From the NCBI RefSeq assembly GCF_007097155.1, contig NZ_VJWA01000002.1, positions 1,240,001-1,304,000 of the forward strand: 64,000 nt of DNA, written 5' to 3'. This document shows, in pieces, positions 1 through 64,000 of this stretch. The notes beneath the pieces were generated by a model that saw nothing but the letters and a program-made list of their open reading frames with translations, made no database searches and was not told the DNA's origin. The first letter of the stretch is position 1, and the number at the start of each line of letters is the position of its first letter. The position numbers were made by a program, and so were the translations under genes. Origin of the DNA: Glacieibacterium frigidum. Lineage in GTDB: Bacteria > Pseudomonadota > Alphaproteobacteria > Sphingomonadales > Sphingomonadaceae.

Positions 1-1564
1 GCGCGGGCCAGAGGCGCGCAGCCACATCCCAGGTCACCGCATCGAAGCGTAGCCAGTCGAAAGCGGTGCGCTCGACGCCATCCTGCCGGACATCGACCCC
101 CATTGCCCGCAGCCGCGACGGCGTAGCGCGTAGCGTTTCGAGTAGAGCTCGAGCCCGGCTGCGAACCTCGTCACGCACAGCCGTCGCCGCTTGGCGCTCT
201 GCACCGATAAGTCCATGGCGCGCGCCGAACGCCCCGAGCCGCTCGTCGGCATTGTCGATCCGCAGCCGCAGGCGATACTCTGCGCGCGAGGTGAACATGC
301 GGTAGGGCTCGCTGACACCTTGTGTGACGAGATCGTCGACCAGTACGCCGATGTAGCTCGACGTACGGTCGAAGCGCGCCCCGTCCTGGCCGGCGGCGGC
401 ACGTGCGGCGTTGAGGCCCGCGACGAGCCCTTGCGCCGCCGCCTCTTCGTAACCGGTCGTACCGTTGATCTGCCCGGCAAGGTACAGGCCGTCGATGCTG
501 GCGACGCGCAGTCCGGGTGTCAGGGCGCGCGGGTCGACATGATCGTACTCGATCGCATAGCCGGCCCGCACGATCCGCGCGCGCTCGAGCCCGGGGATCG
601 TTGCGAGCAATGCGCGCTGCACGGCCTCGGGAAGAGAGGTCGAGATGCCGTTCGGATAGACAGTCGCGTCATCGAGCCCCTCGGGCTCGAGGAAGATCTG
701 GTGGCCGTCGCGGTCGCCGAAGCGCATCACCTTGTCTTCAAGGCTCGGGCAATAGCGCGGGCCCACGCCGTCGATCTGCCCGGCGTACATCGGTGCCAAG
801 GCAATGTTGGCGCGGACGATGTCGTGCGTCGCTACCGTGGTGCGCGTTACGGCGCAGGCCAACTGCGGCAAGGTCGGGGTGCGGGTCAGCGCGGACATAT
901 ACACCCGCGCATCATCCCCCGCCTGCCACTCGACCGCAGCCCAGTCGATCGTCCGTCCATCGAGGCGCGGCGGGGTCCCCGTCTTGAGCCGCGCCATCGG
1001 TAGGCCAAGCGCGCGCACTGCGGCAGCAAGCTGGGTCGCAGGCCGAGCGCCTACCCGGCCGCCAGGCGTCGCGACATCCCCGATGTGCATGACCCCGGCC
1101 AGGAAAGTCCCCGTCGTCAGAACCGTCGCTGCCGCGCCCAGTTCTCCGACGCTGGTCGTAACCCCGGTGATACGGTCCGCCACGCGGCGCAGGCCGATGA
1201 TCTCCGCGACGATGATCTCGATCCCCGGCTGCGCGGCGAGCGCCTCGCCCATGGCGGCGCGGTAGCGGACGCGGTCGCACTGGACACGCGGGCCCTGCAC
1301 CGCGGGACCCTTGCGACGATTGAGCAGTCGGTACTGAATCGCGGCGGCATCGGCGACGCGGCCCATCAGGCCGTCGAGCGCGTCGATTTCGCGCACCAGA
1401 TGGCCCTTGCCCAGCCCGCCGATCGCCGGATTGCACGACATGGCGCCGATGTCCGCGGCGTCGAGCGTCACCAGCGCAACCGACGCACCGGTACGCGCTG
1501 CGGCGGCTGCAGCCTCACACCCGGCGTGGCCCCCGCCCACCACTATGACATCGAAATTCCGCAC
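1..1564 (-). CDS. mnmG: tRNA uridine-5-carboxymethylaminomethyl synthesis enzyme MnmG (GidA), C-terminus outside window
   Basis: FAD-binding partner of MnmE; together they install the (carboxymethyl)aminomethyl group at C5 of the wobble uridine of certain tRNAs. The translated N-terminus has the Rossmann FAD motif [14 protein letters not shown], followed by [20 protein letters not shown] and the [13 protein letters not shown] segment, all hallmarks of MnmG. The only suitable in-frame start after the upstream stop is a GTG at 1564-1562, giving [11 protein letters not shown]. About 521 codons lie in the window; the family is about 620 residues, so roughly 100 C-terminal residues lie beyond position 1. 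mnmE is 65 bp upstream on the same strand, probably the same transcript. Very confident in the identity, less so in the GTG start. Confidence 0.96.
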
Positions 1565-1629
1565 CTCGCCCGCGTTACGCTCTTGGCGCGATTCGAGCCA
1601 GACGTTTCACGTGAAACATCGGTGCAGGT

Positions 1630-2889
1630 TCACTTCCCGATGCAGAATCGCGCGAAGACGGCGTCGAGTACCGTTTCCACATTCACTGAGCCTGTAATCT
1701 CTCCGAGCGCACGCAGGGCGAGGCGCAGAGCCTCGGCACGCAACACGGGATCGATCTGCTGCGCCGCGTCGGCAAGTTCGGTGCGCGCGCGAGCACAGGC
1801 GTCGCGGGTACGGGTCTGGCTCAGCAGCGCCGAAGCCCCCGGCGACGCGACGCTCGTGGCCCAGTCGCGCAACCACTCTTCAAGTTCGGCGATCCCCTCC
1901 CCGGTCACAGCTGAGACGGCAAGACTATAGCCCGCCCTGCCAAGGTCTCGCTTGGTGCGAACCGGCACCCCGTCGCCCGGCGCGCCGTCGCAATGCAGCG
2001 CTAGAACCAGGTCGGCATCGGCGATCCGCTCACGCGCCCGTGCAATACCCGCCGCCTCGATGGCATCGTCCGTGTCGCGCAAGCCGGCGGTATCGACCAG
2101 CGTCACCAGTACCCCGCCAAGATCGAGCCGAACCTCGATCGCGTCGCGGGTCGTGCCCGGCACCGGCGACACAAGCGCTACATCTCTCCCTGCTAGAGCA
2201 TTGATAAGACTGGACTTTCCGACATTCGGCGGGCCGCTGACGACGACAGTCAGCCCGTTCCGCAATGCCCGTGCGCGCCCTGCAGCTCTCAGTTCCGCGT
2301 CGAGCTCAGCGATCAGCGTCGCGACGGCATCGTCCCCCGCACCCACACGCGCGACAACGTCGCCCTCGTCGGCGAAATCCAGTTCGGCCTCCGTATCGGC
2401 GAGCAGGACGACCAGCCGGTCGCGCCAGTCCTCGACGCGCCGCCGCAGCGCGCCCCCCGCCTGGTCGAGCGCTGCCCGCCGCTGCGCCTCGGTCTCGGCA
2501 GCGATCAGGTCGGCGAGCCCCTCGACCTGCGTCAGGTCGAGGCGGCCCGTATCGAACGCCCGCCGCGTGAATTCGCCCGCGCGCGCCAGCCGCGACCCTG
2601 CCCGTTCGAGCGCCGCGAACAGCGCCGCGACGACCGCGATGCCGCCATGCAGGTGGAATTCGGCGACGTCCTCGCCGGTGGCGCTGGCGGGTGCGGGAAA
2701 GGCCAGCACCAGTGCGGTGTCGATCACGACGCCGTCCTTGGCCAGCGTCCGCAGCGTCGCGCGCCGCGGTTCGACCGGCTTAGGGGTCAGGCGCCGCAGT
2801 GCCGCGAAGGCCCCCGGCCCCGATACGCGCACCACCGCGATGCCGGCGGGCAGCGCGCCCGACGACAGCGCATGGATCGTCTCGGTCAT
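1630..2889 (-). CDS. mnmE: tRNA modification GTPase MnmE (TrmE)
   Basis: GTPase partner of MnmG in wobble-uridine modification, 419 residues. An N-terminal formyl-THF-binding TrmE domain (about 1-115, with LARAGEFTRRAF) is followed by a helical domain and a G domain with the P-loop GPPNVGKSS near residue 219, switch I PGTTRD, and G3 DTAG near 266. The C-terminus ends in CIGK, the family's catalytically important terminal motif. The start at 2889 gives MTETIHALSSG; longer upstream versions run through the preceding gene in another frame and were rejected. It overlaps the end of the upstream DUF6489 gene by 4 bp, so the two are probably translationally coupled. Confidence 0.97.
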   Translation of the reverse strand: MTETIHALSSGALPAGIAVVRVSGPGAFAALRRLTPKPVEPRRATLRTLAKDGVVIDTALVLAFPAPASATGEDVAEFHLHGGIAVVAALFAALERAGSRLARAGEFTRRAFDTGRLDLTQVEGLADLIAAETEAQRRAALDQAGGALRRRVEDWRDRLVVLLADTEAELDFADEGDVVARVGAGDDAVATLIAELDAELRAAGRARALRNGLTVVVSGPPNVGKSSLINALAGRDVALVSPVPGTTRDAIEVRLDLGGVLVTLVDTAGLRDTDDAIEAAGIARARERIADADLVLALHCDGAPGDGVPVRTKRDLGRAGYSLAVSAVTGEGIAELEEWLRDWATSVASPGASALLSQTRTRDACARARTELADAAQQIDPVLRAEALRLALRALGEITGSVNVETVLDAVFARFCIGK

Positions 2890-3128
2890 CCCGGCGGCTT
2901 GACCCCGGGGATCGCCGACCAGAAGCCGTTGCGCCACGTCTCCAGGCTGTCGGCGATGCCCGGCATCCAGGTGCGCGCCAGCTTCTCGAAATCGGACGGG
3001 TTGAGCCCGTCGACGACATAGGACTTCATGCGCTCGAGATAGGCGTCGTGGAGCGGCGTCAGGTCGGGCAGGCCGAGAAAGGCGCGCGCCTCCTGCGGCG
3101 TGCAGTCGATGTCGAACGTGACTTTCAT
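2886..3128 (-). CDS. DUF6489 family small protein
   Basis: An 80-residue protein starting MKVTFDIDCTPQEARAFLGL, which I recognise as the small DUF6489-type family found beside mnmE in sphingomonads. It has one Cys, no signal peptide and no membrane segment. An N-terminal beta strand is followed by the 'CTP-EARxFLGLPD' segment and a C-terminal amphipathic helix, which resembles phasin-like helices (inference). Its stop overlaps the mnmE start by 4 bp, implying co-translation. The function is unknown. The length is normal for the family as I remember it. Confidence 0.8.
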   Translation of the reverse strand: MKVTFDIDCTPQEARAFLGLPDLTPLHDAYLERMKSYVVDGLNPSDFEKLARTWMPGIADSLETWRNGFWSAIPGVKPPG

Positions 3129-3173
3129 GGGCGGCCCCCGGATTGCCCCGCCAGCCTAGCGCGGACGCCCGCG

Positions 3174-3794
3174 CTACGCCACCAGCCGCAGCGCAAAGGG
3201 CGCGACGTCGTTCGCGCCGTCCCAGATCATCTTGCCGGCGACGAACACGATCACCGCGAAGCCGAACCAGGCAACCCACTTATATCGCTCGATGATTCGC
3301 GCGATGAAGTTCGCGGCGACACCCATCAGCGCGACCGACAGGACGAGGCCGATGACCATGATCTCGGGGTGTTCGCGCGCCGCACCGGCGACCGCGAGGA
3401 CATTGTCGATCGACATCGACAGGTCGGCGACGGCGACCTGAATGGCCGCGGCGCGGAAGGTGCGCGGCTGCGCCAGGTGCGCGGCGTTCTCGTGATGCGG
3501 CGGGTTGCGCAGTTCGCGCCACATCCGCCACGCCACCCACAGCAGCAACAGCCCGCCCGCCAGTACGAGCCCGACGATACCGAGCAGCCAGGTCGCGATC
3601 AGCGCGAAAGCGATGCGCAGCACCAGCGCCGCGATGATGCCGATCAGGATGACTTTCTTGCGCTGTTCCTGCGGCAGCCCGGCGGCGAGCGCACCGACGA
3701 CGATGGCGTTGTCGCCCGCCAGCACGATGTCGATCAGCACGACCTGGCCGAACACGGCGAGCGCTTCGGGAGTCAGCAGGTTGGCGAAGTCCAT
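3174..3794 (-). CDS. TerC/YjbE family integral membrane protein
   Basis: A 206-residue membrane protein with about seven hydrophobic segments. It carries the two repeated acidic membrane motifs of the TerC superfamily: IDIVLAGDNAIVVG near residues 21-34 and VADLSMSIDNVLAVAG near 122-137. The paired DN motifs are thought to coordinate metal ions, and relatives are implicated in manganese or other metal export and in tellurium resistance (family knowledge). No yybP-ykoY manganese riboswitch can precede it, because the gap to the upstream YgjP-like gene is only 39 bp. It is probably the distal gene of the SCO-YcgN-YgjP-TerC run. Substrate not determined. Confidence 0.88.
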   Translation of the reverse strand: MDFANLLTPEALAVFGQVVLIDIVLAGDNAIVVGALAAGLPQEQRKKVILIGIIAALVLRIAFALIATWLLGIVGLVLAGGLLLLWVAWRMWRELRNPPHHENAAHLAQPRTFRAAAIQVAVADLSMSIDNVLAVAGAAREHPEIMVIGLVLSVALMGVAANFIARIIERYKWVAWFGFAVIVFVAGKMIWDGANDVAPFALRLVA

Positions 3795-3833
3795 GGGCAG
3801 CCGTTAATGCCCGCACGGCTTTGGGGCAACAAC

Positions 3834-4559
3834 CTAAGTCGCGCGGCCGATCCAGTGCAGGCCCGCACCGTGGCGCGCCAGCCAGCGGCGATGCGGCGCC
3901 GGGTCACCGCCGAGGTCGCGCGCCAGTGCCCAGAACGCGGCACCGTGGTTGGGGTGAACGAGATGCGCGACCTCGTGCGCAACGACGCTGGCGCGCACCG
4001 CGGGCGGCGCGAAGATCAGGCGCCAGCTGTACGCGATGCGGCGCGTGCTCGAACAGCTACCCCAGCGGCCTGCGGGGTCGCCGACGCGCACCCCGGGCGC
4101 CGGCAGGTCGAGCCGTGCCGCCAGAGCGAGCGTCGCGGCGGTCAGATCGGCGAGGGCGGTGGCCTTCAGCCAACGCGTCACGCGGCCGGGCAGCGTGTCG
4201 GCGGTGCCACCGACGATCAGCCGGTCGCCGTCGCGGATCGTGCGGCGCGCGGGTGCAAGTTCGATGCGCAGCGTGCCGCCGTCGAAGGGGATCGCCGCGC
4301 CGGGCATGAAGGGCAGCGGCCGGGGCCACGTCGCGACGTGCGCTTCGAGCCAGCCCGTGTACTCGCTCAGGAACGCCGCGCCGCGCCCGACCGAAACTTG
4401 CGGCGGCAGCGTAAGCCGGATGCTCCCCGACACGGCGTCGGCACGCAGCAGGATGCGACGCGCACGGGCGCTGCGGACGAGGACGACGGGCACCTCGCGG
4501 CCCGCGAGGTGCAGGGTCTCGGGAAGCGCTGGTGCGCCGCGGCGCAGCCGTCCGAACAT
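3834..4559 (-). CDS. YgjP-type M48-like metallopeptidase (DUF45)
   Basis: A 241-residue soluble protein of the YgjP/DUF45 family. The zinc site HEVAHLVHPNH (HExxH plus third His) lies near residues 195-205, and the family's GRWGSCSS motif precedes it near 168. Catalytic activity in this family is poorly characterised, and the metallopeptidase assignment rests on the HExxH motif. The start at 4559 (MFGRLRRG) sits just after the stop of the YcgN gene at 4562, so both probably share a message. No signal peptide, so a cytoplasmic protein is inferred. Confidence 0.85.
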   Translation of the reverse strand: MFGRLRRGAPALPETLHLAGREVPVVLVRSARARRILLRADAVSGSIRLTLPPQVSVGRGAAFLSEYTGWLEAHVATWPRPLPFMPGAAIPFDGGTLRIELAPARRTIRDGDRLIVGGTADTLPGRVTRWLKATALADLTAATLALAARLDLPAPGVRVGDPAGRWGSCSSTRRIAYSWRLIFAPPAVRASVVAHEVAHLVHPNHGAAFWALARDLGGDPAPHRRWLARHGAGLHWIGRAT

Positions 4560-4561
4560 CG

Positions 4562-4999
4562 CTAGAGCGGCGTCTCGATGACGTGATTCTCCAGCGGCCC
4601 GGCGTCGTCCTCGCTGATCGTCCAGCCGCGCACCGACGCGCCCGCGGCGTGCACGGCGTCGCGGTCGCCGCTGACCAGGTGGTGCCAATCGGGCAGCCCC
4701 TGCCCGCGCTGCACGCGCAGATAGGCGCAGCTCGACGGCAGCCAGTCGAGCGTCTCGAGCTTCTGCGGCGTCAGGCGCACGCATTCGGGCACGTGCGCGC
4801 GGCGGTTGCGATAGTCGGAGCACTGACCCGAGCGGCGGTCGAGCAGGCGGCACGACACGTTGGTCGGCAACAGTTCGCCGGTATCCTCGTCCTCCAGCTT
4901 GTGGACGCAGCATTTGCCGCAGCCGTCGCACAGGCTCTCCCACTGCACGCGCGTCATGGCGCGCAGCGGGATGCGCTCCCAGAAGCGGTCAACGGACAT
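4562..4999 (-). CDS. YcgN family cysteine-cluster protein (UPF0260)
   Basis: A 145-residue cytoplasmic protein with the cysteine cluster CDGCGKCCVHK at residues 24-34 and further Cys at about 50, 60, 73 and 91, matching the YcgN/UPF0260 (CxxCxxCC, Fe-S or zinc cluster) family. The biochemical function is not known. The end of the upstream SCO gene overlaps its start by 11 bp, and the downstream YgjP-like gene begins 3 bp after its stop, so a tightly packed operon is likely. The neighbouring copper chaperone (SCO) and metal-type genes suggest a metal theme, but this is inference. Confidence 0.88.
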   Translation of the reverse strand: MSVDRFWERIPLRAMTRVQWESLCDGCGKCCVHKLEDEDTGELLPTNVSCRLLDRRSGQCSDYRNRRAHVPECVRLTPQKLETLDWLPSSCAYLRVQRGQGLPDWHHLVSGDRDAVHAAGASVRGWTISEDDAGPLENHVIETPL

Positions 5000-5594
5000 A
5001 TTTGTCCAGCTCGGCGGCGATTTGCTGCGGGGTCGCAGCGTGCTGGAGGAAGCTGATCGCCTTGCCGTCGGGGCCGATCAGATAGATCAATGCGAGATGG
5101 TCGACGAGATAGTCGGGGCCCGTCCCCGTGCCCGCACGGCGCGCATAGATGCGGAAACTGCGCTTGGCCGTCTCGATCGCCGCCTCGCTGCCGGTCAGCG
5201 CGAGCAGGCGCGGATGGAAATTAGCGGCATATTCTTTCAGCACCGGCACCGTGTCGCGCGCCGGGTCGACGGTGACGAACACCGGCTGGACGCGTGCGCC
5301 CCGCGCGGGGTCGGCCTTCTCGAACGCGGTCAGCCCGGCGGTCAGCTGCTGCATGTCGAGCGGGCAGACGTCGGGGCAAAAGGTGTAACCGAAATAGACC
5401 AGCGAATATCTGCCCTTCAGCGCCGCCTCGGTGACCGCGCGGCCGTTCTGGTCGGTCAGTGCGAAAGGCCCGCCGATGTTGCTGCCCGCCAGCGGCGCGG
5501 GCGCCGTACCGAGGGGGCGCGTCCACAACCAGCCGCCCAGCGCCAGCGCTGCAACGCAGGCCAGCACGAGCCATAACACGCGGCGGCTGTTCAT
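4989..5594 (-). CDS. SCO1/SenC/PrrC family copper chaperone
   Basis: A 201-residue membrane-anchored thioredoxin-fold protein, acting in the periplasm. Residues 7-24 form a hydrophobic N-terminal anchor. The copper-binding CPDVCP motif is near residue 73, and the conserved His is in the VDHLALIYL segment near 165. Family role: delivery of copper to, or thiol reduction at, the CuA centre of cytochrome c oxidase, with a redox-sensing role in some alphaproteobacteria (PrrC near PrrA/PrrB). A RegB/RegA-like pair lies about 0.7 kb away on the other strand, echoing the prrC-prrBA grouping of Rhodobacter. First gene of the SCO-ycgN-ygjP-terC run. Confidence 0.92.
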   Translation of the reverse strand: MNSRRVLWLVLACVAALALGGWLWTRPLGTAPAPLAGSNIGGPFALTDQNGRAVTEAALKGRYSLVYFGYTFCPDVCPLDMQQLTAGLTAFEKADPARGARVQPVFVTVDPARDTVPVLKEYAANFHPRLLALTGSEAAIETAKRSFRIYARRAGTGTGPDYLVDHLALIYLIGPDGKAISFLQHAATPQQIAAELDKYVR

Positions 5595-5652
5595 CGCCGG
5601 TTGGTCGATTTAGGGCTAGGCATGTGCGCGGACTTAAGTGAGGGACTCCCGA

Positions 5653-6246
5653 ATGTCGACCTGGCGGTATCTGCTTGCCCCTGTTGCCGTCGTCGCACTC
5701 GCGACCCCGGCGGCGGCGCAATTCTCGCCCGCCTATAATTTCATCAAGGCGGTCAAGGACAAGGACGGCGTCAAGGCGCAGAAGGCGCTTGAGGACGGCG
5801 GCTCGACGATCGTCAACGTCCGCGATCCCGAATCCGGGGGAATGGCGCTGCACATCGCGACGCGGCGCCGCGATCTGGGGTGGGTCGGCTTCCTGCTGCA
5901 ACGCGACGCCAACCCCAACGTTCGCGACAACGAGGGCGCGACTCCCCTGGTGCTCGCCGCGACGACGGGTTTTTCGGAAGCTGTCCGCGTCCTGCTGGTG
6001 GTCAAGGCGCAGGTCGACCTGCCGAACTCGCTGGGCGAGACCGCGCTTATGAAGGCGGTACAGGCGCGCGATTCGCAGTCTGTACAGATGCTGCTCGCCG
6101 CCGGGGCCAATCCCGACCGGACGGACAACACCGGCGCCAGCCCACGCAGCTATGCCCTCGCCGATACGCGCGGCGGCCCCGTCGCCAAGCTGTTGCGCGA
6201 TGTGCCGGCACGCAAGACGGGGCCGGTGCAGGGGCCATCACTATAG
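5653..6246 (+). CDS. secreted ankyrin-repeat protein
   Basis: A 197-residue protein with an N-terminal signal peptide ending near AAAQF (residues 1-25) and about four ankyrin repeats. They are visible as GGMALHIATRRRDLGWVGFL, then EGATPLVLAATTGFSEAVRV, LGETALMKAVQARDSQSVQM and a last shorter one with GASPRSYAL. Probably a periplasmic protein-interaction scaffold. The ATG at 5653 starts directly at the signal peptide; an in-frame GTG 15 bp upstream is less likely. It lies between SCO (divergent) and the RegB-like sensor (same strand), which may mean shared regulation. Partner unknown. Confidence 0.88.
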   Translation: MSTWRYLLAPVAVVALATPAAAQFSPAYNFIKAVKDKDGVKAQKALEDGGSTIVNVRDPESGGMALHIATRRRDLGWVGFLLQRDANPNVRDNEGATPLVLAATTGFSEAVRVLLVVKAQVDLPNSLGETALMKAVQARDSQSVQMLLAAGANPDRTDNTGASPRSYALADTRGGPVAKLLRDVPARKTGPVQGPSL

Positions 6247-6258
6247 CCCATTTGCCGC

Positions 6259-7587
6259 ATGGTCGGCGATCTGTCGCAGGCCTATGACAGTGGGATGACG
6301 CCGTCGCCCTCGCTTGTCGCTGCCGCGCTCGAACGCCCCGGCGTTCGCGTGCGCACGCTGGTGACATTGCGCTGGATCGCGATCGGCGGGCAGTTCGCGA
6401 CGCTGATCTTCGTCGGGCTGTACCTGCGTTTCCCGCTGCAATGGCCGTCGCTGATCGCGGCGATCAGCGCGGCCGCCGTGCTCAACCTGGGCCTCGCGAC
6501 GCTGTACCCGCGCAATGCGCGGCTGCAGGGCAATGCGGTGCTGCTGCACCTGGCGTTCGATCTCGTCCAGGCGGGCGTGCTGCTGTTCCTGACCGGCGGC
6601 ATCGGCAATCCGTTCGCGATCCTGCTCGTCGTGCCGGTGACGATCTCGGCGACCCTGTTGCCGGCGCGCGCGATGGCGGCTCTGCTCGTGCTCGCGGCGG
6701 CGATCCTCGGGATCCTGTGGCACTGGGCGCTGCCGCTGCCGTGGCGGGCCAACCCGCCGGTGCTGCCCGACCTGTACATGTTCGGTGCCGGCGTCGCAGT
6801 GCTGATCGCGATGACCTTCCTCGGCTCATACGTCTGGCTGGTCTCGGCTGAATCGCGCGGCCGGGCGCGCGCGCTGGTCGCCACCGAGGCGGCGCTCGAC
6901 CGCGAGGGCAAGATGTCGGCGCTGGGCGCGCTCGCGGCCGCTGCGGCGCACGAGCTTGGCGGGCCGCTGGGCACGATCACGCTGATCGCGCGCGACCTCG
7001 TCAAGGCGCTCGGCGACGATCCGGTGCACGGCAAGGACGTCCGCCTGCTCGATGCCGAGGCGACGCGCAGTCGCGGCATCCTCGTCGGCATCGCCCGCCG
7101 CGCCGAGGCCGAGGAGCCGCTGCCGCGCCTGCCGCTCGACGCCGTCCTCCACGAAGTCGTCGCGACCCAGGGACCGGCACGCGTCCGCGTCACCGTCCGC
7201 ACCCACGGCGACCTGCCCGTCGTGCGGCGCACGCCCGAGCTGCTCCACGGCCTTGCGAACCTCGTCGACAATGCCGTGCGCCACGCCGGTTCGGCAGTCG
7301 AACTCCACGCCTCCGCCGACGCGTCGCGCGTCCTGGTCACCGTCGGCGACGACGGGCCGGGGTTCGACGCGGGGATCCTGCCGCACCTCGGCGAACCCTA
7401 TCTGGGGCCCTCGCGTTCGACCAGCGGTGGTACGGGCCTCGGCGTCTTCATCGCGACGACACTGATCGAACGCACCGGCGGGCGGCTGGAGTTTTCCAAC
7501 CGCGATACCGGCGGGGCGTGCGTCGAAGTGCGCTGGCCGCGCACCCATATCGAAAGCCCGGTCGCCGGCGCGACCGTGGCCGGTTGA
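6259..7587 (+). CDS. RegB/PrrB/ActS-like sensor histidine kinase
   Basis: A 442-residue inner-membrane kinase. Six hydrophobic segments (about residues 30-200) contain the quinone-sensing heptad GGIGNPF near 112. The H-box AAAHELGGPLGTI is near 228, and N- and G-boxes with LVDNAVRHAG, GDDGPGFD and GGTGLGVFIA follow. In Rhodobacter this kinase responds to redox state and controls aerobic/anaerobic gene sets through RegA. Two deviations are visible: the dimerisation-helix Cys of RegB (RCxxIL) is replaced, reading RSRGIL near 268, and the only Cys is in the last 25 residues; the usual HELGTPL is HELGGPL. The start could instead be the ATG at 6295. The RegA-like regulator follows after 11 bp. Confidence 0.92.
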   Translation: MVGDLSQAYDSGMTPSPSLVAAALERPGVRVRTLVTLRWIAIGGQFATLIFVGLYLRFPLQWPSLIAAISAAAVLNLGLATLYPRNARLQGNAVLLHLAFDLVQAGVLLFLTGGIGNPFAILLVVPVTISATLLPARAMAALLVLAAAILGILWHWALPLPWRANPPVLPDLYMFGAGVAVLIAMTFLGSYVWLVSAESRGRARALVATEAALDREGKMSALGALAAAAAHELGGPLGTITLIARDLVKALGDDPVHGKDVRLLDAEATRSRGILVGIARRAEAEEPLPRLPLDAVLHEVVATQGPARVRVTVRTHGDLPVVRRTPELLHGLANLVDNAVRHAGSAVELHASADASRVLVTVGDDGPGFDAGILPHLGEPYLGPSRSTSGGTGLGVFIATTLIERTGGRLEFSNRDTGGACVEVRWPRTHIESPVAGATVAG

Positions 7588-7598
7588 AAGGACCCGAG

Positions 7599-8123
7599 AT
7601 GACCAACCAGTTGCTGCTCGTCGACGACGATGCACCGTTCCGCCAGCGCCTGCAGGTAACGCTCGAACGCAAGGGCTACACCGTGCACGGCGCGGGCAGC
7701 CTCGCCGAGGCGCGCACCCTCGTCGCGCAGGTGACGCCGACCCACGCGGTGGTCGACATGCGGCTGGGCGACGGCAACGGCCTCGACCTGGTCGACGAGC
7801 TGCGCGGGGTGTCGCCCGAGATGCGGATCGTCGTGCTGACCGGCTACGGCAACCTCGCCACCGCGGTCGCGGCGGTCAAGGCGGGCGCAGTCGACTATCT
7901 GGCCAAGCCCGCCGACCCCGACGAGATCATCCGCGCGCTCGAGGCCGAGCCCGGCGAAAAGCCCGCCGCCCCCGCCGAACCGATGTCCGCCGACCGCGTC
8001 CGCTGGGAGCATATCCAGCGCGTCTACGAGCTGTGCGAGCGCAACGTCTCGGAAACCGCGCGGCGGCTGAAGATGCACCGGCGGACGCTGCAACGCATCC
8101 TGGCTAAACGGTCCCCGCGCTAG
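7599..8123 (+). CDS. RegA/PrrA/ActR-type response regulator
   Basis: A 174-residue regulator with a receiver domain (acidic pair VDDD near residue 9, phospho-acceptor in VVDMRLGDG near 53, and K in YLAKP near 104). A proline-rich linker leads to a Fis-type helix-turn-helix at about 140-172, with NVSETARRLKMHRRTLQRIL, the highly conserved RegA/ActR DNA-binding helix. A clear ribosome site (AAAGGA) precedes the ATG at 7599, 7 bp downstream. Co-transcribed with the RegB-like kinase. Its stop overlaps the convergent mmcB stop by 4 bp. Likely targets are respiratory and redox genes (family knowledge). Confidence 0.95.
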   Translation: MTNQLLLVDDDAPFRQRLQVTLERKGYTVHGAGSLAEARTLVAQVTPTHAVVDMRLGDGNGLDLVDELRGVSPEMRIVVLTGYGNLATAVAAVKAGAVDYLAKPADPDEIIRALEAEPGEKPAAPAEPMSADRVRWEHIQRVYELCERNVSETARRLKMHRRTLQRILAKRSPR

Positions 8124-8596
8124 TCGGTCAGCATTTCGCCGACGCCCGGATCGCTCGCCCAGAGCAGGCGCTGCGCCGCGCGGCGGGCGAAGCGCAGGGT
8201 CTCGGCCTTGCGCCGCGCCGCGCTGAGCGGCACCCAGGGGGCGGGGCGGAGTTCGGCGGCGTCCCAGCGGTCGGCGACGATCAGCCCGCAGCGGTCGGGC
8301 TGGAACCAGTCGGTCGCGAAGTCGCCGAGCGGGAAGCCTTCGGGAACCGCCCAGAAGAAGCGGTCGCAATAGTCGAGATATTCGGGCCACTTGAGGTCGC
8401 CGCGCAGGTCGGCGGTCGACACCTTGACCTCGACCAGCGTGATCCGCCCCTGTGGATCGAGCCCGACGATGTCGGCGCGGCGGTGGTTGCCGAGGGGAAC
8501 CTCGTTGAGCGGCGCGATGCCGGCGCGGTGAAGCAGCCGCGACACGCCGCGGACGACGTCGGCGGCGATCAGCCGGTCGGGGGCGAGAGTGGCCAT
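8120..8596 (-). CDS. mmcB: MmcB family DNA repair protein
   Basis: A 158-residue protein similar to MmcB, which in Caulobacter is needed for tolerance of mitomycin-C damage. It has a restriction-endonuclease-like core: RRADIVGLDPQGRITLVEVK (D...ExK nuclease-type signature) near residues 38-57, then DRFFWAVPEGFP. The ATG at 8596 (MATLAPDRL) is chosen; a longer start at 8635 would add 13 residues without family support. The stop codon overlaps that of the regulator gene on the other strand. Regulation by LexA was not seen in the sequence. Confidence 0.87.
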   Translation of the reverse strand: MATLAPDRLIAADVVRGVSRLLHRAGIAPLNEVPLGNHRRADIVGLDPQGRITLVEVKVSTADLRGDLKWPEYLDYCDRFFWAVPEGFPLGDFATDWFQPDRCGLIVADRWDAAELRPAPWVPLSAARRKAETLRFARRAAQRLLWASDPGVGEMLTD

Positions 8597-8708
8597 CTGC
8601 GCGTCATAGCGCGAACAGGTGGAGAACGAAAGCAAGGGCGGTCGGCAAAGCCGCCGCTGGCGTCGGACGGGATGCTGCGCGCCCGCCGGCCGGACCGGCG
8701 CGAGTCCG

Positions 8709-8751
8709 CGCCGTAAGCGGAAATTCGCTGCGCAAATTTCTGCTTACGGCG
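8709..8751. repeat. 17-bp inverted repeat beside the rho 3' end
   Basis: Left arm 8709-8725 and right arm 8735-8751 are reverse complements except for one mismatch, around a 9-nt loop; the arms read CGCCGTAAGCGGAAATT and its near-complement. It lies 13 bp past the rho stop, so a transcript leaving rho would fold it. There is no downstream T-run, so it is not a canonical intrinsic terminator. It could be an mRNA 3'-end stabiliser or a dispersed palindrome. No gene is seen in the 168-bp gap between rho and mmcB. Confidence 0.8.
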
Positions 8752-8764
8752 GGCCGCGCTCGGT

Positions 8765-10021
8765 CTAGTGATTCATCGCGTCGAAGAAATCCTCGTTCGT
8801 CTTCGAGTCCTTCATCTTGTCGAGCAGGAACTCCATCGCGTCGATGGTGCCCATCTGCATGAGGATGCGGCGCAGCACCCACATCTTCGACAGGGTCTGC
8901 TTGTCGACGAGCAGTTCCTCCTTGCGGGTGCCCGACTTGCCGATGTCGATCGCCGGGAAGACGCGCTTGTCGGCGATCTTGCGGTCGAGGACGATTTCGC
9001 TGTTACCCGTGCCCTTGAACTCCTCGAAGATCACCTCGTCCATGCGGCTGCCGGTGTCGATCAGCGCGGTCGAGATGATGGTGAGCGAGCCGCCCTCCTC
9101 GATGTTGCGCGCCGCACCGAAGAAGCGCTTGGGGCGCTGCAGGGCGTTGGCGTCGACACCGCCGGTCAGCACCTTGCCGCTCGACGGCACGACGGTGTTG
9201 TAGGCACGCCCCAGGCGGGTGATGTTGTCGAGCAGGATGACGACGTCGCGCTTGTGCTCGACCAGGCGCTTGGCCTTCTCGATGACCATCTCGGCGACCT
9301 GGACGTGGCGCGTCGCGGGCTCGTCGAAGGTCGAGCTGATGACCTCGCCGTTCACCGTGCGCTGCATGTCGGTGACCTCCTCGGGCCGCTCGTCGATGAG
9401 CAGCACGATCAGGTAGACCTCGGGGTGGTTGGTCGAGATCGCGCGCGCGATGTTCTGCATCATGATGGTCTTACCCACCCGCGGCGGCGCGACGATCAGG
9501 CAGCGCTGGCCCTTGCCGAGCGGCGCGATGATGTCGATGACCCGCGCCGACTTGTCCTTGACGGTCGGGTCGAGCGTGTCGAAGCGCAGCTTCTCGTCCG
9601 GATACAGCGGCGTCAGATTGTCGAAATTGACGCGGTGGCGGACGACCTCGGGGTCGTCGAAATTGATGCCGGTCAGCTTGGTCAGCGCGAAATAGCGCTC
9701 GCCGTCCTTGGGGGCACGGATCTCGCCCTCGAGCGTGTCGCCGGTGCGGACGCCGAACTTCCGCACCTGTTGCGGCGAGACATAGATGTCGTCGGGGCCC
9801 GCCAGATAATTGCTTTCGGCCGAGCGCAGGAAGCCGAAGCCGTCGGGCATGACCTCGACGGTGCCCGATCCGGTGATCGGCTTGCCGTTGTCCGCCTCGG
9901 TCTTCAGGATCGCAAACTGGATGTCCTGCTTGCGCAGCGTCGACGCGTTCTCGACGCCGAGCTCCTCCGCCATGGTCACGAGTTCAGCGGGGGTTTTGCG
10001 CTTGAGGTCTTGCAGATGCAT
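8765..10021 (-). CDS. rho: transcription termination factor Rho
   Basis: A 418-residue hexameric RNA-dependent ATPase that ends transcription. It has the N-terminal helical and cold-shock-like RNA-binding domain ([19 protein letters not shown] near 57-75), P-loop APPRVGKT near 178, Walker [17 protein letters not shown] near 263, the Q-loop/secondary RNA site [17 protein letters not shown], and the R-loop/arginine-finger region GTRKEEL. The length matches alphaproteobacterial Rho without the long insertions seen in actinobacteria. The gene has a 123-bp upstream gap to a PEP-CTERM gene. The usual alphaproteobacterial neighbour order (rho-hemJ-hemE) is interrupted only by that gene. Confidence 0.98.
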
Positions 10022-10144
10022 GTGGTCTTGACTTCGTTATGTCGACGCAGCTGTCGCGAGGGAGACTGGCGATGGCGGACGGGGTTCAGCGGCCCGCCAG
10101 GACGGCGGTGCTGCAACCAGACCTAAGATGCGTGCCCGCCGTCG

Positions 10145-11356
10145 TCAAGCCGCGAGTGCGCGCCGCCGCCGCAGCGCCGTGCCGACCATCCCGAAGCCGC
10201 CGATCAGCAGCGCCCAGGTCGCGGGCTCGGGCACCATCGACAGCAGATAGCCGCGCTGGACGCCGTCGGGCGTGTCGCCGAAGCCGACGATCTGCCCGGC
10301 GTCGTTGATCGCCTGCGCGGCATAGGTCGTGTAGCCGGCCGGCAGGTCGACCAGGCTGTCGAGCAGGAAGCCGTCGTAGCCGGTGCCGTTGAAGAACCAG
10401 ATCAGGCCGGTGACCGGCCCCAGATCGCCGGTATCGGCGTCGATCGCCTGACCGAAGCCCACGACGGTGCCGAAGTTGTTGATGCCGCGCGTCGTCGTGG
10501 TGTCGAACCCGTCCATGGTCAGCAGGAACTGGTCGCTGCCGCGCCACACCGCGCCGGTGCCGAACTGCGCGAGCGGACCGCCGAACACCTGGCCGGCGAC
10601 ATCGCCGCGGTCGTTGATCTCGCGCGCCCGCGACGAGACCTGTCCCTCGCCCAGAACCAGCACTTCGGCAGTGCCGCCGACACCGCTCCAGCGCACGGCG
10701 CGGAGGGCGTTGTTGCCGGGGCCCGAACGCAGCATGCCGGCGATCTGGCCGTCGTCGCCGATCGCGACGGCATTGCTGTTGCAGGGTGCCGAAGCGCACG
10801 GGTCGGCGAGCAGCAGCCCCTCGGTCGCGCCGCTGATCCAATAGGTCGCGCGCTGGCTGCCCAGCGCGATATTACCGACCGGTACGCCGCCTTCGGACAG
10901 GCCACCGATGGTGCCCGAGACGAGGCTGTAGCCGACGGTGGTGAAGCCGTTGCTGATGTCGAAGGCGCCGGCGGCGGCAAAGCCGGTTGCGCCGAACAGC
11001 TGCGTCGCGCCGCCCGTGGTGACCAGCGCGGCGCGGTCGTCGACGATCGTCATCGCGGTGCCGTCGCCCTGCACGACCGCCGCGGCGACCCCCTGGTTGT
11101 TGATGCCGCGCGTCGACGCGGTGAAGGCGCCGCCGAGCGTCGGCGTCTCGACTGGGGTGCCGCTCTCGAAGCGCGCCAGCCGGTTGGTCTGCGCGCCGAA
11201 GCCGGATTCGCCGGTGATCAGCCCGTTCTCGCTAATCGCGCGAGCGGCACTGCTGGTGTCGCCGGGCAGGGACCCGAGGTCGGTGAAGCTGTAGCGCGGC
11301 GCGGCCGTGGCGGCAGTGGCGCAGACGGTGGCGGCGACGACGATCCTGAGCAACAT
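10145..11356 (-). CDS. HAF-repeat PEPxxWA-CTERM sorted exoprotein
   Basis: A 403-residue exported protein. Signal peptide (about 1-19, ending ATAAP), then repeats with the 'INxxGxVxG' pattern (ISENGLITGES, INNQGVAAAVV, INDRGDVAGQV, INNFGTVVGFG, INDAGQIVGFG), typical of HAF-repeat beta-propeller-like extracellular proteins. The C-terminus has the PEP-CTERM tripartite signal: VPEPATWALL, a hydrophobic helix, and an RRRR cluster, for exosortase-dependent sorting. The exosortase is not in this window. The ATG at 11356 has GGAG 8 bp upstream, preferred over the adjoining TTG. It sits between rho and hemJ, an unusual place, so probably a lineage-specific insertion (inference). Confidence 0.9.
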   Translation of the reverse strand: MLLRIVVAATVCATAATAAPRYSFTDLGSLPGDTSSAARAISENGLITGESGFGAQTNRLARFESGTPVETPTLGGAFTASTRGINNQGVAAAVVQGDGTAMTIVDDRAALVTTGGATQLFGATGFAAAGAFDISNGFTTVGYSLVSGTIGGLSEGGVPVGNIALGSQRATYWISGATEGLLLADPCASAPCNSNAVAIGDDGQIAGMLRSGPGNNALRAVRWSGVGGTAEVLVLGEGQVSSRAREINDRGDVAGQVFGGPLAQFGTGAVWRGSDQFLLTMDGFDTTTTRGINNFGTVVGFGQAIDADTGDLGPVTGLIWFFNGTGYDGFLLDSLVDLPAGYTTYAAQAINDAGQIVGFGDTPDGVQRGYLLSMVPEPATWALLIGGFGMVGTALRRRRALAA

Positions 11357-11389
11357 CAACGGACTCCGGCAACTGAGCGCCGACTTAAA

Positions 11390-11839
11390 TCATTCCGTGA
11401 AAGGTTTGACCACCGCCAAAATCACGATGACGATCGTCGCGAGTGCCGGGACTTCGTTGAGCAGGCGCAGGGTCTTCTCGGCATAGGGGCGCTGCCCGGC
11501 TGCGAATTTCTTCGCCGTGCCGACCAGCCAGCCGTGATACCCCGACAGCGCGAAGACCACGACGATCTTGATGTGCAGCCAGCCCGAGCCCGCGAAGCCG
11601 TACGACGTCGCCGCCATCAGCCCGAGCACCCAGACGAGGATCAGCCCGGGATTGAGGATGATGCGGGTGATGCGCGCATTGCGCTCGTTCCACAGCCTGT
11701 CCTCGGGCGACCCGGGCGCGCTCGCCATTTGATAGACGAGGAAGCGCGGCAACATGAACAAGCCGGCGACCCAGAAGATCACCGCGATGACATGGAACGC
11801 CTTGACCCAGTCGTAGGCGCCCCCCAGCCAGCCGGTCAC
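11390..11839 (-). CDS. hemJ: protoporphyrinogen oxidase HemJ-like / CopD-like membrane protein
   Basis: A 149-residue integral membrane protein with four hydrophobic helices. Its N-terminal WVKAFHVIAVIFWVAGLFML and the later GWLHIKIVVVFALSGYHG carry the conserved His and Lys residues of HemJ, the oxygen-linked protoporphyrinogen IX oxidase of most alphaproteobacteria. It converts protoporphyrinogen IX to protoporphyrin IX, the penultimate haem step. The GTG start at 11839 overlaps the hemE stop (GTGA), so the two are coupled. The neighbour hemE strongly supports the HemJ assignment over a copper-resistance CopD role. Confidence 0.92.
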   Translation of the reverse strand: MTGWLGGAYDWVKAFHVIAVIFWVAGLFMLPRFLVYQMASAPGSPEDRLWNERNARITRIILNPGLILVWVLGLMAATSYGFAGSGWLHIKIVVVFALSGYHGWLVGTAKKFAAGQRPYAEKTLRLLNEVPALATIVIVILAVVKPFTE

Positions 11840-12861
11840 CCGCCCCGCACCATCGCGAGGAACTCCTCGACGTGTGCGATCGGCGTGTCGGGCAGAATGC
11901 CGTGGCCGAGGTTCATGATGTGCGGGCGGTTCTCGAACGCGGCGCGGATGCGCGTCACGCTGTCCTTCAGCGCCTGGCCGCCGGCGATGAGTGCCAGCGG
12001 GTCGAGGTTGCCCTGCACCGGCATGCCCGGCGGCAGCATCGCGTCCGCCCACGCCGGATCGATCGTCTCGTCGAGGCCGACCGCGTCGATGCCGGTCTCG
12101 GCCGCGTAGGCCGCGAGCTTGGCGCCGGCACCCTTCGGAAAGCCGATGATCGGCACCTCGCCGTGGCGTACCATCAGGCGCCCGACGATATCGGCGGTCG
12201 GCGCGATCACCCAGCGCTCGAATTCCGACGGCGCGAGGCTGCCTGCCCAGCTGTCGAACAGCTGGATCGCCTGCGCGCCCGCCTGGATCTGCCCCGACAG
12301 GTAATCGACCGTGGTGTGGACGATGCGGTCGATCAGCGCCTGGAAAGCGACCGGGTCGCGGTACGCGAGCCGCCGCGCCTCGGCATGGTCCTTCGATCCC
12401 TGGCCCGCCACCATATAGGTCGCCACCGTCCAGGGAGAGCCTGCGAAACCCAGCATCGCGATCTCGGGGGGCAGTGCGGCGCGGACGTTGCGCACCGTGT
12501 CGTAGATCAGCTGGAAGCGTGTCGGATCGGCCTCGAGCATGTCGAAGGCACCGTCGAACAGCGGCGGGGTCAGGCGCGGCCCCTCGCCGGGCCCGAAGGT
12601 CAGATGCTGCCCCAGCGCGTGCGGCACGATCAGGATGTCGGAGAACAGGATCGCACCATCGACCCCGAAGCGCTTGATCGGCTGGAGCGTGATCTCGGCC
12701 GCCGCGTCGCTGTCGTAGACGAGTTCGAGGAAGCCGCCCTTCGCTTCGCGCAGTGCGCGATACTCGGGGAGGTAACGCCCGGCCTGGCGCATCAGCCAGA
12801 TCGGCGGGGGGTCGCGGTGCTCGCCAGCGAGGACGGCCAGGATCGGTGCGGTGGTGATCAT
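11836..12861 (-). CDS. hemE: uroporphyrinogen III decarboxylase
   Basis: Decarboxylates the four acetate groups of uroporphyrinogen III to give coproporphyrinogen III in haem synthesis. 341 residues, TIM barrel. Signatures PPIWLMRQAGRYLPEYRALR near residue 20, FSDILIVPHALG near 72, GFAGSPWTVATYMV near 137, and GFPKGAG near 240. The start at 12861 (MITTAPILAVLAGEHRD) gives the usual family N-terminus; a GTG at 12888 with a weak ribosome site would add 9 residues. It is the first gene of hemE-hemJ and is transcribed away from the candidate origin. Confidence 0.97.
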   Translation of the reverse strand: MITTAPILAVLAGEHRDPPPIWLMRQAGRYLPEYRALREAKGGFLELVYDSDAAAEITLQPIKRFGVDGAILFSDILIVPHALGQHLTFGPGEGPRLTPPLFDGAFDMLEADPTRFQLIYDTVRNVRAALPPEIAMLGFAGSPWTVATYMVAGQGSKDHAEARRLAYRDPVAFQALIDRIVHTTVDYLSGQIQAGAQAIQLFDSWAGSLAPSEFERWVIAPTADIVGRLMVRHGEVPIIGFPKGAGAKLAAYAAETGIDAVGLDETIDPAWADAMLPPGMPVQGNLDPLALIAGGQALKDSVTRIRAAFENRPHIMNLGHGILPDTPIAHVEEFLAMVRGG

Positions 12862-13169
12862 CGGGAGGCTCAATGCCGCGTGCACCACTGCCTTGCAAAG
12901 AATCTTTAGAAGGTAAGAGTGGTAGTGGTGCAGTGAATCCTGTGGATTATTGCGGTTCTGTGAAGCTGCACACAGGCCGCGCGGCGGCGACTCGCCGATT
13001 TCGGGCGAGTCGGAGAGTTACCCCCGTTGTCCACAGGGCGGTCTGTGGACTCATTCACCGCTTGATGACGGTCCTGTGAAAACCGGCGGGGCGGGGTGGA
13101 AGTCGCGCCTTGCCGCATTCCGGCCCCGCGATTAACGCTTGGTGCAATGCCTGTCCCCAGCCTTGTCAG
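12862..13169. other. candidate chromosomal replication origin (oriC) between hemE and ppsR
   Basis: A 308-bp gap without a gene between divergent hemE and ppsR. Near-consensus DnaA boxes (consensus TTATCCACA) are visible. Single-mismatch boxes are TTGTCCACA at 13027-13035 and TAATCCACA (minus strand) at 12941-12949. Weaker ones are GAGTCCACA (minus) at 13044-13052 and GTTTTCACA (minus) at 13075-13083. Positions 12897-12960 are clearly less GC-rich than the surroundings, a possible unwinding region. ACTCGCC/GGCGAGT arms form a small palindrome at 12990-13010. In Caulobacter and Rickettsia the origin lies in exactly this hemE-RP001 interval, and RP001 is the ppsR family. Gene direction flips here. 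The hemE and ppsR promoters must also lie in it. Confidence 0.65.
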
Positions 13170-14009
13170 ATGACCCGCCTGCACCTCCACCTGGTCAGCG
13201 ATTCGACCGGCGAAACGCTTGAATCGGTTGCCAAAGCCGGTTGCGCGCGGTTCGAGGGCGTCGAGGCGATCAAGCATTTCTGGCCGATGGTGCGCAGCGA
13301 AGGCCATCTCGACCGCGTCATCGACGAGATCGCCAAGCGCCCGGGGCTGGTGCTCTACACGCTCGTCGCGTCGCCGGTGCGCGCGAAGCTTGAGGACCGC
13401 TGCCACGCCATGGGGCTGCCGATCGTCTCGGTCCTCGACCCGACGATCGACGCACTGTCGCAGCTGCTCGGGCAGGTCGCGACGACGCGGCCCGGGCGCC
13501 AGCACCTGATGGACGACGCCTATTTCCGCCGGGTCGATGCGATCAACTACACGATGGCGCACGACGACGGACAGGGCGCCGACAACTGGGAGGAAGCCGA
13601 CATCATCCTCGCCGGCGTGTCGCGCAGTTCGAAGACGCCGACCGCGATCTATCTGGCGAACCGTGGCTACAAGACCGCCAACATGCCCGTCGTGCCGCAG
13701 TCGCCGCCGCCGCCGTCGCTGTTCCGCTTGAAGCATCCGCTGATCGTCGGGCTGACGACCTCGCCGGCGCGGCTCGTCGAGATCCGCCGCAACCGGCTGC
13801 TGACGCTCGGCCAGACGCCCGACACCGATTATGTCGAACTCGACCGCGTGACGGCCGAGGTCGCCTATGCGCGGCGGCTGTTCGCCGATCACGACGTCAC
13901 GGTGATCGACGTGACGCGGCGATCGATCGAGGAGACTGCCGCGGCGATCATCAATCTCGTCCAGGCGCGCCAGGATGGCCGCGACGCGGGCGCGACGGGC
14001 GCGGCATGA
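13170..14009 (+). CDS. ppsR: pyruvate, water/phosphate dikinase regulatory protein (RP001/YdiA family)
   Basis: A 279-residue bifunctional kinase/phosphorylase family protein (PPSRP/PDRP, formerly DUF299) that switches PEP synthase or pyruvate phosphate dikinase by ADP-dependent phosphorylation. N-terminal HLHLVSDSTGETLESVAKAG and the P-loop-like GVSRSSKTPTAIYLANRG near 154-171 are diagnostic. The ATG at 13170 places the family's conserved strand at residue 3; upstream in-frame codons lie in the origin candidate region and are not believed. Stop overlaps the maf start by 4 bp. First gene of the ppsR-maf-aroE-coaE-dnaQ series. Confidence 0.95.
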   Translation: MTRLHLHLVSDSTGETLESVAKAGCARFEGVEAIKHFWPMVRSEGHLDRVIDEIAKRPGLVLYTLVASPVRAKLEDRCHAMGLPIVSVLDPTIDALSQLLGQVATTRPGRQHLMDDAYFRRVDAINYTMAHDDGQGADNWEEADIILAGVSRSSKTPTAIYLANRGYKTANMPVVPQSPPPPSLFRLKHPLIVGLTTSPARLVEIRRNRLLTLGQTPDTDYVELDRVTAEVAYARRLFADHDVTVIDVTRRSIEETAAAIINLVQARQDGRDAGATGAA

Positions 14010-14602
14010 CTTTGGTCCTCGCCTCGACCAGCGCCAGCCGCCAGGCGATGCTGCGCGGCGCCGGCGTGGCGTTCGAGGCCGTCGCACCGAACGTCGACGA
14101 GGACGAGATCAAGCGGGCGATGGTCGCTGCCGGCGCCCGCGCGCGCGATGTCGCCGATGCGCTTGCCGAGGCGAAGGCAGTCAAGGTGTCGCGGCGGCTG
14201 CCCGGTGCGCTGGTGCTGGGCAGCGACCAGATCCTCGAATGCGCCGACGGGACCTTGCTCGACAAGCCCGAGGGGCGTGCGGGTGCCGCGGCGCATCTGC
14301 GGCGCCTGATGGGGGCCGAGCATCGGCTGGTCTGCGGTGCGGTGATCGCGCTTGACGGGGTCGCGGTATGGCGGGTGGTCGACACCGCGCGGCTGGTCAT
14401 GCGGCCGCTGTCGGACGCGTTCATCGCCGATTATCTCGACCGCGAGGGCGATGCGGTGCTTGGCTCGGTCGGCGCGTACCGGATCGAGGCGTTGGGCGCG
14501 CAGCTGTTCGGCCGGATCGACGGCGATCATTTCACCGTGATGGGCCTACCGTTGCTGCCGGTGCTCGACTTTCTGCGGGTGCGCGGGGTGCTGGCGTCGT
14601 GA
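14006..14602 (+). CDS. maf: Maf family nucleotide pyrophosphatase
   Basis: A 198-residue house-cleaning enzyme that hydrolyses non-canonical nucleoside triphosphates. The N-terminal LVLASTSASRQAMLRGAGV holds the phosphate-binding SxSxR motif, the central LGSDQILE corresponds to the SDQ(V/T)L motif with the catalytic Asp, and LDKPEG follows. The GSVGAYRIE and MGLPLLP stretches match the C-terminal family blocks. The subgroup (YceF-like) cannot be settled by eye. ATG overlaps the ppsR stop (ATGA); the following gap to aroE holds a long palindrome. Confidence 0.94.
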   Translation: MTLVLASTSASRQAMLRGAGVAFEAVAPNVDEDEIKRAMVAAGARARDVADALAEAKAVKVSRRLPGALVLGSDQILECADGTLLDKPEGRAGAAAHLRRLMGAEHRLVCGAVIALDGVAVWRVVDTARLVMRPLSDAFIADYLDREGDAVLGSVGAYRIEALGAQLFGRIDGDHFTVMGLPLLPVLDFLRVRGVLAS

Positions 14603-14616
14603 TCTTCACTGCTCTC

Positions 14617-14711
14617 TCGTCATGCTGGCGAACGCCAGCACCCATGGTGGTGCGAAACCTGCAGGATCGTTGTCGCACCGCGATGGGTGCTGGCGTTCGC
14701 CAGCATGACGA
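14617..14711. repeat. composite palindrome, 28-bp perfect inverted repeat (REP-like)
   Basis: Arms 14617-14644 and 14684-14711 are perfect reverse complements over 28 bp. Each arm is itself a palindrome (GCTGGCG-AA-CGCCAGC type), and the 39-bp spacer holds a further 7-bp inverted pair, GGTGCGA at 14649-14655 and TCGCACC at 14673-14679. The DNA or RNA could form a long hairpin with nested hairpins. It fills the 136-bp maf-aroE gap, with no gene. The form resembles intergenic REP/BIME-type dispersed elements; no T-run follows. Confidence 0.88.
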
Positions 14712-14738
14712 ACAGGAAGAAGAGCGCGGCGCACCCGA

Positions 14739-15554
14739 ATGAGCATCCCCTACGCCGAAGTCATCGGTGACCCGATCGCCCAGTCGAAATCGCCGCTGAT
14801 CCACAAATTCTGGCTCGGCAAGCTGGGGCTGGAGGGCGATTATCGCGCCCACCGGGTCACCGCCGCCGACCTCCCCGCCTATATCGCCGAGCGCAGGGAC
14901 GACCCCGCCTGGCGCGGCTGCAACGTCACCATCCCGCATAAGTTGGCGGTGCTCGATCTCGTGGATGACCCCGGCGGGGTGCGCGCCAGCATCGGCGCGA
15001 TGAACACCATCCTGCGCGGGTCCGACAGCACGCTGACCGGCACCAACACCGATGCAGCGGGGTTCTTCGCGCCGTTGACGGGCCTCGACTTGAGCGGGCG
15101 GACGGCGGTCGTCGTCGGCAGCGGCGGTGCGGCGCGCGCGGTGCTGTTCGCGCTGTCGAAGTCCGACGTCGCGCGCGTCGTCGTGCTGGCGCGCAACCCA
15201 TTGAAAGGCGCTGGCCTGCTCGCGCAGTTCGGGCTTAAGGGCGAGGCGCATCCCCTCGCCCGGCGGCTGCCGGTCGATGCGGCGTTGCTGGTCAACGCGA
15301 CCTCGCTCGGCATGACGGGCCAGCCGCCGCTGGCGCTCGATCTCGGCCCCCTGCCCGACGACGCGCTGGTCTACGACATCGTCTATGCGCCGCTCGTCAC
15401 CCCGCTGCTCGCCGAGGCGGAGGCGCGCGGGCTCGAGACCGTCGACGGGCTCGAAATGCTCGTCGGCCAGGCGGCGCTGGCGTTCGAGCTGCTCTTCGGC
15501 GCGGCCGCCCCTCGGGACCATGACGACGAACTGCGCGCGCTGCTGACTGCATGA
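14739..15554 (+). CDS. aroE: shikimate 5-dehydrogenase
   Basis: NADPH-dependent reduction of 3-dehydroshikimate to shikimate, in aromatic amino acid synthesis; 271 residues. N-terminal IGDPIAQSKSPLIHKFWL binds shikimate, NVTIPHK near residue 66 has the catalytic Lys, and the catalytic Asp is in TGTNTDAAGF near 104. The NADP-binding VVVGSGGAARAVLFAL is near 125, and NATSLGMTG lies near 187. ATG 14739 fits the family start. The stop overlaps coaE by 4 bp. Confidence 0.97.
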   Translation: MSIPYAEVIGDPIAQSKSPLIHKFWLGKLGLEGDYRAHRVTAADLPAYIAERRDDPAWRGCNVTIPHKLAVLDLVDDPGGVRASIGAMNTILRGSDSTLTGTNTDAAGFFAPLTGLDLSGRTAVVVGSGGAARAVLFALSKSDVARVVVLARNPLKGAGLLAQFGLKGEAHPLARRLPVDAALLVNATSLGMTGQPPLALDLGPLPDDALVYDIVYAPLVTPLLAEAEARGLETVDGLEMLVGQAALAFELLFGAAAPRDHDDELRALLTA

Positions 15555-16144
15555 TCGTCATCGGCCTGACCGGCTCGATCGGCATGGGCAAGTCGACCGT
15601 CGCGGGCATGTTCCGGCGGTTGCGCGTGCCGGTGTTCGATGCCGACGCGACGGTGCACGCGCTCCAAAGTCCGGGCGGGGCGGCACTGCCGGCAATCGAG
15701 GCGGCGTTTCCGGGCACCACCAGCGCGGCAGGCCTCGACCGGCAGAAGCTCGGCGGCATCGTCTTCGCCGACAAGGCGGCGCTCAAGCGGCTCGAGGCGA
15801 TCGTCCACCCGCTCGTCGGCGCGGCTCAGGCGCACTTCCTGCAACGCTGGCGGCGCAAGCCCCTCGTCGTCGTCGACCAGCCCTTGCTGTTCGAGATGGG
15901 GGGAGCCGACAAGGTCGACCTCGTCGTCGTCGTCTCCGCGCCCGCCGAGGTCCAGCGCGCCCGCGTCCTCGCCCGCCCCGGCATGACCGCGGCCAAGTTC
16001 GAGGCCATTCTCAAACAGCAGCTGCCCGATGCCGAGAAGCGCGCCCGCGCCGACATCGTCATCCCCACCGGCAGCGGCTGGCACCCGACGTGGCGTGCCG
16101 TCCGCGCCCTCGTCACTTGTCTGAACGGGCCCGAGCGCCGATAA
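15551..16144 (+). CDS. coaE: dephospho-CoA kinase
   Basis: Final step of coenzyme A synthesis: ATP-dependent phosphorylation of the 3'-hydroxyl of dephospho-CoA. 197 residues, P-loop GLTGSIGMGKST near residue 5-16, DADATVHALQ near 34, and the lid/CoA-site stretch VVDQPLLFEMGGADKVDLVVVV near 107-128 (split here into VVDQPLLFEM and DKVDLVVVV blocks). ATG 15551 overlaps the aroE stop. dnaQ follows 8 bp after its stop. Standard length. Confidence 0.96.
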   Translation: MIVIGLTGSIGMGKSTVAGMFRRLRVPVFDADATVHALQSPGGAALPAIEAAFPGTTSAAGLDRQKLGGIVFADKAALKRLEAIVHPLVGAAQAHFLQRWRRKPLVVVDQPLLFEMGGADKVDLVVVVSAPAEVQRARVLARPGMTAAKFEAILKQQLPDAEKRARADIVIPTGSGWHPTWRAVRALVTCLNGPERR

Positions 16145-16152
16145 CATGCCAT

Positions 16153-16818
16153 ATGCGTGAAATCGTCTTCGACACCGAAACCACCGGGATCATGCCGGGC
16201 GACGGCCACAGGATCGTCGAGATCGGCGCGCTCGAACTCGTCGGGCGCGTGCCGACCGGCCGCCAGTTCCACACCTATATCGACCCGTGCCGCCCGATGC
16301 CCAAGGACGCGCAGGGGGTGCACGGCATCAGCAGCGCCTTCCTGGCGGGCCAGCCGACTTTCGAAGCGGTGGTCGACGACTTCCTGGCGTTTATCGAGGA
16401 TTCGCCGCTCGTCGCGCACAACGCCGTGTTCGACTTCGGCTTCGTCAATTACGAGCTGAAGCGCGCGGGCATGAAGATCATCCCCGACAGCCGCGCGGTC
16501 TGCACGCTCGAGCTGTCGCGCAAGAAGCATCCGGGTGCAAAGCACACGCTCGACGCGCTGTGCGGCCGCTACGGTATCGACCTGTCGGCGCGTACCAAGC
16601 ACGGTGCGCTGCTCGATGCCGAGCTGCTGGCGCAGGTCTATGTCGAACTGCTCGGCGGGCGGCAGATCGGCCTCGACCTCGCGACCGAACTGGTCGCCGA
16701 GACCACGGCACCGGTGCGTACGCTGGTGGCGGCGCGCGAGCACGAAGCGTCCGACGCCGAATTGCTGCGCCACGCCGCGTTCGTGGCGAAGCTCAAGGAC
16801 CCCGTCTGGCTGTCCTGA
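16153..16818 (+). CDS. dnaQ: DNA polymerase III epsilon subunit, 3'-5' proofreading exonuclease
   Basis: Proofreading subunit of the replicative polymerase; 221 residues, DEDDh exonuclease. Exo I FDTETTG has catalytic Asp7 and Glu9, Exo II is VAHNAVFDFGFVNYEL near 96-111, and Exo III is HGALLDAELLAQVY near 155, with His and Asp. The ATG at 16153 gives MREIVFDTETTG; a longer start within coaE is unlikely. Placement after coaE is the standard alphaproteobacterial order. The C-terminal tail that binds the alpha subunit is present but short. Confidence 0.96.
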   Translation: MREIVFDTETTGIMPGDGHRIVEIGALELVGRVPTGRQFHTYIDPCRPMPKDAQGVHGISSAFLAGQPTFEAVVDDFLAFIEDSPLVAHNAVFDFGFVNYELKRAGMKIIPDSRAVCTLELSRKKHPGAKHTLDALCGRYGIDLSARTKHGALLDAELLAQVYVELLGGRQIGLDLATELVAETTAPVRTLVAAREHEASDAELLRHAAFVAKLKDPVWLS

Positions 16819-16851
16819 GCGTTGGTTTGCGTACCAGAAGAGGAGACGAGC

Positions 16852-17445
16852 ATGGACATTCGCGTTTCGGGCCATCAGGTCGATGCAGGCGCGGCGTTCC
16901 GCGAGCATGTCGAAACCCGGCTGACGGCCCTCGTCGACAAATATTTCCCGCGCGCGATCAAGGCGAGCGTAACCCTGGGGCCGGGGCCGCACGGTGATTT
17001 TACCTGCGATATCGTCATGCACGTCATGGCCGACCTGATCCTGAAGGGTGCCGGCCGCGCGCAGCTGGCGCAGGCCGCGTTCGACGGTGCCGCCGAGCGC
17101 ATCGACAAGCAGCTGCGCCGCTACATGCGCCGCCTGAAGGACCGTCACGGCCCCGGCAACGCCGTGCAGAACGGCGCGGTGCTGCCCGAGCTCGATTCGG
17201 GCGTCTTCGACAACGCCGGCTACACGGTGTTCGCCGCCCCGCCCGAGGAGGAGCCGCACGACAGCCCGCTGATCATCGCCGAGACGCGCGTCGACATCCC
17301 CGATGCGACGGTCGGTGACGCGGTGATGATGCTCGACCTGCGCAACACGACCGCGCTGCTGTTCAAGAATGTCGGTACCGGCGCGCACAACATGGTCTAT
17401 CGCCGCGAGGACGGCAGCATCGGCTGGGTCGAGCCGCGCGCTTGA
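16852..17445 (+). CDS. hpf: long-form ribosome hibernation promoting factor
   Basis: A 197-residue protein that binds 30S subunits and dimerises 70S ribosomes in stationary phase. N-terminal S30AE/RaiA domain (MDIRVSGHQVDAGAAF to about residue 100), a variable linker, and the C-terminal dimerisation domain near 142-195 with AVMMLDLRNTTALLFKN and NMVYRREDGSIGWVEP. Together they define the long form. A good ribosome site (AGGAG at 16841) precedes ATG 16852. The stop codon overlaps the TTG start of the next gene. Confidence 0.95.
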   Translation: MDIRVSGHQVDAGAAFREHVETRLTALVDKYFPRAIKASVTLGPGPHGDFTCDIVMHVMADLILKGAGRAQLAQAAFDGAAERIDKQLRRYMRRLKDRHGPGNAVQNGAVLPELDSGVFDNAGYTVFAAPPEEEPHDSPLIIAETRVDIPDATVGDAVMMLDLRNTTALLFKNVGTGAHNMVYRREDGSIGWVEPRA

Positions 17446-17879
17446 GCCCGGAGGCGCATCACCGTGCGCTCGAACGCCTGTACGCCAGTGCGCCGATCAA
17501 CCATGCCTTCGCGAGTGCGCTGACCGTCGTCGAGGCCGGGCGGACGCGCATCGCGATGACCGCCGGCCCGGAGCATTTCCACGCCGGCGGTGCGGTGCAC
17601 GGCACGCTCTACTTCAAGCTGCTCGACGATGCGGCCTTCTACGCGGCGAACAGCCTGGTGGCCGAGGTGTTCATGCTGACCACCGCGTTCAACATCCTGA
17701 TGACGCGCCCGCTCGGTCCCGGGCCGATCGTCGCCGAAGGGCGCTGGGTGTCGGGCGAGCGCCGCGTGCTGATCGCCGAGAGCTGGCTGATCGATGCCGA
17801 GGGGCACGAGGTCGGGCGCGGCACCGGCACCTTCATGCGCAGCCGCATCCCGCTGGCGTCGCTACCCGGCTACGCATGA
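17442..17879 (+). CDS. PaaI family hotdog-fold thioesterase
   Basis: A 145-residue single hotdog-fold protein. EHFHAGGAVHGTLYFKLLDD (residues 44-63) is the PaaI-type 'HGG-HGG' region: the His-Gly-Gly / VHG signature and downstream acidic residue place the CoA-thioester site. The start is an inferred TTG overlapping the hpf stop (TTGA), since no nearby ATG would keep the first helix. The substrate acyl-CoA is unknown. It is followed by an ATGA overlap with the DUF1491 gene. Confidence 0.86.
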   Translation: MSPEAHHRALERLYASAPINHAFASALTVVEAGRTRIAMTAGPEHFHAGGAVHGTLYFKLLDDAAFYAANSLVAEVFMLTTAFNILMTRPLGPGPIVAEGRWVSGERRVLIAESWLIDAEGHEVGRGTGTFMRSRIPLASLPGYA

Positions 17880-18199
17880 CGCCGCGGCTTTCGGCGCGGG
17901 TGTGGACGAGCGCGCTGCTGCGCCGCGTCCATGCCGGCGGCGGGTTCGCAGCCGTGCTCCACCGCGGCGACGACATCGCGGGCAGCGTCGCGCTGATCCA
18001 CCGCCACGGCCGCGCGGTGCGGGCGCTGCAGCGGCGGCTGGGCGCGGGCGGCGAGTATGAATGGAGCGTCGCGGCGACCGGAGAATCGGTCGACGCCTGG
18101 GTCGCCAAACAGCGCGGCTATGACCCCGATCTGTGGGTAATCGAACTCGACACCCCGGATGCTGCACGGTTCATCGACGAAACGATCGCGGCGAGTTGA
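17876..18199 (+). CDS. DUF1491 family protein
   Basis: A 107-residue protein beginning MTPRLSARVWTSALLRRV, with GGGFAAVLHRGD and the closing DPDLWVIELDTPDAARFIDE, matching the conserved alphaproteobacterial DUF1491 family. No signal peptide or membrane segment. The function is unknown. ATG at 17876 overlaps the thioesterase stop, so it is part of the hpf-linked run. A weak hairpin (CCGGCGT / ACGCCGG arms, 18222-18241) follows the stop and may mark the operon end, though no T-run follows. Confidence 0.85.
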   Translation: MTPRLSARVWTSALLRRVHAGGGFAAVLHRGDDIAGSVALIHRHGRAVRALQRRLGAGGEYEWSVAATGESVDAWVAKQRGYDPDLWVIELDTPDAARFIDETIAAS

Positions 18200-18374
18200 C
18201 CCTCTGACCCGCGATTGTAATCCGGCGTTCATGCACGCCGGACCTGTGGGCGGGACCGGTGCTCGACAACCCAAGCGGACCTGATCCGGTTCAGCCCAGC
18301 GACCTTCGACCAACCGTTTGAATACGGTCGAAGCGAGCGGACCGGAAACCAGGCCGTGGGTGACAGACGGACGA

Positions 18375-18992
18375 ATGACCAACAAAGTTCATAATTTTGT
18401 CCGGCTCGGCGGTATCGCCCTGGCCAGTTTCGCGCTTCTCGCCGCCGGTGAGTTGCCGCAGTTCGAAGCGAACACCCCCGTCGCCGATGCACCCGTAGCC
18501 GCGCCAGCGCCCGTCATCGCCGCCGACACCGACGCCCTCCACGACGACGAGACCTCCGCCCCCAGCGTCGAGCCCGTCCGTCCCGCCTCACTCAACCAGC
18601 TCGTCGCCGACATCGCGGCGCTCCCCGCCACCCCGCTCGATGCCGAAGCCAAGTGCCTCGCTCGCGCCGTGTTCTTCGAAGCCCGCGGCGAGCCACTCGA
18701 GGGCCAGCTTGCGGTCGCGCAGGTCATTGTCAACCGCACCAATTCGGGGAAATATCCGAAGAGCGTGTGCGGCGTCGTCGATCAGCCGCGCCAGTTCACC
18801 TTCGCGCGCCGCTCGATCAATACCGGGTCGGCCGATTACCGCACCGCGCAGGCCATCGCAGTGATCGCTCAGGCCGAGCGCTGGCTGCAGGTCGCGCCGC
18901 GCGCCATGGCGTTCCATGCCAAGCACGTGTCGCCGGGTTGGGGCGGCATGGAGCGCGTCCGCAGCATCGGCAATCACATCTTCTATCGTTAA
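18375..18992 (+). CDS. SleB/CwlJ-type cell wall hydrolase
   Basis: A 205-residue exported protein with an N-terminal hydrophobic signal or anchor (IALASFALLAAGEL), a Pro/Ala/Asp-rich linker, and a hydrolase_2 (SleB/CwlJ) domain from about residue 90 to the end. The domain has CLARAVFFEARGEPLEGQLA with the catalytic-type Glu in EARGE, QVIVNRTNSGKYP, FTFARR and MAFHAKHVSPGW. Predicted to cut peptidoglycan in the periplasm. ATG 18375 is preferred to a TTG at 18318. The stop overlaps the convergent gene by 4 bp. The 175-bp upstream gap holds no other gene. Confidence 0.9.
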   Translation: MTNKVHNFVRLGGIALASFALLAAGELPQFEANTPVADAPVAAPAPVIAADTDALHDDETSAPSVEPVRPASLNQLVADIAALPATPLDAEAKCLARAVFFEARGEPLEGQLAVAQVIVNRTNSGKYPKSVCGVVDQPRQFTFARRSINTGSADYRTAQAIAVIAQAERWLQVAPRAMAFHAKHVSPGWGGMERVRSIGNHIFYR

Positions 18993-19912
18993 GCGGCGAC
19001 CGACTTCCGGTCCCATAGTTCCGAACGATAGCGCGCGAAGCAGCGGGCACCGCATTCGAGGCGCATCAGCGCGCCTTCGGCGATGAAGCGCGCGGCCTCC
19101 GGGAACTCGCTGACGATCGGGATCAGCGCTTCCTTGTTCCATTCGGCCGAGTGCTTGACGTCGAGCACGGCGTGCAGGTCGAAATAGCGCCGGTCCTTGT
19201 CGCCGTAGCCGAGGCGGCGCAGGCCCGCTGCCACTGCCGCCGAACGCGCCGGCGCGGTTAGTTCGATGACCCCGAGCGCACCGACCGAGTGCCAGACGTA
19301 ACGGCGCGACGTTGCGAACGCGACCATGGAGTTCGCCAGCGCCAGCGCCTCGACGACGGTCGTCTCGATCTTGGGCTTGAGCTCCAGCTTCTCGGCGAGC
19401 GCATCGAGCATCGGCCCGTGCATGCCGGCCATGTTGCCGCGGCCCATCTCGTCCCAGTAATTGCGCGCCAGCTCCATCTTGGCGCGCGGCGGCAGCTTGA
19501 CCTGCGTCAGCGCGACGAGATCGTCGAAGCCCGCTTCACCGGCGACCTCCTGCTCGAGATAATATTTCAGCTCGTCGAGGGTCGCGTGATCGGCGAGCCA
19601 CGGGAACAGCGCATCGCCCTGACCCGGACCGGTCGCGAGCAGATCCTCAAACCAGGCGACGAATCCCTCGGCGTCGGTCGGCGCGGCGGCAGCGCGATCG
19701 GCGACGGCAAGACGCTCCTGCTCGATCCAGTCACCCTCGGCGAGACGCATGCGCGCCTCCTCGTGGATGTTCGCCTGCCAGTCGGTCGACGGCACTGCGG
19801 TCGCCAGGCGGGCACGGTTGAAGCGCGTCAGCTGCTCCTGGAAAACGTTCGAACGGCGGTCGTCGGCAAGTGCCGACGCGCGCGGGTTCCCGCGCGTAAA
19901 GGGTGTCAGCAT
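18989..19912 (-). CDS. haem-oxygenase-fold iron-containing redox enzyme family protein
   Basis: A 307-residue soluble helical protein. EVAGEAGFDDLVALTQV, NYWDEMGRGNMAGMHGPMLD near residues 152-171, and KDRRYFDLHAVLDVKHSAEW near 240 supply the Glu/His/Asp ligands typical of haem-oxygenase-like di-iron (HDO/CADD-type) proteins. The reaction is not predictable. The start at 19912 fits a promoter candidate ending about 50 bp upstream; a GTG at 19960 would lie at or before the likely transcription start. Convergent 4-bp overlap with the SleB-like gene. Confidence 0.78.
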   Translation of the reverse strand: MLTPFTRGNPRASALADDRRSNVFQEQLTRFNRARLATAVPSTDWQANIHEEARMRLAEGDWIEQERLAVADRAAAAPTDAEGFVAWFEDLLATGPGQGDALFPWLADHATLDELKYYLEQEVAGEAGFDDLVALTQVKLPPRAKMELARNYWDEMGRGNMAGMHGPMLDALAEKLELKPKIETTVVEALALANSMVAFATSRRYVWHSVGALGVIELTAPARSAAVAAGLRRLGYGDKDRRYFDLHAVLDVKHSAEWNKEALIPIVSEFPEAARFIAEGALMRLECGARCFARYRSELWDRKSVAA

Positions 19913-19965
19913 CTGGAAATTCCCGTGGCTCGCGCGGCTTGAAGCCGCTTGTTCATGCACGAGAA

Positions 19966-19991
19966 AACAAGGGAACTTCCGATTCGGTTCC
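19966..19991 (-). promoter_or_regulatory. candidate EcfG (general stress sigma factor) promoter
   Basis: On the minus strand the sequence reads GGAAC (19991-19987), 17 bp, then TGTT (19969-19966). This matches the alphaproteobacterial EcfG consensus GGAAC-N16-17-CGTT in all but one base. It is positioned to transcribe the haem-oxygenase-fold gene with a leader of about 50 nt. Only a pattern match. Confidence 0.45.
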
Positions 19992-20002
19992 GTGCTGCGG
20001 CG

Positions 20003-20677
20003 TTACAACTCTATCAGCCGGTCGGGCAGTTCGTTGGGATTGTCACGCAGTTCGGGCGGGAAATGCTCGGCGAGAACGCCGCCCGCCAGCGCCACTGCGT
20101 CGACGAAGCCGCGGGCCGCGTCGCCGGCCTTCAGGCCCGCGATCAGCGCCGCGACGGTGGTGCCCCAGAACTCAGGGGGGACCTTCGCATAGATGCCCTC
20201 GTCGGCGACGACCTCGGCGAGATGGTCGGCCATCGAGACGTAGATCAGGACGCCGGTACGCGCCCGCGTCCGCCCGATACCGCGGGCACGGAACTGGCTC
20301 AGCGCCTCGGCATGGACGCGCTCGCGCTTGATGGCGCGCGGGGTCAAGGCTGCGCCGAGACCGGTGTAGGCGACTAGCGCGGCGGCAACGGCAAAGATCA
20401 CCGCCTGGACGACCGAATAGGCCTCGATCCCCGCACGCAGGTCGGCCGCAGGATCGGCACTCCAGCCTCGCCACGGCATCAGCGCGGCGAAGTCGGCACC
20501 GAGCAGCACCGCAGCGAGTGGCAGCGCGAAGGCGATCAGCGCAGCGGCCGCGAGGCCGGTGCTGACATAGCGATGCTTCTGCTCGGTGACGACGCAGACG
20601 ATCTCGCCCGAGGTGCGCAGCTCGGCGTCGGCGATCGCCGATGCGATGCGGTCATGGTCGGATGCGCTGAAGGCCAT
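20003..20677 (-). CDS. TPM-domain membrane protein
   Basis: A 224-residue protein. The TPM domain appears as SDHDRIASAIADAELRTSGE (residues 5-24), interrupted by two transmembrane segments (about 42-62 and 88-108), then FRARGIGRTRARTGVLIYV and the closing half of the domain (EGIYAKVPPEFW). The family role is unclear: plant TLP18.3 relatives act in photosystem repair and others are phosphatase-like. It starts directly after the TAG of the first TPM gene. Third gene of the LemA-TPM-TPM operon. Confidence 0.87.
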   Translation of the reverse strand: MAFSASDHDRIASAIADAELRTSGEIVCVVTEQKHRYVSTGLAAAALIAFALPLAAVLLGADFAALMPWRGWSADPAADLRAGIEAYSVVQAVIFAVAAALVAYTGLGAALTPRAIKRERVHAEALSQFRARGIGRTRARTGVLIYVSMADHLAEVVADEGIYAKVPPEFWGTTVAALIAGLKAGDAARGFVDAVALAGGVLAEHFPPELRDNPNELPDRLIEL

Positions 20678-21481
20678 CTACCAGCTCCCGCTCGCGCCGC
20701 CGCCGCCGAACGAACCGCCGCCGCCCGAGAAGCCGCCACCGCCGCCGCCGCCACCCCAGCCGCCGCCACCACCGCCGCGACCGCCGCTCAGCACCGAACT
20801 CGCGACACCCCAAAGGATCGCCTCGCCGATGCCCGACGAGCGTCGCCCGCGGCCACCGCCGCCACCGCCGCCGCCGCGAAAGATCGCCGACAGGATGAAG
20901 GCGCCGATGATCAGCAGCCAGATGATGCCGCCGAAGCCGCCGCCGCCCGACGAGCGGCGCTCGCGCGGCGCAGCCTCGGCCGCCGCGACATTGGCGCGTG
21001 CCTCACCGGGGGGTAGCTGCAGCTGCGCGATCAGCGCGTCGGTACCCGCGACGACGCCGCCGGGCAGGTCGCCGGCCTTGAAGCGCGGCAGGATCTCGCG
21101 AGAAATGACGAGCGCAGCGAGGCCGTCGGTCAGCCGCTCCTCCAGCCCGAAGCCGATCTCGACGCGCACCTTGCGGTCGTTGGGCGCGATCAGCAGGATG
21201 GCGCCGTTGTTCTTGCCCTTCTGGCCGATGCCCCAGGCGCGGCCGAGCTGATAGCCGTAGTCGTCGATCGGATAATCCTGGAGGCTCGGCACCGTCGCGA
21301 CGACGAGCTGCGTGCCCGTCGACGTTTCCAAGGCCTCGAGCTTCGCCGTCAGCGACTGCACGACGTCGGCAGGCAGCACGCCGGCAGCGTCGGTGACGCG
21401 ACCGGTCAGCGGCGGGAAGGTCGGCGCTGCGACTGCGGGACCCGCGAACGCGAGCAACCACAGCAGCAGCAGCGCGAACAC
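20678..21481 (-). CDS. TPM-domain protein with Gly-rich tail (YgcG-like)
   Basis: A 267-residue exported protein. Signal peptide (1-18, ending AVAAP), a TPM domain (about 22-150) with VTDAAGVLP, GTQLVVATVPSL, WGIGQKGKNNGAILLIAPN and EIGFGLEERLTD, then a transmembrane helix (IIWLLIIGAFILSAIF) flanked by glycine-rich tracts and a long terminal Gly/Ser tail. The architecture is that of YgcG-type proteins encoded beside LemA. GTG start with GGGGAG upstream. Tail composition makes homology there uninformative. Confidence 0.9.
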   Translation of the reverse strand: MFALLLLWLLAFAGPAVAAPTFPPLTGRVTDAAGVLPADVVQSLTAKLEALETSTGTQLVVATVPSLQDYPIDDYGYQLGRAWGIGQKGKNNGAILLIAPNDRKVRVEIGFGLEERLTDGLAALVISREILPRFKAGDLPGGVVAGTDALIAQLQLPPGEARANVAAAEAAPRERRSSGGGGFGGIIWLLIIGAFILSAIFRGGGGGGGGRGRRSSGIGEAILWGVASSVLSGGRGGGGGGWGGGGGGGGFSGGGGSFGGGGASGSW

Positions 21482-21513
21482 TCCCCGCCCCCACGAGGGG
21501 GCGGGGTGATGGC

Positions 21514-22116
21514 TCAGAACGTCACCACAGGAGCGTTCTTTGCACCCTCGCTGGTCGCCTTGAAGGGCTGCAGCGGCTTGGCGCCATAGATCACCTTGGC
21601 GCCGATGACGCTCGGGAAGGTGCGGATCTCGGTATTATAGTCGCGCACCGCCTCGTTATAATCGCGGCGCGCGATGTTGATCCGGTTCTCGGTCCCCGCG
21701 ATCTCGGCGCTGAGCTGGGTGAACTGCTCGTTCGCCTTGAGGTCGGGATACTTCTCGACGCTGACCAGCAGGCGGCCGAGCGACTGCGACAGCGCACCCT
21801 GCGCCTGCTCGAACTGGCCGACCGCGGCGGGATCGCTCAGCTTGGTCGGATCGACGGTGATCGACGTCGCCTTGGCGCGCGCGTTGGTGACCTGGACGAG
21901 CGTGTCCTGCTCGAACTTGGCATAGCCCTTCACGGTGGCGACCAGGTTGGGGATCAGGTCGGCACGGCGCTGATAGCTCGACTCGACGTTGGCCCAGGCG
22001 GTCTTGGCGTTTTCCTCCTTGGTCGGGATCGTGTTGACGCCGCAGCCTGCGACGGTGGTCAGCAGGGCCAGCGGCAGGGCGACGCGAACGAACGAACGGA
22101 CCATCGATTTCTCCAT
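21514..22116 (-). CDS. lemA: LemA family lipoprotein
   Basis: A 200-residue lipoprotein: signal peptide with lipobox TVAGC (Cys about 25), followed by the long helical LemA domain with AWANVESSYQRRADLIPNLV (residues 41-60), ARRDYNEAVRDYNTEIRTFP near 149-168, and the family's closing AP-V-TF. Predicted periplasmic, membrane-tethered, with coiled-coil helices. The function is unknown; LemA and TPM genes are recurrent partners in bacteria, suggesting one membrane complex. First gene of the operon, divergent from mscL with 142 bp between them. Confidence 0.93.
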   Translation of the reverse strand: MEKSMVRSFVRVALPLALLTTVAGCGVNTIPTKEENAKTAWANVESSYQRRADLIPNLVATVKGYAKFEQDTLVQVTNARAKATSITVDPTKLSDPAAVGQFEQAQGALSQSLGRLLVSVEKYPDLKANEQFTQLSAEIAGTENRINIARRDYNEAVRDYNTEIRTFPSVIGAKVIYGAKPLQPFKATSEGAKNAPVVTF

Positions 22117-22258
22117 CGTGTCGGCCGGACGACCCGGCCATGCGCAACTAAGTAGGTGTGTTACGCGCGCGGAACAGGGGTGGGCCCAGGATTTTTCGCA
22201 CTCTTGCGCCGTAACAGCCGTTCGGGCTCAATGCTCGCACGTCCGTAAGGAGAGTAAG

Positions 22259-22684
22259 ATGATCGGCGAGTTCAAGGCATTCATCGCGCGCGGCAACGTC
22301 CTCGACCTGGCGGTCGCGGTGATCATCGGCGTCGCCTTCGGGGCGATCGTCACGTCGCTGACCGACGATATCATCATGCCGCTGATCGGCGCGGCGACGG
22401 GGGGCATCGATTTCTCCAGCCATTTCGTCGTGCTCGGCGCGATTCCCGCCGACTACACGGGCTCGCCGACCGATTATGCGGCGCTGAAGAAGGCCGGGGT
22501 CGCGCTGTTCGGCTGGGGCGCCTTCCTGACCGCGGTGATCAACTTCCTGATCGTCGCGTTCGTCGTCTTCCTGCTCGTCCGTGCCGCCAACAAGGCGATG
22601 CCGCCGGCCGTGGTCGAGACCGTGACCCCGGCGAGCGAGGTGCTGCTGGCCGAGATCCGCGACGAACTGCGCCGCCGTCCGTGA
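22259..22684 (+). CDS. mscL: large-conductance mechanosensitive channel
   Basis: A 141-residue inner-membrane channel that opens under high turgor to release solutes. First helix FIARGNVLDLAVAVIIGVAF with the gate-lining AVAVIIG motif (about 10-30), periplasmic loop, second helix AFLTAVINFLIVAFVVFLLV, and the cytoplasmic helical bundle at the end. ATG 22259 has a strong ribosome site (AAGGAGAG). The GTG of the next gene overlaps its stop. Confidence 0.97.
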   Translation: MIGEFKAFIARGNVLDLAVAVIIGVAFGAIVTSLTDDIIMPLIGAATGGIDFSSHFVVLGAIPADYTGSPTDYAALKKAGVALFGWGAFLTAVINFLIVAFVVFLLVRAANKAMPPAVVETVTPASEVLLAEIRDELRRRP

Positions 22685-23451
22685 CCCTGCTCGACGCGCT
22701 GCCCGTCTGGCTGACCGCCGCGCTGCTGTTCGGCCTGCTCGTCGCGATCTGCGAGGGCGGCGCGCATATCCACCGCGACCGTGGCGAGGCCGACCAGGCC
22801 GAGGAGGGGCATCTCGTCGGCGCGGCGCTCGGCCTGCTGGCGCTGCTGCTGGGGTTCACCTTCAGCCTGGCGCTGGGGCGCTTCGAGGAGCGGCGCGAAC
22901 TGGTGGTGCACGAGGCGAACGCCATCGGCACCGTCTGGCTGCGCGCCGACCTGCTGGCGCCCGAGCCGCGCGCCGAGACGCGCCGGCTGCTCATCAGCTA
23001 TGCCGATGCACGGCTGCAGCTCGCCGCTGCCGGCGAGGATGCGCAGGGCGTCGCCGCTGCAGATGCGCGCACCGAGGCGCTGCAGCGCGACCTGTGGCGC
23101 GTCGTGACGCCTGCGGCTGCCGTGATGGCGAACGCGCCGCTGGGGGCCGCGACGGTGTCCGACCTGACCGACATGTTCGACCTTGCCGACGCGCGCCACG
23201 CCGCGCTCCGGACGCGCATCCCGACGCGGGTGGTCGTCGTGCTCGCGCTCTATGCGCTGATCAGCGCGGGGATTCTGGGTTACACGACCCAGCGCGGCAA
23301 GCTGCGTCACCGCCTCGCGACGACGGCTCTCCTCGCGCTGCTGGCGATGACGATCGGCATGGTGCTCGACCTCGACCGCCCGCGCTCGGGCGCGATCGTC
23401 GTCGACCAGTCGCCGCTCGAGGATGTCCGCGCCGCGATGCGCGCGGGTTAG
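22681..23451 (+). CDS. bestrophin-like DUF4239-type membrane protein
   Basis: A 256-residue membrane protein: helix 1 at about 8-24, helix 2 LGLLALLLGFTFSLALGRFE near 50-69, a long periplasmic/cytoplasmic loop with EERRELVVHEANAIGTVWLR, and two C-terminal helices near 185-225. The 'GFTFSLALGRFEERRxLVxxEANAIGT' pattern is typical of DUF4239-type proteins, sometimes called bestrophin-like. The function is unknown. GTG start overlaps mscL (GTGA), so it is in an operon with the channel. Confidence 0.8.
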   Translation: MTLLDALPVWLTAALLFGLLVAICEGGAHIHRDRGEADQAEEGHLVGAALGLLALLLGFTFSLALGRFEERRELVVHEANAIGTVWLRADLLAPEPRAETRRLLISYADARLQLAAAGEDAQGVAAADARTEALQRDLWRVVTPAAAVMANAPLGAATVSDLTDMFDLADARHAALRTRIPTRVVVVLALYALISAGILGYTTQRGKLRHRLATTALLALLAMTIGMVLDLDRPRSGAIVVDQSPLEDVRAAMRAG

Positions 23452-23469
23452 CGGCGCGATTGCTGCCGC

Positions 23470-25104
23470 CTAGCGGCGGGGCGGCGGACCGCGACGGGGT
23501 GAGGGCGGCCGGCGTGCCGGCTCGGGGGCATTGCCCGCGGCTTCGATGATCACGCTGGGGTCGCCGTCGTCGGTGCGCTTCAGTGCCGCGACGAAGCGGC
23601 TGGCGAGTGGCGTCGGAATTTCGAAGCGCGTCTCGCGGTCGAAGATGCGGATCGCGCCGATATCCTTGCGCGTCAGGTGGCCGCGGCGGCACAGATAGGG
23701 CAGCAGCCAGCGCGGATCGGCATTATTGACCCGCCCCGTATTGACGCGGAACCAGACGACATCCTCGAACCCCTGGCGCGGCGCCTCGGCCTCGCCTCGC
23801 TGCGGCGGGCCGCTGTCGGTCATTTCCTCGGGTGCAGGCAGCGACGCGCGGTAGCGGCGCAGCAGCGCGGCGGTGATCGCCACCGCGTCCTTCTGCGCGA
23901 GCAGCGCCTCGGCGGCGGCGGTGTCCTCGCCCGCGTCGCCGATCTCGTCGATCAGGCGGGCATCGTCCTTCGCGGCGATCGCCGCGGCGGACGGCACGTC
24001 CTCCCACGTCGCGCGGATGTTCGCCTCGCGCAGCATCCCCTCGGCGCGGCGGCGCTTGGGATAGGGGACGAGGACGACGCAGACGCCCTTCTTGCCGGCG
24101 CGGCCCGTACGACCCGAACGGTGCTGTAGCACCTCGGCGTCGTGCGGCAGCTCGGCGTGAATGACGAGGCCCAGGTCGGGGAGGTCGAGCCCGCGGGCCG
24201 CGACGTCAGTCGCGACGCAGACCCGGGCGCGGCGATCGCGAAGGGCCTGGAGCGCATGGGTACGCTCCGACTGGCTCAGCTCGCCCGACAATGCGACGGC
24301 GGCGAAACCGCGCTCGACGAGGTTGGCGTGCAGGCGGCGGACACCCTCGCGGGTTGCGGCGAACACCATCGCCGCACCGCTGTCGTGATAGCGCAGCACG
24401 TTGACGACCGCGGCTTCGAGGTCGTTCGGCGCGACACGCACCGCGCGGTAGTCGATGTCGCCGTGCGCTTCCGCAGCACTGCCGACCTGCAGCCGCTCGG
24501 CGTTCTTCTGATAGCGCTTGGCGAGCGCCTGGATCGGTTTGGGCAGGGTCGCCGAGAACAACAGGGTGCGGCGCTCGGTCGGCACCTGGTCGAGAATCTC
24601 CTCGAGGTCGTCGCGGAAGCCCAGGTCGAGCATCTCGTCGGCCTCGTCGAGGACGACGGCGCGCAGGTCGGTGGTCGCGAGATTGCCGCGCTCGAGGTGA
24701 TCGCGCAGGCGGCCGGGCGTGCCCACGACGATATGGGCGCCGCGTGACAACGTCCGGCTCTCCTCACGCACGTTCATGCCGCCGACGCAGGTCGCGACGA
24801 CCCCGCCCGCATCGGCGAACAGCCATTCGAGCTCGCGCGCGACCTGCAGTGCAAGCTCGCGCGTCGGCGCGATGATCAGCGCCAGCGGTGCCGCGGCGCG
24901 GGGGAAGCGGGTCTGCTCGCCCAGCAACGGCCCAGCGAGGGCGAAGCCATAGGCGACGGTCTTGCCGCTGCCGGTCTGCGCCGAGACGATCAGGTCGCGG
25001 GTCGGATCGGCGGCGAGGACGGCGGCCTGGACGGGGGTGGGCGCGGCATAGCCACGGGCGATGAGCGCGCTGCTCAGCGCGGGGTGCGTATCGGAAAAGG
25101 GCAT
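23470..25104 (-). CDS. DEAD-box ATP-dependent RNA helicase, DbpA-type C-terminal domain
   Basis: A 544-residue RNA helicase. Q motif (YAAPTPVQAAVL), Walker A SAQTGSGKTVAYG, PTRELA, GTPGRL, DEADEMLD, SAT, and the C-terminal helicase ARGLDLPDLG and HRSGRTGRAG. The last about 130 residues carry a DbpA-type RNA-binding domain (RVNTGRVNNADPRWLLPYLC, KDIGAIRI). DbpA in E. coli acts in 50S subunit assembly through 23S rRNA; the same is inferred. The ATG at 25104 (MPFSDTHPAL) is taken over a start 12 codons upstream. It ends in a basic Arg/Pro tail. Confidence 0.93.
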   Translation of the reverse strand: MPFSDTHPALSSALIARGYAAPTPVQAAVLAADPTRDLIVSAQTGSGKTVAYGFALAGPLLGEQTRFPRAAAPLALIIAPTRELALQVARELEWLFADAGGVVATCVGGMNVREESRTLSRGAHIVVGTPGRLRDHLERGNLATTDLRAVVLDEADEMLDLGFRDDLEEILDQVPTERRTLLFSATLPKPIQALAKRYQKNAERLQVGSAAEAHGDIDYRAVRVAPNDLEAAVVNVLRYHDSGAAMVFAATREGVRRLHANLVERGFAAVALSGELSQSERTHALQALRDRRARVCVATDVAARGLDLPDLGLVIHAELPHDAEVLQHRSGRTGRAGKKGVCVVLVPYPKRRRAEGMLREANIRATWEDVPSAAAIAAKDDARLIDEIGDAGEDTAAAEALLAQKDAVAITAALLRRYRASLPAPEEMTDSGPPQRGEAEAPRQGFEDVVWFRVNTGRVNNADPRWLLPYLCRRGHLTRKDIGAIRIFDRETRFEIPTPLASRFVAALKRTDDGDPSVIIEAAGNAPEPARRPPSPRRGPPPRR

Positions 25105-25261
25105 GTGTTGCGCGATACGCGCACAATGGGGCGCGGACAAGGCAGGCTAACCATCCCGGCTTCGCAGCGGCAAGGCTTTGGCGTATCAAGGCGCGTTACC
25201 CGGTTTCGGACCCGGGGGCGGGGGTATGCGACGGCCTGCGTATCGGGCCGGGGGGCGGGGA

Positions 25262-26461
25262 ATGATCGAGTATCTGCACAAATTGCTGGCGGGCCAGGGG
25301 CTTGCCCCTCACGGCTTTTGCCTGTTGTGGGACCCGGCGCTGATCTGGACGCATGTCATCACCGATGCGTTGATCGCCGCTGCCTATTTCTCCATCCCCG
25401 TCGCAATGGGCTATTTCCTGCTGAAGCGGCCCGACGTGCGCTTCGGCTGGGTGGCGTGGCTGTTCGCGGTCTTCATCCTGGCCTGCGGCGCGACGCACGT
25501 GATGGGCATGTGGGTGCTGTGGTACCCCGACTATGGCCCGCAGGCGCTGGTCAAGATCGTCACCGCGGTGGCGTCGGTCGTGACTGCGATCGCGCTGTGG
25601 CCGCTGCTGCCCAAGGCGATCGCGCTGCCGTCGCCGCTGCAGCTCGAGACCGCCAATGCCGACCTGCGGCTGCGCGTCGACGAGCGTGATGCCGCGCTGG
25701 TGGCGCTGGGCCGCGAGACCGCCGAGCGCGAGCGCACCGAGGACATGCTGCGCCAGTCGCAGAAGATGGAGGCGGTGGGCCAGCTGACCGGCGGCATCGC
25801 GCACGACTTCAACAACCTGATGACGATCATCGTCGCCAATCTGGACCGGGCGCTGCGCCTGCCGCCGGGCGACCCGCGCACCACCACGACGCTGGAGAAC
25901 GCGCTGACCGGTGCGCGCCGCGCCGCCACGCTGACTGATCAGCTGCTCGCCTTTTCGCGGAAGCAGCCGCTCGATCCCGGCGTCCACGACCTGAACGATC
26001 TGGTCGCGCGCACCGCCGACCTGTTCGCCGCGACACTCGACGCCGGGATCGCGGTCCAGACCGAGCTGCCCCCCGGCGTCTGGCCGGTGCGCGTCGATGC
26101 CAACCAGACCGAGAACGCGCTGCTCAACCTCGCGGTCAACGCGCGTGACGCAATGCCCGACGGCGGCACGGTGACGATCCGCACCCTAAACATCGCCGCG
26201 GGCACTCGCGACGACGCCCCGCCGGGTGACCAGGTGATGATCGAGGTCGCCGACACCGGCACCGGCATGTCGCCCGAAACCATCGCACGGGCGTTCGAGC
26301 CGTTCTTCACGACCAAGGGCGTCGGCCAGGGCACCGGCCTCGGCCTCGCTCAGGTTTACGGCTTTATCAATCAGTCGGGCGGCCGTATTGCGATCCACAG
26401 CGTCGAGGGTGAGGGCACGACTTTGCGCATCTTCCTGCCGCGGGCCCTGGGCCCGACATGA
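25262..26461 (+). CDS. histidine kinase with ethylene-receptor-like membrane sensor domain
   Basis: A 399-residue kinase. Three N-terminal helices (about 28-118) hold residues equivalent to those forming the Cu(I)/ethylene site of plant ETR1: Asp35 and Tyr42 in [15 protein letters not shown], and Ile72, Cys75 and His79 in [12 protein letters not shown] short coiled coil (about 128-165) leads to the HisKA H-box [14 protein letters not shown] (His181) and an HATPase domain with [17 protein letters not shown] and [12 protein letters not shown]. The coupled response regulator overlaps by 4 bp. The ligand in bacteria is not established outside a few cyanobacteria. Upstream, 157 bp separate it from the divergent helicase. 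Confidence 0.9.
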
Positions 26462-26823
26462 CCGGCCGGCCAACCGTCTTGATCGTTGAGGACGAGGCGC
26501 TGATCCGCGACGTCGTCGCGATGGAGTTCGCCGACGCGGGCTATGAAGTGCTCGAGGCCGAGGATTGCGACGAAGCCTTCGCGCATCTGGATGCTGACAC
26601 GCCGATCGACCTGCTGTTCACCGATATCCGCCTGCCCGGCGACCTCGACGGCTGGGACATCGCACGGCGCGCGCGTGAGCTGCGCCCGGCGCTGCCGGTG
26701 TTCTACGCCACCGGCTACAGCGCCGACGCGCCGCGCCTCGTCCCGGGCGGGCAGTTCTTCCGCAAGCCCTACCGCCCGCTGGCGATCATCGACGCGGCGC
26801 GCGCGCTCGGCATCAACCCCTAG
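26458..26823 (+). CDS. single-domain response regulator (receiver only)
   Basis: A 121-residue CheY-like receiver: acidic pair in VEDEA (Glu11, Asp12), phospho-acceptor Asp56 in FTDIRLPGD, Thr in YATGYS, and Lys in FFRKPYRP. No output domain, so it acts by protein contact or as a phosphate sink. ATG overlaps the kinase stop (ATGA), so it is the obvious partner of the ethylene-receptor-like kinase. Its stop overlaps that of msrB on the other strand by 4 bp. Confidence 0.94.
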   Translation: MTGRPTVLIVEDEALIRDVVAMEFADAGYEVLEAEDCDEAFAHLDADTPIDLLFTDIRLPGDLDGWDIARRARELRPALPVFYATGYSADAPRLVPGGQFFRKPYRPLAIIDAARALGINP

Positions 26824-27194
26824 GCGCTGGGCTCGAAGTCGAGCGCGACGCCGTTGATGCAGTGGCGCTTGCCCGTCGGCGCGGGGCCGTCGGGGAATTC
26901 ATGGCCCAGATGGCCCTTGCAGTTGGCGCAGTGCACCTCGGTCCGCGTCATGCCGAAGCTGCGGTCGACGGTGCGCTCGACGGCACCCGGGATCTCCTCG
27001 AAGAAGCTCGGCCAGCCGCTGCCGCTGTCGTACTTGGTGCCGCTGTCGTAGACGGCGTTGCCGCAGCCCGCGCAGTGATAGACGCCGGTGCGCTTTTCAT
27101 AGTTTAGCGGGCTGGTGCCGGCGCGCTCGGTGCCGTGCTCGCGCAGCACGTGGCGTGCCTGGGGGGACAGCTTGTCGTCACGGATATCGGTCAT
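26820..27194 (-). CDS. msrB: peptide-methionine (R)-S-oxide reductase
   Basis: A 124-residue enzyme that reduces methionine-R-sulfoxide in proteins. Zinc-binding CAGCG near 49 and CANCKGHLGHEF near 95, and the catalytic Cys in GKRHCINGVALDF near 114. A SGSGWPSFFEE block near 65 matches the family. ATG 27194 with an upstream AGGAG-type site (AAAAAAGGAGCC). The longer in-frame upstream version would run into the divergent permease and is rejected. Role: oxidative damage repair. Confidence 0.96.
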   Translation of the reverse strand: MTDIRDDKLSPQARHVLREHGTERAGTSPLNYEKRTGVYHCAGCGNAVYDSGTKYDSGSGWPSFFEEIPGAVERTVDRSFGMTRTEVHCANCKGHLGHEFPDGPAPTGKRHCINGVALDFEPSA

Positions 27195-27264
27195 GGGCGG
27201 CTCCTTTTTTCCTAGATAGGAATACGCGTGCGGCCCGGCTAGGTTACAGCCGGGGGACAGGCAC

Positions 27265-28548
27265 ATGAGCGATACGGCGCGACCGTTCGGCTTCTGGACC
27301 GCGACGGCACTCGTCGTCGGCGGCATGATCGGCTCGGCGATCTTCGTCCTGCCCGCCGCCCTCGCACCCTTCGGCTGGACCGGCGTGCTGGCGTGGGTGG
27401 TCGGGATCGGCGGCGCGCTCTGCGTCGCCTATGCACTGGGGCGGCTGGCGGCGACGATGCCGCATTCGACCGGGGCGATCGCGGTGACCGGCGCGGTGCT
27501 CGGCGACCTGCCCGCGGTTCTGATCGGCTGGAGCTACTGGATCTCATGCTGGGCGGCGTGCGCCGCTCTGTCGATCGCGGCGACCGGCTATCTGGCGGTA
27601 TTCTGGCCGGCGCTTGCGGCAACGCCGGCGCGCGGTGCCGCAGCCGCGCTCGTCATCCTGTGGCTGCTGACCCTGCTCAACCTGCGCGGTGCCAGGGCCG
27701 CGGGGCGCTTCCAGATTGTCACGACGTTGCTCAAGCTGTTGCCGCTGCTGGTCGTCGTCGGCATCGTCGCGCTCGCCGCCGGGGCGGGCGAGGTGACGCC
27801 GCCCCCATTGCCCGCCGCCGCCGACGTTTTCGCGGGCCTGACACCGGCCGTGACGCTGACCCTGTTCGCGCTGGTCGGCTTCGAGGCGACCGGTGTCGCT
27901 GCCGAACGGATCCGTGATCCGGGTCGCACGGTGCTTCGCGCGACCATGGCGGGCACTGCGCTGACCGGCGTCCTGTACCTGGTCGTCGCAACGGGCATCG
28001 GCTTCATGCTGCCGCCCGAGCGGCTGGCCGGGTCGGTGACGCCGTTTGCGCTGTTCGTAGAGACCTTCTGGGGCCGCGGCCCGGCGCTGCTGGTGGCGCT
28101 GTTCGCCGCCGTCGCCGCGATCGGCGCGCTTGGCTGCTGGGTATTGCTGCAGAGCGAGGTGCCGCTCGGCATGGCGCGCGCCGGGCTGCTGCCGCGCTGG
28201 TTCGGCATCGTTTCGGCGCGCGACGTTCCGGTGCGCGTCACCCTGTTGTCGAGCGTGCTGGCGAGCGTTCTGATCCTCGCCGCGGGCAGCGACAGCCTTG
28301 CGGGCCTCTACGTCTTTGTCGGCAAGCTGGTGACCAGCACGACGCTGTACCTCTACCTCGCGATCTGCGTCGCTGCGCTGATCCGCCGCGTCGCGGTGAT
28401 CCCTGCGGCGCTTGGGGTGCCGTTCACCCTCTGGGCGATGTGGGGCGCGGGGATTGAGGCGAGCGGACTCGGGCTGCTGCTGACCCTGACCGCGCTGCCG
28501 CTCTACTGGATGAGGGGCCAGGGGGCGATTGCGCCCCAGCCGCGTTAA
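27265..28548 (+). CDS. APC-superfamily amino acid permease
   Basis: A 427-residue inner-membrane transporter with about 12 helices. Helix 1 has the broken-helix motif TALVVGGMIGSAIFVLPAAL (residues 14-33), typical of APC antiporters of the AdiC/YjeH class, and helix 6 has LFALVGFEATGVAAERIRDP near 203-222. Substrate unknown; amino acid or amine exchange is inferred. It starts 70 bp from divergent msrB, with a common promoter region between them, and is followed after 8 bp by the lipid kinase gene. Confidence 0.88.
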   Translation: MSDTARPFGFWTATALVVGGMIGSAIFVLPAALAPFGWTGVLAWVVGIGGALCVAYALGRLAATMPHSTGAIAVTGAVLGDLPAVLIGWSYWISCWAACAALSIAATGYLAVFWPALAATPARGAAAALVILWLLTLLNLRGARAAGRFQIVTTLLKLLPLLVVVGIVALAAGAGEVTPPPLPAAADVFAGLTPAVTLTLFALVGFEATGVAAERIRDPGRTVLRATMAGTALTGVLYLVVATGIGFMLPPERLAGSVTPFALFVETFWGRGPALLVALFAAVAAIGALGCWVLLQSEVPLGMARAGLLPRWFGIVSARDVPVRVTLLSSVLASVLILAAGSDSLAGLYVFVGKLVTSTTLYLYLAICVAALIRRVAVIPAALGVPFTLWAMWGAGIEASGLGLLLTLTALPLYWMRGQGAIAPQPR

Positions 28549-28556
28549 GCCCCGCG

Positions 28557-29501
28557 ATGACCAGCACCACCGCCGAGCGCGAAGCCGAAAAACAGCGCCT
28601 CGGTGACAGGATCGCCGACGAGCGCCGCATCTCGATCGTCGTCAACACGCGTTCCAGGAAGGGCAAGCATCTGTTCGACGAGGCGTGCGAGCGCTTCAAG
28701 GCGGTCGGCTTCACCCTCGACGCGGCGCACGCGGTGCCCGACCCGAAGCATCTCGACACCCGCGTCTGCGAGGTCATCGCCGGCGGCGCGACGCTGGTCG
28801 CGGTCGGCGGCGGCGACGGGACGATCAGCTCGGTGTCGCGCCACTTCATCGGCAAGGCGGCGGTGCTCGGCGTGCTGCCGCTCGGCACCGCCAACAGCTT
28901 CGCGCGCAGCCTCGGCGTCCCGCAGGATCTGCAGGGCGCCATCGAAACGCTGGCCTCGGGCCGCGTCGCGGACGTCGACCTGGGCCGCATCGACGATCAT
29001 TATTTCACCAATGCCGCCGCCATCGGCCTGCCCGCGCTGATCGGCGAGACGGTGCCCCACGGGCTGAAGGCGGTACTCGGCCGCGTCGGCTATCTCGGCT
29101 GGGCAGCATACCAGTTGGCGCGCCTGAAGCCCTTCGAATGCACGCTGATCGAGGACGGTCAGGAACGACGCTATAGCGCGCTCGAGGTGCGGATCAGCAA
29201 CGGCAGCTACCTGGGCGGGCTCGAGGTCGCGGAGGAGGCGAGCGTCAACAGCCGCGACCTGACCATCCAGATCGTCACCGGCCGCAGCGGCTGGACGCTG
29301 GCGAAATCATGGCTGCTCAGCGCCGTTGGCAATGGCGGCGGCGAGACGCTCGTGTCGCTGCGCACCCCCGGCCTGCGGATCGTCACCGACCCCCCGATGA
29401 GTGTCTCGGTCGACGGCGAGGTGCTGTCCGACACGCCGATCGACGTGTCGGTCGCGCGCCAGCTGCTCAAGGTCATGGTGCCGAAGGACGCGACTCCGTA
29501 G
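28557..29501 (+). CDS. diacylglycerol kinase family lipid kinase (YegS/DagK-like)
   Basis: A 314-residue soluble kinase. The nucleotide-binding GGGDGT lies near residue 84, with IVVNTRSRKGKHLF at the start of the catalytic domain, LGTANSFARSLGVP near 108, and the C-terminal lobe SVDGEVLSDTPIDV. Phosphorylates a lipid such as diacylglycerol or a related acceptor (family knowledge). The final 29 bp overlap the 3' end of the metallophosphoesterase gene on the other strand. Confidence 0.92.
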   Translation: MTSTTAEREAEKQRLGDRIADERRISIVVNTRSRKGKHLFDEACERFKAVGFTLDAAHAVPDPKHLDTRVCEVIAGGATLVAVGGGDGTISSVSRHFIGKAAVLGVLPLGTANSFARSLGVPQDLQGAIETLASGRVADVDLGRIDDHYFTNAAAIGLPALIGETVPHGLKAVLGRVGYLGWAAYQLARLKPFECTLIEDGQERRYSALEVRISNGSYLGGLEVAEEASVNSRDLTIQIVTGRSGWTLAKSWLLSAVGNGGGETLVSLRTPGLRIVTDPPMSVSVDGEVLSDTPIDVSVARQLLKVMVPKDATP

Positions 29502-30309
29502 TCCAGCGCCCGTCCGCCAGCCGGTGGCACTCGATGCGCCCGGTCTCGAAGGCGCCGGTATCGCGCACGCGCACCTCGATCTCGCCTGTGTCGGTGCCGA
29601 TGCGGATCAGGTTGTAGCTGTTGCGCTCGCCCCGCACCCGCGTCGACGTCGCTGTCCCCGCCTGGACGACGAGCAGGCTGCCGTGCGTCGCCGCCACGCT
29701 CTCGGCCGACCCTGCGAAGCTGCGATGGTGATGCCCCGCCAGCAGCACGTCGACGCTCGCCTCGACCGCCGCCGCCAGCGCCCGCGGCGACCGCCCCGCC
29801 GCTCCCAGCAACGCCCCCTCCTCGCCCCAGGGCAGCGCGACGAGCGGGTGATGCGTCACCAGCACGCGCATCGCGTCCGCCGACGCGTCGGCGAACAGCG
29901 CAGGCAATTCGGCAATCTGCGCCACCGACACCCGCCCGTCCGCAATCGTCAGCGACCGCGCAGTGTTGATCCCGACCACCGCCACCCCCGGCGCCGCGAA
30001 GCGCGGCGTCAGGTCGCGCGTGATGAAATGGCGATAGCGCTTGAGCGGCGTCAGGAAGCGCCGCGCGACGTCGTACAGCGGAATATCGTGATTGCCCGGC
30101 ACGCCGAGCCACTTCAGCCCCAGCCCTTCGATATCCTGCAGGAACGCCCGCGCCTCCCGAAACTGCGACCGCCGTGCGCGTTGGGTGAAGTCCCCGCTGA
30201 CGACGACGAGGTCGGGGCGTGCGGTATCGAGGTCGGCGAGGACGGCGGCGACCGCCGCCGGATCGTGACGACCGAAGTGGACGTCGGAGAGGTGCGCGAT
30301 CTGGGCCAA
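29473..30309 (-). CDS. calcineurin-like metallophosphoesterase
   Basis: A 278-residue phosphoesterase with the five dinuclear-metal motifs: HLSDVHFGRHD (6-16), VVSGDFTQ (near 36), GVPGNHDIPL (near 69), LVTHHPL (near 150) and LAGHHHRSF (near 190). Resembles CpdA/Icc-like cyclic nucleotide or nucleotide phosphodiesterases, but substrate is not evident. Gene ends convergent with the lipid kinase (29-bp overlap) and begins 39 bp from the FAD enzyme upstream, so those two may share a transcript. Confidence 0.92.
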   Translation of the reverse strand: MAQIAHLSDVHFGRHDPAAVAAVLADLDTARPDLVVVSGDFTQRARRSQFREARAFLQDIEGLGLKWLGVPGNHDIPLYDVARRFLTPLKRYRHFITRDLTPRFAAPGVAVVGINTARSLTIADGRVSVAQIAELPALFADASADAMRVLVTHHPLVALPWGEEGALLGAAGRSPRALAAAVEASVDVLLAGHHHRSFAGSAESVAATHGSLLVVQAGTATSTRVRGERNSYNLIRIGTDTGEIEVRVRDTGAFETGRIECHRLADGRWTTESRPSAP

Positions 30310-30348
30310 GCAACTTCAACGCAGAAACGCAGCTTGCGTTTCGCGGGG

Positions 30349-31962
30349 CTAAACCCGCTTCCCCCTGAAATCCTTCACCACCTCGCGCGCTGCATTGTGC
30401 CCCGGCGCGCCGGTCACCCCGCCCCCGGGGTGGGTGCCGCTGCCGCACATGTAGAGGCCCTTCAGCGGGCCGCGATAGTCGCCGTGGCCCAGCATCGGGC
30501 GGGCGCTGAACAGCTGGTCGAGGGTCAGGCGGCCGTGGAAGATGTCGCCGCCGATCAGGCCGAACTTGCGTTCCAGATCGAGCGGCGAGTGGAGCTGGCG
30601 GGCGATGACGCTCGCCTTGAACCCCGGCGCCCATTTGTCGACTGCGCCGATCATGTGGTCGGCGACCGCCTCGCGCTCGTCGTCCCAGCTACGCCCGTCG
30701 GGCAGGACCGGCGCCACCTGCTGGCAGAACAGGCTGGCGACGTGGCTACCCGGTGGCGCGAGGCTGTCGTCGTAGAGCGACTGGATCAGCATCTCGACTA
30801 TCGGTTCGCGCGCGACGCCGAGCGTCTTCGCGTCGAGCCAGGCGCGCTCCATGTACGCCAGCGTCGGGCCGATGATGATCCCGGCGCGCAGATGGTCGCC
30901 GCCATCGTCGGGCGCGCAGGTGAACTTCGGCAGCCCGGACAGCGCGACATTCATGCGGAATACGCCCGACCCCGAGCGGTAACCCGCGATGCGCCGCACG
31001 AACGGCGCGGGCAGCAACGCGGGGTCGATCAACTGCTGGTACAGCATCTGCGGGTGGACGTTCGACACCACGGCCTTGGCGCGGATGGTCCTGCCGCCGC
31101 TGGTGACGACGCCGACCGCGCGGCCCTTCTCGACGATCACCTCCGCCACGCCGTCGCCGACCCGCACGTCGACGCCGGCTTCGACCGCCGACTTGCAGAT
31201 CGCGTCCGAGATCGCGCCCATGCCACCCATCGCGACGCCCCACACGCCCTTGACGCCGTTGACCTCGCCGAAGACGTGGTGGAGCAGGACGTAGGCGCTG
31301 CCGGGCTGGTACGGCGAGGCATAGTTGCCGACGATGCCGTCGAAGCCGAAGATCGCCTTGATCGGTTCGCTCTCGAACCAGCCGTCGAGATAGTCGCCGC
31401 ACGACTTGGCGAACAGCTCGAGCAGCGTCCGCCGCTCTTCCATGTCGAGCCTGCGCATGCGGTTGCCGAGCCGCGCGCCCGCCAGGATCTCGGGCAGCGC
31501 CTCGCGCCACGATCCCTCGACGACGTTGGGCGGGGTTTCGAGGACGAGATCGCGCATCACCTCGGCGACGCTGGCGAGCTCGCCCTCATAGACGTCGAGG
31601 CGGTCGGCGTCCTTCTGGCTGAACTTGGCAACTTCCTTGTGGGTGCGCCCCTGTCCCGTGGTCAGCGATCGGCCGTCCTCGGTCGGCAGGAAGTTGGCGA
31701 CGGGGCGGTGCACGATCTTCAGGCCGTGCTTCGCCAGGTCGAGGTCGGCGATGACCTTTTTGTTGAGCAGCGACACGGTGTAGCTGGCAGTCGAGTTACG
31801 AAAGCCGGGGTGGAATTCCTCGGTCACCGCCGCGCCGCCGACGATCTGGCGGCGCTCGACGAGCGTCACTTTCAGCCCCGCCCTGGCGAGATAGGCCGCA
31901 CAGGTGAGGCCGTTATGCCCCCCGCCAATGACGACGACGTCGGTATCCTGGTGCCCAGCCAT
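30349..31962 (-). CDS. FAD-dependent oxidoreductase, phytoene desaturase/PYROXD2-like
   Basis: A 537-residue flavoprotein. N-terminal VVVIGGGHNGLTCAAYLARA binds FAD, followed by VERRQIVGGAAVTEEF; the C-terminal block GLYMCGSGTHPGGGVTGAPG is typical of CrtI-like/PYROXD2-type desaturases. Catalytic substrate unknown; carotenoid desaturase is less likely, as no crt genes are near. No signal peptide. Its start lies at the edge of the divergent control region for the PEP-CTERM pair. Confidence 0.92.
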   Translation of the reverse strand: MAGHQDTDVVVIGGGHNGLTCAAYLARAGLKVTLVERRQIVGGAAVTEEFHPGFRNSTASYTVSLLNKKVIADLDLAKHGLKIVHRPVANFLPTEDGRSLTTGQGRTHKEVAKFSQKDADRLDVYEGELASVAEVMRDLVLETPPNVVEGSWREALPEILAGARLGNRMRRLDMEERRTLLELFAKSCGDYLDGWFESEPIKAIFGFDGIVGNYASPYQPGSAYVLLHHVFGEVNGVKGVWGVAMGGMGAISDAICKSAVEAGVDVRVGDGVAEVIVEKGRAVGVVTSGGRTIRAKAVVSNVHPQMLYQQLIDPALLPAPFVRRIAGYRSGSGVFRMNVALSGLPKFTCAPDDGGDHLRAGIIIGPTLAYMERAWLDAKTLGVAREPIVEMLIQSLYDDSLAPPGSHVASLFCQQVAPVLPDGRSWDDEREAVADHMIGAVDKWAPGFKASVIARQLHSPLDLERKFGLIGGDIFHGRLTLDQLFSARPMLGHGDYRGPLKGLYMCGSGTHPGGGVTGAPGHNAAREVVKDFRGKRV

Positions 31963-32270
31963 GCGTGTCCCCCTGCTGATGGGCGTTTCTGCCGGGGGGG
32001 CTCAACAAAGTCCATCGCGGGCCCCGGCAGAGTGTAAGATTTTCCGACAGTTCGACGTTCGTAAAGGTTAACAGCTTGAATTTATAGGCTCGTTCCGGCG
32101 TGCTAAATCATTGATTTTTCGTAAACGAACTTGGAATCGCGGCGTTAACTTGTTTGGCACACGACTTGCTTAACATTTGTTGGGTGCGGCGGGCCGCTCG
32201 CGCCCGACCGACAGAGAGCGCGCGGGGCGCTCGCTTAACCGGGTCAGCTGGCGGCCTTGAGGCTATTTTA
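31963..32270. promoter_or_regulatory. 308-bp AT-richer divergent control region (PYROXD2-like / PEP-CTERM pair)
   Basis: No gene is seen. The region has a 10-bp perfect inverted repeat (TCTGCCGGGG at 31988-31997, complement at 32022-32031), two copies of TTCGTAAA exactly 60 bp apart (32058 and 32118), the second inside the palindrome TTCGTAAACGAA, and two GTTAAC palindromes (32067 and 32144). A sigma-54 site lies at 32154-32170. Such upstream repeats could be activator sites for a sigma-54 enhancer-binding protein. Confidence 0.55.
32154..32170 (+). promoter_or_regulatory. sigma-54 (RpoN) -24/-12 promoter
   Basis: The sequence TTGGCACACGACTTGCT matches the consensus YTGGCACGrNNNTTGCW at all strong positions, with GG and GC exactly 12 bp apart. 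It would start transcription near 32182 and give a leader of about 90 nt before the first PEP-CTERM gene. Sigma-54 with the PrsK/PrsR regulators is known to control PEP-CTERM/exosortase genes in other bacteria; PrsK/PrsR are not in this window. Confidence 0.75.
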
Positions 32271-32957
32271 ATGCGCTTCTCTCATCTCGCAATCGCCGTG
32301 GCGGCGATCGCAGTCGGCACGACTGCCAATGCCGCCAATCTCGTCATCAACGGCTCGTTCGATGCCGACACTACTGCCACCAAGATCAACTTTCAGGGCA
32401 ATGTCACCGGCTGGACCGGCGGCGCGGCGTTGACCTTCCTCGCGCCTCCGGGTTCGGCGGACGATCCCGCGCAGTATCTCGCGGTCTATGGCCCGTTCGA
32501 GGACGAGAGCCCTGACGGCGGCAATTTCATCCTTGCCGACGGCGATCCCAGTTACTCGGATGCGTTCTCGCAGACGATCAACGGGCTGACCATCGGCGGC
32601 AAGTACAAGATCGACTTCTATCAGGCGGCGGGGCAGCAGCTCGGCTTCACTGGCGCAACGACCGAGCGTTGGTCGGTGACATTCGGCACCGAAAATTTTC
32701 TCTCGGACATGTTCGAGCTGCCCGAAGCCGCTGTCGGCCCGTGGGAAGCGCAAAGCTACACCTTCACCGCAACGTCGGTCAGCCAGGTCCTGATCTTCCT
32801 CGCCGTCGGTACGCCCGGTGGCGCACCGCCGATCTCGATGCTCGACGGCGTGTCGCTGACCGCCGTTCCCGAGCCCGCGACCTGGGCCCTGCTGATCGGC
32901 GGTTTCGCCATGGTCGGCGTCGCCGCCCGTCGTCGCCGCACCACCGTCGTCGCCTGA
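32271..32957 (+). CDS. PEPxxWA-CTERM sorted exoprotein 1
   Basis: A 228-residue exported protein. Signal peptide (about 1-21, ending ANAANL), a beta-rich body starting LVINGSFDADTT, and a C-terminal PEP-CTERM signal: VPEPATWALLIGGFAMVG followed by ARRRR. The body resembles 'NGSFE'-type jelly-roll/choice-of-anchor modules (inference). The ATG at 32271 starts directly at the signal peptide, well downstream of the sigma-54 promoter. Paralogue of the next gene, 64 bp downstream. Probable fate: exosortase cleavage and surface or matrix release. Confidence 0.88.
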   Translation: MRFSHLAIAVAAIAVGTTANAANLVINGSFDADTTATKINFQGNVTGWTGGAALTFLAPPGSADDPAQYLAVYGPFEDESPDGGNFILADGDPSYSDAFSQTINGLTIGGKYKIDFYQAAGQQLGFTGATTERWSVTFGTENFLSDMFELPEAAVGPWEAQSYTFTATSVSQVLIFLAVGTPGGAPPISMLDGVSLTAVPEPATWALLIGGFAMVGVAARRRRTTVVA

Positions 32958-33021
32958 ACCCTCCCGCCTTGGCCGGGCGCGGTACGCCGCGTCCGGCCGG
33001 GCACATTGTGAAAGTAGTCAA

Positions 33022-33789
33022 ATGCGTATCAACACCATTCTCATCGCCGCCGCACTCGCCGCCTCGGCAAGCAGCGCCGGCGCCGTCGAGCTCGTCGTCA
33101 ACGGCGGCTTCGAAACCTGGGGCCTCGGCAATCAGTCGGGCCAGTTCGGGACCGCTTATGCACCGGGCGAAACGGCGCTTGCGGGCTGGACGACGTCCGG
33201 CCTGACCTATGTCTTCGTACCCGGCGACAACACTGCGGTCGGCCAGTACGGCGACTTCCAGCTGTACGGTCCGTCGAACGGCTATCCCAACGGTCTGACC
33301 ACCAGCAGCCAGGGCGGCAACTATGTCGCTACGGATGCGGATCGCGGCTTCGGCACGCCGATCACGCAGCTCGTCAGCGGCTTCGAAGTCGGCAAGGAAT
33401 ATGTCGTCAAGTTCGAGTGGGCCGCAGCACAGCAGCTGAACTACAACGGCGCCACTTTCGAAGCGTGGCAGGCCAGCATCCTGGCGTCGAACACCACCGA
33501 CCTGCGAACCGACCAGACGATCGCCGATTACGTCACGGAGACGGTCATCAATCCCCAGGCCGGCTTCCAGCCGTGGCGCAACGAGTCGTTCCGCTTCACC
33601 GCCACCGAAGCGTCGCACATCCTGCGCTTCTGGGCGACCGGCGGTCCCGGCGGTCTGCCGCCCTTCGCGCTGCTCGACGGCGTGTCGATCACCGCGGTGC
33701 CCGAGCCCGCGACCTGGGGCCTGCTGATCACCGGCTTCGCGATGGTCGGCGTCGCCGCCCGCCGCCGCCGCCGCGTGGTTGCCGCGTAA
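33022..33789 (+). CDS. PEPxxWA-CTERM sorted exoprotein 2
   Basis: A 255-residue exported protein with a signal peptide (ending SSAGAVEL, about 1-21), a body starting LVVNGGFETWGL, and a C-terminal VPEPATWGLLITGFAMVG tail with RRRRR. Shares the end of its body (QPW-NESFRFTA, LLDGVSITAVPEP) with the upstream gene (GPWEAQSYTFTA, MLDGVSLTAVPEP), so a tandem duplication is likely. Likely co-transcribed from the sigma-54 site: the 64-bp gap has no obvious promoter or terminator of its own. Confidence 0.88.
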   Translation: MRINTILIAAALAASASSAGAVELVVNGGFETWGLGNQSGQFGTAYAPGETALAGWTTSGLTYVFVPGDNTAVGQYGDFQLYGPSNGYPNGLTTSSQGGNYVATDADRGFGTPITQLVSGFEVGKEYVVKFEWAAAQQLNYNGATFEAWQASILASNTTDLRTDQTIADYVTETVINPQAGFQPWRNESFRFTATEASHILRFWATGGPGGLPPFALLDGVSITAVPEPATWGLLITGFAMVGVAARRRRRVVAA

Positions 33790-33913
33790 CCCATGACTGC
33801 AGCCGGGCGGCGCGTCCGCCCGGCTGCCCTTGCTTTGCGGCATTTGCGCAAACGTCATCGCCGCGCGTGCGGCGACGGTGTAACGAGGTACGGTTGGTAA
33901 CCGGGGTATATCT

Positions 33914-34783
33914 TTGACCGACGTTTCGACCTTCGCGATGCAGGTGATGAAGCTCTCCGTGTGGCTGGCGCTGCTGACGGCGATCTTCGTGCCGCTCGAA
34001 CGCTGGTTCGCGCTGAAGGCGTCGCCGTGGCGGCGGGCGGAGATCGGCAACGATCTCGCATATTATTTCATCAACAATATCGTGCCCGCGATGCTGCTGG
34101 CGCTCCCGCTGGCGGCGTTGGCGACCCTGCTCCAGCATGTCGTGCCCGCCGGTTTCTACGAGGGCGTGCGCGCCCTGCCGCTGTGGGTGTCGATCCCGCT
34201 CGGCCTCGTCGTCGCCGATATCGGGGCGTACTGGGGGCATCGGCTGAGCCACGAGATCCCGTGGCTGTGGCGCTTTCACGCCGTCCACCACAGCGCCGAA
34301 CATATCGACTTCATGGTCAACTCGCGCGCGCATCCGATCGACATGGTCGTCACGCGCCTGTTCGGGCTGGTGCCGCTGTACATGCTCGGGCTCGGTTCGG
34401 CGGGGGCGGCGGGGAGCATCCTGCCGGCGGTCATAGCGATCATCGGCACGCTCGCGGCGTTCTTCGTCCATGCCAACGTCCGCTGGCGGCTGGGGCCGAT
34501 CGAGCAGCTGGTCGCGACGCCCGCCTTCCACCACTGGCACCACACCCGCACCGACCATATCAACCGCAACTATGCCGCGACCTTTCCATGGATCGACCGG
34601 CTGTTCGGCAGCTTCTACCTGCCGGCACACTGGCCCGATGCGTACGGCATCCCGGAGCCGCTGAGCCCGACCTTGTCCGGACAACTTCTCGCGCCGTTCA
34701 CGCGGTCAGAGCCAGTCGTTCGCCCGGTACCAATCGGCGGTGGCGCGCAGCCCGTCGGCGAGGGCGACCTGCGGACGCCATAG
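33914..34783 (+). CDS. sterol desaturase/fatty acid hydroxylase family membrane protein
   Basis: A 289-residue integral membrane di-iron enzyme. His clusters GHRLSHE (near 107), HAVHHSAEH (near 121) and HHWHHTRTDH (near 207) form the eight-His box of the fatty acid hydroxylase superfamily. Hydroxylates or desaturates a lipid, substrate unknown. The family normally ends near GQLLAPF; here the frame runs on for about 27 residues across the end of the convergent epimerase (78-bp overlap). Start is uncertain: TTG 33914 or ATG 33938. Confidence 0.85.
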   Translation: MTDVSTFAMQVMKLSVWLALLTAIFVPLERWFALKASPWRRAEIGNDLAYYFINNIVPAMLLALPLAALATLLQHVVPAGFYEGVRALPLWVSIPLGLVVADIGAYWGHRLSHEIPWLWRFHAVHHSAEHIDFMVNSRAHPIDMVVTRLFGLVPLYMLGLGSAGAAGSILPAVIAIIGTLAAFFVHANVRWRLGPIEQLVATPAFHHWHHTRTDHINRNYAATFPWIDRLFGSFYLPAHWPDAYGIPEPLSPTLSGQLLAPFTRSEPVVRPVPIGGGAQPVGEGDLRTP

Positions 34784-35596
34784 CGCGCTCAGATTGTCGC
34801 CGCGCGTCACCCAGTCGGGGTGCGCGAGGTAACGGGCGCGCTCGGCGGTGAGACGCGAATGCCCGCCGCGCAGCCTTGCCACCGTCGTCGCCAGCGTCGC
34901 AGCGATCGCCATGCCCCAGCCGGGGACCTTGATCGGGATAACCCGCTTGCCGACAGCGACGCCGAGCGCCTGCGCCAGTTCGCGGTGACTCAGCGGCTCG
35001 CCGTCGCTGAGTTCATGCGTCGCGCGAGTGGCGGGGGCTGCGGCGAGCGCGAGCAGGGCGCGGGACAGGTCAGACGCCTCGATCATCGACGCATGACCGT
35101 CCGACGGGATCAGCGCGATGCCGTGCTTCGCCAACTGGAAAAGCGCCAGCGTCTCGCGGTCGCCCGGGCCATAGACGCCGGGCGGCCGGACGATCGACCA
35201 GTCGAGGTCCGACTCCTCGATCAGCCGCTCCGATGCCGCCTTCGACGCGCCGTATGCCGACAGGCCGGGCTCGCGCGCCGCGAGGCTCGAGACATGGACG
35301 AAGCGGCGCACCCCGGCGGCCTCTGCCACGGCGATCATCGTCGCGGTGCCCGCGACATTGCCCTCGAAGAAGCCCGCTGGGTCGGGGGCGTTGATGACGC
35401 CGGCGAGGTGGATGACGGCGTCGGCGCCTTCGCACAGGTCGGCGGGGTGAGTCAGGTCGCCGCTGACCCAAATGACGCCGGGCTGCGCGGATTGCGGGCG
35501 GCGGGTCAGCGCGCGGACTTCGTGGCCGGCAGCGACGGCCAGGCGCAGCAGGTGGCCGCCGACGAAGCCGGTACCGCCGGTGACGGCGAGGATCAT
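34706..35596 (-). CDS. NAD-dependent epimerase/dehydratase (extended SDR)
   Basis: A 296-residue Rossmann enzyme: N-terminal MILAVTGGTGFVGGHLLRLA (residues 1-20), DAVIHLAG near 58, VHVSSLA near 99, YGASK near 114 with the catalytic Tyr and Lys, and VRPPGVYGPGD near 135. Likely acts on a nucleotide sugar or related carbonyl; substrate not clear. ATG 35596 is chosen; the longer version would run into the palindromic repeat upstream. Convergent with the sterol desaturase-like gene. Confidence 0.87.
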   Translation of the reverse strand: MILAVTGGTGFVGGHLLRLAVAAGHEVRALTRRPQSAQPGVIWVSGDLTHPADLCEGADAVIHLAGVINAPDPAGFFEGNVAGTATMIAVAEAAGVRRFVHVSSLAAREPGLSAYGASKAASERLIEESDLDWSIVRPPGVYGPGDRETLALFQLAKHGIALIPSDGHASMIEASDLSRALLALAAAPATRATHELSDGEPLSHRELAQALGVAVGKRVIPIKVPGWGMAIAATLATTVARLRGGHSRLTAERARYLAHPDWVTRGDNLSALWRPQVALADGLRATADWYRANDWL

Positions 35597-35602
35597 CTTC
35601 TG

Positions 35603-35729
35603 CCCCCCTCCCTCTTCAGGGAGGGGCTGGGGGTGGGTGCGAGCGTCTTCGCGAGCCTGTCTGTAAGCAAGAAGAGCGCGGCAAGCGCAGCGCACCCACC
35701 CCCGGCCCCTCCCTGAAGAGGGAGGGGGG
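35603..35729. repeat. composite palindrome, 39-bp inverted repeat with one mismatch
   Basis: Arms 35603-35641 and 35691-35729 are reverse complements over 39 bp except one base. The outer part of each arm is itself a hairpin (CCCTCCCT ... AGGGAGGG). The spacer of 49 bp carries AAGAAGAGCGCGGC, also found beside the 14.6-kb palindrome (14717-14730). It fills the epimerase-FAAL gap, where no gene is seen. It could form a stable RNA hairpin in a transcript passing through. Confidence 0.9.
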
Positions 35730-35734
35730 AAGGG

Positions 35735-37489
35735 TTACGCCGCAATTTCAAAGGGCTGAATCTCGCCCGACAGATACTGCAGCCGCGCCTTGCTCCGGCT
35801 CAGCTTCCCCGACGACGTTCGCGGCAGGGTCCGCGGCGGCACCAGCTCGACCACGCACGTCATGCCGGTGATGTTGCGCACCTTGTTGCGGATCGCGTCG
35901 CGCAGCACCATGCGCTCGGCCAGGTCGGACGTGCGGCACTGGACCAGCACCGCAGGCTCTTCCTCGCCCGCCGGCGAGGTGATCGAGAACGCGGCGATGT
36001 CGCCCGCCTTGAAGCCCGGCAACTGCTCGATCGCCCACTCGATGTCCTGCGGCCAGTGGTTCTTGCCGTTGATGATGATCATGTCCTTGGCGCGGCCGAC
36101 GATGTAGATATAGCCGTCGACGAGGTAGCCCATGTCGCCGGTGTCGAGCCAGCCGTCGGCCAGGCACGCAGCGGTCGCCTCGGGATCGCGGAAATAGCCC
36201 GCCATGATGCCTTCGCCGCACACATAGATGCGCCCGATGCGGCGGTCCGCGAGCACGCCGCCGTCGTCGCCGCGCACCTCGACCGACAGGCCGCGCACCG
36301 GCTTGCCGCAGTTGACGATGGCGCGGTAGCGGATCGGCTTTGACGCATCGACCGGCCCGGCGCGGCCTTCGCCCGACAGCACGCGCTCGTCGACGAGGTC
36401 GGTGATGATCCCCTCGCCGATCGGCATCATGCTGACCGCAAGCGTCGCCTCGGCGAGGCCATAGCTCGGCAGGAAGGCGCTCGCCTTGAAGCCTGCGGCA
36501 TCGAAGACATCGACGAAATGCTGCATGACATCGGGGCGGATCATGTCGGCGCCGTTACCTGCGACCCGCCAGCGCGACAGGTCGAAGCGCGCCGCGACGT
36601 CGATCGACGACGACACGCGCCGCGCGCAGATGTCGTAGCCGAAGGTCGGCGAATAGCTGAGCGTATGGCCCTCGTTGCGGCTGACGAGGGTCAGCCACGA
36701 CAGCGGGCGGCGCGCGAAATCCTCGGTCGCGAGATAGTCGCCCGACATCTGGTTCGCCAGCGGCGAGAGCAGGCAGCCGACCAGCCCCATGTCGTGATAC
36801 CAGGGCAGCCACGACACGATGCGGTCGTCGTCGCGGACCTGCGTCGCGATGGCGTGCCCTGCAAGGTTCGCCAGCAATGCGCGATGCGTGACCGCGACGC
36901 CGTGCGGGAAACGCGTGCTGCCGCTGGAATACTGGAGATAGGCGATGTCGTCGGGGGTCGCCTGCGGCAGGTCGGCGTGCGGCACCGGGGTCGCGGCGAA
37001 CACCGCCCAGTCGTGCGCGGTGCAGCGCGGCAGGGTCGATGCAGCCTCCTCGACCAGCGCGAACAGCCCCGGCGGCGACAGCACGAGCAGCGGGTCGCAG
37101 CTGCCGAGCTGGGTGCGGATCTGCTCGACATAGGCGTCGCGCCCGCCGAACGAGGTGGGCAGCGGCAGCGGCGTCGGCAGCGCGCCGGCATAGACCGCGC
37201 CGAAGAAGGCGGCAGCGAAATCGGCCCCCGTCTCGGCGATCAGAGCAACACGCTCGCCCGGCGTGACGCCTGCCGCGATCAGCCGCCGCGCCTGGTCCAG
37301 CGCATCGGCGCGCAACTCGGCATAGGGATAGGCGCGTGCCAAGGTCGCACGCGCATCGAAGAAGTTCAGCCCGCGCTGGCCCTGCGCGGCATAGTCGAGC
37401 GCTTCGCCGAGCGTGGCGAAGTCGGCGATGCGGCGCGGCAACGCGTCGAGCGTTGCGGTCACGCCGTCGGTAATGGGCGAATGCAGCAA
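35735..37489 (-). CDS. fatty acyl-AMP ligase (FAAL-type adenylating enzyme)
   Basis: A 584-residue member of the ANL adenylating superfamily. ATP-binding A3 motif YSSGSTRFPHGVAVTH near 185-200, PWYHDMGLVG near 229, A5-like SYGLAEATLAVS near 335, A7 LDTGDMGYLVDGYIYIVGR near 439, and a terminal A10 PRTSSGKLSR with its Lys. The FPHGV reading in A3 fits FAAL rather than acyl-CoA ligases. It activates a fatty acid as acyl-AMP for transfer to an acyl carrier protein. No PKS, NRPS or carrier gene is near. The start is probably TTG 37489 (GAGAGGG upstream); a GTG at 37558 is possible. Confidence 0.88.
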   Translation of the reverse strand: MLHSPITDGVTATLDALPRRIADFATLGEALDYAAQGQRGLNFFDARATLARAYPYAELRADALDQARRLIAAGVTPGERVALIAETGADFAAAFFGAVYAGALPTPLPLPTSFGGRDAYVEQIRTQLGSCDPLLVLSPPGLFALVEEAASTLPRCTAHDWAVFAATPVPHADLPQATPDDIAYLQYSSGSTRFPHGVAVTHRALLANLAGHAIATQVRDDDRIVSWLPWYHDMGLVGCLLSPLANQMSGDYLATEDFARRPLSWLTLVSRNEGHTLSYSPTFGYDICARRVSSSIDVAARFDLSRWRVAGNGADMIRPDVMQHFVDVFDAAGFKASAFLPSYGLAEATLAVSMMPIGEGIITDLVDERVLSGEGRAGPVDASKPIRYRAIVNCGKPVRGLSVEVRGDDGGVLADRRIGRIYVCGEGIMAGYFRDPEATAACLADGWLDTGDMGYLVDGYIYIVGRAKDMIIINGKNHWPQDIEWAIEQLPGFKAGDIAAFSITSPAGEEEPAVLVQCRTSDLAERMVLRDAIRNKVRNITGMTCVVELVPPRTLPRTSSGKLSRSKARLQYLSGEIQPFEIAA

Positions 37490-37632
37490 GATCGACCCTC
37501 TCTCAGACCCCTTTGCCGTGCCGGTTGCCCCGGCTCGACGCACGGCTGACCCCCGCACGCACGGCGTTCCCGATATTAAACCTTAGTTGCCGCGACGGCG
37601 CGTTCAAATTCGGACGCCACTATGGCAGAACC

Positions 37633-38160
37633 GTGGCGGTGAAGCCCCGACCAGATCGTTCCGAGCGACCGCCTCCGCCGCCGCTCGATGCGTCCACGCT
37701 GCGCGACCTCGCGCTGCGCTACGTCGGAAGATACGCGACGACTGCCGCGAAGTTGCAGCGCTACCTGGGCCGCAAGCTGTGGGAGCGCGGCTGGGGCGGC
37801 GACGGCGCGGCCCCCGTCGAGGCGCTGGTCGCGCAGTTCGTCGCGCAGGGCTATGTCGACGATCGCAGCTTCGGCGAGGCGCGCGCACGGGGCCTCGCGG
37901 GCAAGGGCTTCGGTGCCCGCCGCGTCGGGCAGGACCTGCAGGCGGCGGGGCTGGCGCGCGAGCTGGCGAGCGAGATCGGCGCGACGGTCGACGGGCGCGC
38001 GGCCGCCGAACGCTTTGCCCAGCGCCGTCGCTTCGGACCGTGGGACCGAAGCGGGTACGACCCCGACCGCCACCGCAAGCAGGTCGCCGCGATGCTGCGC
38101 GCCGGCCACGATTTCGCGACGGTGCGCGCCGTGCTGCGCGGCGACGCGGTCGAGGACTGA
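37633..38160 (+). CDS. recX: RecX family regulatory protein
   Basis: A 175-residue RecX-type protein, an inhibitor or modulator of RecA filaments. Helical repeats: DLALRYVGRYATTAAKLQRY (near 22-41), RGWGGDGAAPVEALVAQFVA, then YVDDRSFGEARARGLAGKGF near 73-92 and the closing helices with the HRKQVAAMLRAGHDFATVR segment. No recA nearby in the window. The GTG at 37633 is the best start after the upstream region; a second GTG two codons on is equally possible. Its stop is 5 bp from the convergent GH1-RmlD stop. Confidence 0.87.
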   Translation: MAVKPRPDRSERPPPPPLDASTLRDLALRYVGRYATTAAKLQRYLGRKLWERGWGGDGAAPVEALVAQFVAQGYVDDRSFGEARARGLAGKGFGARRVGQDLQAAGLARELASEIGATVDGRAAAERFAQRRRFGPWDRSGYDPDRHRKQVAAMLRAGHDFATVRAVLRGDAVED

Positions 38161-38165
38161 CGCGG

Positions 38166-40304
38166 CTACTCGGCGGCGACGGCGTACCGGGCCGCTGCCG
38201 GCCGATACGCCTGCGCAAACCGCGCGATCGCTGACTCGAGCGTCGGCATCAGCTGGCCGCGTGCACTCGCGAGCCGCACGTCGCGCGGGCGTGGGGCACC
38301 GCCGTCGTCGCTGACGACACCGACGCGGCGGCGGTCGAGGCCGCTCGCATCGGCGAGCGCGCGCGCGAAGTCGGCCCAGCTCATGCCGCCCTGGTTGGCG
38401 AGGTGCCAGACGCCGCCTTCGTCGTCGATCAGCAGGTCGAGAAGCGCGTCGACGAGATCGGGCACATAGGTCGGCGAGACGATCTGGTCGGCGGCGGCGG
38501 CGAAGATCCCGAAGTTCGCCAGCGCATCGACCGCATTCACCGCGAAGTTGTGCGGATCGTCGGGCGAGAAGAATGCCGAGGTGCGGATCACCAGCGCGTC
38601 GCGGTGTGCCTCGATGACCTGCCGTTCGGCATCGGCCTTCGACCGACCATAGGCATTGAGCGGCCGCGTCGCGTCGCCCTCGACGTAAGGCGCACTCCTG
38701 CCGCCGAAGACCTGGTCCGACGAGATCTGGACGAGCGAAATGCCGCGTGCAGCGCAGGCGACCGCGAGGGTCTGGGCACCCTTGGCGTTGACCGCATCGC
38801 ACAGGGCGGGCTCGCGCTCGGCCAGATCGATGTCGACGATCCCGGCGCAATTGATCACCGCCCAGGGCGTATGGCTCGCGAGCGCCCGCGCGATCGACCA
38901 GGGGTCGGTCAGCGCCAGCGTCTCCCGGTCGGTCAGCACGTGCGCCAAGCCGCGCCGGGCACACGCGGCGCTCAGTGCCCGCGCCAGCGTGCCCGTCCCG
39001 CCGGTGATCAGGATCGGACGCCCTCCCACCGCGGCTGCGGCGTCGCCGTCGTAGCCGTCGAGGAAGCGGTCGGGACGCTGCCACCAGCCGGGGGCACGAA
39101 GCAGATCGGCGTGCGGCCGCGGGCCATCGGCAGCCAGCGCTGCGAGCAGCCCTGCCATCGCGGTCGCGCGCGGCGGCGTGCTGCGCAGGTCGAAGACGCC
39201 GACCTCGTAATGCCCCTCGGGGCGAGTCAGCAGGCTGTTCCAGTCGACCGCGCCGAGCAGCGCCCACGCGGTCACCGCCTCGACCGGCACGCCCGATAGT
39301 TTCGCGGCGCGAGCGCCGTCCCAGACCTGCGCGAACCAGCGCAGCTGCTCGTCGCGCGTCGAGGCGTTGTGGCACTCGGTGATCGCGACCGGCCGCTCGT
39401 ACCGCTCCCATGCGTCGCGCAGCAGCGCCTCGACCGAGATCATCGTCGGCACGGTCCGCACGGCTTCTGTATTCACGCAGTCGGCGCCGTCGCCTGCCGG
39501 GGCGACGCCGGGGTGCAGGTCGAAGCGGTGTGTCAGGAAGCGATTGCTGCACAGATAATGATTGATGCCGATCACGTCGGCCGGGCACGGGTCGGCGGCG
39601 ATGGCGCGCAGGCGATCCTCCAGCCCGTGGCTCGCGATCCGCTGCCACAGCGGATGGCCGGGAACGACGCGGCCGTCGAGCAGGTCCCAGCTCAGCCAGC
39701 GGCGGTGGTTCTCAAAATCGCACTGGTCGGCCAGTTCGGGGGTTGATTGGGTCTCGCCGATGTCGTCGGTCTGCACCAGCCGCGCCGCCGGATTGACGCG
39801 GCGGATCGCACGCATCGACAGGCGCACCGCGTCGATCTGGTTGAGCAGCGCCGCCCAGCACGCTTCCTCGGTGGCGGCGTGCGGGTACCAGAGCCCGTAG
39901 AGGCAGCTGAAGCGCGCCGTCGTCAGCGGCTCGTTGACCGGGGTCCAGTCGCGCACCCAGGGGAAGCGCTCGGCGACGATGCGCGCGTGCTCGGCAAGGC
40001 CGGTGGCGAAATCGGCGTCGAGTAGGCTGGTATGCGGCGGGCCGCTGCCGTGGTGGATCAGACCGACGATGGGCCGCACGTCGAGGCGCCGCAATTCCTC
40101 GAGCTGGCGGGCTGCGCGGTCGAGCGCGTGCGCGTCGGCGGCGCAGTCCTCCCACAGCACGGGGTAGCGGATCGCGCGGATGCCGGTCGCGGCAAAGGCA
40201 GCCAGATCCTCGATCCGGTCGCCGTGGCAGGAGAAACTGGCCTGATCGGAATAGACGTCGCCGATCCGGCCGATCGTGCATTCCAGGCCGCCCCAGACCT
40301 CCAT
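38166..40304 (-). CDS. GH1-like glycosidase fused to dTDP-4-dehydrorhamnose reductase-like domain
   Basis: A 712-residue two-domain protein. Residues 1-395: (beta/alpha)8 GH1/GH-A-like domain with the acid/base motif TPVNEP (Glu125) and a candidate nucleophile in ITECHNAS (Glu310; GH1 usually ITENG). Residues about 428-705: RmlD/extended-SDR domain with ITGGTGTLARAL, VINCAGIVDIDLAE, ISSDQVFGG, and the YGRSK catalytic pair (Tyr552, Lys556). This fusion is known in some alphaproteobacteria from my memory, but the pathway is not clear. No signal peptide, so cytoplasmic. It precedes the MoeA/MocA gene at 100 bp. Confidence 0.87.
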   Translation of the reverse strand: MEVWGGLECTIGRIGDVYSDQASFSCHGDRIEDLAAFAATGIRAIRYPVLWEDCAADAHALDRAARQLEELRRLDVRPIVGLIHHGSGPPHTSLLDADFATGLAEHARIVAERFPWVRDWTPVNEPLTTARFSCLYGLWYPHAATEEACWAALLNQIDAVRLSMRAIRRVNPAARLVQTDDIGETQSTPELADQCDFENHRRWLSWDLLDGRVVPGHPLWQRIASHGLEDRLRAIAADPCPADVIGINHYLCSNRFLTHRFDLHPGVAPAGDGADCVNTEAVRTVPTMISVEALLRDAWERYERPVAITECHNASTRDEQLRWFAQVWDGARAAKLSGVPVEAVTAWALLGAVDWNSLLTRPEGHYEVGVFDLRSTPPRATAMAGLLAALAADGPRPHADLLRAPGWWQRPDRFLDGYDGDAAAAVGGRPILITGGTGTLARALSAACARRGLAHVLTDRETLALTDPWSIARALASHTPWAVINCAGIVDIDLAEREPALCDAVNAKGAQTLAVACAARGISLVQISSDQVFGGRSAPYVEGDATRPLNAYGRSKADAERQVIEAHRDALVIRTSAFFSPDDPHNFAVNAVDALANFGIFAAAADQIVSPTYVPDLVDALLDLLIDDEGGVWHLANQGGMSWADFARALADASGLDRRRVGVVSDDGGAPRPRDVRLASARGQLMPTLESAIARFAQAYRPAAARYAVAAE

Positions 40305-40405
40305 AGTTCATAGCCTTGTGCGGTTGCCGTTGAGCCTGACCCAACACGCAACCGTCCGCAGCGGTGCCGATCACGGGAACAATAATCCGGATAGGTTAAC
40401 CTAGA

Positions 40406-41983
40406 TCAAGTCTGGCGCAGCGTTTCAAGGGCTTCGGGTGTGTCGACGTCGATCAGCACGCCGTCGCTGTCGGCGGCGACTTCGACGACACGATCGGCGT
40501 GTTCGGACAGCAACGCCTTGCCGCCGACGTCGCCGCTCAGGCCGCGCAGGGCGCCGAAATGCGCGCGGCCCCACAGCACGGGGTTGCCGCGCTTGCCCGC
40601 CCGGACGGGCACGACGATCGTGGCGTCGTCCGTCGCTGCCGCCGCTAATGCACGCAGGATCGTGGGGGTGACGCGGGGCATGTCGCCGAGCAGCACGAGC
40701 GCGGCGCGCCACTCGGGGGGCACCGCGGCGAGCCCGGCGCGCAGCGATGCCGACAGGCCGTCGGCGAAGTCGGGGGCGGTGACGATCTCGACCGCCTGGC
40801 CGTCGAGTGCGGCGCGCACCGTCTCGGCACGGTCGCCGACGACGACGATCGGGCGCGGCAGGCCAGCCGCAGCGACCGCCTCGACGACGTGCGCGACGAC
40901 CGCGCGGCCGTGCAGGTCGGCGACGAGCTTGCTGGGTCCGCCCATGCGGGTCGAGCGCCCGGCGGCGAGGATGATCGCCCCGACGACGCCCGCCGCACCG
41001 GTCGCGGCGCGCGGCTGCGGCCGCTCGGCCTCGGGCAAAAGGCCGCCGACGCCCATGTTGGCGATGTCGGCGCTGGTCACGCTCAGCCCGGCGACGAGGC
41101 GCTCGAGCACCCAGTCGAAGCCGTTGCGCTTGGGGCTGCGCGCGCAGCCGGGCAGGCCGATGACCATGCGTCCGCCGATTCGCCCGAGGCACAGCAGATT
41201 GCCCGGATCGACGGGCATGCCGAGCCTCTCGACGATGCCGCCCGCCGCGACGATGGCGGCCGGGATCACGTCGCGCCGGTCGACCGTCGCCGATGCGCCG
41301 GTGACGAGGGTGATCGCGGCGCCGGTCGGCTGCGCCAGACGCTCGGCCAGTGCCTCGATATCGTGCGCGCAAGTCTCGCTGCGCCCCGCGACCGCTCCGA
41401 TTGCGGCGAGGCGGGCGCGCGTTACGGCGTCGGTCTTCGCCTGCGCCTTGGCGGATTGTCCGGACAACTCGGTCTGGATCAGGTCAACCGTGACGGCGCG
41501 GAATGCCGCGACGCGCAGCGGCACCGCACACGCCACTGCCGCCGCCAGAGTGTCGCCGCTTACCGCGTAGGGGATGATCTTGACCGTAGCGACGATCTCG
41601 CCCGCCGCGACGCGGGCATAAGGGGCGAGCGTGCCCAAAGTCAGCCCCTCGTCGACGGCGTTCAGGGCATCGACGGCGCGGGCGTCGACGATCAGCAGCC
41701 CGGCCGTGGCTGCCGCAAGATTGACCCGGCCGTGCGCGGGCGGCAGCGCGACGACCCCCTCTCCCGCCAGCGCCGTGCCCAGCCGTGCGGCGGCATCGGC
41801 CTCGGCGACATCGCCGTCGTCCAGACGCGCGACGGTCAGCGTATTTAGCCCCGCGTCATGGGCCGCGGCGATGTCCCCGGCGGACAGGCGGCGGCCCTTG
41901 CTCCAGCGGGTACCACCGACCGACTGGCCGTGTGCGAGCAGCGCGCCTTCGGCGTCGCGCAATGCGACGCTCGCAAAGATCAT
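40406..41983 (-). CDS. fused molybdopterin-binding (MoeA/MogA-like) and MocA-type nucleotidyltransferase protein
   Basis: A 525-residue fusion. Residues about 1-325: MoeA-like regions (TRWSKGRRLSAGDIAAAHDA and VKIIPYAVSGDTLAAAV) and a molybdopterin-binding MoCF fold with TGASATVDRRDVIPAAI near 228 and GLPGCARSPK near 276. Residues about 334-525: MocA/MobA-like nucleotidyltransferase with AIILAAGRSTRMGGPSKLV near 336 and VVLLGDMPRV. Such proteins form or edit molybdenum cofactors (MPT cytosine dinucleotide) for molybdenum hydroxylases. ATG 41983 overlaps the XdhC stop (ATGA). Third gene of the coxG-xdhC operon. Confidence 0.87.
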   Translation of the reverse strand: MIFASVALRDAEGALLAHGQSVGGTRWSKGRRLSAGDIAAAHDAGLNTLTVARLDDGDVAEADAAARLGTALAGEGVVALPPAHGRVNLAAATAGLLIVDARAVDALNAVDEGLTLGTLAPYARVAAGEIVATVKIIPYAVSGDTLAAAVACAVPLRVAAFRAVTVDLIQTELSGQSAKAQAKTDAVTRARLAAIGAVAGRSETCAHDIEALAERLAQPTGAAITLVTGASATVDRRDVIPAAIVAAGGIVERLGMPVDPGNLLCLGRIGGRMVIGLPGCARSPKRNGFDWVLERLVAGLSVTSADIANMGVGGLLPEAERPQPRAATGAAGVVGAIILAAGRSTRMGGPSKLVADLHGRAVVAHVVEAVAAAGLPRPIVVVGDRAETVRAALDGQAVEIVTAPDFADGLSASLRAGLAAVPPEWRAALVLLGDMPRVTPTILRALAAAATDDATIVVPVRAGKRGNPVLWGRAHFGALRGLSGDVGGKALLSEHADRVVEVAADSDGVLIDVDTPEALETLRQT

Positions 41984-42900
41984 GCGGGCGCGCGCACGCG
42001 CCACGCCGCGACCATCTGCGCGGCGACCGACAACGCGATCTCGGCGGGCCCGCGTGCGCCGATGGCGAGGCCCGCAGGGCCGTGGATGCGCGCCAGCGCG
42101 GCGCCGTCGAACCCCTGCGCCCGCAGTCGCTCGAGCCGCCCGGCGTGGTTCTTCCGGCTGCCGAGCGCGGCAATATAGAAGGCGTCCGAGCGCAGCGCGG
42201 CGGCCAGCGCGACATCGTCGAGCTTGGGGTCGTGGGTCAGCGCGACCACCGCGCTCGCGGCGTTGGGCTTCCACTCGGCCAGCGCCTCGTCGGGCCAGCG
42301 CTCGTCGACTGCTGCGTCGAAGCGTGGCCCCGCGGCGAATGCCCCGCGCGGATCGATGACGGTCGCGTCGAAGCCGATCAGCGCCGCCATCGGCACGAGG
42401 GTCTGCGCGATATGCACTGCGCCGATGATCGCGAGGCGCAGGTTGGGCGAATAGACGCGGATGAACGCGCCGGTGTCGCCCTCGCGCGTGACACCGGTGG
42501 CAAGGTCGGTCGCCAGCGTCAGCGTGGCGCCTCCGTCGCGTGCCTGAACCAGCGCGTCGAGCAGCGCGGGCGGAAACGCCCCCTCGGCCACCGCCTGCAC
42601 GAACACCGCGATACGCCCGCCGCACGCCAGCCCGACTTCCCAAGCGCGCGCGTCGGCGACGCCGTAGTCGAGCCGCTCCCAGCCGCCGCGCGCGATGACG
42701 TCCTGCGCCGCGACGATGACGTCGCCCTCGACGCAGCCGCCGCTGACCGACCCTTCGAACAGCCCGTCGTCGCGGATGACGAGGTGCGCGCCCGCAGCCT
42801 GCGGGGCCGAGCCCCAGGTCTCGATGACCGTGGCGATTGCGACGCCGTGGCCCGCCGCCAGCCAGGTCCGCGCGGCATCGATCGCGCGCGCGTCGTTCAC
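41980..42900 (-). CDS. XdhC/CoxI family molybdenum hydroxylase maturation protein
   Basis: A 306-residue XdhC/CoxI protein that inserts sulfurated molybdenum cofactor into xanthine dehydrogenase- or CO dehydrogenase-type enzymes. N-terminal region WLAAGHGVAIATVIETWGSA and GSVSGGCVEGDVI (near 49-61); Rossmann half with LAIIGAVHIAQTLVPMAAL and the ALGSRKNHAGRLERLR block near 250. GTG start at 42900 overlaps the CoxG stop (GTGA). No hydroxylase structural gene is in the window. Confidence 0.9.
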   Translation of the reverse strand: MNDARAIDAARTWLAAGHGVAIATVIETWGSAPQAAGAHLVIRDDGLFEGSVSGGCVEGDVIVAAQDVIARGGWERLDYGVADARAWEVGLACGGRIAVFVQAVAEGAFPPALLDALVQARDGGATLTLATDLATGVTREGDTGAFIRVYSPNLRLAIIGAVHIAQTLVPMAALIGFDATVIDPRGAFAAGPRFDAAVDERWPDEALAEWKPNAASAVVALTHDPKLDDVALAAALRSDAFYIAALGSRKNHAGRLERLRAQGFDGAALARIHGPAGLAIGARGPAEIALSVAAQMVAAWRVRAPA

Positions 42901-43496
42901 GTCAGCTGCCACGCCAGCAATGCGAGGACGCCGAGGATCAGCGCGCCGCCCCATACCAGCGGCGGGATGCCGCCCGCGGCCGGGGCTTCGGCCGGAGTCT
43001 CGACCGGGGCCGCCGCCTCGACGACGGGTTCCTCGACCGCCACAGGCCCCTCGACGATCGCCTTGAAGCGTTCGAAGAAGGTCGCGGCATAGCCCTTCGC
43101 GGCGCCTTCGATGAGCCGGCTGCCGAGTTGCGCGAGCTTGCCGCCGACGCTCGACGTGACCGCATAGCGCAGCCGGGTCGCGTCGCCCTCCTCGTCGAGC
43201 ACGACTTCGGCCTGGCCCTTGGCAAAGCCCGCGACACCACCCTTGCCCTCGCCGACCAGCACGTACCGGTGCGGCGGATCGAGCTCGGTCAGTGCCACCG
43301 ATCCGGCGAAGGTGGCGCGCACCGGGCCGACGCGCGCGTTCATCTTGCCGTCGAAGCGCGGGGTCCCGTCGTCGCCCGTGCTTCGGGTCAGCGACTCGAC
43401 GCCGTCGATGCAGCGCGCCAGCACGGTCTCGTCGTTGAGCGCCGCCCAGACCGCGGCGCGCGGCGCGGCGATCAGACTTTCCCCGGTCAATTCCAT
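42897..43496 (-). CDS. CoxG family (SRPBCC) protein with C-terminal membrane anchor
   Basis: A 199-residue protein: SRPBCC/CoxG domain (MELTGESLIAAPRAAVWAAL, then ARCIDGVESL, MNARVGPVRATFAGSV, YVLVGEGKGGVAGFAKGQ), a Pro/Ala/Glu-rich linker and a C-terminal transmembrane helix (LVWGGALILGVLALLAWQLT). CoxG recruits CO dehydrogenase-type enzymes to the membrane. It is first in a tight coxG-xdhC-moeA/mocA operon and divergent from the cold-shock gene. In this window it lacks its usual CoxLMS partners. Confidence 0.92.
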   Translation of the reverse strand: MELTGESLIAAPRAAVWAALNDETVLARCIDGVESLTRSTGDDGTPRFDGKMNARVGPVRATFAGSVALTELDPPHRYVLVGEGKGGVAGFAKGQAEVVLDEEGDATRLRYAVTSSVGGKLAQLGSRLIEGAAKGYAATFFERFKAIVEGPVAVEEPVVEAAAPVETPAEAPAAGGIPPLVWGGALILGVLALLAWQLT

Positions 43497-43654
43497 AACT
43501 TGCTCTTTACCCGCACGGTCAATCCTATGGTTCGCACCGCTTATTCGGCACGAATAGAACCCGCGCACACCCGCTTGCAACAACATGGTTTCGTATCAGC
43601 ACTATTCTATGTTATTCGTTCAGCTTGGCCGGGGCAGGTTGCGTGGGGGGCCGT

Positions 43655-44317
43655 GTGACCGAAATCGAGTTGGCGACGAGTGATACTTTGAGCGACGGGG
43701 GATTCAGCGCGGTTGACGGCATGGCGGAACTCGCCGTGTCCGAACCCGACGTCCGCGTACGCGGCGTCGTGAAGTGGTTCGACGCCGTGCGCGGCTATGG
43801 TTTCGTCGTGCCCGACGATGCCAGCGGTGACATCCTCGTCCATTTTACCGTGGTGCGCGAGATCGGGCGGCGGACCCTGCCCGAGGGCGCGACGCTGACC
43901 TGCGTGGTGATGAAGCGCGAGCGCGGCCGCCAGGCGCGCGCCATCCTCGATCTCGACCTGTCGACCGCGATCGGCCCCGATCCCGAGACGGCGGTGCAGC
44001 GCTCGGCGGGCCGCGTCGACCCCGCCGCGCTCCTGTCGCGCGCCGGCGACCCGGAGCCGGTCGTGGTGAAATGGTTCAACCGGTTGAAGGGCTATGGATT
44101 TGTCGTGCGCGAAGGCGGCGACCAGGATATCTTCGTCCATATGGAAACCGTTCGCCGCGCCGGCCTTCTCGAACTCATCCCCGGTCAATTGCTGTCGGCG
44201 CGCATCGCGCCCGGCGACAAGGGGCCGCTCGCGGTCCAGCTCGACCCGCGCGTCTCCGACGACGAGGGGCATGACGGCGTCGGCACCAGCCTCGACTGGC
44301 TCGGCGACCGCGCTTGA
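43655..44317 (+). CDS. two-domain cold-shock protein
   Basis: A 220-residue protein with two cold-shock domains: [20 protein letters not shown] near 38-57 with ILVHF, and [20 protein letters not shown] near 137-156 with DIFVHMETV. Double-CSD proteins are common in alphaproteobacteria; they bind single-stranded RNA or DNA. The GTG at 43655 is chosen, with a GGGGGG stretch upstream and no better candidate. The preceding 158-bp divergent gap is AT-richer than average. The stop overlaps DUF192 (TTGA). Confidence 0.92.
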
Positions 44318-44775
44318 AGGCTTTCATCGCGGCGTTGCTGCTGATCGCCGCAGCGCCGGGTCCGCTCGCGGCGCAGGCGATCGTCAGCGCGCAACCGACG
44401 CTCCGCACCATCCCGCTGCGCCTGGTGACCGCGGCGCGCACCTATCGCCTGCGCGTCGAGGTCGCCGCGACCCCGCGCGAGCAGCAGATCGGCATGATGT
44501 TCCGCACGCAATTGCCGCGCGGCAAGGGCATGCTGTTCCCCTTCGCCTCGCCGCGTCGGCTGAGCTTCTGGATGGAGAACACCGTCATCCCGCTCGACCT
44601 GGTGTTCGTCAGCGCGGACGGACGAATCGTCAACGTCGCCGCCAATGCCAAGCCCTATTCGCAGGACCTGATCCCGTCGCAGGGTCCCGCCGTCGCGGTG
44701 CTGGAGCTCGCGGGCGGCGAGGCGGCGCGCATGGGCCTGCGCCCCGGCGACCGGGTCGAATACACGCTGCCGTGA
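44314..44775 (+). CDS. DUF192 family exported protein
   Basis: A 153-residue exported protein. Signal peptide (1-21, ending AAQA), then a DUF192 domain with [20 protein letters not shown] (near 45-64), KGMLFPF, and [20 protein letters not shown] near 85-104. The function is unknown; the family is often near cold-shock or stress genes. TTG start overlapping the CSP gene (TTGA) puts it in one operon with the cold-shock protein. '[10 protein letters not shown]' forms the usual C-terminal end. Confidence 0.9.
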
Positions 44776-44842
44776 CGCGTCTGTGCGCCGGGGCCGTGAC
44801 GCGCTCACGCCGGGTTCAGGGGCCGCGGTCCACGCGGCGCGC

Positions 44843-45613
44843 ATGATCCTCGCTGCCCTGCTGCTCGCCGCCGCTACCCCTGCGCCGCCGCAAGACCCGC
44901 GCGATGCCGAGCGCTACAGCGCCTGCCTCGCGACCGCCGGGGCCGAACCCGCGGTCGCGGTGACCGAGGCGGCGCGCTGGCGCGGTGCGGGCGGCGGCGT
45001 GCCGGCGCGGCACTGCCTGGCGCTCGCCTATCTCGCGCAGAAGCAGTTCGCCGGCGCAGCGCTCGAACTCGCCGGTGCGGCGCGCGAGGCGGAGGTTGCG
45101 CGGAGCCCGCTTGCCGTCGATCTTTGGGGTCAGGCCGGGGTTGCCGCACTCGCGGGTGGCGACGCCGCGAACGCGGTCACCTACCTGACCAGCGGCATCG
45201 CGATCGCCAGCGCGCCGGTGGCACGCGCTGCACTGCTCACCGACCGGGCGCGCGCGCTGGTCGAGCAGAAGCGGCTGGCCGAGGCGCGCACCGACCTCGA
45301 TGCTGCTACGCGACTCGACGCGACCGTCGCCGATACCTGGCTGTTGCGCGCCACGCTGGCGCGGCGGACGGGCGACCTGAAGACCGCCGAGGCGAGCCTC
45401 GTCGAGGCCGCTCAGCTCGCGCCGGCAGATGCCGACGTCAGGCTGGAGGCCGGCAACATCGCTGCCGCACAGGGCCGCACCGATCTCGCGCGCGCCGCAT
45501 GGAACGCGGTGATCGCCTCGGCACCGGGAACACCGGCGGCGTTGGCGGCACAGGCCGCGATCGTCGCCGCCGGTACGCCGACGCCTAGTGCAGGCGCTCC
45601 ATCTCTTCCTTGA
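44843..45613 (+). CDS. exported TPR-repeat protein
   Basis: A 256-residue exported protein: signal peptide MILAALLLAAATPAP, then tetratricopeptide-like helical repeats from about residue 60 to the end (CLALAYLAQKQFAGAALELA; LTDRARALVEQKRLAEARTD; LLRATLARRTGDLKTAEASL; EAGNIAAAQGRTDLARAAWN). ATG 44843 is chosen over a start 20 codons upstream that precedes no signal-like sequence. Convergent with a YdcH-like gene (29-bp overlap). Partner unknown. Confidence 0.85.
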   Translation: MILAALLLAAATPAPPQDPRDAERYSACLATAGAEPAVAVTEAARWRGAGGGVPARHCLALAYLAQKQFAGAALELAGAAREAEVARSPLAVDLWGQAGVAALAGGDAANAVTYLTSGIAIASAPVARAALLTDRARALVEQKRLAEARTDLDAATRLDATVADTWLLRATLARRTGDLKTAEASLVEAAQLAPADADVRLEAGNIAAAQGRTDLARAAWNAVIASAPGTPAALAAQAAIVAAGTPTPSAGAPSLP

Positions 45614-45743
45614 GGCGGAGCTTCTCGCGCTTCAGTTCGGCGAGGCGGACGGTGTCGGGCAACGGGCGCTGACCCTCGCGCGCCAGCGACGCTTCGAGCT
45701 GCGCGTGGCGAGCGGCGAGCGTGACGAGGTGCGCGTTGGACAT
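45585..45743 (-). CDS. YdcH/DUF465 family small protein 1
   Basis: A 52-residue helical protein, MSNAHLVTLAARHAQLEASL to KEEMERLH, with the heptad-like AELKREKLRLKEEMERL of the DUF465/YdcH family. All-alpha, highly charged, probably a helical hairpin or short coiled coil. Its 3' end overlaps the TPR gene by 29 bp on the other strand. A second copy of the family is encoded divergently 183 bp away. Function unknown. Confidence 0.85.
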   Translation of the reverse strand: MSNAHLVTLAARHAQLEASLAREGQRPLPDTVRLAELKREKLRLKEEMERLH

Positions 45744-45926
45744 GGGCTGCATCCCTTGGCTGTTGTGGTCCGGGATGAACGAGGAAAACACATGGCCGTT
45801 GCCTTGTCGCGCGCTAATTTGGCACGGTTCGGCGAAGCGCAGCTTTGCGCCGCCAAGTCGCTGTAACGGCGGACGACGGCGGGGCGGCGTGTTACACGGG
45901 TTACGGGAACGGCACGGGGGCAAGGC

Positions 45927-46124
45927 GTGGAAGAAGCCGAACTGCGCGCGCGACTCGAAGCGCTGACGCACGAGCATCGCGATCTCGACGCCGCGATCGA
46001 TGCGCTGCGTGGGCTTGCGGGGCACGACCAGATCCAGCTCGCGCGTCTCAAGAAGCGGAAATTGCGCCTGCGCGACGAGATCGCCGTCGTGCAGGATTAC
46101 CTGATCCCCGACATCATCGCCTGA
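45927..46124 (+). CDS. YdcH/DUF465 family small protein 2
   Basis: A 65-residue helical protein beginning MEEAELRARLEALTHEHRDL and carrying ARLKKRKLRLRDEIAVVQDY, the family block of DUF465/YdcH. GTG start. Divergent from the first copy, with 183 bp between that hold no other gene but probably both promoters. The proteins differ in length and in their C-termini, so they are paralogues rather than a recent duplication. Function unknown. Confidence 0.85.
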   Translation: MEEAELRARLEALTHEHRDLDAAIDALRGLAGHDQIQLARLKKRKLRLRDEIAVVQDYLIPDIIA

Positions 46125-46131
46125 GGTCCGC

Positions 46132-46653
46132 ATGCTCGCACTGCTCGCCGCCGTCACGCTGGCCGCCACGACACCGACCGCCGCGCAGCTCCAGGCGGGC
46201 CTTGCCGGTCGGTGGACCGGCGCGCTGGGCTACCGCGACTATCAGACCAACAAACTGGAAGAGATTCCCGTCGCCACCGAGTTCCGCACTGTCGGCGACG
46301 GCGTGACGCTGATCGGCGTGTCGACCTATGACGACGGGCCGCGCGTCGGGTCGGTCTATATCACCAGCGTCCAGCTGTTCGCGGGCGACAGCGCGACGAC
46401 CGCAACGTCGCGCAAGGGGCGCGCGATGGAGCTGGCGACCGACAAGGTCGCGGTGACGCGCTACGTCGACGCGACGCACTGGACGATCGTCGCCAGCCGC
46501 GACGGCACCGACGACGACAATCCGGCGAAGCTGCGCACCACCGAGACGCGCGACGGCGACAGCCTGCTCAGCATCAAGGAGGTGCTGCCCGCGAGCGCCA
46601 CCGACGGCAAATACGTCTATCGCAACCAGCGCCGCCTGACGCGGGTGCGCTGA
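46132..46653 (+). CDS. exported protein of unknown function
   Basis: A 173-residue protein with a signal peptide (1-18, MLALLAAVTLAATTPTAA) and a beta-rich body: LAGRWTGALGYRDYQTNKLE near residues 24-43, VYITSVQLFAGDSAT near 83, and the closing KYVYRNQRRLTRVR. It resembles small lipocalin-like or DUF-type periplasmic proteins with an opening 'GRWTGxLxYRDY' strand. No family is confidently recognised. It starts 7 bp after the YdcH copy, so is probably in its operon. Function unknown. Confidence 0.75.
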   Translation: MLALLAAVTLAATTPTAAQLQAGLAGRWTGALGYRDYQTNKLEEIPVATEFRTVGDGVTLIGVSTYDDGPRVGSVYITSVQLFAGDSATTATSRKGRAMELATDKVAVTRYVDATHWTIVASRDGTDDDNPAKLRTTETRDGDSLLSIKEVLPASATDGKYVYRNQRRLTRVR

Positions 46654-46716
46654 GGCGGCACTGCCCGGCGCTTCCGGATTCTGCTATACCGGACCCAGCG
46701 ATATGGGGAGGTGGGT

Positions 46717-47283
46717 ATGAATCGATTGATGCTGGCCGCGCTCTTGGCGGCAACGGTTCCGGCGGCGGCGAGCGCGGCGGTCTCGGTCATCGGCGGCGGG
46801 CTGGGTCGCGACTGCTACCTTGCGGCCGAAGCGGCGCGCGGGGCGCGCGACGGGCTCGACAGCTGCAACCGGGCGCTTGCCGACGAGGCGCTGTCGATCG
46901 GTGACCGCGCCGCGACCCTGGTCAACCGCGGTATCGTCAAGATGCAGGCGAAGGACCTGAGCGCCGCGATCGAGGATTTCGACGTCGCGATCCGCACCCG
47001 CCCGGGGACGGCGGAGGCCTATATCAACAAGGGGATCGCGCTGATCCATCTCGGCGGGCGCGACCGTGATGCGGTCGAACTGCTGACGCTCGGCCTCGCC
47101 AAGAAACCGACGCGGCCCGAGGTCGCCTATTATGTGCGCGGCATCGCCAACGAGCAGCTCGGCGCGACCCGCGAGGCGTATGAGGATTATGCGCGCGCCG
47201 CGAGCCTGAAGCCCGACTGGGCCGAGCCTGCCGAGCAGCTGTCGCGCTTCTCGGTAGTGCGCAAGGCGACGGCGGGCATCTGA
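46717..47283 (+). CDS. exported TPR protein
   Basis: A 188-residue protein with a signal peptide (MNRLMLAALLAATVPAAASA) and three to four TPR-like repeats: LVNRGIVKMQAKDLSAAIED (near 72-91), AYINKGIALIHLGGRDRDAV, and YYVRGIANEQLGATREAYED. A ribosome site (GGGGAGG, 46703) precedes ATG 46717. Likely periplasmic. A strong hairpin follows after the stop; it is oriented as the terminator of the convergent hsp20 gene, but could serve both. Confidence 0.84.
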   Translation: MNRLMLAALLAATVPAAASAAVSVIGGGLGRDCYLAAEAARGARDGLDSCNRALADEALSIGDRAATLVNRGIVKMQAKDLSAAIEDFDVAIRTRPGTAEAYINKGIALIHLGGRDRDAVELLTLGLAKKPTRPEVAYYVRGIANEQLGATREAYEDYARAASLKPDWAEPAEQLSRFSVVRKATAGI

Positions 47284-47284
47284 C

Positions 47285-47321
47285 GGAAAAAGCGCCCCCT
47301 CCCGGTCATGGGAGGGGGCGC
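47285..47321 (-). terminator. intrinsic terminator of hsp20
   Basis: A perfect 12-bp stem (GCGCCCCCTCCC at 47292-47303 and its complement at 47310-47321) with a 6-nt loop. Read on the minus strand, it is followed by a run of five T (47291-47287), the form of a Rho-independent terminator. It lies 8 bp past the hsp20 stop. It may also terminate the convergent TPR transcript, but without a T-run on that strand. Confidence 0.88.
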
Positions 47322-47329
47322 GTCAGCGC

Positions 47330-47812
47330 TTACTCGGCGGCGAGGCGCGTCGCCTCGAGCACCGGCGTGTTCGCCGCGGCGAGCGGCGTGCCGATCTCGA
47401 CCTTGCGCGGCTTCTTGTGCTCGGGGATCTCGCGCACCAGCTCGACGGTCAGCAGGCCGTTCTCGAAGCCCGCGCCGGTCACCTTGATGGTGTCGGCGAG
47501 CTGGAAGCGGCGCTCGAACCCGCGCTTGGCGATACCGCGGTGCAGGAAGGTGCGCTCACCGGCGTCGGCGTCGGCATCGGCCTTGCCGGTGACGATCAGC
47601 GTGTTCTCCTGAACCGTCAGGTCGAGCTCGTGCGCCGCAAAGCCCGCGACTGCCATCGCGATGCGATAGGCGCCGTCGCTGACTTTCTCGATATTATACG
47701 GCGGGAAGCCCGAGTCGCCGTTGTCGCCGCGCGCGGCGAATTCGACGAGGCGGTTGAGGTTCTCGTAGCCGATCGAGGACCGGAGGAGGGGGGAAATGTC
47801 GAAAGTCCGCAT
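47330..47812 (-). CDS. Hsp20/IbpA family small heat shock protein
   Basis: A 160-residue ATP-independent chaperone. N-terminal MRTFDISPLLRSSIGYENL matches IbpA-type class A/B alphaproteobacterial sHSPs; the alpha-crystallin domain is about 35-130 with NIEKVSDGAYRIAMAVAGF near 40 and FENGLLTVELVREIPE near 116. ATG 47812. The leader contains a ROSE-like thermosensor covering the ribosome site, and an intrinsic terminator follows the gene, so it is probably a monocistronic, heat-induced message. Confidence 0.94.
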   Translation of the reverse strand: MRTFDISPLLRSSIGYENLNRLVEFAARGDNGDSGFPPYNIEKVSDGAYRIAMAVAGFAAHELDLTVQENTLIVTGKADADADAGERTFLHRGIAKRGFERRFQLADTIKVTGAGFENGLLTVELVREIPEHKKPRKVEIGTPLAAANTPVLEATRLAAE

Positions 47813-47818
47813 GTCTTC

Positions 47819-47836
47819 ATCCTTTTCGAAAGCGAT
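47819..47836 (-). promoter_or_regulatory. ROSE-like RNA thermometer covering the hsp20 ribosome site
   Basis: On the minus strand, ATCGCTTTCGAAAAGGAT folds into a hairpin whose right side (AAGGAT) is the ribosome-binding site, 6 nt before the ATG. A-U, U-A and C-G pairs, one bulged G, then C-G, U-A, U-A and U-A pairs give the GCU / AGG(A) pairing with an extra G opposite the ribosome site, the defining core of ROSE elements. Heat would melt it and free translation (family knowledge). Only the terminal hairpin was checked. Confidence 0.7.
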
Positions 47837-47909
47837 GGTCGTTCGTCCCGCCCAGGGGGGCCGGGAACGTGACCGGCCCCTGACGGCAACCGGTCGACAC
47901 GGAATCTAG

Positions 47910-48251
47910 GTGGTGGAAACCGGGCTTCAAGAGGCGCGGCTCGCCGAACTCCATACCCGCGCGCTGCGGCTGCGCGACGCCTGGTCTGCGGCCTGGTCGG
48001 GGCTCGTGCCGGTACCGGGCGATGCCCCGACGCGGGCGCATGCAGCCTTGGCTCGCCTGGCCGCCTCGACGCAGCTGATGGAGGCGATCTCGTGGCTGCT
48101 CGTCCGCCATGCCGGGGACGCGACGCCGACCCGTCGGCACGCCGGGGCCCATGCGCCGCGTGGCCTGACCGGCGAACGCGCGACGGTCGCCGCGGCGATC
48201 GATCGACTGTATGGCGAGATTCTCGCCCTCGACGCAGGACACGAAGCATGA
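47910..48251 (+). CDS. DUF1465 family protein
   Basis: A 113-residue helical protein starting [20 protein letters not shown], with [20 protein letters not shown] near 48-67, conserved in the sphingomonad DUF1465 family. No signal peptide. The function is unknown; some family members are predicted regulators. GTG start at 47910; a second GTG directly follows. ATGA overlap with the VOC gene. Divergent from hsp20. Confidence 0.82.
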
Positions 48252-48658
48252 CCGCGCTGTTCCACCTCGCCTTTCCGGTCGACGACCTCGATGCGGCGCG
48301 CGCCTTCTACGGTGACGCGATGGGCTGCGCCGAGGGCCGCGCGTCGGACCGCTGGGTCGATTTCGATTTCCACGGCCACCAGATCACCGCGCACCTGACG
48401 CCGCGCGGTGCCGAGACGAGCAGCGAGGTCGACGCCCACGCCGTGCCGATCCCGCACTTCGGCCTGATACTGGACATGGCTGCATGGACCGCTCTGCGCG
48501 ACCGCCTCGTCGCGGCGGGCACGAAGTTCGTCATCGAGCCTTACATCCGCTTCGCCGGCGAGATCGGCGAGCAGGCGACGATGTTCCTGCGCGATCCTTC
48601 CGGAAACGCGCTCGAGTTCAAGGCATTCGGCGACCGCTCGGCGGTGTTCGCGCACTGA
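48248..48658 (+). CDS. VOC (glyoxalase/dioxygenase) family protein
   Basis: A 136-residue single-chain VOC protein. Starts [20 protein letters not shown]; the metal ligands are in the usual places (His6; the [15 protein letters not shown] block near 36; His near 77 in IPHFGLIL; Glu in NALEFKAF near 122). Closest in form to the 'PhnB/glyoxalase-like' group; substrate unknown. ATG overlaps the DUF1465 stop. The convergent argG ends 10 bp away. Confidence 0.87.
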
Positions 48659-48667
48659 CCTCCCGCG

Positions 48668-49924
48668 CTAGAGGTCGCGCCGCCCCAGCAGGCGCAGGCG
48701 CAGCGCGTTGAGCTTGATGAAGCCCTCCGCATCGCGCTGATCGTACGCGCCGGCGTCATCCTCGAAGGTCACGATGCCCGGTGAGTAGAGCGAGTAGGGC
48801 GACTTGCGCCCGACCACCGCCGCCACGCCCTTGTAGAGCTTGAGGCGCACCGTGCCGGTCACCTTCTTCTGGCTGTGGTCGATCGCCGCCTGCAGCATCT
48901 CGCGCTCGGGCGAGAACCAGAAGCCGTTGTAGATCAGGCCCGCGTACTTGGGGCCCAGCTCGTCCTTCAGGTGCATCGCGCCGCGGTCGAGGGTGATCTG
49001 CTCGATGCCGCGGTGGGCGATGTGCAGGATGGTGCCGCCCGGCGTCTCGTACATGCCGCGCGACTTCATGCCGACGAAGCGGTTCTCGACGAGGTCGAGG
49101 CGGCCGATGCCGTGCGTCTTGCCGAGGTCGTTGAGGCGCGCCAGCAGCGACGCAGGCGACAGCGCCTCGCCGTCGACCGCGACGGGATCGCCGCCCTCGA
49201 AGTCGACCGTGATGTACTGCGGCGTGTTCGGCGCGTCCTCGGGGTTGTCGGTGCGCGAATAGACATAGTCGGGCACCTCGTTCCACGGATCCTCGAGCAC
49301 CTTGCCCTCCGAGCTCGTGTGCAGGATGTTGGCATCGGTCGAGAACGGCGACTCGCCACGCTTGTCGCGCGGGATCGGAATCTGGTGATCTTCGGCGAAG
49401 GCGATCAGCGCCTCGCGGCTGGTCAGGTCCCACTCGCGCCACGGCGCGATGATGCGGATGTCGGGGTTGAGGGCGTAATAGCCGAGCTCGAAGCGCACTT
49501 GGTCGTTGCCTTTGCCAGTCGCGCCGTGGCTGACCGCGTCGGCGTTCAGAGTCCGGGCGATCTCGATCTGGCGCTTGGCGATCAGCGGCCGCGCGATCGA
49601 CGTGCCGAGCAGGTACTGGCCCTCGTACAGCGCGTTGGCGCGCATCATCGGGAAGACGTAATCGCGGACGAATTCCTCGCGCAGGTCCTCGATGAAGATA
49701 TGCTCGGGGCGGACGCCCATCAGCTCGGCCTTGTGCCGTGCCGGCCCCAGCTCCTCGCCCTGGCCCAGATCGGCGGTGAAGGTCACCACCTCGCATTTAT
49801 AGGTCTGCTGGAGCCATTTCAGGATCACCGACGTGTCGAGGCCGCCCGAAAAGGCGAGCACGACGCGGCGCACGCGGCCGGGCTCCTCGCTGTCGTGGGG
49901 GAATTTCTTGACGTCCTGCGACAC
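48668..49924 (-). CDS. argG: argininosuccinate synthase
   Basis: A 418-residue enzyme that joins citrulline and aspartate with ATP to form argininosuccinate in arginine synthesis. ATP-binding [20 protein letters not shown] near 22-41 (SGGLDTS), citrulline/aspartate-binding [16 protein letters not shown] near 131-146, and [20 protein letters not shown] near 196. Long and normal for the family. The GTG at 49924 is chosen, because longer upstream in-frame sequence is not family-like. Monocistronic: a gap follows upstream. Confidence 0.97.
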
Positions 49925-50012
49925 TGGTCTGGGCCCTTTCGAAGCGCGCGCACCATAGCGGCGAGCGGCTCCGTTGCAACGATTGCGGATTTGTGACGTT
50001 GTGCAGTGCAGC

Positions 50013-50363
50013 ATGGAGACTCAGATGGAGCCGCTCGACCCGCGCATTCAGGCCTGCATCGAGGCGTGCAACCGCTGCCACGGCAGTTGCCTGGCGATGG
50101 CATTCAATCATTGCCTCGACCAGGGCGGCGACCATGTCGCGCCGCCGCACTTTCGCCTGATGGCCGATTGCGCGCAGATTTGCGCGACGGCTGCCGACTT
50201 CATGCTGCGCTCGTCGGTGCATCACGCGGCGATCTGCGCAGCCTGCGCCGATGTCTGCGACGCCTGCGCTGACAGCTGCGAAGGTCTCGACGGCATGGAG
50301 GACTGCGTGGCCGCGTGCCGGGCGTGCGCGGAAAGCTGCCGCGCGATGGCCCTGCCGCACTGA
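50013..50363 (+). CDS. four-helix-bundle copper-storage-like protein (DUF326/Csp)
   Basis: A 116-residue cytosolic protein with 16 Cys, many in CxxxC or CxxC spacing along helices: [13 protein letters not shown] (near 15), CAQIC, and the [17 protein letters not shown] stretch near 72-88. This matches Csp-type proteins, four-helix bundles lined with Cys that store many Cu(I) ions. No Tat or Sec signal, so the cytosolic Csp3-like subgroup is inferred. No copper exporter nearby. The start could also be the ATG at 50025. Confidence 0.9.
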
Positions 50364-50396
50364 TCAGGCAGGTCTTGCGCCGACCGCCGCGCCGCG

Positions 50397-50693
50397 TCAG
50401 TCGAACATGTCGAACAGGCTGCGCTTCTTCTTGCGGCGGTAATCGTCGTCGTAATCCCAGTCGCGCCGCCCCTCGGGCCGGTACTGCGGACGGTTGTCGT
50501 ACGGCTGCTGGTGCTGCTGCGGTGGCGGCGGCGGGCGCTGGCCGGCGTCGTCGGTCGCGACCGCGAGCAGCTTCTCCAGCTCGCCGCGGTCGAGCCAGAC
50601 ACCGCGGCACGTCGGGCAGATGTCGAACTCGACGCCCGACCGCTGGACGGTCTGCATCGCGCCATTGTCGTTGGGACAGAGCAGCAGGGGCAT
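50397..50693 (-). CDS. TFIIB-type zinc-ribbon small protein
   Basis: A 98-residue protein with a zinc ribbon CPNDNGAMQTV (near 6) and CPTCRGVWLDRGELEKL (near 26-42), a Pro/Gln/Arg-rich stretch (PPPPPQQHQQP) and a basic tail ending KKKRSLFDMFD. The zf-TFIIB-like family is widespread and of unknown function. ATG 50693 overlaps the PhyH stop by 1 bp (TGATG). Its C-terminus has a strongly charged mixed low-complexity tail, possibly for nucleic acid binding. Confidence 0.86.
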   Translation of the reverse strand: MPLLLCPNDNGAMQTVQRSGVEFDICPTCRGVWLDRGELEKLLAVATDDAGQRPPPPPQQHQQPYDNRPQYRPEGRRDWDYDDDYRRKKKRSLFDMFD

Positions 50694-51559
50694 CAGAGAT
50701 CTCCTTGGGCGTAGGGGGTCACGTCCATCGCGGGATAGCGTGCCTGAACCCCCGCGAGCGTCTCCGGGGTCCAGTAATCGTCGCCGGGCGGCGGAAAGCC
50801 GAACAGGTCGCGCTCGCGCACCGTCATCGCGGCGAGCGCCTCGCTCCAGCCGGGGCGGATCGCTTGGTCGGGCCACGCCATCTTGCCCGTCCAGCGCTGC
50901 CCGCGCCGCTTGAAATCGGTCATGATGATGAAGCGCGACGCATCCGCGGCCTCGAAGTTGGCGCCGCGATGGAAGACGTGGGTCTGGTACAGAATCAGCG
51001 TGCCCGCGGTGCCGGTCAACGCGACCTCGTGCTCGCGCAGCGCGTCGCCGGTCAGGTTGCGCGGGCTCAGGGGGATGTCGTGCGTGTGCTCGAGCGGCAC
51101 CGCGCGCGTCGCGCCATCGGCCTCGCTAACGTCGGACAGCAGCATGATCGTCGTCAACTGCGGCCGGTCGAGGCGCGGTACGACGAGCGTGTGGTTGCCG
51201 TAGTCGCGGTGGTGCGGCTGGTCGTAGTCGATGGCACCGGCGTATTTCGCCCACAGCTCGACCTTGTAGAGGTCGATGTCCTCGCCCCCCAGGAAGCGCT
51301 CGGCGGCGTCGACGAGACCGGGCAGCACGGGCAGGCAGTCGAGCGCCGGGTTGTCGTAGGGGAACAGGCGGATCCCGGCGAACTGGCTCTTGCCGAACTT
51401 CGGATGCGCCTCGGGGTCGGCGAAATAATCGGCGGGGCGCGGGAAGATCGTCCACAGCGCCTCCTGCGCGGCGTGGAGCCGGTCGGCGGGGATGAAGTCG
51501 GGCACCATCGCGAAGCCGCGCGTGCGCACCTCGTCGAGCGTCGCGTCGGAAACGATCAT
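50693..51559 (-). CDS. phytanoyl-CoA dioxygenase (PhyH) family protein
   Basis: A 288-residue Fe(II)/2-oxoglutarate dioxygenase. Iron-binding HHRDYGNH near 120 (HxD), a distal His in YQTHVFHRGANFE near 195, and a conserved Arg in SRFIIMTDFKRR after it. The substrate is unknown; family members hydroxylate many small molecules. ATG 51559 overlaps the end of the M14 peptidase upstream (ATGA), and the zinc-ribbon gene follows in the same transcript. Confidence 0.87.
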   Translation of the reverse strand: MIVSDATLDEVRTRGFAMVPDFIPADRLHAAQEALWTIFPRPADYFADPEAHPKFGKSQFAGIRLFPYDNPALDCLPVLPGLVDAAERFLGGEDIDLYKVELWAKYAGAIDYDQPHHRDYGNHTLVVPRLDRPQLTTIMLLSDVSEADGATRAVPLEHTHDIPLSPRNLTGDALREHEVALTGTAGTLILYQTHVFHRGANFEAADASRFIIMTDFKRRGQRWTGKMAWPDQAIRPGWSEALAAMTVRERDLFGFPPPGDDYWTPETLAGVQARYPAMDVTPYAQGDL

Positions 51560-53316
51560 TCGCGGCCTACCGGATAGAGGAGATAGCGGTCGTCGTAGTA
51601 GGGCGTGCGCGCATAGAACCACGCCAGCCGCGCGTCGCCGTCGGCGGCGAACTTCGGATCGGCGGCGAGCTTAGCGTCGAACTCGGTCTTGATCTTCGGG
51701 TCCTTAAGCATGGCGTCGGCTATCGGCGCGATCGCGTAGCCCTCGATATATTCGGTGCGCTGCAGGATGCCGGGGACGAGGCCCCAGGCGAGCGCGCCGT
51801 CCGGGCTCTCGGCCTCGAGCCACAGCGCCGCGAGCGCCGCCAGCGGCTGGTCGGCGGGCACCCGCACCGAGCCCGCAGGCCAGACCTCGCGCCGCCGCTC
51901 GCGGGTGACGCCCGTCGTCAGCGGCACGCGGCCCTCGCTTGCCTTGCCGAGCTTGGGGTCGACGAGGCGCGCCATCTCGACGTCTTGCGCGCGCGCTTCG
52001 GTCAGCGTCTCGAACTGCACGCCGTGGATGCGCAGCCGCTCGATGATCTCGGGCGCGGTCGGCGGCACCCACCACGCGACGGGCAGGGTCGCGGTGATCG
52101 ACGGCTCTTCTCCGAAGATCGCGACGCGCTCGTTCTGCGGCTTGCCCAGCCAGCGCACCTCGGCGCGCCCCGATGCGGGCGACTGGTAGCTGTCCTGCGC
52201 GATGCCCTTCCACTCCATCGTCGCGACGGGCTCGGTCCGGGGCCGCCACGCCAAAGTAGCCGACTTGGGCCGCGCCGCGCGGTCGCTCGCGATCGCCGCA
52301 CGCACCCCGGCCGCATCGTCGCCGAGCAGCTTCAGCGCCGCCTCGACGAGGACATAGGTACCGAGCACGCGCTGGCGATAGGGCTTCAGGCTATGCGTCT
52401 CGATCAGCACCGACGGCATGCCGCGAAGGTCGCCATAGCCGTTCGAGAAGCGCGGCGTGGTCGCGTTGAAGAACACCCCTGCGGCGGGCCGCTTGGTGTC
52501 GATCAGGTCGACGTACAGGCCTGGGATATGCCCTGCCTTGGCCAGCGCGGCGTCGGTCGCGGGCTTGAAGCGGCTGTCGAGCCAGCGGCCGATCGCCGGC
52601 GAATAGGCGTACAGCCCATTCCAGCCGTTGTAGCTGATCGTCACGTCGTACTGCTCGTCGTGACCGTCGGTGACGTGCAGGTCGAGGTAGAGCGCGGGAT
52701 CGTACTTGCGGATCAGCCCGATCATCGCGCGCATTTCGGGCGCGTCGGCCTTCAGGTAATCGCGGTTGAGGTTGAGGTTCTGCGCCGTGGTGCGCCAGCC
52801 CTGGTTCTCGGGCCCGCGCTGGTTGGGGCGGTTGAAGGGCCCGCTGCGCTCGTGCCCGTCGACGTTGAAGATCGGCACGAAGACCAGGTTCGCACGGTCG
52901 AGCAGACCCGCCTTGCCCTTGAGTGCGATATCGCGGAGCAGCATCAGCCCGGCATCCTTGCCGTCGATCTCGCCCGAATGGATGCCCCCCTGCGCGAGCA
53001 GCACGGGCTTTGCGGGGTCGAGCGTCGCGCCGTCCTTGCTGACGATCACCGCGAGCATGTCGCGCCCCTGCGGCGTCTTGCCGAACACCTCGACGCGGAT
53101 CAGCGGCGACGCGGCGTCGAGCTTGTCGAGCCAGGCGCGGGTCTCGGCATAGGTCGGCGTGCGGCGGAAGCCTGCGGCCTCGGCGGGCGTGATCCACGGG
53201 TCCGACGGCTTGGCGATCAGCTTTTCGCTCGCCCCCCGCCACGGCAACTCGGGCGGCAGCGGCGCGGGTGCCGCGGCGATCAGGATCAGAGCGGCGGCGA
53301 TGGCGGACAGTCTCAT
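51556..53316 (-). CDS. exported M14 family zinc metallopeptidase
   Basis: A 586-residue secreted carboxypeptidase-like enzyme. Signal peptide (1-17, ILIAAAPAPLPPE), then the zinc ligands in QGGIHSGEIDGKDAGLML near 109 (HxxE) and LDLHVTDGHDEQYD near 212, and the catalytic Glu in SVLIETHSLKPYRQR near 305. The long C-terminal region (320-586) is family-specific. Periplasmic or secreted; substrate unknown. First gene of the M14-PhyH-zinc ribbon run. Confidence 0.9.
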   Translation of the reverse strand: MRLSAIAAALILIAAAPAPLPPELPWRGASEKLIAKPSDPWITPAEAAGFRRTPTYAETRAWLDKLDAASPLIRVEVFGKTPQGRDMLAVIVSKDGATLDPAKPVLLAQGGIHSGEIDGKDAGLMLLRDIALKGKAGLLDRANLVFVPIFNVDGHERSGPFNRPNQRGPENQGWRTTAQNLNLNRDYLKADAPEMRAMIGLIRKYDPALYLDLHVTDGHDEQYDVTISYNGWNGLYAYSPAIGRWLDSRFKPATDAALAKAGHIPGLYVDLIDTKRPAAGVFFNATTPRFSNGYGDLRGMPSVLIETHSLKPYRQRVLGTYVLVEAALKLLGDDAAGVRAAIASDRAARPKSATLAWRPRTEPVATMEWKGIAQDSYQSPASGRAEVRWLGKPQNERVAIFGEEPSITATLPVAWWVPPTAPEIIERLRIHGVQFETLTEARAQDVEMARLVDPKLGKASEGRVPLTTGVTRERRREVWPAGSVRVPADQPLAALAALWLEAESPDGALAWGLVPGILQRTEYIEGYAIAPIADAMLKDPKIKTEFDAKLAADPKFAADGDARLAWFYARTPYYDDRYLLYPVGRE

Positions 53317-53350
53317 GCCCGCGACGCTAGCCGTGCGCTCGTCCCCGCGT

Positions 53351-54571
53351 CTAGAGCGCCCGGTACCGCGCCTCGGTCTCGGCGATGTAATCGCGCGTTA
53401 GCGGCAGGGCTGTGCGCTGGCGGGTCATCTGGATCTGCACGTTCATATGGCCGTCGTTGCGGAACGCCGCGGTTGCCGCCGCCAGATAGAACAGCCACAT
53501 GCGGTAGAATTTCTCGTCGTACAGCGCGACGATCTCGCTCCTTTTCGCGACGCAGCGGCGGTACCATTCCTCGATGGTCAGCGCGTAATGCAGGCGCAGC
53601 ACCTCGATGTCGGTGATCCACAGCCAAGATTTCTCGATGCGCGGCACGATCTGCGACAGCGCCGGGGCATAGCCGCCGGGGAAGATGTATTTCGCGGTGA
53701 ACGGGTCGGTGGCACCGGGGCCGTCGGCGCGCGCGATGGTATGAAGCAGCGCGACGCCGTCGTCGGCGAGCAGGCTGTGCACCTTGTCGAAGAACACGCG
53801 GTACTGCGGCAGGCCAACGTGTTCGAACATGCCGACCGAGACGATGCGGTCGAACCGCCCGGTCAGCGCGCGATAGTCGATCAGCTCGAAATGGACATGG
53901 TCGCTGACACCGGTGTCCACGGCGCGCTGCCGCGCGACCTTGAGCTGCTCCTCCGACAGCGTGACACCGGTGACATCGGCGCCGGAGACGCGGTTCAGGT
54001 AAAGCGCCAGCCCGCCCCAGCCGCAGCCGATGTCGAGCACCTTCTGCCCGGGCCGCAAGTCGAGCTTGGCGGCGATGTGCGCCAGCTTGTCGGCCTGCGC
54101 CTGCTCGAGGCTGTTGCCGGGATCGGTGAAATAGGCGCAGCTGTATTGCCGGTCGGCATCGAGAAACAGGTCGTACAGCCGGTCGCTGAGATCGTAATGG
54201 TGCGCGACGTTCCGCTTCGACTTCGCCGCCTGGTTGAACTGACCCAGCCACCCCGCCAGCGCCGCCTGACGCCACAGCGCGAAGCGGACGGGATTGTCCT
54301 TCTCCCAGCGCACGTTCCACGTCACGAGGTTGACGACATCGTTGATGTCGCCGCGCTCGAGGATCATCCGGCCGTCGATGTACGCCTCGCCCGCACCCAG
54401 CGCGAGGTTGCGCGCGATGGCGTTGGCGGTCGCGGCGTCGGTGACGCGGAATGTCGCGGGGGGCACGCGGTCGGACGGTGCGCCGTAGCGATATTCGCGG
54501 CCCTTATGGTCGATGACGCACAGGTCGCCTTCGCGGATCATGTGCTTGAACAGGCGGTCGAGCAGGAACAT
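53351..54571 (-). CDS. cfa: cyclopropane-fatty-acyl-phospholipid synthase family protein
   Basis: A 406-residue SAM-dependent enzyme that adds a methylene group to unsaturated acyl chains of phospholipids. SAM motif KVLDIGCGWGGLALYLNRV near 168, YSCAYF near 144 (conserved around the active site), and SVGMFEHVGLPQY with a catalytic Glu near 245. The N-terminal domain (1-100) typical of Cfa is present. ATG 54571 is chosen; the long upstream extension is not family-like. The next gene, rlmN, is 32 bp upstream on the same strand. Confidence 0.93.
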   Translation of the reverse strand: MFLLDRLFKHMIREGDLCVIDHKGREYRYGAPSDRVPPATFRVTDAATANAIARNLALGAGEAYIDGRMILERGDINDVVNLVTWNVRWEKDNPVRFALWRQAALAGWLGQFNQAAKSKRNVAHHYDLSDRLYDLFLDADRQYSCAYFTDPGNSLEQAQADKLAHIAAKLDLRPGQKVLDIGCGWGGLALYLNRVSGADVTGVTLSEEQLKVARQRAVDTGVSDHVHFELIDYRALTGRFDRIVSVGMFEHVGLPQYRVFFDKVHSLLADDGVALLHTIARADGPGATDPFTAKYIFPGGYAPALSQIVPRIEKSWLWITDIEVLRLHYALTIEEWYRRCVAKRSEIVALYDEKFYRMWLFYLAAATAAFRNDGHMNVQIQMTRQRTALPLTRDYIAETEARYRAL

Positions 54572-54603
54572 CGCTGGGCTTTCGAAGGTCGGTCGTGCGG
54601 CGG

Positions 54604-55806
54604 TTACGCGGCCTCGACCCAACCCGCTTCCTTGGCGGCGGCGCGGCGGTCGAGCTCGGCGCGGCTGACCTTCTCGCTCGCCGACTTCAGCTGGCCGCAC
54701 GCCGCCATGATGTCGCGGCCGCGCGGGCGGCGAACGGGTGCGGAGATGCCGCCGCGATAGACGATGTCGCTGAACGCCGCGACGCGCTCGGGGGTCGAGG
54801 TCTCATAGTCGCTGCCGGGCCAGGGGTTGAACGGGATCAGATTGACCTTGGCGGGCAGCTTGTACTTGCGGATCAGCCGGACGAGCTCGTGCGCCTCGGC
54901 GTCGCTGTCGTTCTTGTCCTTGAGCATCACATACTCGAAAGTGATCCGCCGCGCGTTGTTGGCGCCCGGATAGGCGGCGCAGGCCGACAGCAGCTCCTCG
55001 ATCCCGTAGCGCTTGTTGATAGGCACGATCTCGTCGCGGATTTCCTTGGTGACCGCGTGCAGCGAGACCGCGAGGTTGACGCCGATCTCGGCCCCGGCAC
55101 GCGCCATCATCGGCACGACGCCGCTGGTCGACAGAGTGATGCGGCGCTTCGACAGGCCCAGCCCGTCGCCGTCCATGACGATGGCGAGGGCGTCGCGAAC
55201 GCTGTCGAAATTATACAGCGGCTCGCCCATGCCCATCATCACGATGTTGGTCAGCAGACGGCCCTCGCCGTTGGTCGGCCATTCGCCGAGCGCATCGCGT
55301 GCCAGCATGACCTGCCCGACGATTTCGGCCGGGGTCAGGTTGCGGACCAGCGCCATCGTGCCGGTCAGGCAGAAGCGGCAGTTGAGCGTGCAGCCGATCT
55401 GCGAGCTGACGCACAGGGTGCCCCGGTCGGCGTCGGGGATGAACACGCACTCGGCCTCGTTGCCGTCGTCGAAGCGCAGCAGCCATTTGCGCGTACCGTC
55501 GCTCGACACCTGCGCCTGCGTCACCTCGGGGCGGCCGACGACGAAATGCTCGGCGATCACCGCGCGCGCGTCCTTGGAGATATTGGCCATCGCGTCGATC
55601 TCGGCCGCGCCGCGATTATAGACCCAGTGCCAGATCTGGCTGGCGCGCAGCTTGGCGGCCTTGGCGTCGAGACCGGCACCTTCCAGCGCAGCGCGCAGCG
55701 CAGGGCGCGACAGCCCGACGATCGCCGTCTTGCCGTCGGCGCGAGCACTCGGGGCCCGCGGCACGGGCACGGGATCGATAAGGCCTGGAATCTGCACGCG
55801 CGGCAT
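54604..55806 (-). CDS. rlmN: dual-specificity RNA methyltransferase RlmN
   Basis: A 400-residue radical-SAM enzyme that methylates A2503 of 23S rRNA and A37 of some tRNAs. 4Fe-4S/SAM motif [12 protein letters not shown] near 133-144 (CxxxCxxC), the preceding [26 protein letters not shown], and the C-terminal catalytic [12 protein letters not shown] with its Cys. ATG 55806 starts [11 protein letters not shown]; longer versions upstream are unlikely. Good family length. Confidence 0.97.
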
Positions 55807-55920
55807 GTAGAGGCGGCACGCGGCGAAAGAAAGGCCGGTTGCAGATCGGGCCCGGCAACAATAGTCTGTGCCTCGACGACCGCGCCGGTACGGGCGACCC
55901 TTCAACCGGGAGCACCGCCG

Positions 55921-56304
55921 ATGATGCTGAACCACGTCACCCTGCCCGCGCACGACTATGACGCAAGCCTTGCCTTCTACACCGCACTGGGCCTGACCCA
56001 GATCGTTGCGGCACCACCGCGCTATGCCCGGTTCGAGATGGACGGCGGCGCGACGCTGTCGTTCGAGGTCATCGAAGGTGGCCGCGCCGGCACTGCCGAA
56101 ACCTACCTGCACTGCGAGGATGTCGACGCCGCCTATGCTGCGGCCCGGTCACGCGGCGTCGTGTTCGACTTCGCGCCGCGCGACGAAACCTATCTGTGGC
56201 GGCGCGGGGGGGTCACCGACCCGGCGGGAAACCTAATCATCCTGTATCATGCAGGGACTAATCAGCGCTTCCCGCCGTGGCGGCTCGATGGCCTGATGGC
56301 CTAG
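55921..56304 (+). CDS. VOC family protein
   Basis: A 127-residue glyoxalase/bleomycin-resistance fold protein: [39 protein letters not shown] near 38, [19 protein letters not shown] near 60, and [18 protein letters not shown] near 97-114. Metal ligand positions fit (His5, Glu near 51, His near 65, and Glu absent/ILYH at the end), so activity is uncertain. Upstream GGGAGCACCGCCG is a possible ribosome site. Convergent with the lipoprotein gene, 3 bp apart. Confidence 0.86.
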
Positions 56305-56307
56305 GCG

Positions 56308-57090
56308 TTAGCGCGGGCCGCGGTCACCGCGGTTGCGTCCGCCACCGTTGCCGCTCGACTGACGCATCTCGCGACGCTCGGTGCGGACTTCCTGGCGCTG
56401 CTCGCGAACCGCCTGACGCTGCTCGCGCACCGCCGAACGGTCGACCTGCACCGGGGCCACCGCCGCGGTGGGGGCAGCGACCTGGCCGATCGCCTGCCCG
56501 ACGCTCACACCGGGACGACCCGGGCGATTGTCCTGGCGATACTCGCGGCGATCCTGACGCCGGTCGGCGCGGAAACCCTGGCGGTCCTGCGTCCGGTCCG
56601 CGCGATAGGCGTTCCGGTCCTGCGTGCGGTCGGCACGGAACTGCTCGCGGGTTACCTGCCCGTTATTGAGCGCAGCGCGGTCGTCGCGGCGCTCGCCACG
56701 GAAATCGCGGCGATCGTCACGGCGCTCGGCGGTATAGTTGCGGCGATCGCGCGCCCGCTCCTGCCAATAGCGCTGCTGGTTGCCGTCCCACTGGCGGCGC
56801 TTGCCGCCGCGGTCGTAGACGTAATAGCCGGTGCCCGGATAATAATAGTCGCCGAACCAGCCGAAGCCCGCGCCGGCATAGCCGAACGGGACCGAGCGAT
56901 AGCCATAAGGGTCGCCATAGTAATTGTCGTAGCCGCCGCCGTATCCGACGCCGCCATAGCCGCCGTCGTAGTAACCGCCGTCGCTGGCGTAACCAACGCC
57001 ACCGTAACCATAGCCGTCGGTTGTGCACGCGCCGAGCGCGAGGAGTGCGGCACCGGCCAGGCCGGCTCGAAGAATATTTGAACGCAACAT
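56308..57090 (-). CDS. Gly/Tyr-rich and Arg/Asp-repeat lipoprotein
   Basis: A 260-residue lipoprotein: signal peptide with lipobox LALGAC (Cys about 22), a Gly/Tyr-rich region (about 27-95, YGYGGVGYASDGGYYDGGYG), and then an Arg/Asp-rich helical region with 11-residue repeats (FRADRTQDRNA, YRADRTQDRQG, FRADRRQDRRE, YRQDNRPGR). A Gln/Arg-rich tail follows. Anchored at the outer or inner membrane and very basic at the end. No domain is recognised; a nucleic acid, polysaccharide or envelope-binding role is only a guess. Confidence 0.85.
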   Translation of the reverse strand: MLRSNILRAGLAGAALLALGACTTDGYGYGGVGYASDGGYYDGGYGGVGYGGGYDNYYGDPYGYRSVPFGYAGAGFGWFGDYYYPGTGYYVYDRGGKRRQWDGNQQRYWQERARDRRNYTAERRDDRRDFRGERRDDRAALNNGQVTREQFRADRTQDRNAYRADRTQDRQGFRADRRQDRREYRQDNRPGRPGVSVGQAIGQVAAPTAAVAPVQVDRSAVREQRQAVREQRQEVRTERREMRQSSGNGGGRNRGDRGPR

Positions 57091-57151
57091 CGTGATTCTC
57101 CCGTCAATGGGCGGGTTATGCAAGTGTTGTGTTGAACGCGCGGTGAACCCT

Positions 57152-57775
57152 TTAGGCCGCACGGGCGCCAGAAAAACCGCCGCCGAGGTGGAGCGCGGTT
57201 TGCGTGCCGTCGACGATCTCGAACACCGTGCCTTGCGGCGCGTCGTCGGCGAAGGCGACGCCCTCGAAATCATCGCCGCCCGCCAGCAGCCCGCGCAGGA
57301 CGCGCAGCGTGATACCGTGGCTGATCACCAGCACGTCGCGCGCTCGGTCGAGGCCGGCGAGCCACGCCTCCAGCCGCGCCCGAATCGCCGGGTAATACTC
57401 GCCGTTCGGCGGCACGACGTTGAAGGCGCGCCGGTCCGGGCAGACGATCGGTCCGGTCTCGGCGACGATGTCGGCATAGCGCCGCCCCTGCCAGTCGCCG
57501 ACGTCGATCTCGAGCAGGCGGTCGTCGGTGCGGATGTCGAAGAAGTCGATGCCCAGATGCTCGGCGACGATTGCCGAAGTCTGCAGCGTCCGCCCCGACG
57601 GCGACGCCCAGAAGTCGAGGTCGGGGCGCTGCCCCAGATGCTCGCGCAGGAACGTCCCCATCGCCTCGGCCTGCGCGATGCCGGCGCGGGTCAGCGGCGT
57701 GTGCGCCATATGCCCCTGCATGCGGGCTCCCGCATTATAGACGGTCTCGGCGTGGCGGGCGAGGATCAGGCGCAT
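57152..57775 (-). CDS. histidine phosphatase family protein
   Basis: A 207-residue phosphoglycerate-mutase-like phosphatase: catalytic RHAET in LILARHAETVYNAGARMQGH (residues 3-22), second His in VLVISHGITLRVL near 150, and SPSGRTLQTSAI near 57. Resembles the CobC/GpmB-type acid phosphatases. ATG 57775 starts MRLILARHAET. The neighbours are unrelated, so the substrate is unclear. Confidence 0.92.
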   Translation of the reverse strand: MRLILARHAETVYNAGARMQGHMAHTPLTRAGIAQAEAMGTFLREHLGQRPDLDFWASPSGRTLQTSAIVAEHLGIDFFDIRTDDRLLEIDVGDWQGRRYADIVAETGPIVCPDRRAFNVVPPNGEYYPAIRARLEAWLAGLDRARDVLVISHGITLRVLRGLLAGGDDFEGVAFADDAPQGTVFEIVDGTQTALHLGGGFSGARAA

Positions 57776-57827
57776 GGGCGTGCTTGTGGGATGACAGGCG
57801 GGCGGGCGCAAGCTAGGTCGTCCCGCC

Positions 57828-58529
57828 ATGGCCAGACTCTATCCCGACGCCGCCGCCGCCCTCGACGGCCTGTTGTTCGACGGCATGACGATCGCTGCCG
57901 GAGGCTTCGGCCTGTGCGGCATCCCGGAGAAGCTGATCGCGGGCATCGCCGCCTCGGGGGTCAAGGACCTGACCATCGTTTCGAACAACGCCGGGGTCGA
58001 CGGTTTCGGGCTGGGCGTGCTGCTGCACAGCCGCCAGGTCCGCAAGATGATCTCGAGCTACGTCGGCGAGAACAAGGAGTTCGAGCGCCAGTATCTCAGC
58101 GGCGAGCTCGAGCTCGAATTCGCGCCGCAGGGCACGCTCGCCGAACGGCTGCGCGCCGGCGGGGCGGGCATTCCGGGCTTCTACACCAAGACCGGCGTTG
58201 GCACGCTGATCGCGGAAGGGAAAGAGCACAAGGACTTCGACGGCGAGACGTACATCCTGGAGCGCGGCATCGTCGCCGACCTGGCGATCGTCCACGCCTG
58301 GCGCGCCGACCCCTACGGCAACCTCGTCTATCGAAAGACCGCGCGTAACTTCAACCCGAACGCCGCGACCGCGGGGCGCGTGACGGTCGCCGAGGTCGAG
58401 GAGATGGTGCAGCCCGGCACGCTCGATCCCGACGCCATCCACACGCCGGGCGTCTATATCCAGCGCATGATCGTGGCGGCGGACAACGAGAAGCGCATCG
58501 AAAATCGTACCGTGCGGGAGCGTATCTGA
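57828..58529 (+). CDS. scoA: 3-oxoacid CoA-transferase subunit A
   Basis: A 233-residue subunit of the succinyl-CoA:3-oxoacid CoA-transferase type. N-terminal GMTIAAGGFGLCGIPEKLIA near 19 and VSNNAGVDGFGLGVLL near 51 form the CoA-binding loop of family I CoA transferases; GAGIPGFYTKTGVGTLIAEG near 113 follows. Together with the B subunit, 1 bp later, it would activate acetoacetate. The stop overlaps the start of scoB (TGATG). Probably a two- or three-gene operon with DUF72. Confidence 0.94.
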   Translation: MARLYPDAAAALDGLLFDGMTIAAGGFGLCGIPEKLIAGIAASGVKDLTIVSNNAGVDGFGLGVLLHSRQVRKMISSYVGENKEFERQYLSGELELEFAPQGTLAERLRAGGAGIPGFYTKTGVGTLIAEGKEHKDFDGETYILERGIVADLAIVHAWRADPYGNLVYRKTARNFNPNAATAGRVTVAEVEEMVQPGTLDPDAIHTPGVYIQRMIVAADNEKRIENRTVRERI

Positions 58530-59167
58530 TGGCCTGGACCCGCGACCAGATGGCGGCACGCGCCGCGCAGGAGCTGCACGACGGCTTCTACGTCAACCTC
58601 GGCATCGGCATGCCGACGCTGGTGGCGAACCATGTTGCCGAGGGAATCGACATCACGCTGCAGAGCGAGAACGGCATGCTCGGCATGGGGCCCTTCCCCT
58701 ACGCGGGCGAGGAAGACCCCGACCTGATCAACGCCGGCAAGCAGACGATCACCGAACTGCGCCGCACCAGCTATTTCAGCTCGGCCGACAGTTTTGCGAT
58801 GATCCGCGGCGGCCACATGGACCTATCGATCCTCGGCGCCATGGAGGTCGCGCAGAACGGCGACATCGCCAACTGGATGGTGCCCGGCAAGCTGGTCAAG
58901 GGCATGGGCGGCGCGATGGACCTGGTCGCGGGCGCACGCCGCATCGTCGTGCTGATGGAGCATGTCGACAAGGCGGGCGGCGCCAAGTTCAAGGCGGCGT
59001 GCAGCCTGCCGCTGACCGGCGCCGGTGTCGTCGACGTCATCATCACCGACCTCGCCGTCTTCGAACGCGCCGACCGCAAGGGCGCTCCCTTCCGCCTGAT
59101 CGAGACCGCACCGGGGGTCAGCGCCGACGAAGTGCGGGCGAAGACCGAAGCCGCGTACGAGGCATGA
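58529..59167 (+). CDS. scoB: 3-oxoacid CoA-transferase subunit B
   Basis: A 212-residue partner subunit. The catalytic Glu lies in QSENGMLGMGP near 50 (the SENG motif forms the enzyme-CoA thioester), preceded by VNLGIGMPTLVANHV near 22 and followed by RGGHMDLSILGAMEVAQNGD near 93-112 with GKLVKGMGGAMDL. Same operon as scoA; the two reactions together are used in ketone body and polyhydroxyalkanoate breakdown. Confidence 0.95.
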   Translation: MAWTRDQMAARAAQELHDGFYVNLGIGMPTLVANHVAEGIDITLQSENGMLGMGPFPYAGEEDPDLINAGKQTITELRRTSYFSSADSFAMIRGGHMDLSILGAMEVAQNGDIANWMVPGKLVKGMGGAMDLVAGARRIVVLMEHVDKAGGAKFKAACSLPLTGAGVVDVIITDLAVFERADRKGAPFRLIETAPGVSADEVRAKTEAAYEA

Positions 59168-59922
59168 TCCGCGTCGGGGTCGGCGGGTGGACGTACGAGC
59201 CGTGGCGCGGGACCTTCTACCCGCAAGGGCTGCGGCAGGCGGACGAGCTGAAGCATGCCAGCCGGGCGCTGACCGCGATCGAGATCAACGGCACCTTCTA
59301 CGGCTCGCAGAAGCCCGAGAGCTATCAGAAGTGGCACGACGAGACCCCCGACGGGTTCAGGTTCAGCCTCAAGGGGCCGCGCTTCGCGGTCAATCGGCGG
59401 GTGCTGGGCGAGGCGGGCGAGTCGATCGCGCGCTTCTTCACCACTGGCATGGACCGGCTCGGCGACAAGCTCGGGCCGATCCTGTGGCAGTTTGCGGCGA
59501 CCAAGCAGTTCGACCGCGACGACATGGCGGCGTTCATCGCGCTGCTGCCCGAGAAACTCGGCGAGCGGCGGCTGCAGCATGCCCTCGAGGTGCGCCACGA
59601 AAGCTTCCGCGATCCCGCCTTCCTGGCGCTGGCGCGCGGCGCCAATTGCGCGGCGGTGTTCGCGCACGCCGACAAATATCCGACGCCGCTCGACGCGACC
59701 GACGCGCCGACCGCCGACTTCGCCTATGCCCGGCTGCAGAATTGCGCCGAGGAGGAGGCGACCGGCTACCCGCCCGCGGCGCTCGACGGCTGGGCGGCGC
59801 AGGCGCGCGACTGGGCGGCGGATGGCGCGCGCGACGTCTATGTCTTCTTCATCTCGGGTGCCAAGGTTCGCGCGCCGGCGGCGGCGCAGGCGTTGATCGC
59901 GCGCCTCGCCGCGCAAAGCTGA
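59164..59922 (+). CDS. DUF72 family protein
   Basis: A 252-residue TIM-barrel-like protein with the DUF72 blocks VGVGGWTYEPWRGTFYPQGL near 4-23, EINGTFYGSQKPESYQKW near 41, and FSLKGPRF near 67. The function is unknown (related to endonuclease IV-like folds). ATG 59164 overlaps the scoB stop (ATGA), so it may be read with scoAB by coupling, although the functions are not obviously linked. Confidence 0.9.
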   Translation: MIRVGVGGWTYEPWRGTFYPQGLRQADELKHASRALTAIEINGTFYGSQKPESYQKWHDETPDGFRFSLKGPRFAVNRRVLGEAGESIARFFTTGMDRLGDKLGPILWQFAATKQFDRDDMAAFIALLPEKLGERRLQHALEVRHESFRDPAFLALARGANCAAVFAHADKYPTPLDATDAPTADFAYARLQNCAEEEATGYPPAALDGWAAQARDWAADGARDVYVFFISGAKVRAPAAAQALIARLAAQS

Positions 59923-59968
59923 CGATCCGTTAACGAAACTGTCGCCGAAGCCCGACGTTTCCAGCGGT

Positions 59969-61054
59969 GTGAGCAACTCAAATTCCGAAGACGGCCGCCG
60001 CGACGACGATCGCGTCGTCGGCAACCCGCAAGCGCCGCTTCCCGAACCCTGGTTCATCCGCGAGGCGCGGGAGCGCAGTGCGGCGCGTCCGGTCGAACGG
60101 GTGGTCCCCGCCCCGGTGATGCCGCAAGCAGCGGCGGTCGAGGCTATTCCAGCCGCGCCCCCCGCCGACCGCCGGTGGCGGACCGCTTCGCTTATCGCCC
60201 TGGGTATCCTCGCCGCGATCTTCATCGGCCTGGCGTTGATCCCCAAGCAGGGCGGCGCGCCACCCGTCGCCGACCTGCCCGAAGATGGCAGCGCCGCCTC
60301 CGTGCCGCCGGTGCCGCTCGACTGTGCAAGTCCTGCATCGATCGCCAGACTCCGCGATGTCCTGGTCGGCCAGGCGCGCAGCGCCGGCGGGAGTGGCGCG
60401 ATGCTCGACAACAGCGCCGCGGCCCTCTCGGTCAGCGTCGCGGCAGCATCCGACAGCGGGCGCGGCGACGGCCGGACGCTGGTCTGCCGCGGCCTGCTCA
60501 GCCTGCCGGCGATCGGCGGTGCCGCACCCCTCGCCGCGAGTATCGAGTACCGGATCCGCCCCGCGGCGGGCGGCGCGGTGGACGTGTCCGCGGTCAGCGG
60601 CGCGGCGCCGATCGTCATGGCGCTCGTGGAGGCCGGGGCGGATCAGGTGACGACGGTCGAACCCGATGGCGCAGCGGTTATCGAAGCCGAGCCGATGCCG
60701 GACGTTCCGGCGCCCTCGCAGCCCGCCGCACCCTTCATCCCCCGCGCCGCGCCGCCGCCCGCTCCCCCCGTATCCGTTCCGAACGAGCCGGAGGTCGCCG
60801 GCCCCAGCTTCGATTGCGGCCGCGTCACCTCGCGCGTGCTCGAGGCGGTCTGCTCGAGCCCGCGCCTCGCGGCGCTCGACGTCGAGATGTCCGAGCTGTT
60901 CTTCGCGCTCCGCGACGGGGCGGACCGCAACCTGCGCGACGAGCTCGACGCCGGCCGCGACGACTTCATCGCCCAGCGCCAGTCGTGCCGCGACAACCGC
61001 TGCATCGCGCGTGTCTACCGCGACCGGATCGAGGAGCTCGAAACCTATCGCTGA
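59969..61054 (+). CDS. single-pass membrane protein with DUF1311/LprI-like domain
   Basis: A 361-residue protein: polar N-terminus (1-65), one transmembrane helix (about 72-90, SLIALGILAAIFIGLALIP), an Ala/Ser/Gly-rich periplasmic region, a Pro-rich linker (near 235-270), and a C-terminal DUF1311/lysozyme-inhibitor LprI-like domain with DCGRVTSRVLEAVCSSPRLA and RQSCRDNRCIARVYRDRIEE, holding four conserved Cys. GTG start. Type II membrane topology is inferred. Role unknown; it precedes dnaN by 85 bp. Confidence 0.82.
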   Translation: MSNSNSEDGRRDDDRVVGNPQAPLPEPWFIREARERSAARPVERVVPAPVMPQAAAVEAIPAAPPADRRWRTASLIALGILAAIFIGLALIPKQGGAPPVADLPEDGSAASVPPVPLDCASPASIARLRDVLVGQARSAGGSGAMLDNSAAALSVSVAAASDSGRGDGRTLVCRGLLSLPAIGGAAPLAASIEYRIRPAAGGAVDVSAVSGAAPIVMALVEAGADQVTTVEPDGAAVIEAEPMPDVPAPSQPAAPFIPRAAPPPAPPVSVPNEPEVAGPSFDCGRVTSRVLEAVCSSPRLAALDVEMSELFFALRDGADRNLRDELDAGRDDFIAQRQSCRDNRCIARVYRDRIEELETYR

Positions 61055-61139
61055 TGACGCGCGCGGGGTAACTTACCGCTACCGCCGCGCGCGTGCGCCG
61101 CTATAGTCGCCGCCACAACTGGGGGCATCGAGGACAAGA

Positions 61140-62252
61140 ATGAAGGCGACTGTCGAACGCGCGACGCTGCTCCGGTGCCTCGGCCACGTCCAGTCGGTGG
61201 TCGAGCGTCGCAACACTATACCGATCCTGTCGAATGTGCTGATCGAGGCCGATGGTGACGGCCTGCGCCTGATGGCGACCGACCTCGACCTGCAGGTCGT
61301 CGAGACCATCGCCGCGACCGTCGCCAGCCCCGGCGCGACCACCGTCTCGGCACACACGCTGTTCGATATCGCGCGCAAGCTGCCCGAGGGCGCGCAGGTC
61401 GAGCTGGCGGTCGCCAACGAGAAAATGACCGTCGTCGCCGGCCGCGCGCGCTTCAGCCTCGCGACGCTCAAGCGCGACGATTTCCCGGTGATCGCCGAGA
61501 CCGATCTCCCGACCGCCTTCACCTTGCCGGCCGCGACGCTGCGCCAGCTGATCGACGGCACGCGCTTTGCGATCTCGACCGAGGAGACGCGCTATTATCT
61601 GAACGGCATCTTCCTGCACGTCGTCGACGGGACAGAGCCCAAGCTGCGCGCCGTCGCGACCGACGGCCACCGCCTCGCGCGCATCGAGTTCGACCGGCCC
61701 GAGGGCGCGGGCGGCATGCCCGACATCATCGTGCCACGGAAGTGCGTCGCGGAAATCCGCAAGCTGCTCGACGAGGCCGACGGCGACGTCGCCGTGTCGC
61801 TGTCGGCATCGAAGATCCGCTTCAAGCTCGGCACCGCGACGCTGACCTCTAAGCTGATCGACGGCACCTTCCCAGACTACAGCCGCGTCATCCCGACCGC
61901 CAACGACAAGCTGCTCAAGATCGACGTGAAGAGCCTGTCCGAAGGCGTCGACCGCGTCGCCGCGATCGCCACGACGGAGAAGACCCGCGCGGTCAAGATC
62001 GCGCTGGGCCGCGACAAGGTCACGCTGTCGGTCACCAGCCCTGAGAACGGCACCGCGGCCGAGGAAGTCCCCGCCGACTACACGTCGCCGGAGTTCGAGG
62101 TCGGCTTCAACTACCGCTACCTGCTCGACATCCTCGCCCAGGTCGGCAGCGACCAGGTCGACATCCACCTCGCCGACGCCGCCGCCCCGACGCTGATCCG
62201 CACCGGCGATGCGTCGAATGCGCTGTACGTACTGATGCCGATGCGGGTGTGA
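61140..62252 (+). CDS. dnaN: DNA polymerase III beta subunit (sliding clamp)
   Basis: A 370-residue ring-forming clamp. Three similar domains with MKATVERATLLRCLGHVQSV, RNTIPILSNVLIEADGDGLR near 22, and the TFPDYSRVIPTANDKLLKID block near 245; the closing LYVLMPMRV is the conserved C-terminus. Acts in replication and repair by tethering polymerases. Found 48 kb from the candidate origin, not next to dnaA. A 2-bp stop/start overlap (TGATG) leads to the next gene. Confidence 0.97.
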   Translation: MKATVERATLLRCLGHVQSVVERRNTIPILSNVLIEADGDGLRLMATDLDLQVVETIAATVASPGATTVSAHTLFDIARKLPEGAQVELAVANEKMTVVAGRARFSLATLKRDDFPVIAETDLPTAFTLPAATLRQLIDGTRFAISTEETRYYLNGIFLHVVDGTEPKLRAVATDGHRLARIEFDRPEGAGGMPDIIVPRKCVAEIRKLLDEADGDVAVSLSASKIRFKLGTATLTSKLIDGTFPDYSRVIPTANDKLLKIDVKSLSEGVDRVAAIATTEKTRAVKIALGRDKVTLSVTSPENGTAAEEVPADYTSPEFEVGFNYRYLLDILAQVGSDQVDIHLADAAAPTLIRTGDASNALYVLMPMRV

Positions 62253-62938
62253 TGCGCGCGGCCCTCGTCGCGCTGCTGATCGCCACGTCCGCGTTGGCGG
62301 CGCCCAAGCCGTCGAAGATCGCCATCACGCCTGCCAGTGCCGACGCTGCCGTGCTGGTTCGCGCGCCGCGCCTCCCGGTCACCTACACGCTCGGCATCTC
62401 CCGCTTCGATCCTGTGGCGCAGAACCTGCTGACCGGCACGTTCAGCGGCGGCTGGGTCAACATGGTGATCGACGGCGGCGCACCGGGACAAAGCTATGTC
62501 CTGCGCAAGCTCAAGCCCGGCACCTACGTGGTTCGCGACGTGTCGCAGCAGGAGTATTGGGCGGTTTGCTTCGGCGACGCGACCCGGCAGTTCAGTGTCG
62601 GGCCGGGCCAGCTGCTGTTTCTCGGCGACTTCGACGGTGCGACGCCGATCGCCGAACTCCATGCCAATGTCCGCGCCAACCCCGGCCATGGCAGTGCCAA
62701 GCAGGACACGATCCACCACTACCTCGACAAGGTCACGCCGCCGCGCCTGGCCGAACCCGATGCGGTGGCGCTCGCCGAGGCGGCCGCGTGGCTCAAGGCT
62801 GAGAGCCCCGGCACCACCGTCACGCCCGTGGCGGCAACGCTGACGCCCACGAAATTCGGAACCGGCGTCACCCTGTTCGGTCAACGGGCGTGCGGCGGCT
62901 ATTTCAAGAAGAAGGTCGCGGAGGCACCTGCTCAATGA
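62252..62938 (+). CDS. exported protein of unknown function
   Basis: A 228-residue exported protein: signal peptide (about 1-17, ending ALAAP), then a body with LGISRFDPVAQNLLTGTFSG (near 48-67), GTYVVRDVSQQEYWAVCFGD near 91, and FSVGPGQLLFLGDFDGATPI near 114; the last residues are basic (YFKKKVAE). A beta-rich carboxypeptidase-regulatory or 'GxYVVRDV' transthyretin-like fold is suggested but not certain. It overlaps dnaN by 1 bp and YjbR by 4 bp, so the three are likely co-transcribed. Confidence 0.78.
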   Translation: MRAALVALLIATSALAAPKPSKIAITPASADAAVLVRAPRLPVTYTLGISRFDPVAQNLLTGTFSGGWVNMVIDGGAPGQSYVLRKLKPGTYVVRDVSQQEYWAVCFGDATRQFSVGPGQLLFLGDFDGATPIAELHANVRANPGHGSAKQDTIHHYLDKVTPPRLAEPDAVALAEAAAWLKAESPGTTVTPVAATLTPTKFGTGVTLFGQRACGGYFKKKVAEAPAQ

Positions 62939-63264
62939 CCTTCGACGATCTCACCCCGGCCGCGCTCGCCCTGCCCGGCGTGACGCTCGGCACGAGCTAC
63001 GGCACCCCCGCGCTTAAGGTAGCGGGCAAGCTGATCTGCCGCCTGCGCGAGGACGGCGACTTGGCGCTCAAGGTCGAGGACGGCTTGCGCGAGGCGCTGC
63101 TCGAGACGCAGGCGGACGTCTTCCACACCACGCCGCACTACGACGGCTATCCGATGCTGCTCGTGCGGCTGGACGTTGCCGACGCCGAACAGGTGGCGGG
63201 GCTGGTCGAGCGCGCGTGGGGCACGCTGGCGTCGGCGAAGCTGCGGAAGCAGCGCCAGGCCTGA
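62935..63264 (+). CDS. MmcQ/YjbR family protein
   Basis: A 109-residue protein of the CyaY-like-fold MmcQ/YjbR family: LALPGVTLGTSYGTPALKVA (near 12-31), KLICRLREDGDLALKVEDGL, and HTTPHYDGYPMLLVRLDV near 63-80. Members are poorly characterised; a DNA-binding or damage role has been suggested. ATG 62935 overlaps the previous stop (ATGA). Confidence 0.9.
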   Translation: MTFDDLTPAALALPGVTLGTSYGTPALKVAGKLICRLREDGDLALKVEDGLREALLETQADVFHTTPHYDGYPMLLVRLDVADAEQVAGLVERAWGTLASAKLRKQRQA

Positions 63265-63318
63265 GCCGCGACATCGCGGGTGCTGCCGTCGCGCGAGGCG
63301 ACGCGTTACCCCGGCGTC

Positions 63319-64000
63319 ATGATCCTCATCCCCGTTCTCGGCGACCAGCTCAGTCCGTCGCTCGCCAGCCTGCGCGGCGGGCCGGACGGCGCGGTCGTGC
63401 TGATGGTCGAGGTGTTCGACGAGGCGACCTACGTTCGGCACCACAAGAAGAAGATCGCGCTGCTCTTCTCCGCCATGCGGCATTTCGCGGATGAGCTGCG
63501 CGCCGCCGGGTGGACGGTCGACTACGTGACGCTCGACGCGGCGGGCAACACCGGCAGCTTCACCGGCGAGGTCGGGCGGGCGATGGCGCGCCATGCCATT
63601 GACGGGGTCCGCATCGTCGAGGCGGGCGAGTGGCGCGTCGCCGACATGATCGACGGGTGGAGCGCGCAGTTCGGCGTGCCGGTCGAGGTGCTGCCCGACG
63701 ACCGCTTTCTCTGCAGCCGTGCCGACTTCGTTGAATGGGCGTCCGCCCGCAAGCGCCTCATCATGGAGGACTTCTACCGCGAGATGCGCAAGCGCACCGG
63801 GCTGCTGATGAGCGTCGGCAAGCCCGTCGGCAACCGCTGGAACTTCGATCCCGAGAACCGCAAGACCCCGCCGCGCGGGCTCAACACGCCCGGCGTCGCG
63901 ACCTTCGAACCCGATGCCGTGACCGACGACGTGCTGGCGCTCGTCGCGGCGCGCTTCGGGGGGCATTTCGGCGACCTGACGCCGTTCCGCTTCGCCGTGA
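63319..64000 (+). CDS. cryptochrome/deoxyribodipyrimidine photolyase-related protein, 3' end outside window
   Basis: The first 227 codons of a photolyase-related protein (Phr-like DPRP/FeS-BCP group). N-terminal MILIPVLGDQLSPSLASL, then VLMVEVFDEATYVRHHKKKI near 28-47, LFSAMRHFADEL near 50, and the family's RADFVEWASARKRLIMEDFY near 134-153 with KPVGNRWNFDPENRK near 170. These mark the bacterial 6-4 photolyase-like class, where repair uses FAD and an Fe-S cluster near the C-terminus (outside the window). ATG 63319. Confidence 0.9.
   Translation, partial: MILIPVLGDQLSPSLASLRGGPDGAVVLMVEVFDEATYVRHHKKKIALLFSAMRHFADELRAAGWTVDYVTLDAAGNTGSFTGEVGRAMARHAIDGVRIVEAGEWRVADMIDGWSAQFGVPVEVLPDDRFLCSRADFVEWASARKRLIMEDFYREMRKRTGLLMSVGKPVGNRWNFDPENRKTPPRGLNTPGVATFEPDAVTDDVLALVAARFGGHFGDLTPFRFAV

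Follow-up and report, generated by a model that had tools for sequence, protein, structure and literature searches.

The region at 32033–32170 of the window (the whole 64-kb stretch of DNA analysed, C2:1240001–1304000 of a 3.43 Mb genome) is very probably an enhancer-dependent sigma-54 promoter under the control of the PrsK/PrsR two-component system. This reading, made from DNA sequence, draws on an exact promoter site, the pairing of that site with an activator box, the phasing of the spacers between the two, conservation of the arrangement in a congener, and the presence in the genome of genes for RpoN, PrsK, PrsR and an exosortase.

The promoter element, TGGCACACGACTTGCT (Table 1), has GG at 32156–32157 and GC at 32168–32169, and hence a 12-bp spacing in a TGGCAC-N5-TTGCW context, and it lies 100 nt upstream of the ATG at 32271 that starts the first of two exoprotein genes. 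The preliminary description had reported an RpoN −24/−12 consensus with the exact 12-bp GG–GC spacing approximately 100 bp ahead of this gene, and we verified the sequence, the spacing and the positions. The window contains no other exact match to TGGCACN5TTGCW. Near matches with up to two mismatches are no more frequent than chance predicts (19 against 20.75 expected), and a search of the window at that stringency cannot tell TGGCACACGACTTGCT from chance.

Table 1. Features of the promoter region and exoprotein genes in the window, and exact sigma-54 sites elsewhere in the genome that are not upstream of PEPxxWA-CTERM genes
Feature	Position	Strand	Basis or remark
PrsR box (Haft motif 1), putative, TGTCGGAAAATCTTACA	32033..32049	-	inverted relative to promoter, 105 nt to −24 element
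Sigma-54 −24/−12 promoter element, predicted, TGGCACACGACTTGCT	32155..32170	+	exact match
Predicted transcription start	32181..32182	+	~12 nt past GC, usual sigma-54 spacing
First exoprotein gene, 228 aa, signal peptide and PEPxxWA-CTERM tail	32271..32957	+	NF035944, PF07589
G+C-rich hairpin between genes, without U run	32966..33002	+	folding of 86-nt stretch
Second exoprotein gene, 255 aa, PEPxxWA-CTERM tail, paralogue of first	33022..33789	+	NF035944, PF07589
Terminator-like hairpin after second gene	33799..33827	+	12 pairs
Third PEPxxWA-CTERM gene of window, comparison only	10145..11356	-	no site, no box
L001 exact site			FlgE/F/G-type hook protein gene, PF22692
L010 exact site			FHIPEP flagellar export protein gene, PF00771
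L013 exact site			sigma-54 activator gene, PF00158
L011 exact site	C1:1578908		between truA (tRNA pseudouridine synthase, PF01416) and epsI (DUF3485, PF11984)

Exoprotein genes and extent of the transcript

Both exoproteins exceed the NCBIfam cut-off of 35 bits for PEPxxWA-CTERM proteins (NF035944), with 48.6 bits for the first and 44.4 bits for the second, and both pass PF07589 (28.8 bits for the first). They are 36% identical across 242 columns, in agreement with the earlier account of two paralogous secreted PEP-CTERM proteins. The features of a PEP-CTERM substrate were found, namely a signal peptide (called by eye), a PEP motif, a hydrophobic stretch and a basic end, and the genome encodes an exosortase. 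Named relatives of the first protein were found in genome contigs at eight loci, all in Sphingomonas, with a best full-length identity of 40%. The third PEPxxWA-CTERM gene of the window had been described as having no such promoter, and indeed its best sigma-54 match has five mismatches, and no box with two or fewer mismatches is associated with it.

It is possible, though unlikely, that the promoter serves the first gene only and that the second has a transcript of its own or almost none. The two genes are separated by a stable hairpin, and in the congener G001 no second PEP-CTERM gene directly follows the orthologue of the first; the congener thus lacks the tandem pair, and the second gene is either a later addition or has been lost in that genome. 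However, the gap between the genes is just 64 nt, and the second gene has neither a sigma-54 site of its own (best match four mismatches) nor a sigma-70-like site on the + strand. Folding of the 86-nt intergenic stretch gave −36.3 kcal/mol (z −1.58), a value equalled or exceeded in stability by 15 of 200 shuffles and thus unremarkable for the composition. The hairpin is not followed by a U run and was not among the terminator-like sites found by a terminator scan. The sole terminator-like site outside genes follows the second gene (two such sites were found in the scanned stretch, with 1.7 expected from shuffles). The intergenic hairpin may lower or process a read-through transcript.

Promoter sites and boxes across the genome

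When both strands of the genome were searched with TGGCACN5TTGCW, 18 exact and 65 one-mismatch sites were returned. As the total of 83 is not in excess of the 77 obtained with the reversed pattern, counts that admit one mismatch are at chance level, and information comes only from the exact matches and from where they lie. Composition alone would give approximately two exact copies (an estimate from ~31 one-mismatch variants). The genome holds 84 PEPxxWA-CTERM hits, all above the cut-off, and 14 of the 18 exact sites are upstream of such genes on the coding strand, where approximately 0.1 would be expected from their share of the genome (also an estimate). The scan of each gene covered 600 nt of upstream sequence and the first 60 nt of the gene, and the best coding-strand sites of the 84 genes included 14 exact sites, 7 with one mismatch and 7 with two; on the opposite strand these numbers were 0, 0 and 3, respectively. 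We kept the exact and one-mismatch sites together with two two-mismatch sites that are 31–34 nt from the start codon (limit 60 nt), and left out the other five of the seven two-mismatch sites for distance. The start codons of L111 and L120 were misplaced by the script, and their site-to-start distances are inflated.

A kept site is carried by 23 of the 84 genes, the window gene and 22 others (13 exact, seven one-mismatch and two two-mismatch). The genome scan for this promoter near PEP-CTERM genes that the preliminary description envisaged thus came out in its favour, with 14 of 18 exact sites there. Its proposal of one regulated surface or matrix programme is supported for the 23 genes that share the promoter and does not extend to the 61 of 84 that are without it. 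What began as a single promoter-like match is now a candidate regulon that comprises 23 exoprotein genes, in a sphingomonad whose genome has 84 of the PEPxxWA-CTERM type, and what the matrix or surface programme does can thereby be tested through one activator.

Lining up the promoter-bearing genes revealed a 17-nt box with the consensus TGTCGG-N5-YTTACA. The window copy, TGTCGGAAAATCTTACA, ends in CTTACA, and C or T is found at that place within the set. This box is the second half of the switch, and it was overlooked in the preliminary description. There are 14 exact boxes in the whole genome, all upstream of these promoters, 13 of them at PEPxxWA-CTERM genes and one at L011. With up to two mismatches and either orientation allowed, a box was found at 20 of the 23 promoter-bearing genes (reversed-sequence control 1/23) and at 3 of the 61 genes without a site (reversed control 1/61). 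Nineteen of the other 22 promoters have a direct box (up to three mismatches) at 41–73 nt. The promoter at C1:1393518 has an inverted box at 96 nt with one mismatch, the second inverted box of the genome, and those at C2:850470 and C1:291443 have only an 18-nt box variant, approximately 41–42 nt away (read by eye). TGTCGG-N5-YTTACA, the putative PrsR site, agrees with motif 1 as Haft et al. describe it in their text (PMC1569441).

The exact site at L011 adjoins the exosortase locus and has a small membrane-protein ORF downstream, which ruled out its interpretation as an orphan antisense promoter into epsI.

PrsK, PrsR and other activators

The genome encodes one RpoN (PF04552, 214.5 bits), PrsR (672.7 bits, cut-off 502.6), PrsK (621.9 bits, cut-off 300), the gene for which adjoins prsR, and a single exosortase of the XrtV type (368 bits, cut-off 313). 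A PEP-CTERM gene that has both box and site lies approximately 0.9 kb away from prsR and is separated from it by one short ORF.

Since seven hits to the PrsR model, PrsR itself included, cover its central domain, further sigma-54 activators are encoded, and three exact sites are found at other genes, two flagellar and one encoding an activator (Table 1). That the window promoter is driven by an enhancer-binding protein other than PrsR is nevertheless quite improbable, as these three sites are boxless (best matches 4–5 mismatches) whereas the great majority of the PEP-CTERM sites have a box. The combination of box and site is also associated with PrsR across 298 genomes of the family, 46 of which are counted as without PrsR as they are missing from the PrsR match list. 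A loose composite allowing both box orientations was found in 70 of 252 genomes with PrsR and in 3 of the 46 others (Fisher p 0.0013, kinship ignored), and the strict pattern in 44 of 252 and 2 of 46, respectively (p 0.025, kinship ignored). No match to even the looser composite was found in 182 of the 252 PrsR-bearing genomes, and therefore either the pattern demands more than functional sites do or PrsR also acts at sites of another kind; this restricts what can be concluded from the association. The part of Haft et al. used here (PMC1569441) likewise favours PrsR.

The finding that near matches are not in excess, in either the window or the genome, would suit a chance look-alike in front of a gene that uses a sigma-70-type promoter. 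We consider this highly improbable, as the exact sites pair with boxes and PEP-CTERM genes genome-wide, the site is conserved in the congener, and no sigma-70-like site was found on the + strand in 31900–34000. Judged by the pairing of its exact genomic copies with PEPxxWA-CTERM genes, TGGCACACGACTTGCT is a predicted promoter site that is not due to chance.

Orientation of the box and conservation in a congener

In G001, the only congener found, the orthologue of the first exoprotein (70% identity) retains both site and box. The box is again inverted, with a spacer of 93 nt, and the upstream gene encodes an amino-acid permease and has the same direction as the exoprotein gene. Although the window box points towards the divergent oxidoreductase-like gene on the minus strand (from 31962 downwards), it is extremely improbable that it serves that gene and not the exoprotein gene, as the minus strand has no sigma-54 match in 27160–43282 even with two mismatches, the congener keeps the inverted box with no divergent gene beside it, and all six of the other inverted boxes that were inspected have a PEP-CTERM gene downstream.

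When spacers of 81–111 nt and both orientations were allowed, 18 hits were obtained in 15 of the 298 genomes: eight inverted, nine direct and one direct variant. The spacers of the eight inverted boxes are 93, 94, 94, 103, 105, 105, 105 and 107 nt, and four of the eight are from one genome, G134. Among the 150 matches listed at 50–80 nt there was no exact inverted box, while four fit the inverted reading better (1–2 mismatches) and four more tie. The difference between 4 of 150 matches listed at 50–80 nt and 8 of 18 at 81–111 nt has a Fisher p of 1.3e-6, kinship ignored. Inversion of the box thus appears to be favoured at a distance; that it occurs only when far holds for exact boxes among the matches listed, which were found only at 93–107 nt.

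Helical phasing of the spacers

A strict search of the 298 family genomes with spacers of 50–80 nt allowed returned 108 hits in 46 genomes. All 108 spacers are in three bins, 51–54, 61–66 and 72–76 nt, and none is 50, 55–60, 67–71 or 77–80 nt. None of 20,000 random draws reached this concentration. The hits come from related genomes and include orthologous sites; when each spacing was counted once per genome, the 87 remaining values were similarly concentrated. A looser pattern added a further 51 hits among the matches listed, all inside the same bins. As an independent test, 398 genomes drawn over the phylum were searched with a looser box and with the bins fixed beforehand. Outside the family there were nine hits from seven genomes, all nine in the bins, which cover 15 of 31 possible values (p 0.0015), and five of the nine have a PEP-CTERM tail within 1.5 kb downstream.

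In the window genome, direct boxes with up to three mismatches have spacers of 41–42, 51–53, 63–64 and 72–73 nt. Among the family genomes, direct spacers longer than 80 nt (84, 84, 86, 86, 86, 86, 87, 97 and 108 nt) fit more loosely. Same-helix-face phasing is needed for looping by an NtrC-type activator and is established for NtrC and NifA. The sequence comparisons show that PrsR box-to-promoter spacers are helically phased, which appears to be a previously undescribed feature of the layout. The phasing data provide a natural example, on a large scale, of the looping geometry of DNA that sigma-54 activation requires, and they also give an improved search pattern.

Proposed mechanism

We infer that the window genes depend on RpoN and PrsR. 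PrsK would phosphorylate PrsR, which as an NtrC-type AAA+ oligomer would bind the inverted box at 32033–32049. The 105 nt between box and promoter would then loop, and PrsR and the RpoN polymerase at 32155–32170 would share one face of the helix. ATP hydrolysis by PrsR would open the promoter, and transcription would start near 32181, at the usual sigma-54 spacing. The first PEPxxWA-CTERM exoprotein would be produced from this transcript and its paralogue by read-through past the hairpin without a U run, and the transcript would probably end at the terminator-like hairpin at 33799–33827. Both proteins would be exported and then processed at the cell surface by the single XrtV-type exosortase.

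Relation to known systems

Haft et al. described a 17-nt motif 1 ending in TTTACA, proposed to bind PrsR, that precedes the sigma-54 motif 2 by an average of 62.8 nt (range 32–92), and found this region ahead of 99 of 167 proteobacterial PEP-CTERM genes and, in a few cases, of other genes (PMC1569441). A direct orientation of motif 1 is implied there, not stated, and section 7 and related passages of that paper make no mention of helical phasing or box orientation (PMC1569441). The Haft region goes together with PrsK, PrsR and the TPR lipoprotein PrsT, the genes for PrsK and PrsR usually being neighbours. TGTCGGAAAATCTTACA agrees with that motif in its length, its ending and its place upstream of a sigma-54 site. 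As far as the part of the paper used here goes, the window also resembles the Haft region in the sigma-54 motif downstream, the PEP-CTERM gene next to it and the presence of PrsK and PrsR, and differs in that the box is inverted and 105 nt away, outside the 32–92 nt direct arrangement, and in that the tail is of the PEPxxWA type and accompanied by XrtV. The type of switch has been known since 2006; the window site adds a member with an unusual inverted distal box. In the literature covered, which included few subscription journals, neither helical phasing nor box orientation was described for PrsR, and no mention of inverted distal boxes or RNA outputs was found.

A second comparison is offered by Aquincola tertiaricarbonis RN12, which belongs to the betaproteobacterial class. 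According to the part of the report drawn on here, its pepA gene has a mapped −24/−12 promoter (TGGCAC/CTGCTT) and RpoN-dependent transcription, with dependence on PrsR left as probable (PMC9850573). In that portion of the report, pepA and the window share a −24/−12 promoter before a PEP-CTERM gene and a stem-loop (putative in Aquincola) before the next gene. The next gene is prsT in Aquincola and a paralogue in the window, Aquincola is a floc former, and the evidence is experimental there and computational here. In Desulfovibrio vulgaris, five predicted targets of DVUA0057 were enriched in DAP-chip (PMC3333781, in part). As described there, DVUA0057 is similarly a response regulator predicted for PEP-CTERM genes; unlike the window system, it belongs to a distant bacterium and a plasmid-borne EPS operon.

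Outputs of box-plus-site promoters in other genomes

A broader reading combines three elements: a whole-turn spacing rule (~41, 52, 63, 73, 84, 94 and 105 nt) across Pseudomonadota; an orientation rule, in which the box is forward when near and an exact inverted box is tolerated only when far; and a wider regulon. The last would include, in several sphingomonad genera, a short non-coding hairpin RNA that in many cases faces a convergent glutaredoxin gene and, in the genome of the window as in others, a small membrane protein with a single helix. We judge the chances for and against this joint reading to be evenly balanced.

The DNA downstream of 60 hits was examined (six inverted, nine long direct and 45 strict, one per genome). 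A PEP-CTERM tail was detected by script in 33 of the 60 (6/6 inverted, 4/9 long direct and 23/45 strict), some contigs stopping too early to show a tail, and three more have PAP-type tails (L189, L207 and L208). Fourteen of a further 20 hits, chosen by eye and mostly picked for likeness (GTTAACC type) and hence non-random, have a clear PEP- or PAP-type tail; in this second set, tail matches at L245, L249 and L257 are in wrong frames and were excluded from the count.

Two other outputs recur, and we regard them as leads from sequence. The first is a short transcript predicted to run into a strong hairpin. At seven loci (L204, L232, L233, L234, L235, L242 and L262) it faces a convergent glutaredoxin gene with its 3′ end 94–382 nt past the site; the gene was identified by PF00462 for L235, and the others match L235 by tblastn with 73–89% identity. 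L198 was dropped from this group, its glutaredoxin gene being 1.4 kb away. A PEP-CTERM gene is convergent with the hairpin transcript at L199 and L201, and other genes are so at L192, L194–L196 and L221, with L194 and L196 assigned by their likeness to L192 and L195. When 14 hairpin loci (L196 and L262 excluded) were compared with Rfam, nothing was at or near the gathering score (best E 0.099, 24.9 bits against 97). The hairpin sequences fold individually (L262 in a stem search only), and RNAalifold on a MAFFT alignment of eight of them gave no common structure (energy 0.0); no covariation is therefore claimed. No ORFs were seen by eye in the hairpin leaders. Should the hairpin transcripts prove to be genuine small RNAs, export of the exoproteins would be linked to a post-transcriptional arm. 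The second recurrent output is a predicted one-helix protein of approximately 35–55 aa, found at L011 in the window genome itself and at L216, L224, L226 and L230.

PEPxxWA-CTERM genes and sigma-54 sites in G. frigidum

The G. frigidum genome as a whole encodes 84 PEPxxWA-CTERM proteins but only one exosortase, XrtV. As 61 of the 84 PEPxxWA-CTERM genes lack a sigma-54 site by the criteria used, most of them are probably under some other control. Three exact sigma-54 sites in this genome, L001, L010 and L013, are the only ones without a PrsR box, and the genes found there are listed in the Table.

Genes associated with sigma-54 sites in G. frigidum
Feature	Location	Strand
Small single-helix membrane protein ORF behind PrsR box and sigma-54 site	L140:10690-10923 (C1:1578908)	minus
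Genes at exact sites without PrsR box (L001, L010, L013): hook protein; FHIPEP flagellar export; sigma-54 activator		

Putative short products behind PrsR-type promoters

The small membrane protein ORF in G. frigidum is flanked by truA and epsI and adjoins the exosortase operon. An ORF of the same kind lies downstream of a PrsR box and sigma-54 site at L216, L224, L226 and L230.

At seven loci in other genomes of the family (L204, L232, L233, L234, L235, L242 and L262), the PrsR box and sigma-54 promoter directly precede a short stretch containing a strong hairpin. In each case a glutaredoxin gene is convergent to this stretch, and the first hairpin ends at approximately +48 to +69 relative to the inferred start. 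The stretch is a candidate small RNA. When those from six of the loci (L204, L232, L233, L234, L235 and L242) were used to query Rfam, no match was returned. At L199 and L201, in genus g70, a putative hairpin transcript from a PrsR-type promoter converges on the 3' end of a PEP-CTERM gene.

Very small proteins are encoded downstream of PrsR-type promoters at L248, L249 and L253, and consist of hardly more than a signal peptide and a partly degenerate PEP-CTERM-like tail.
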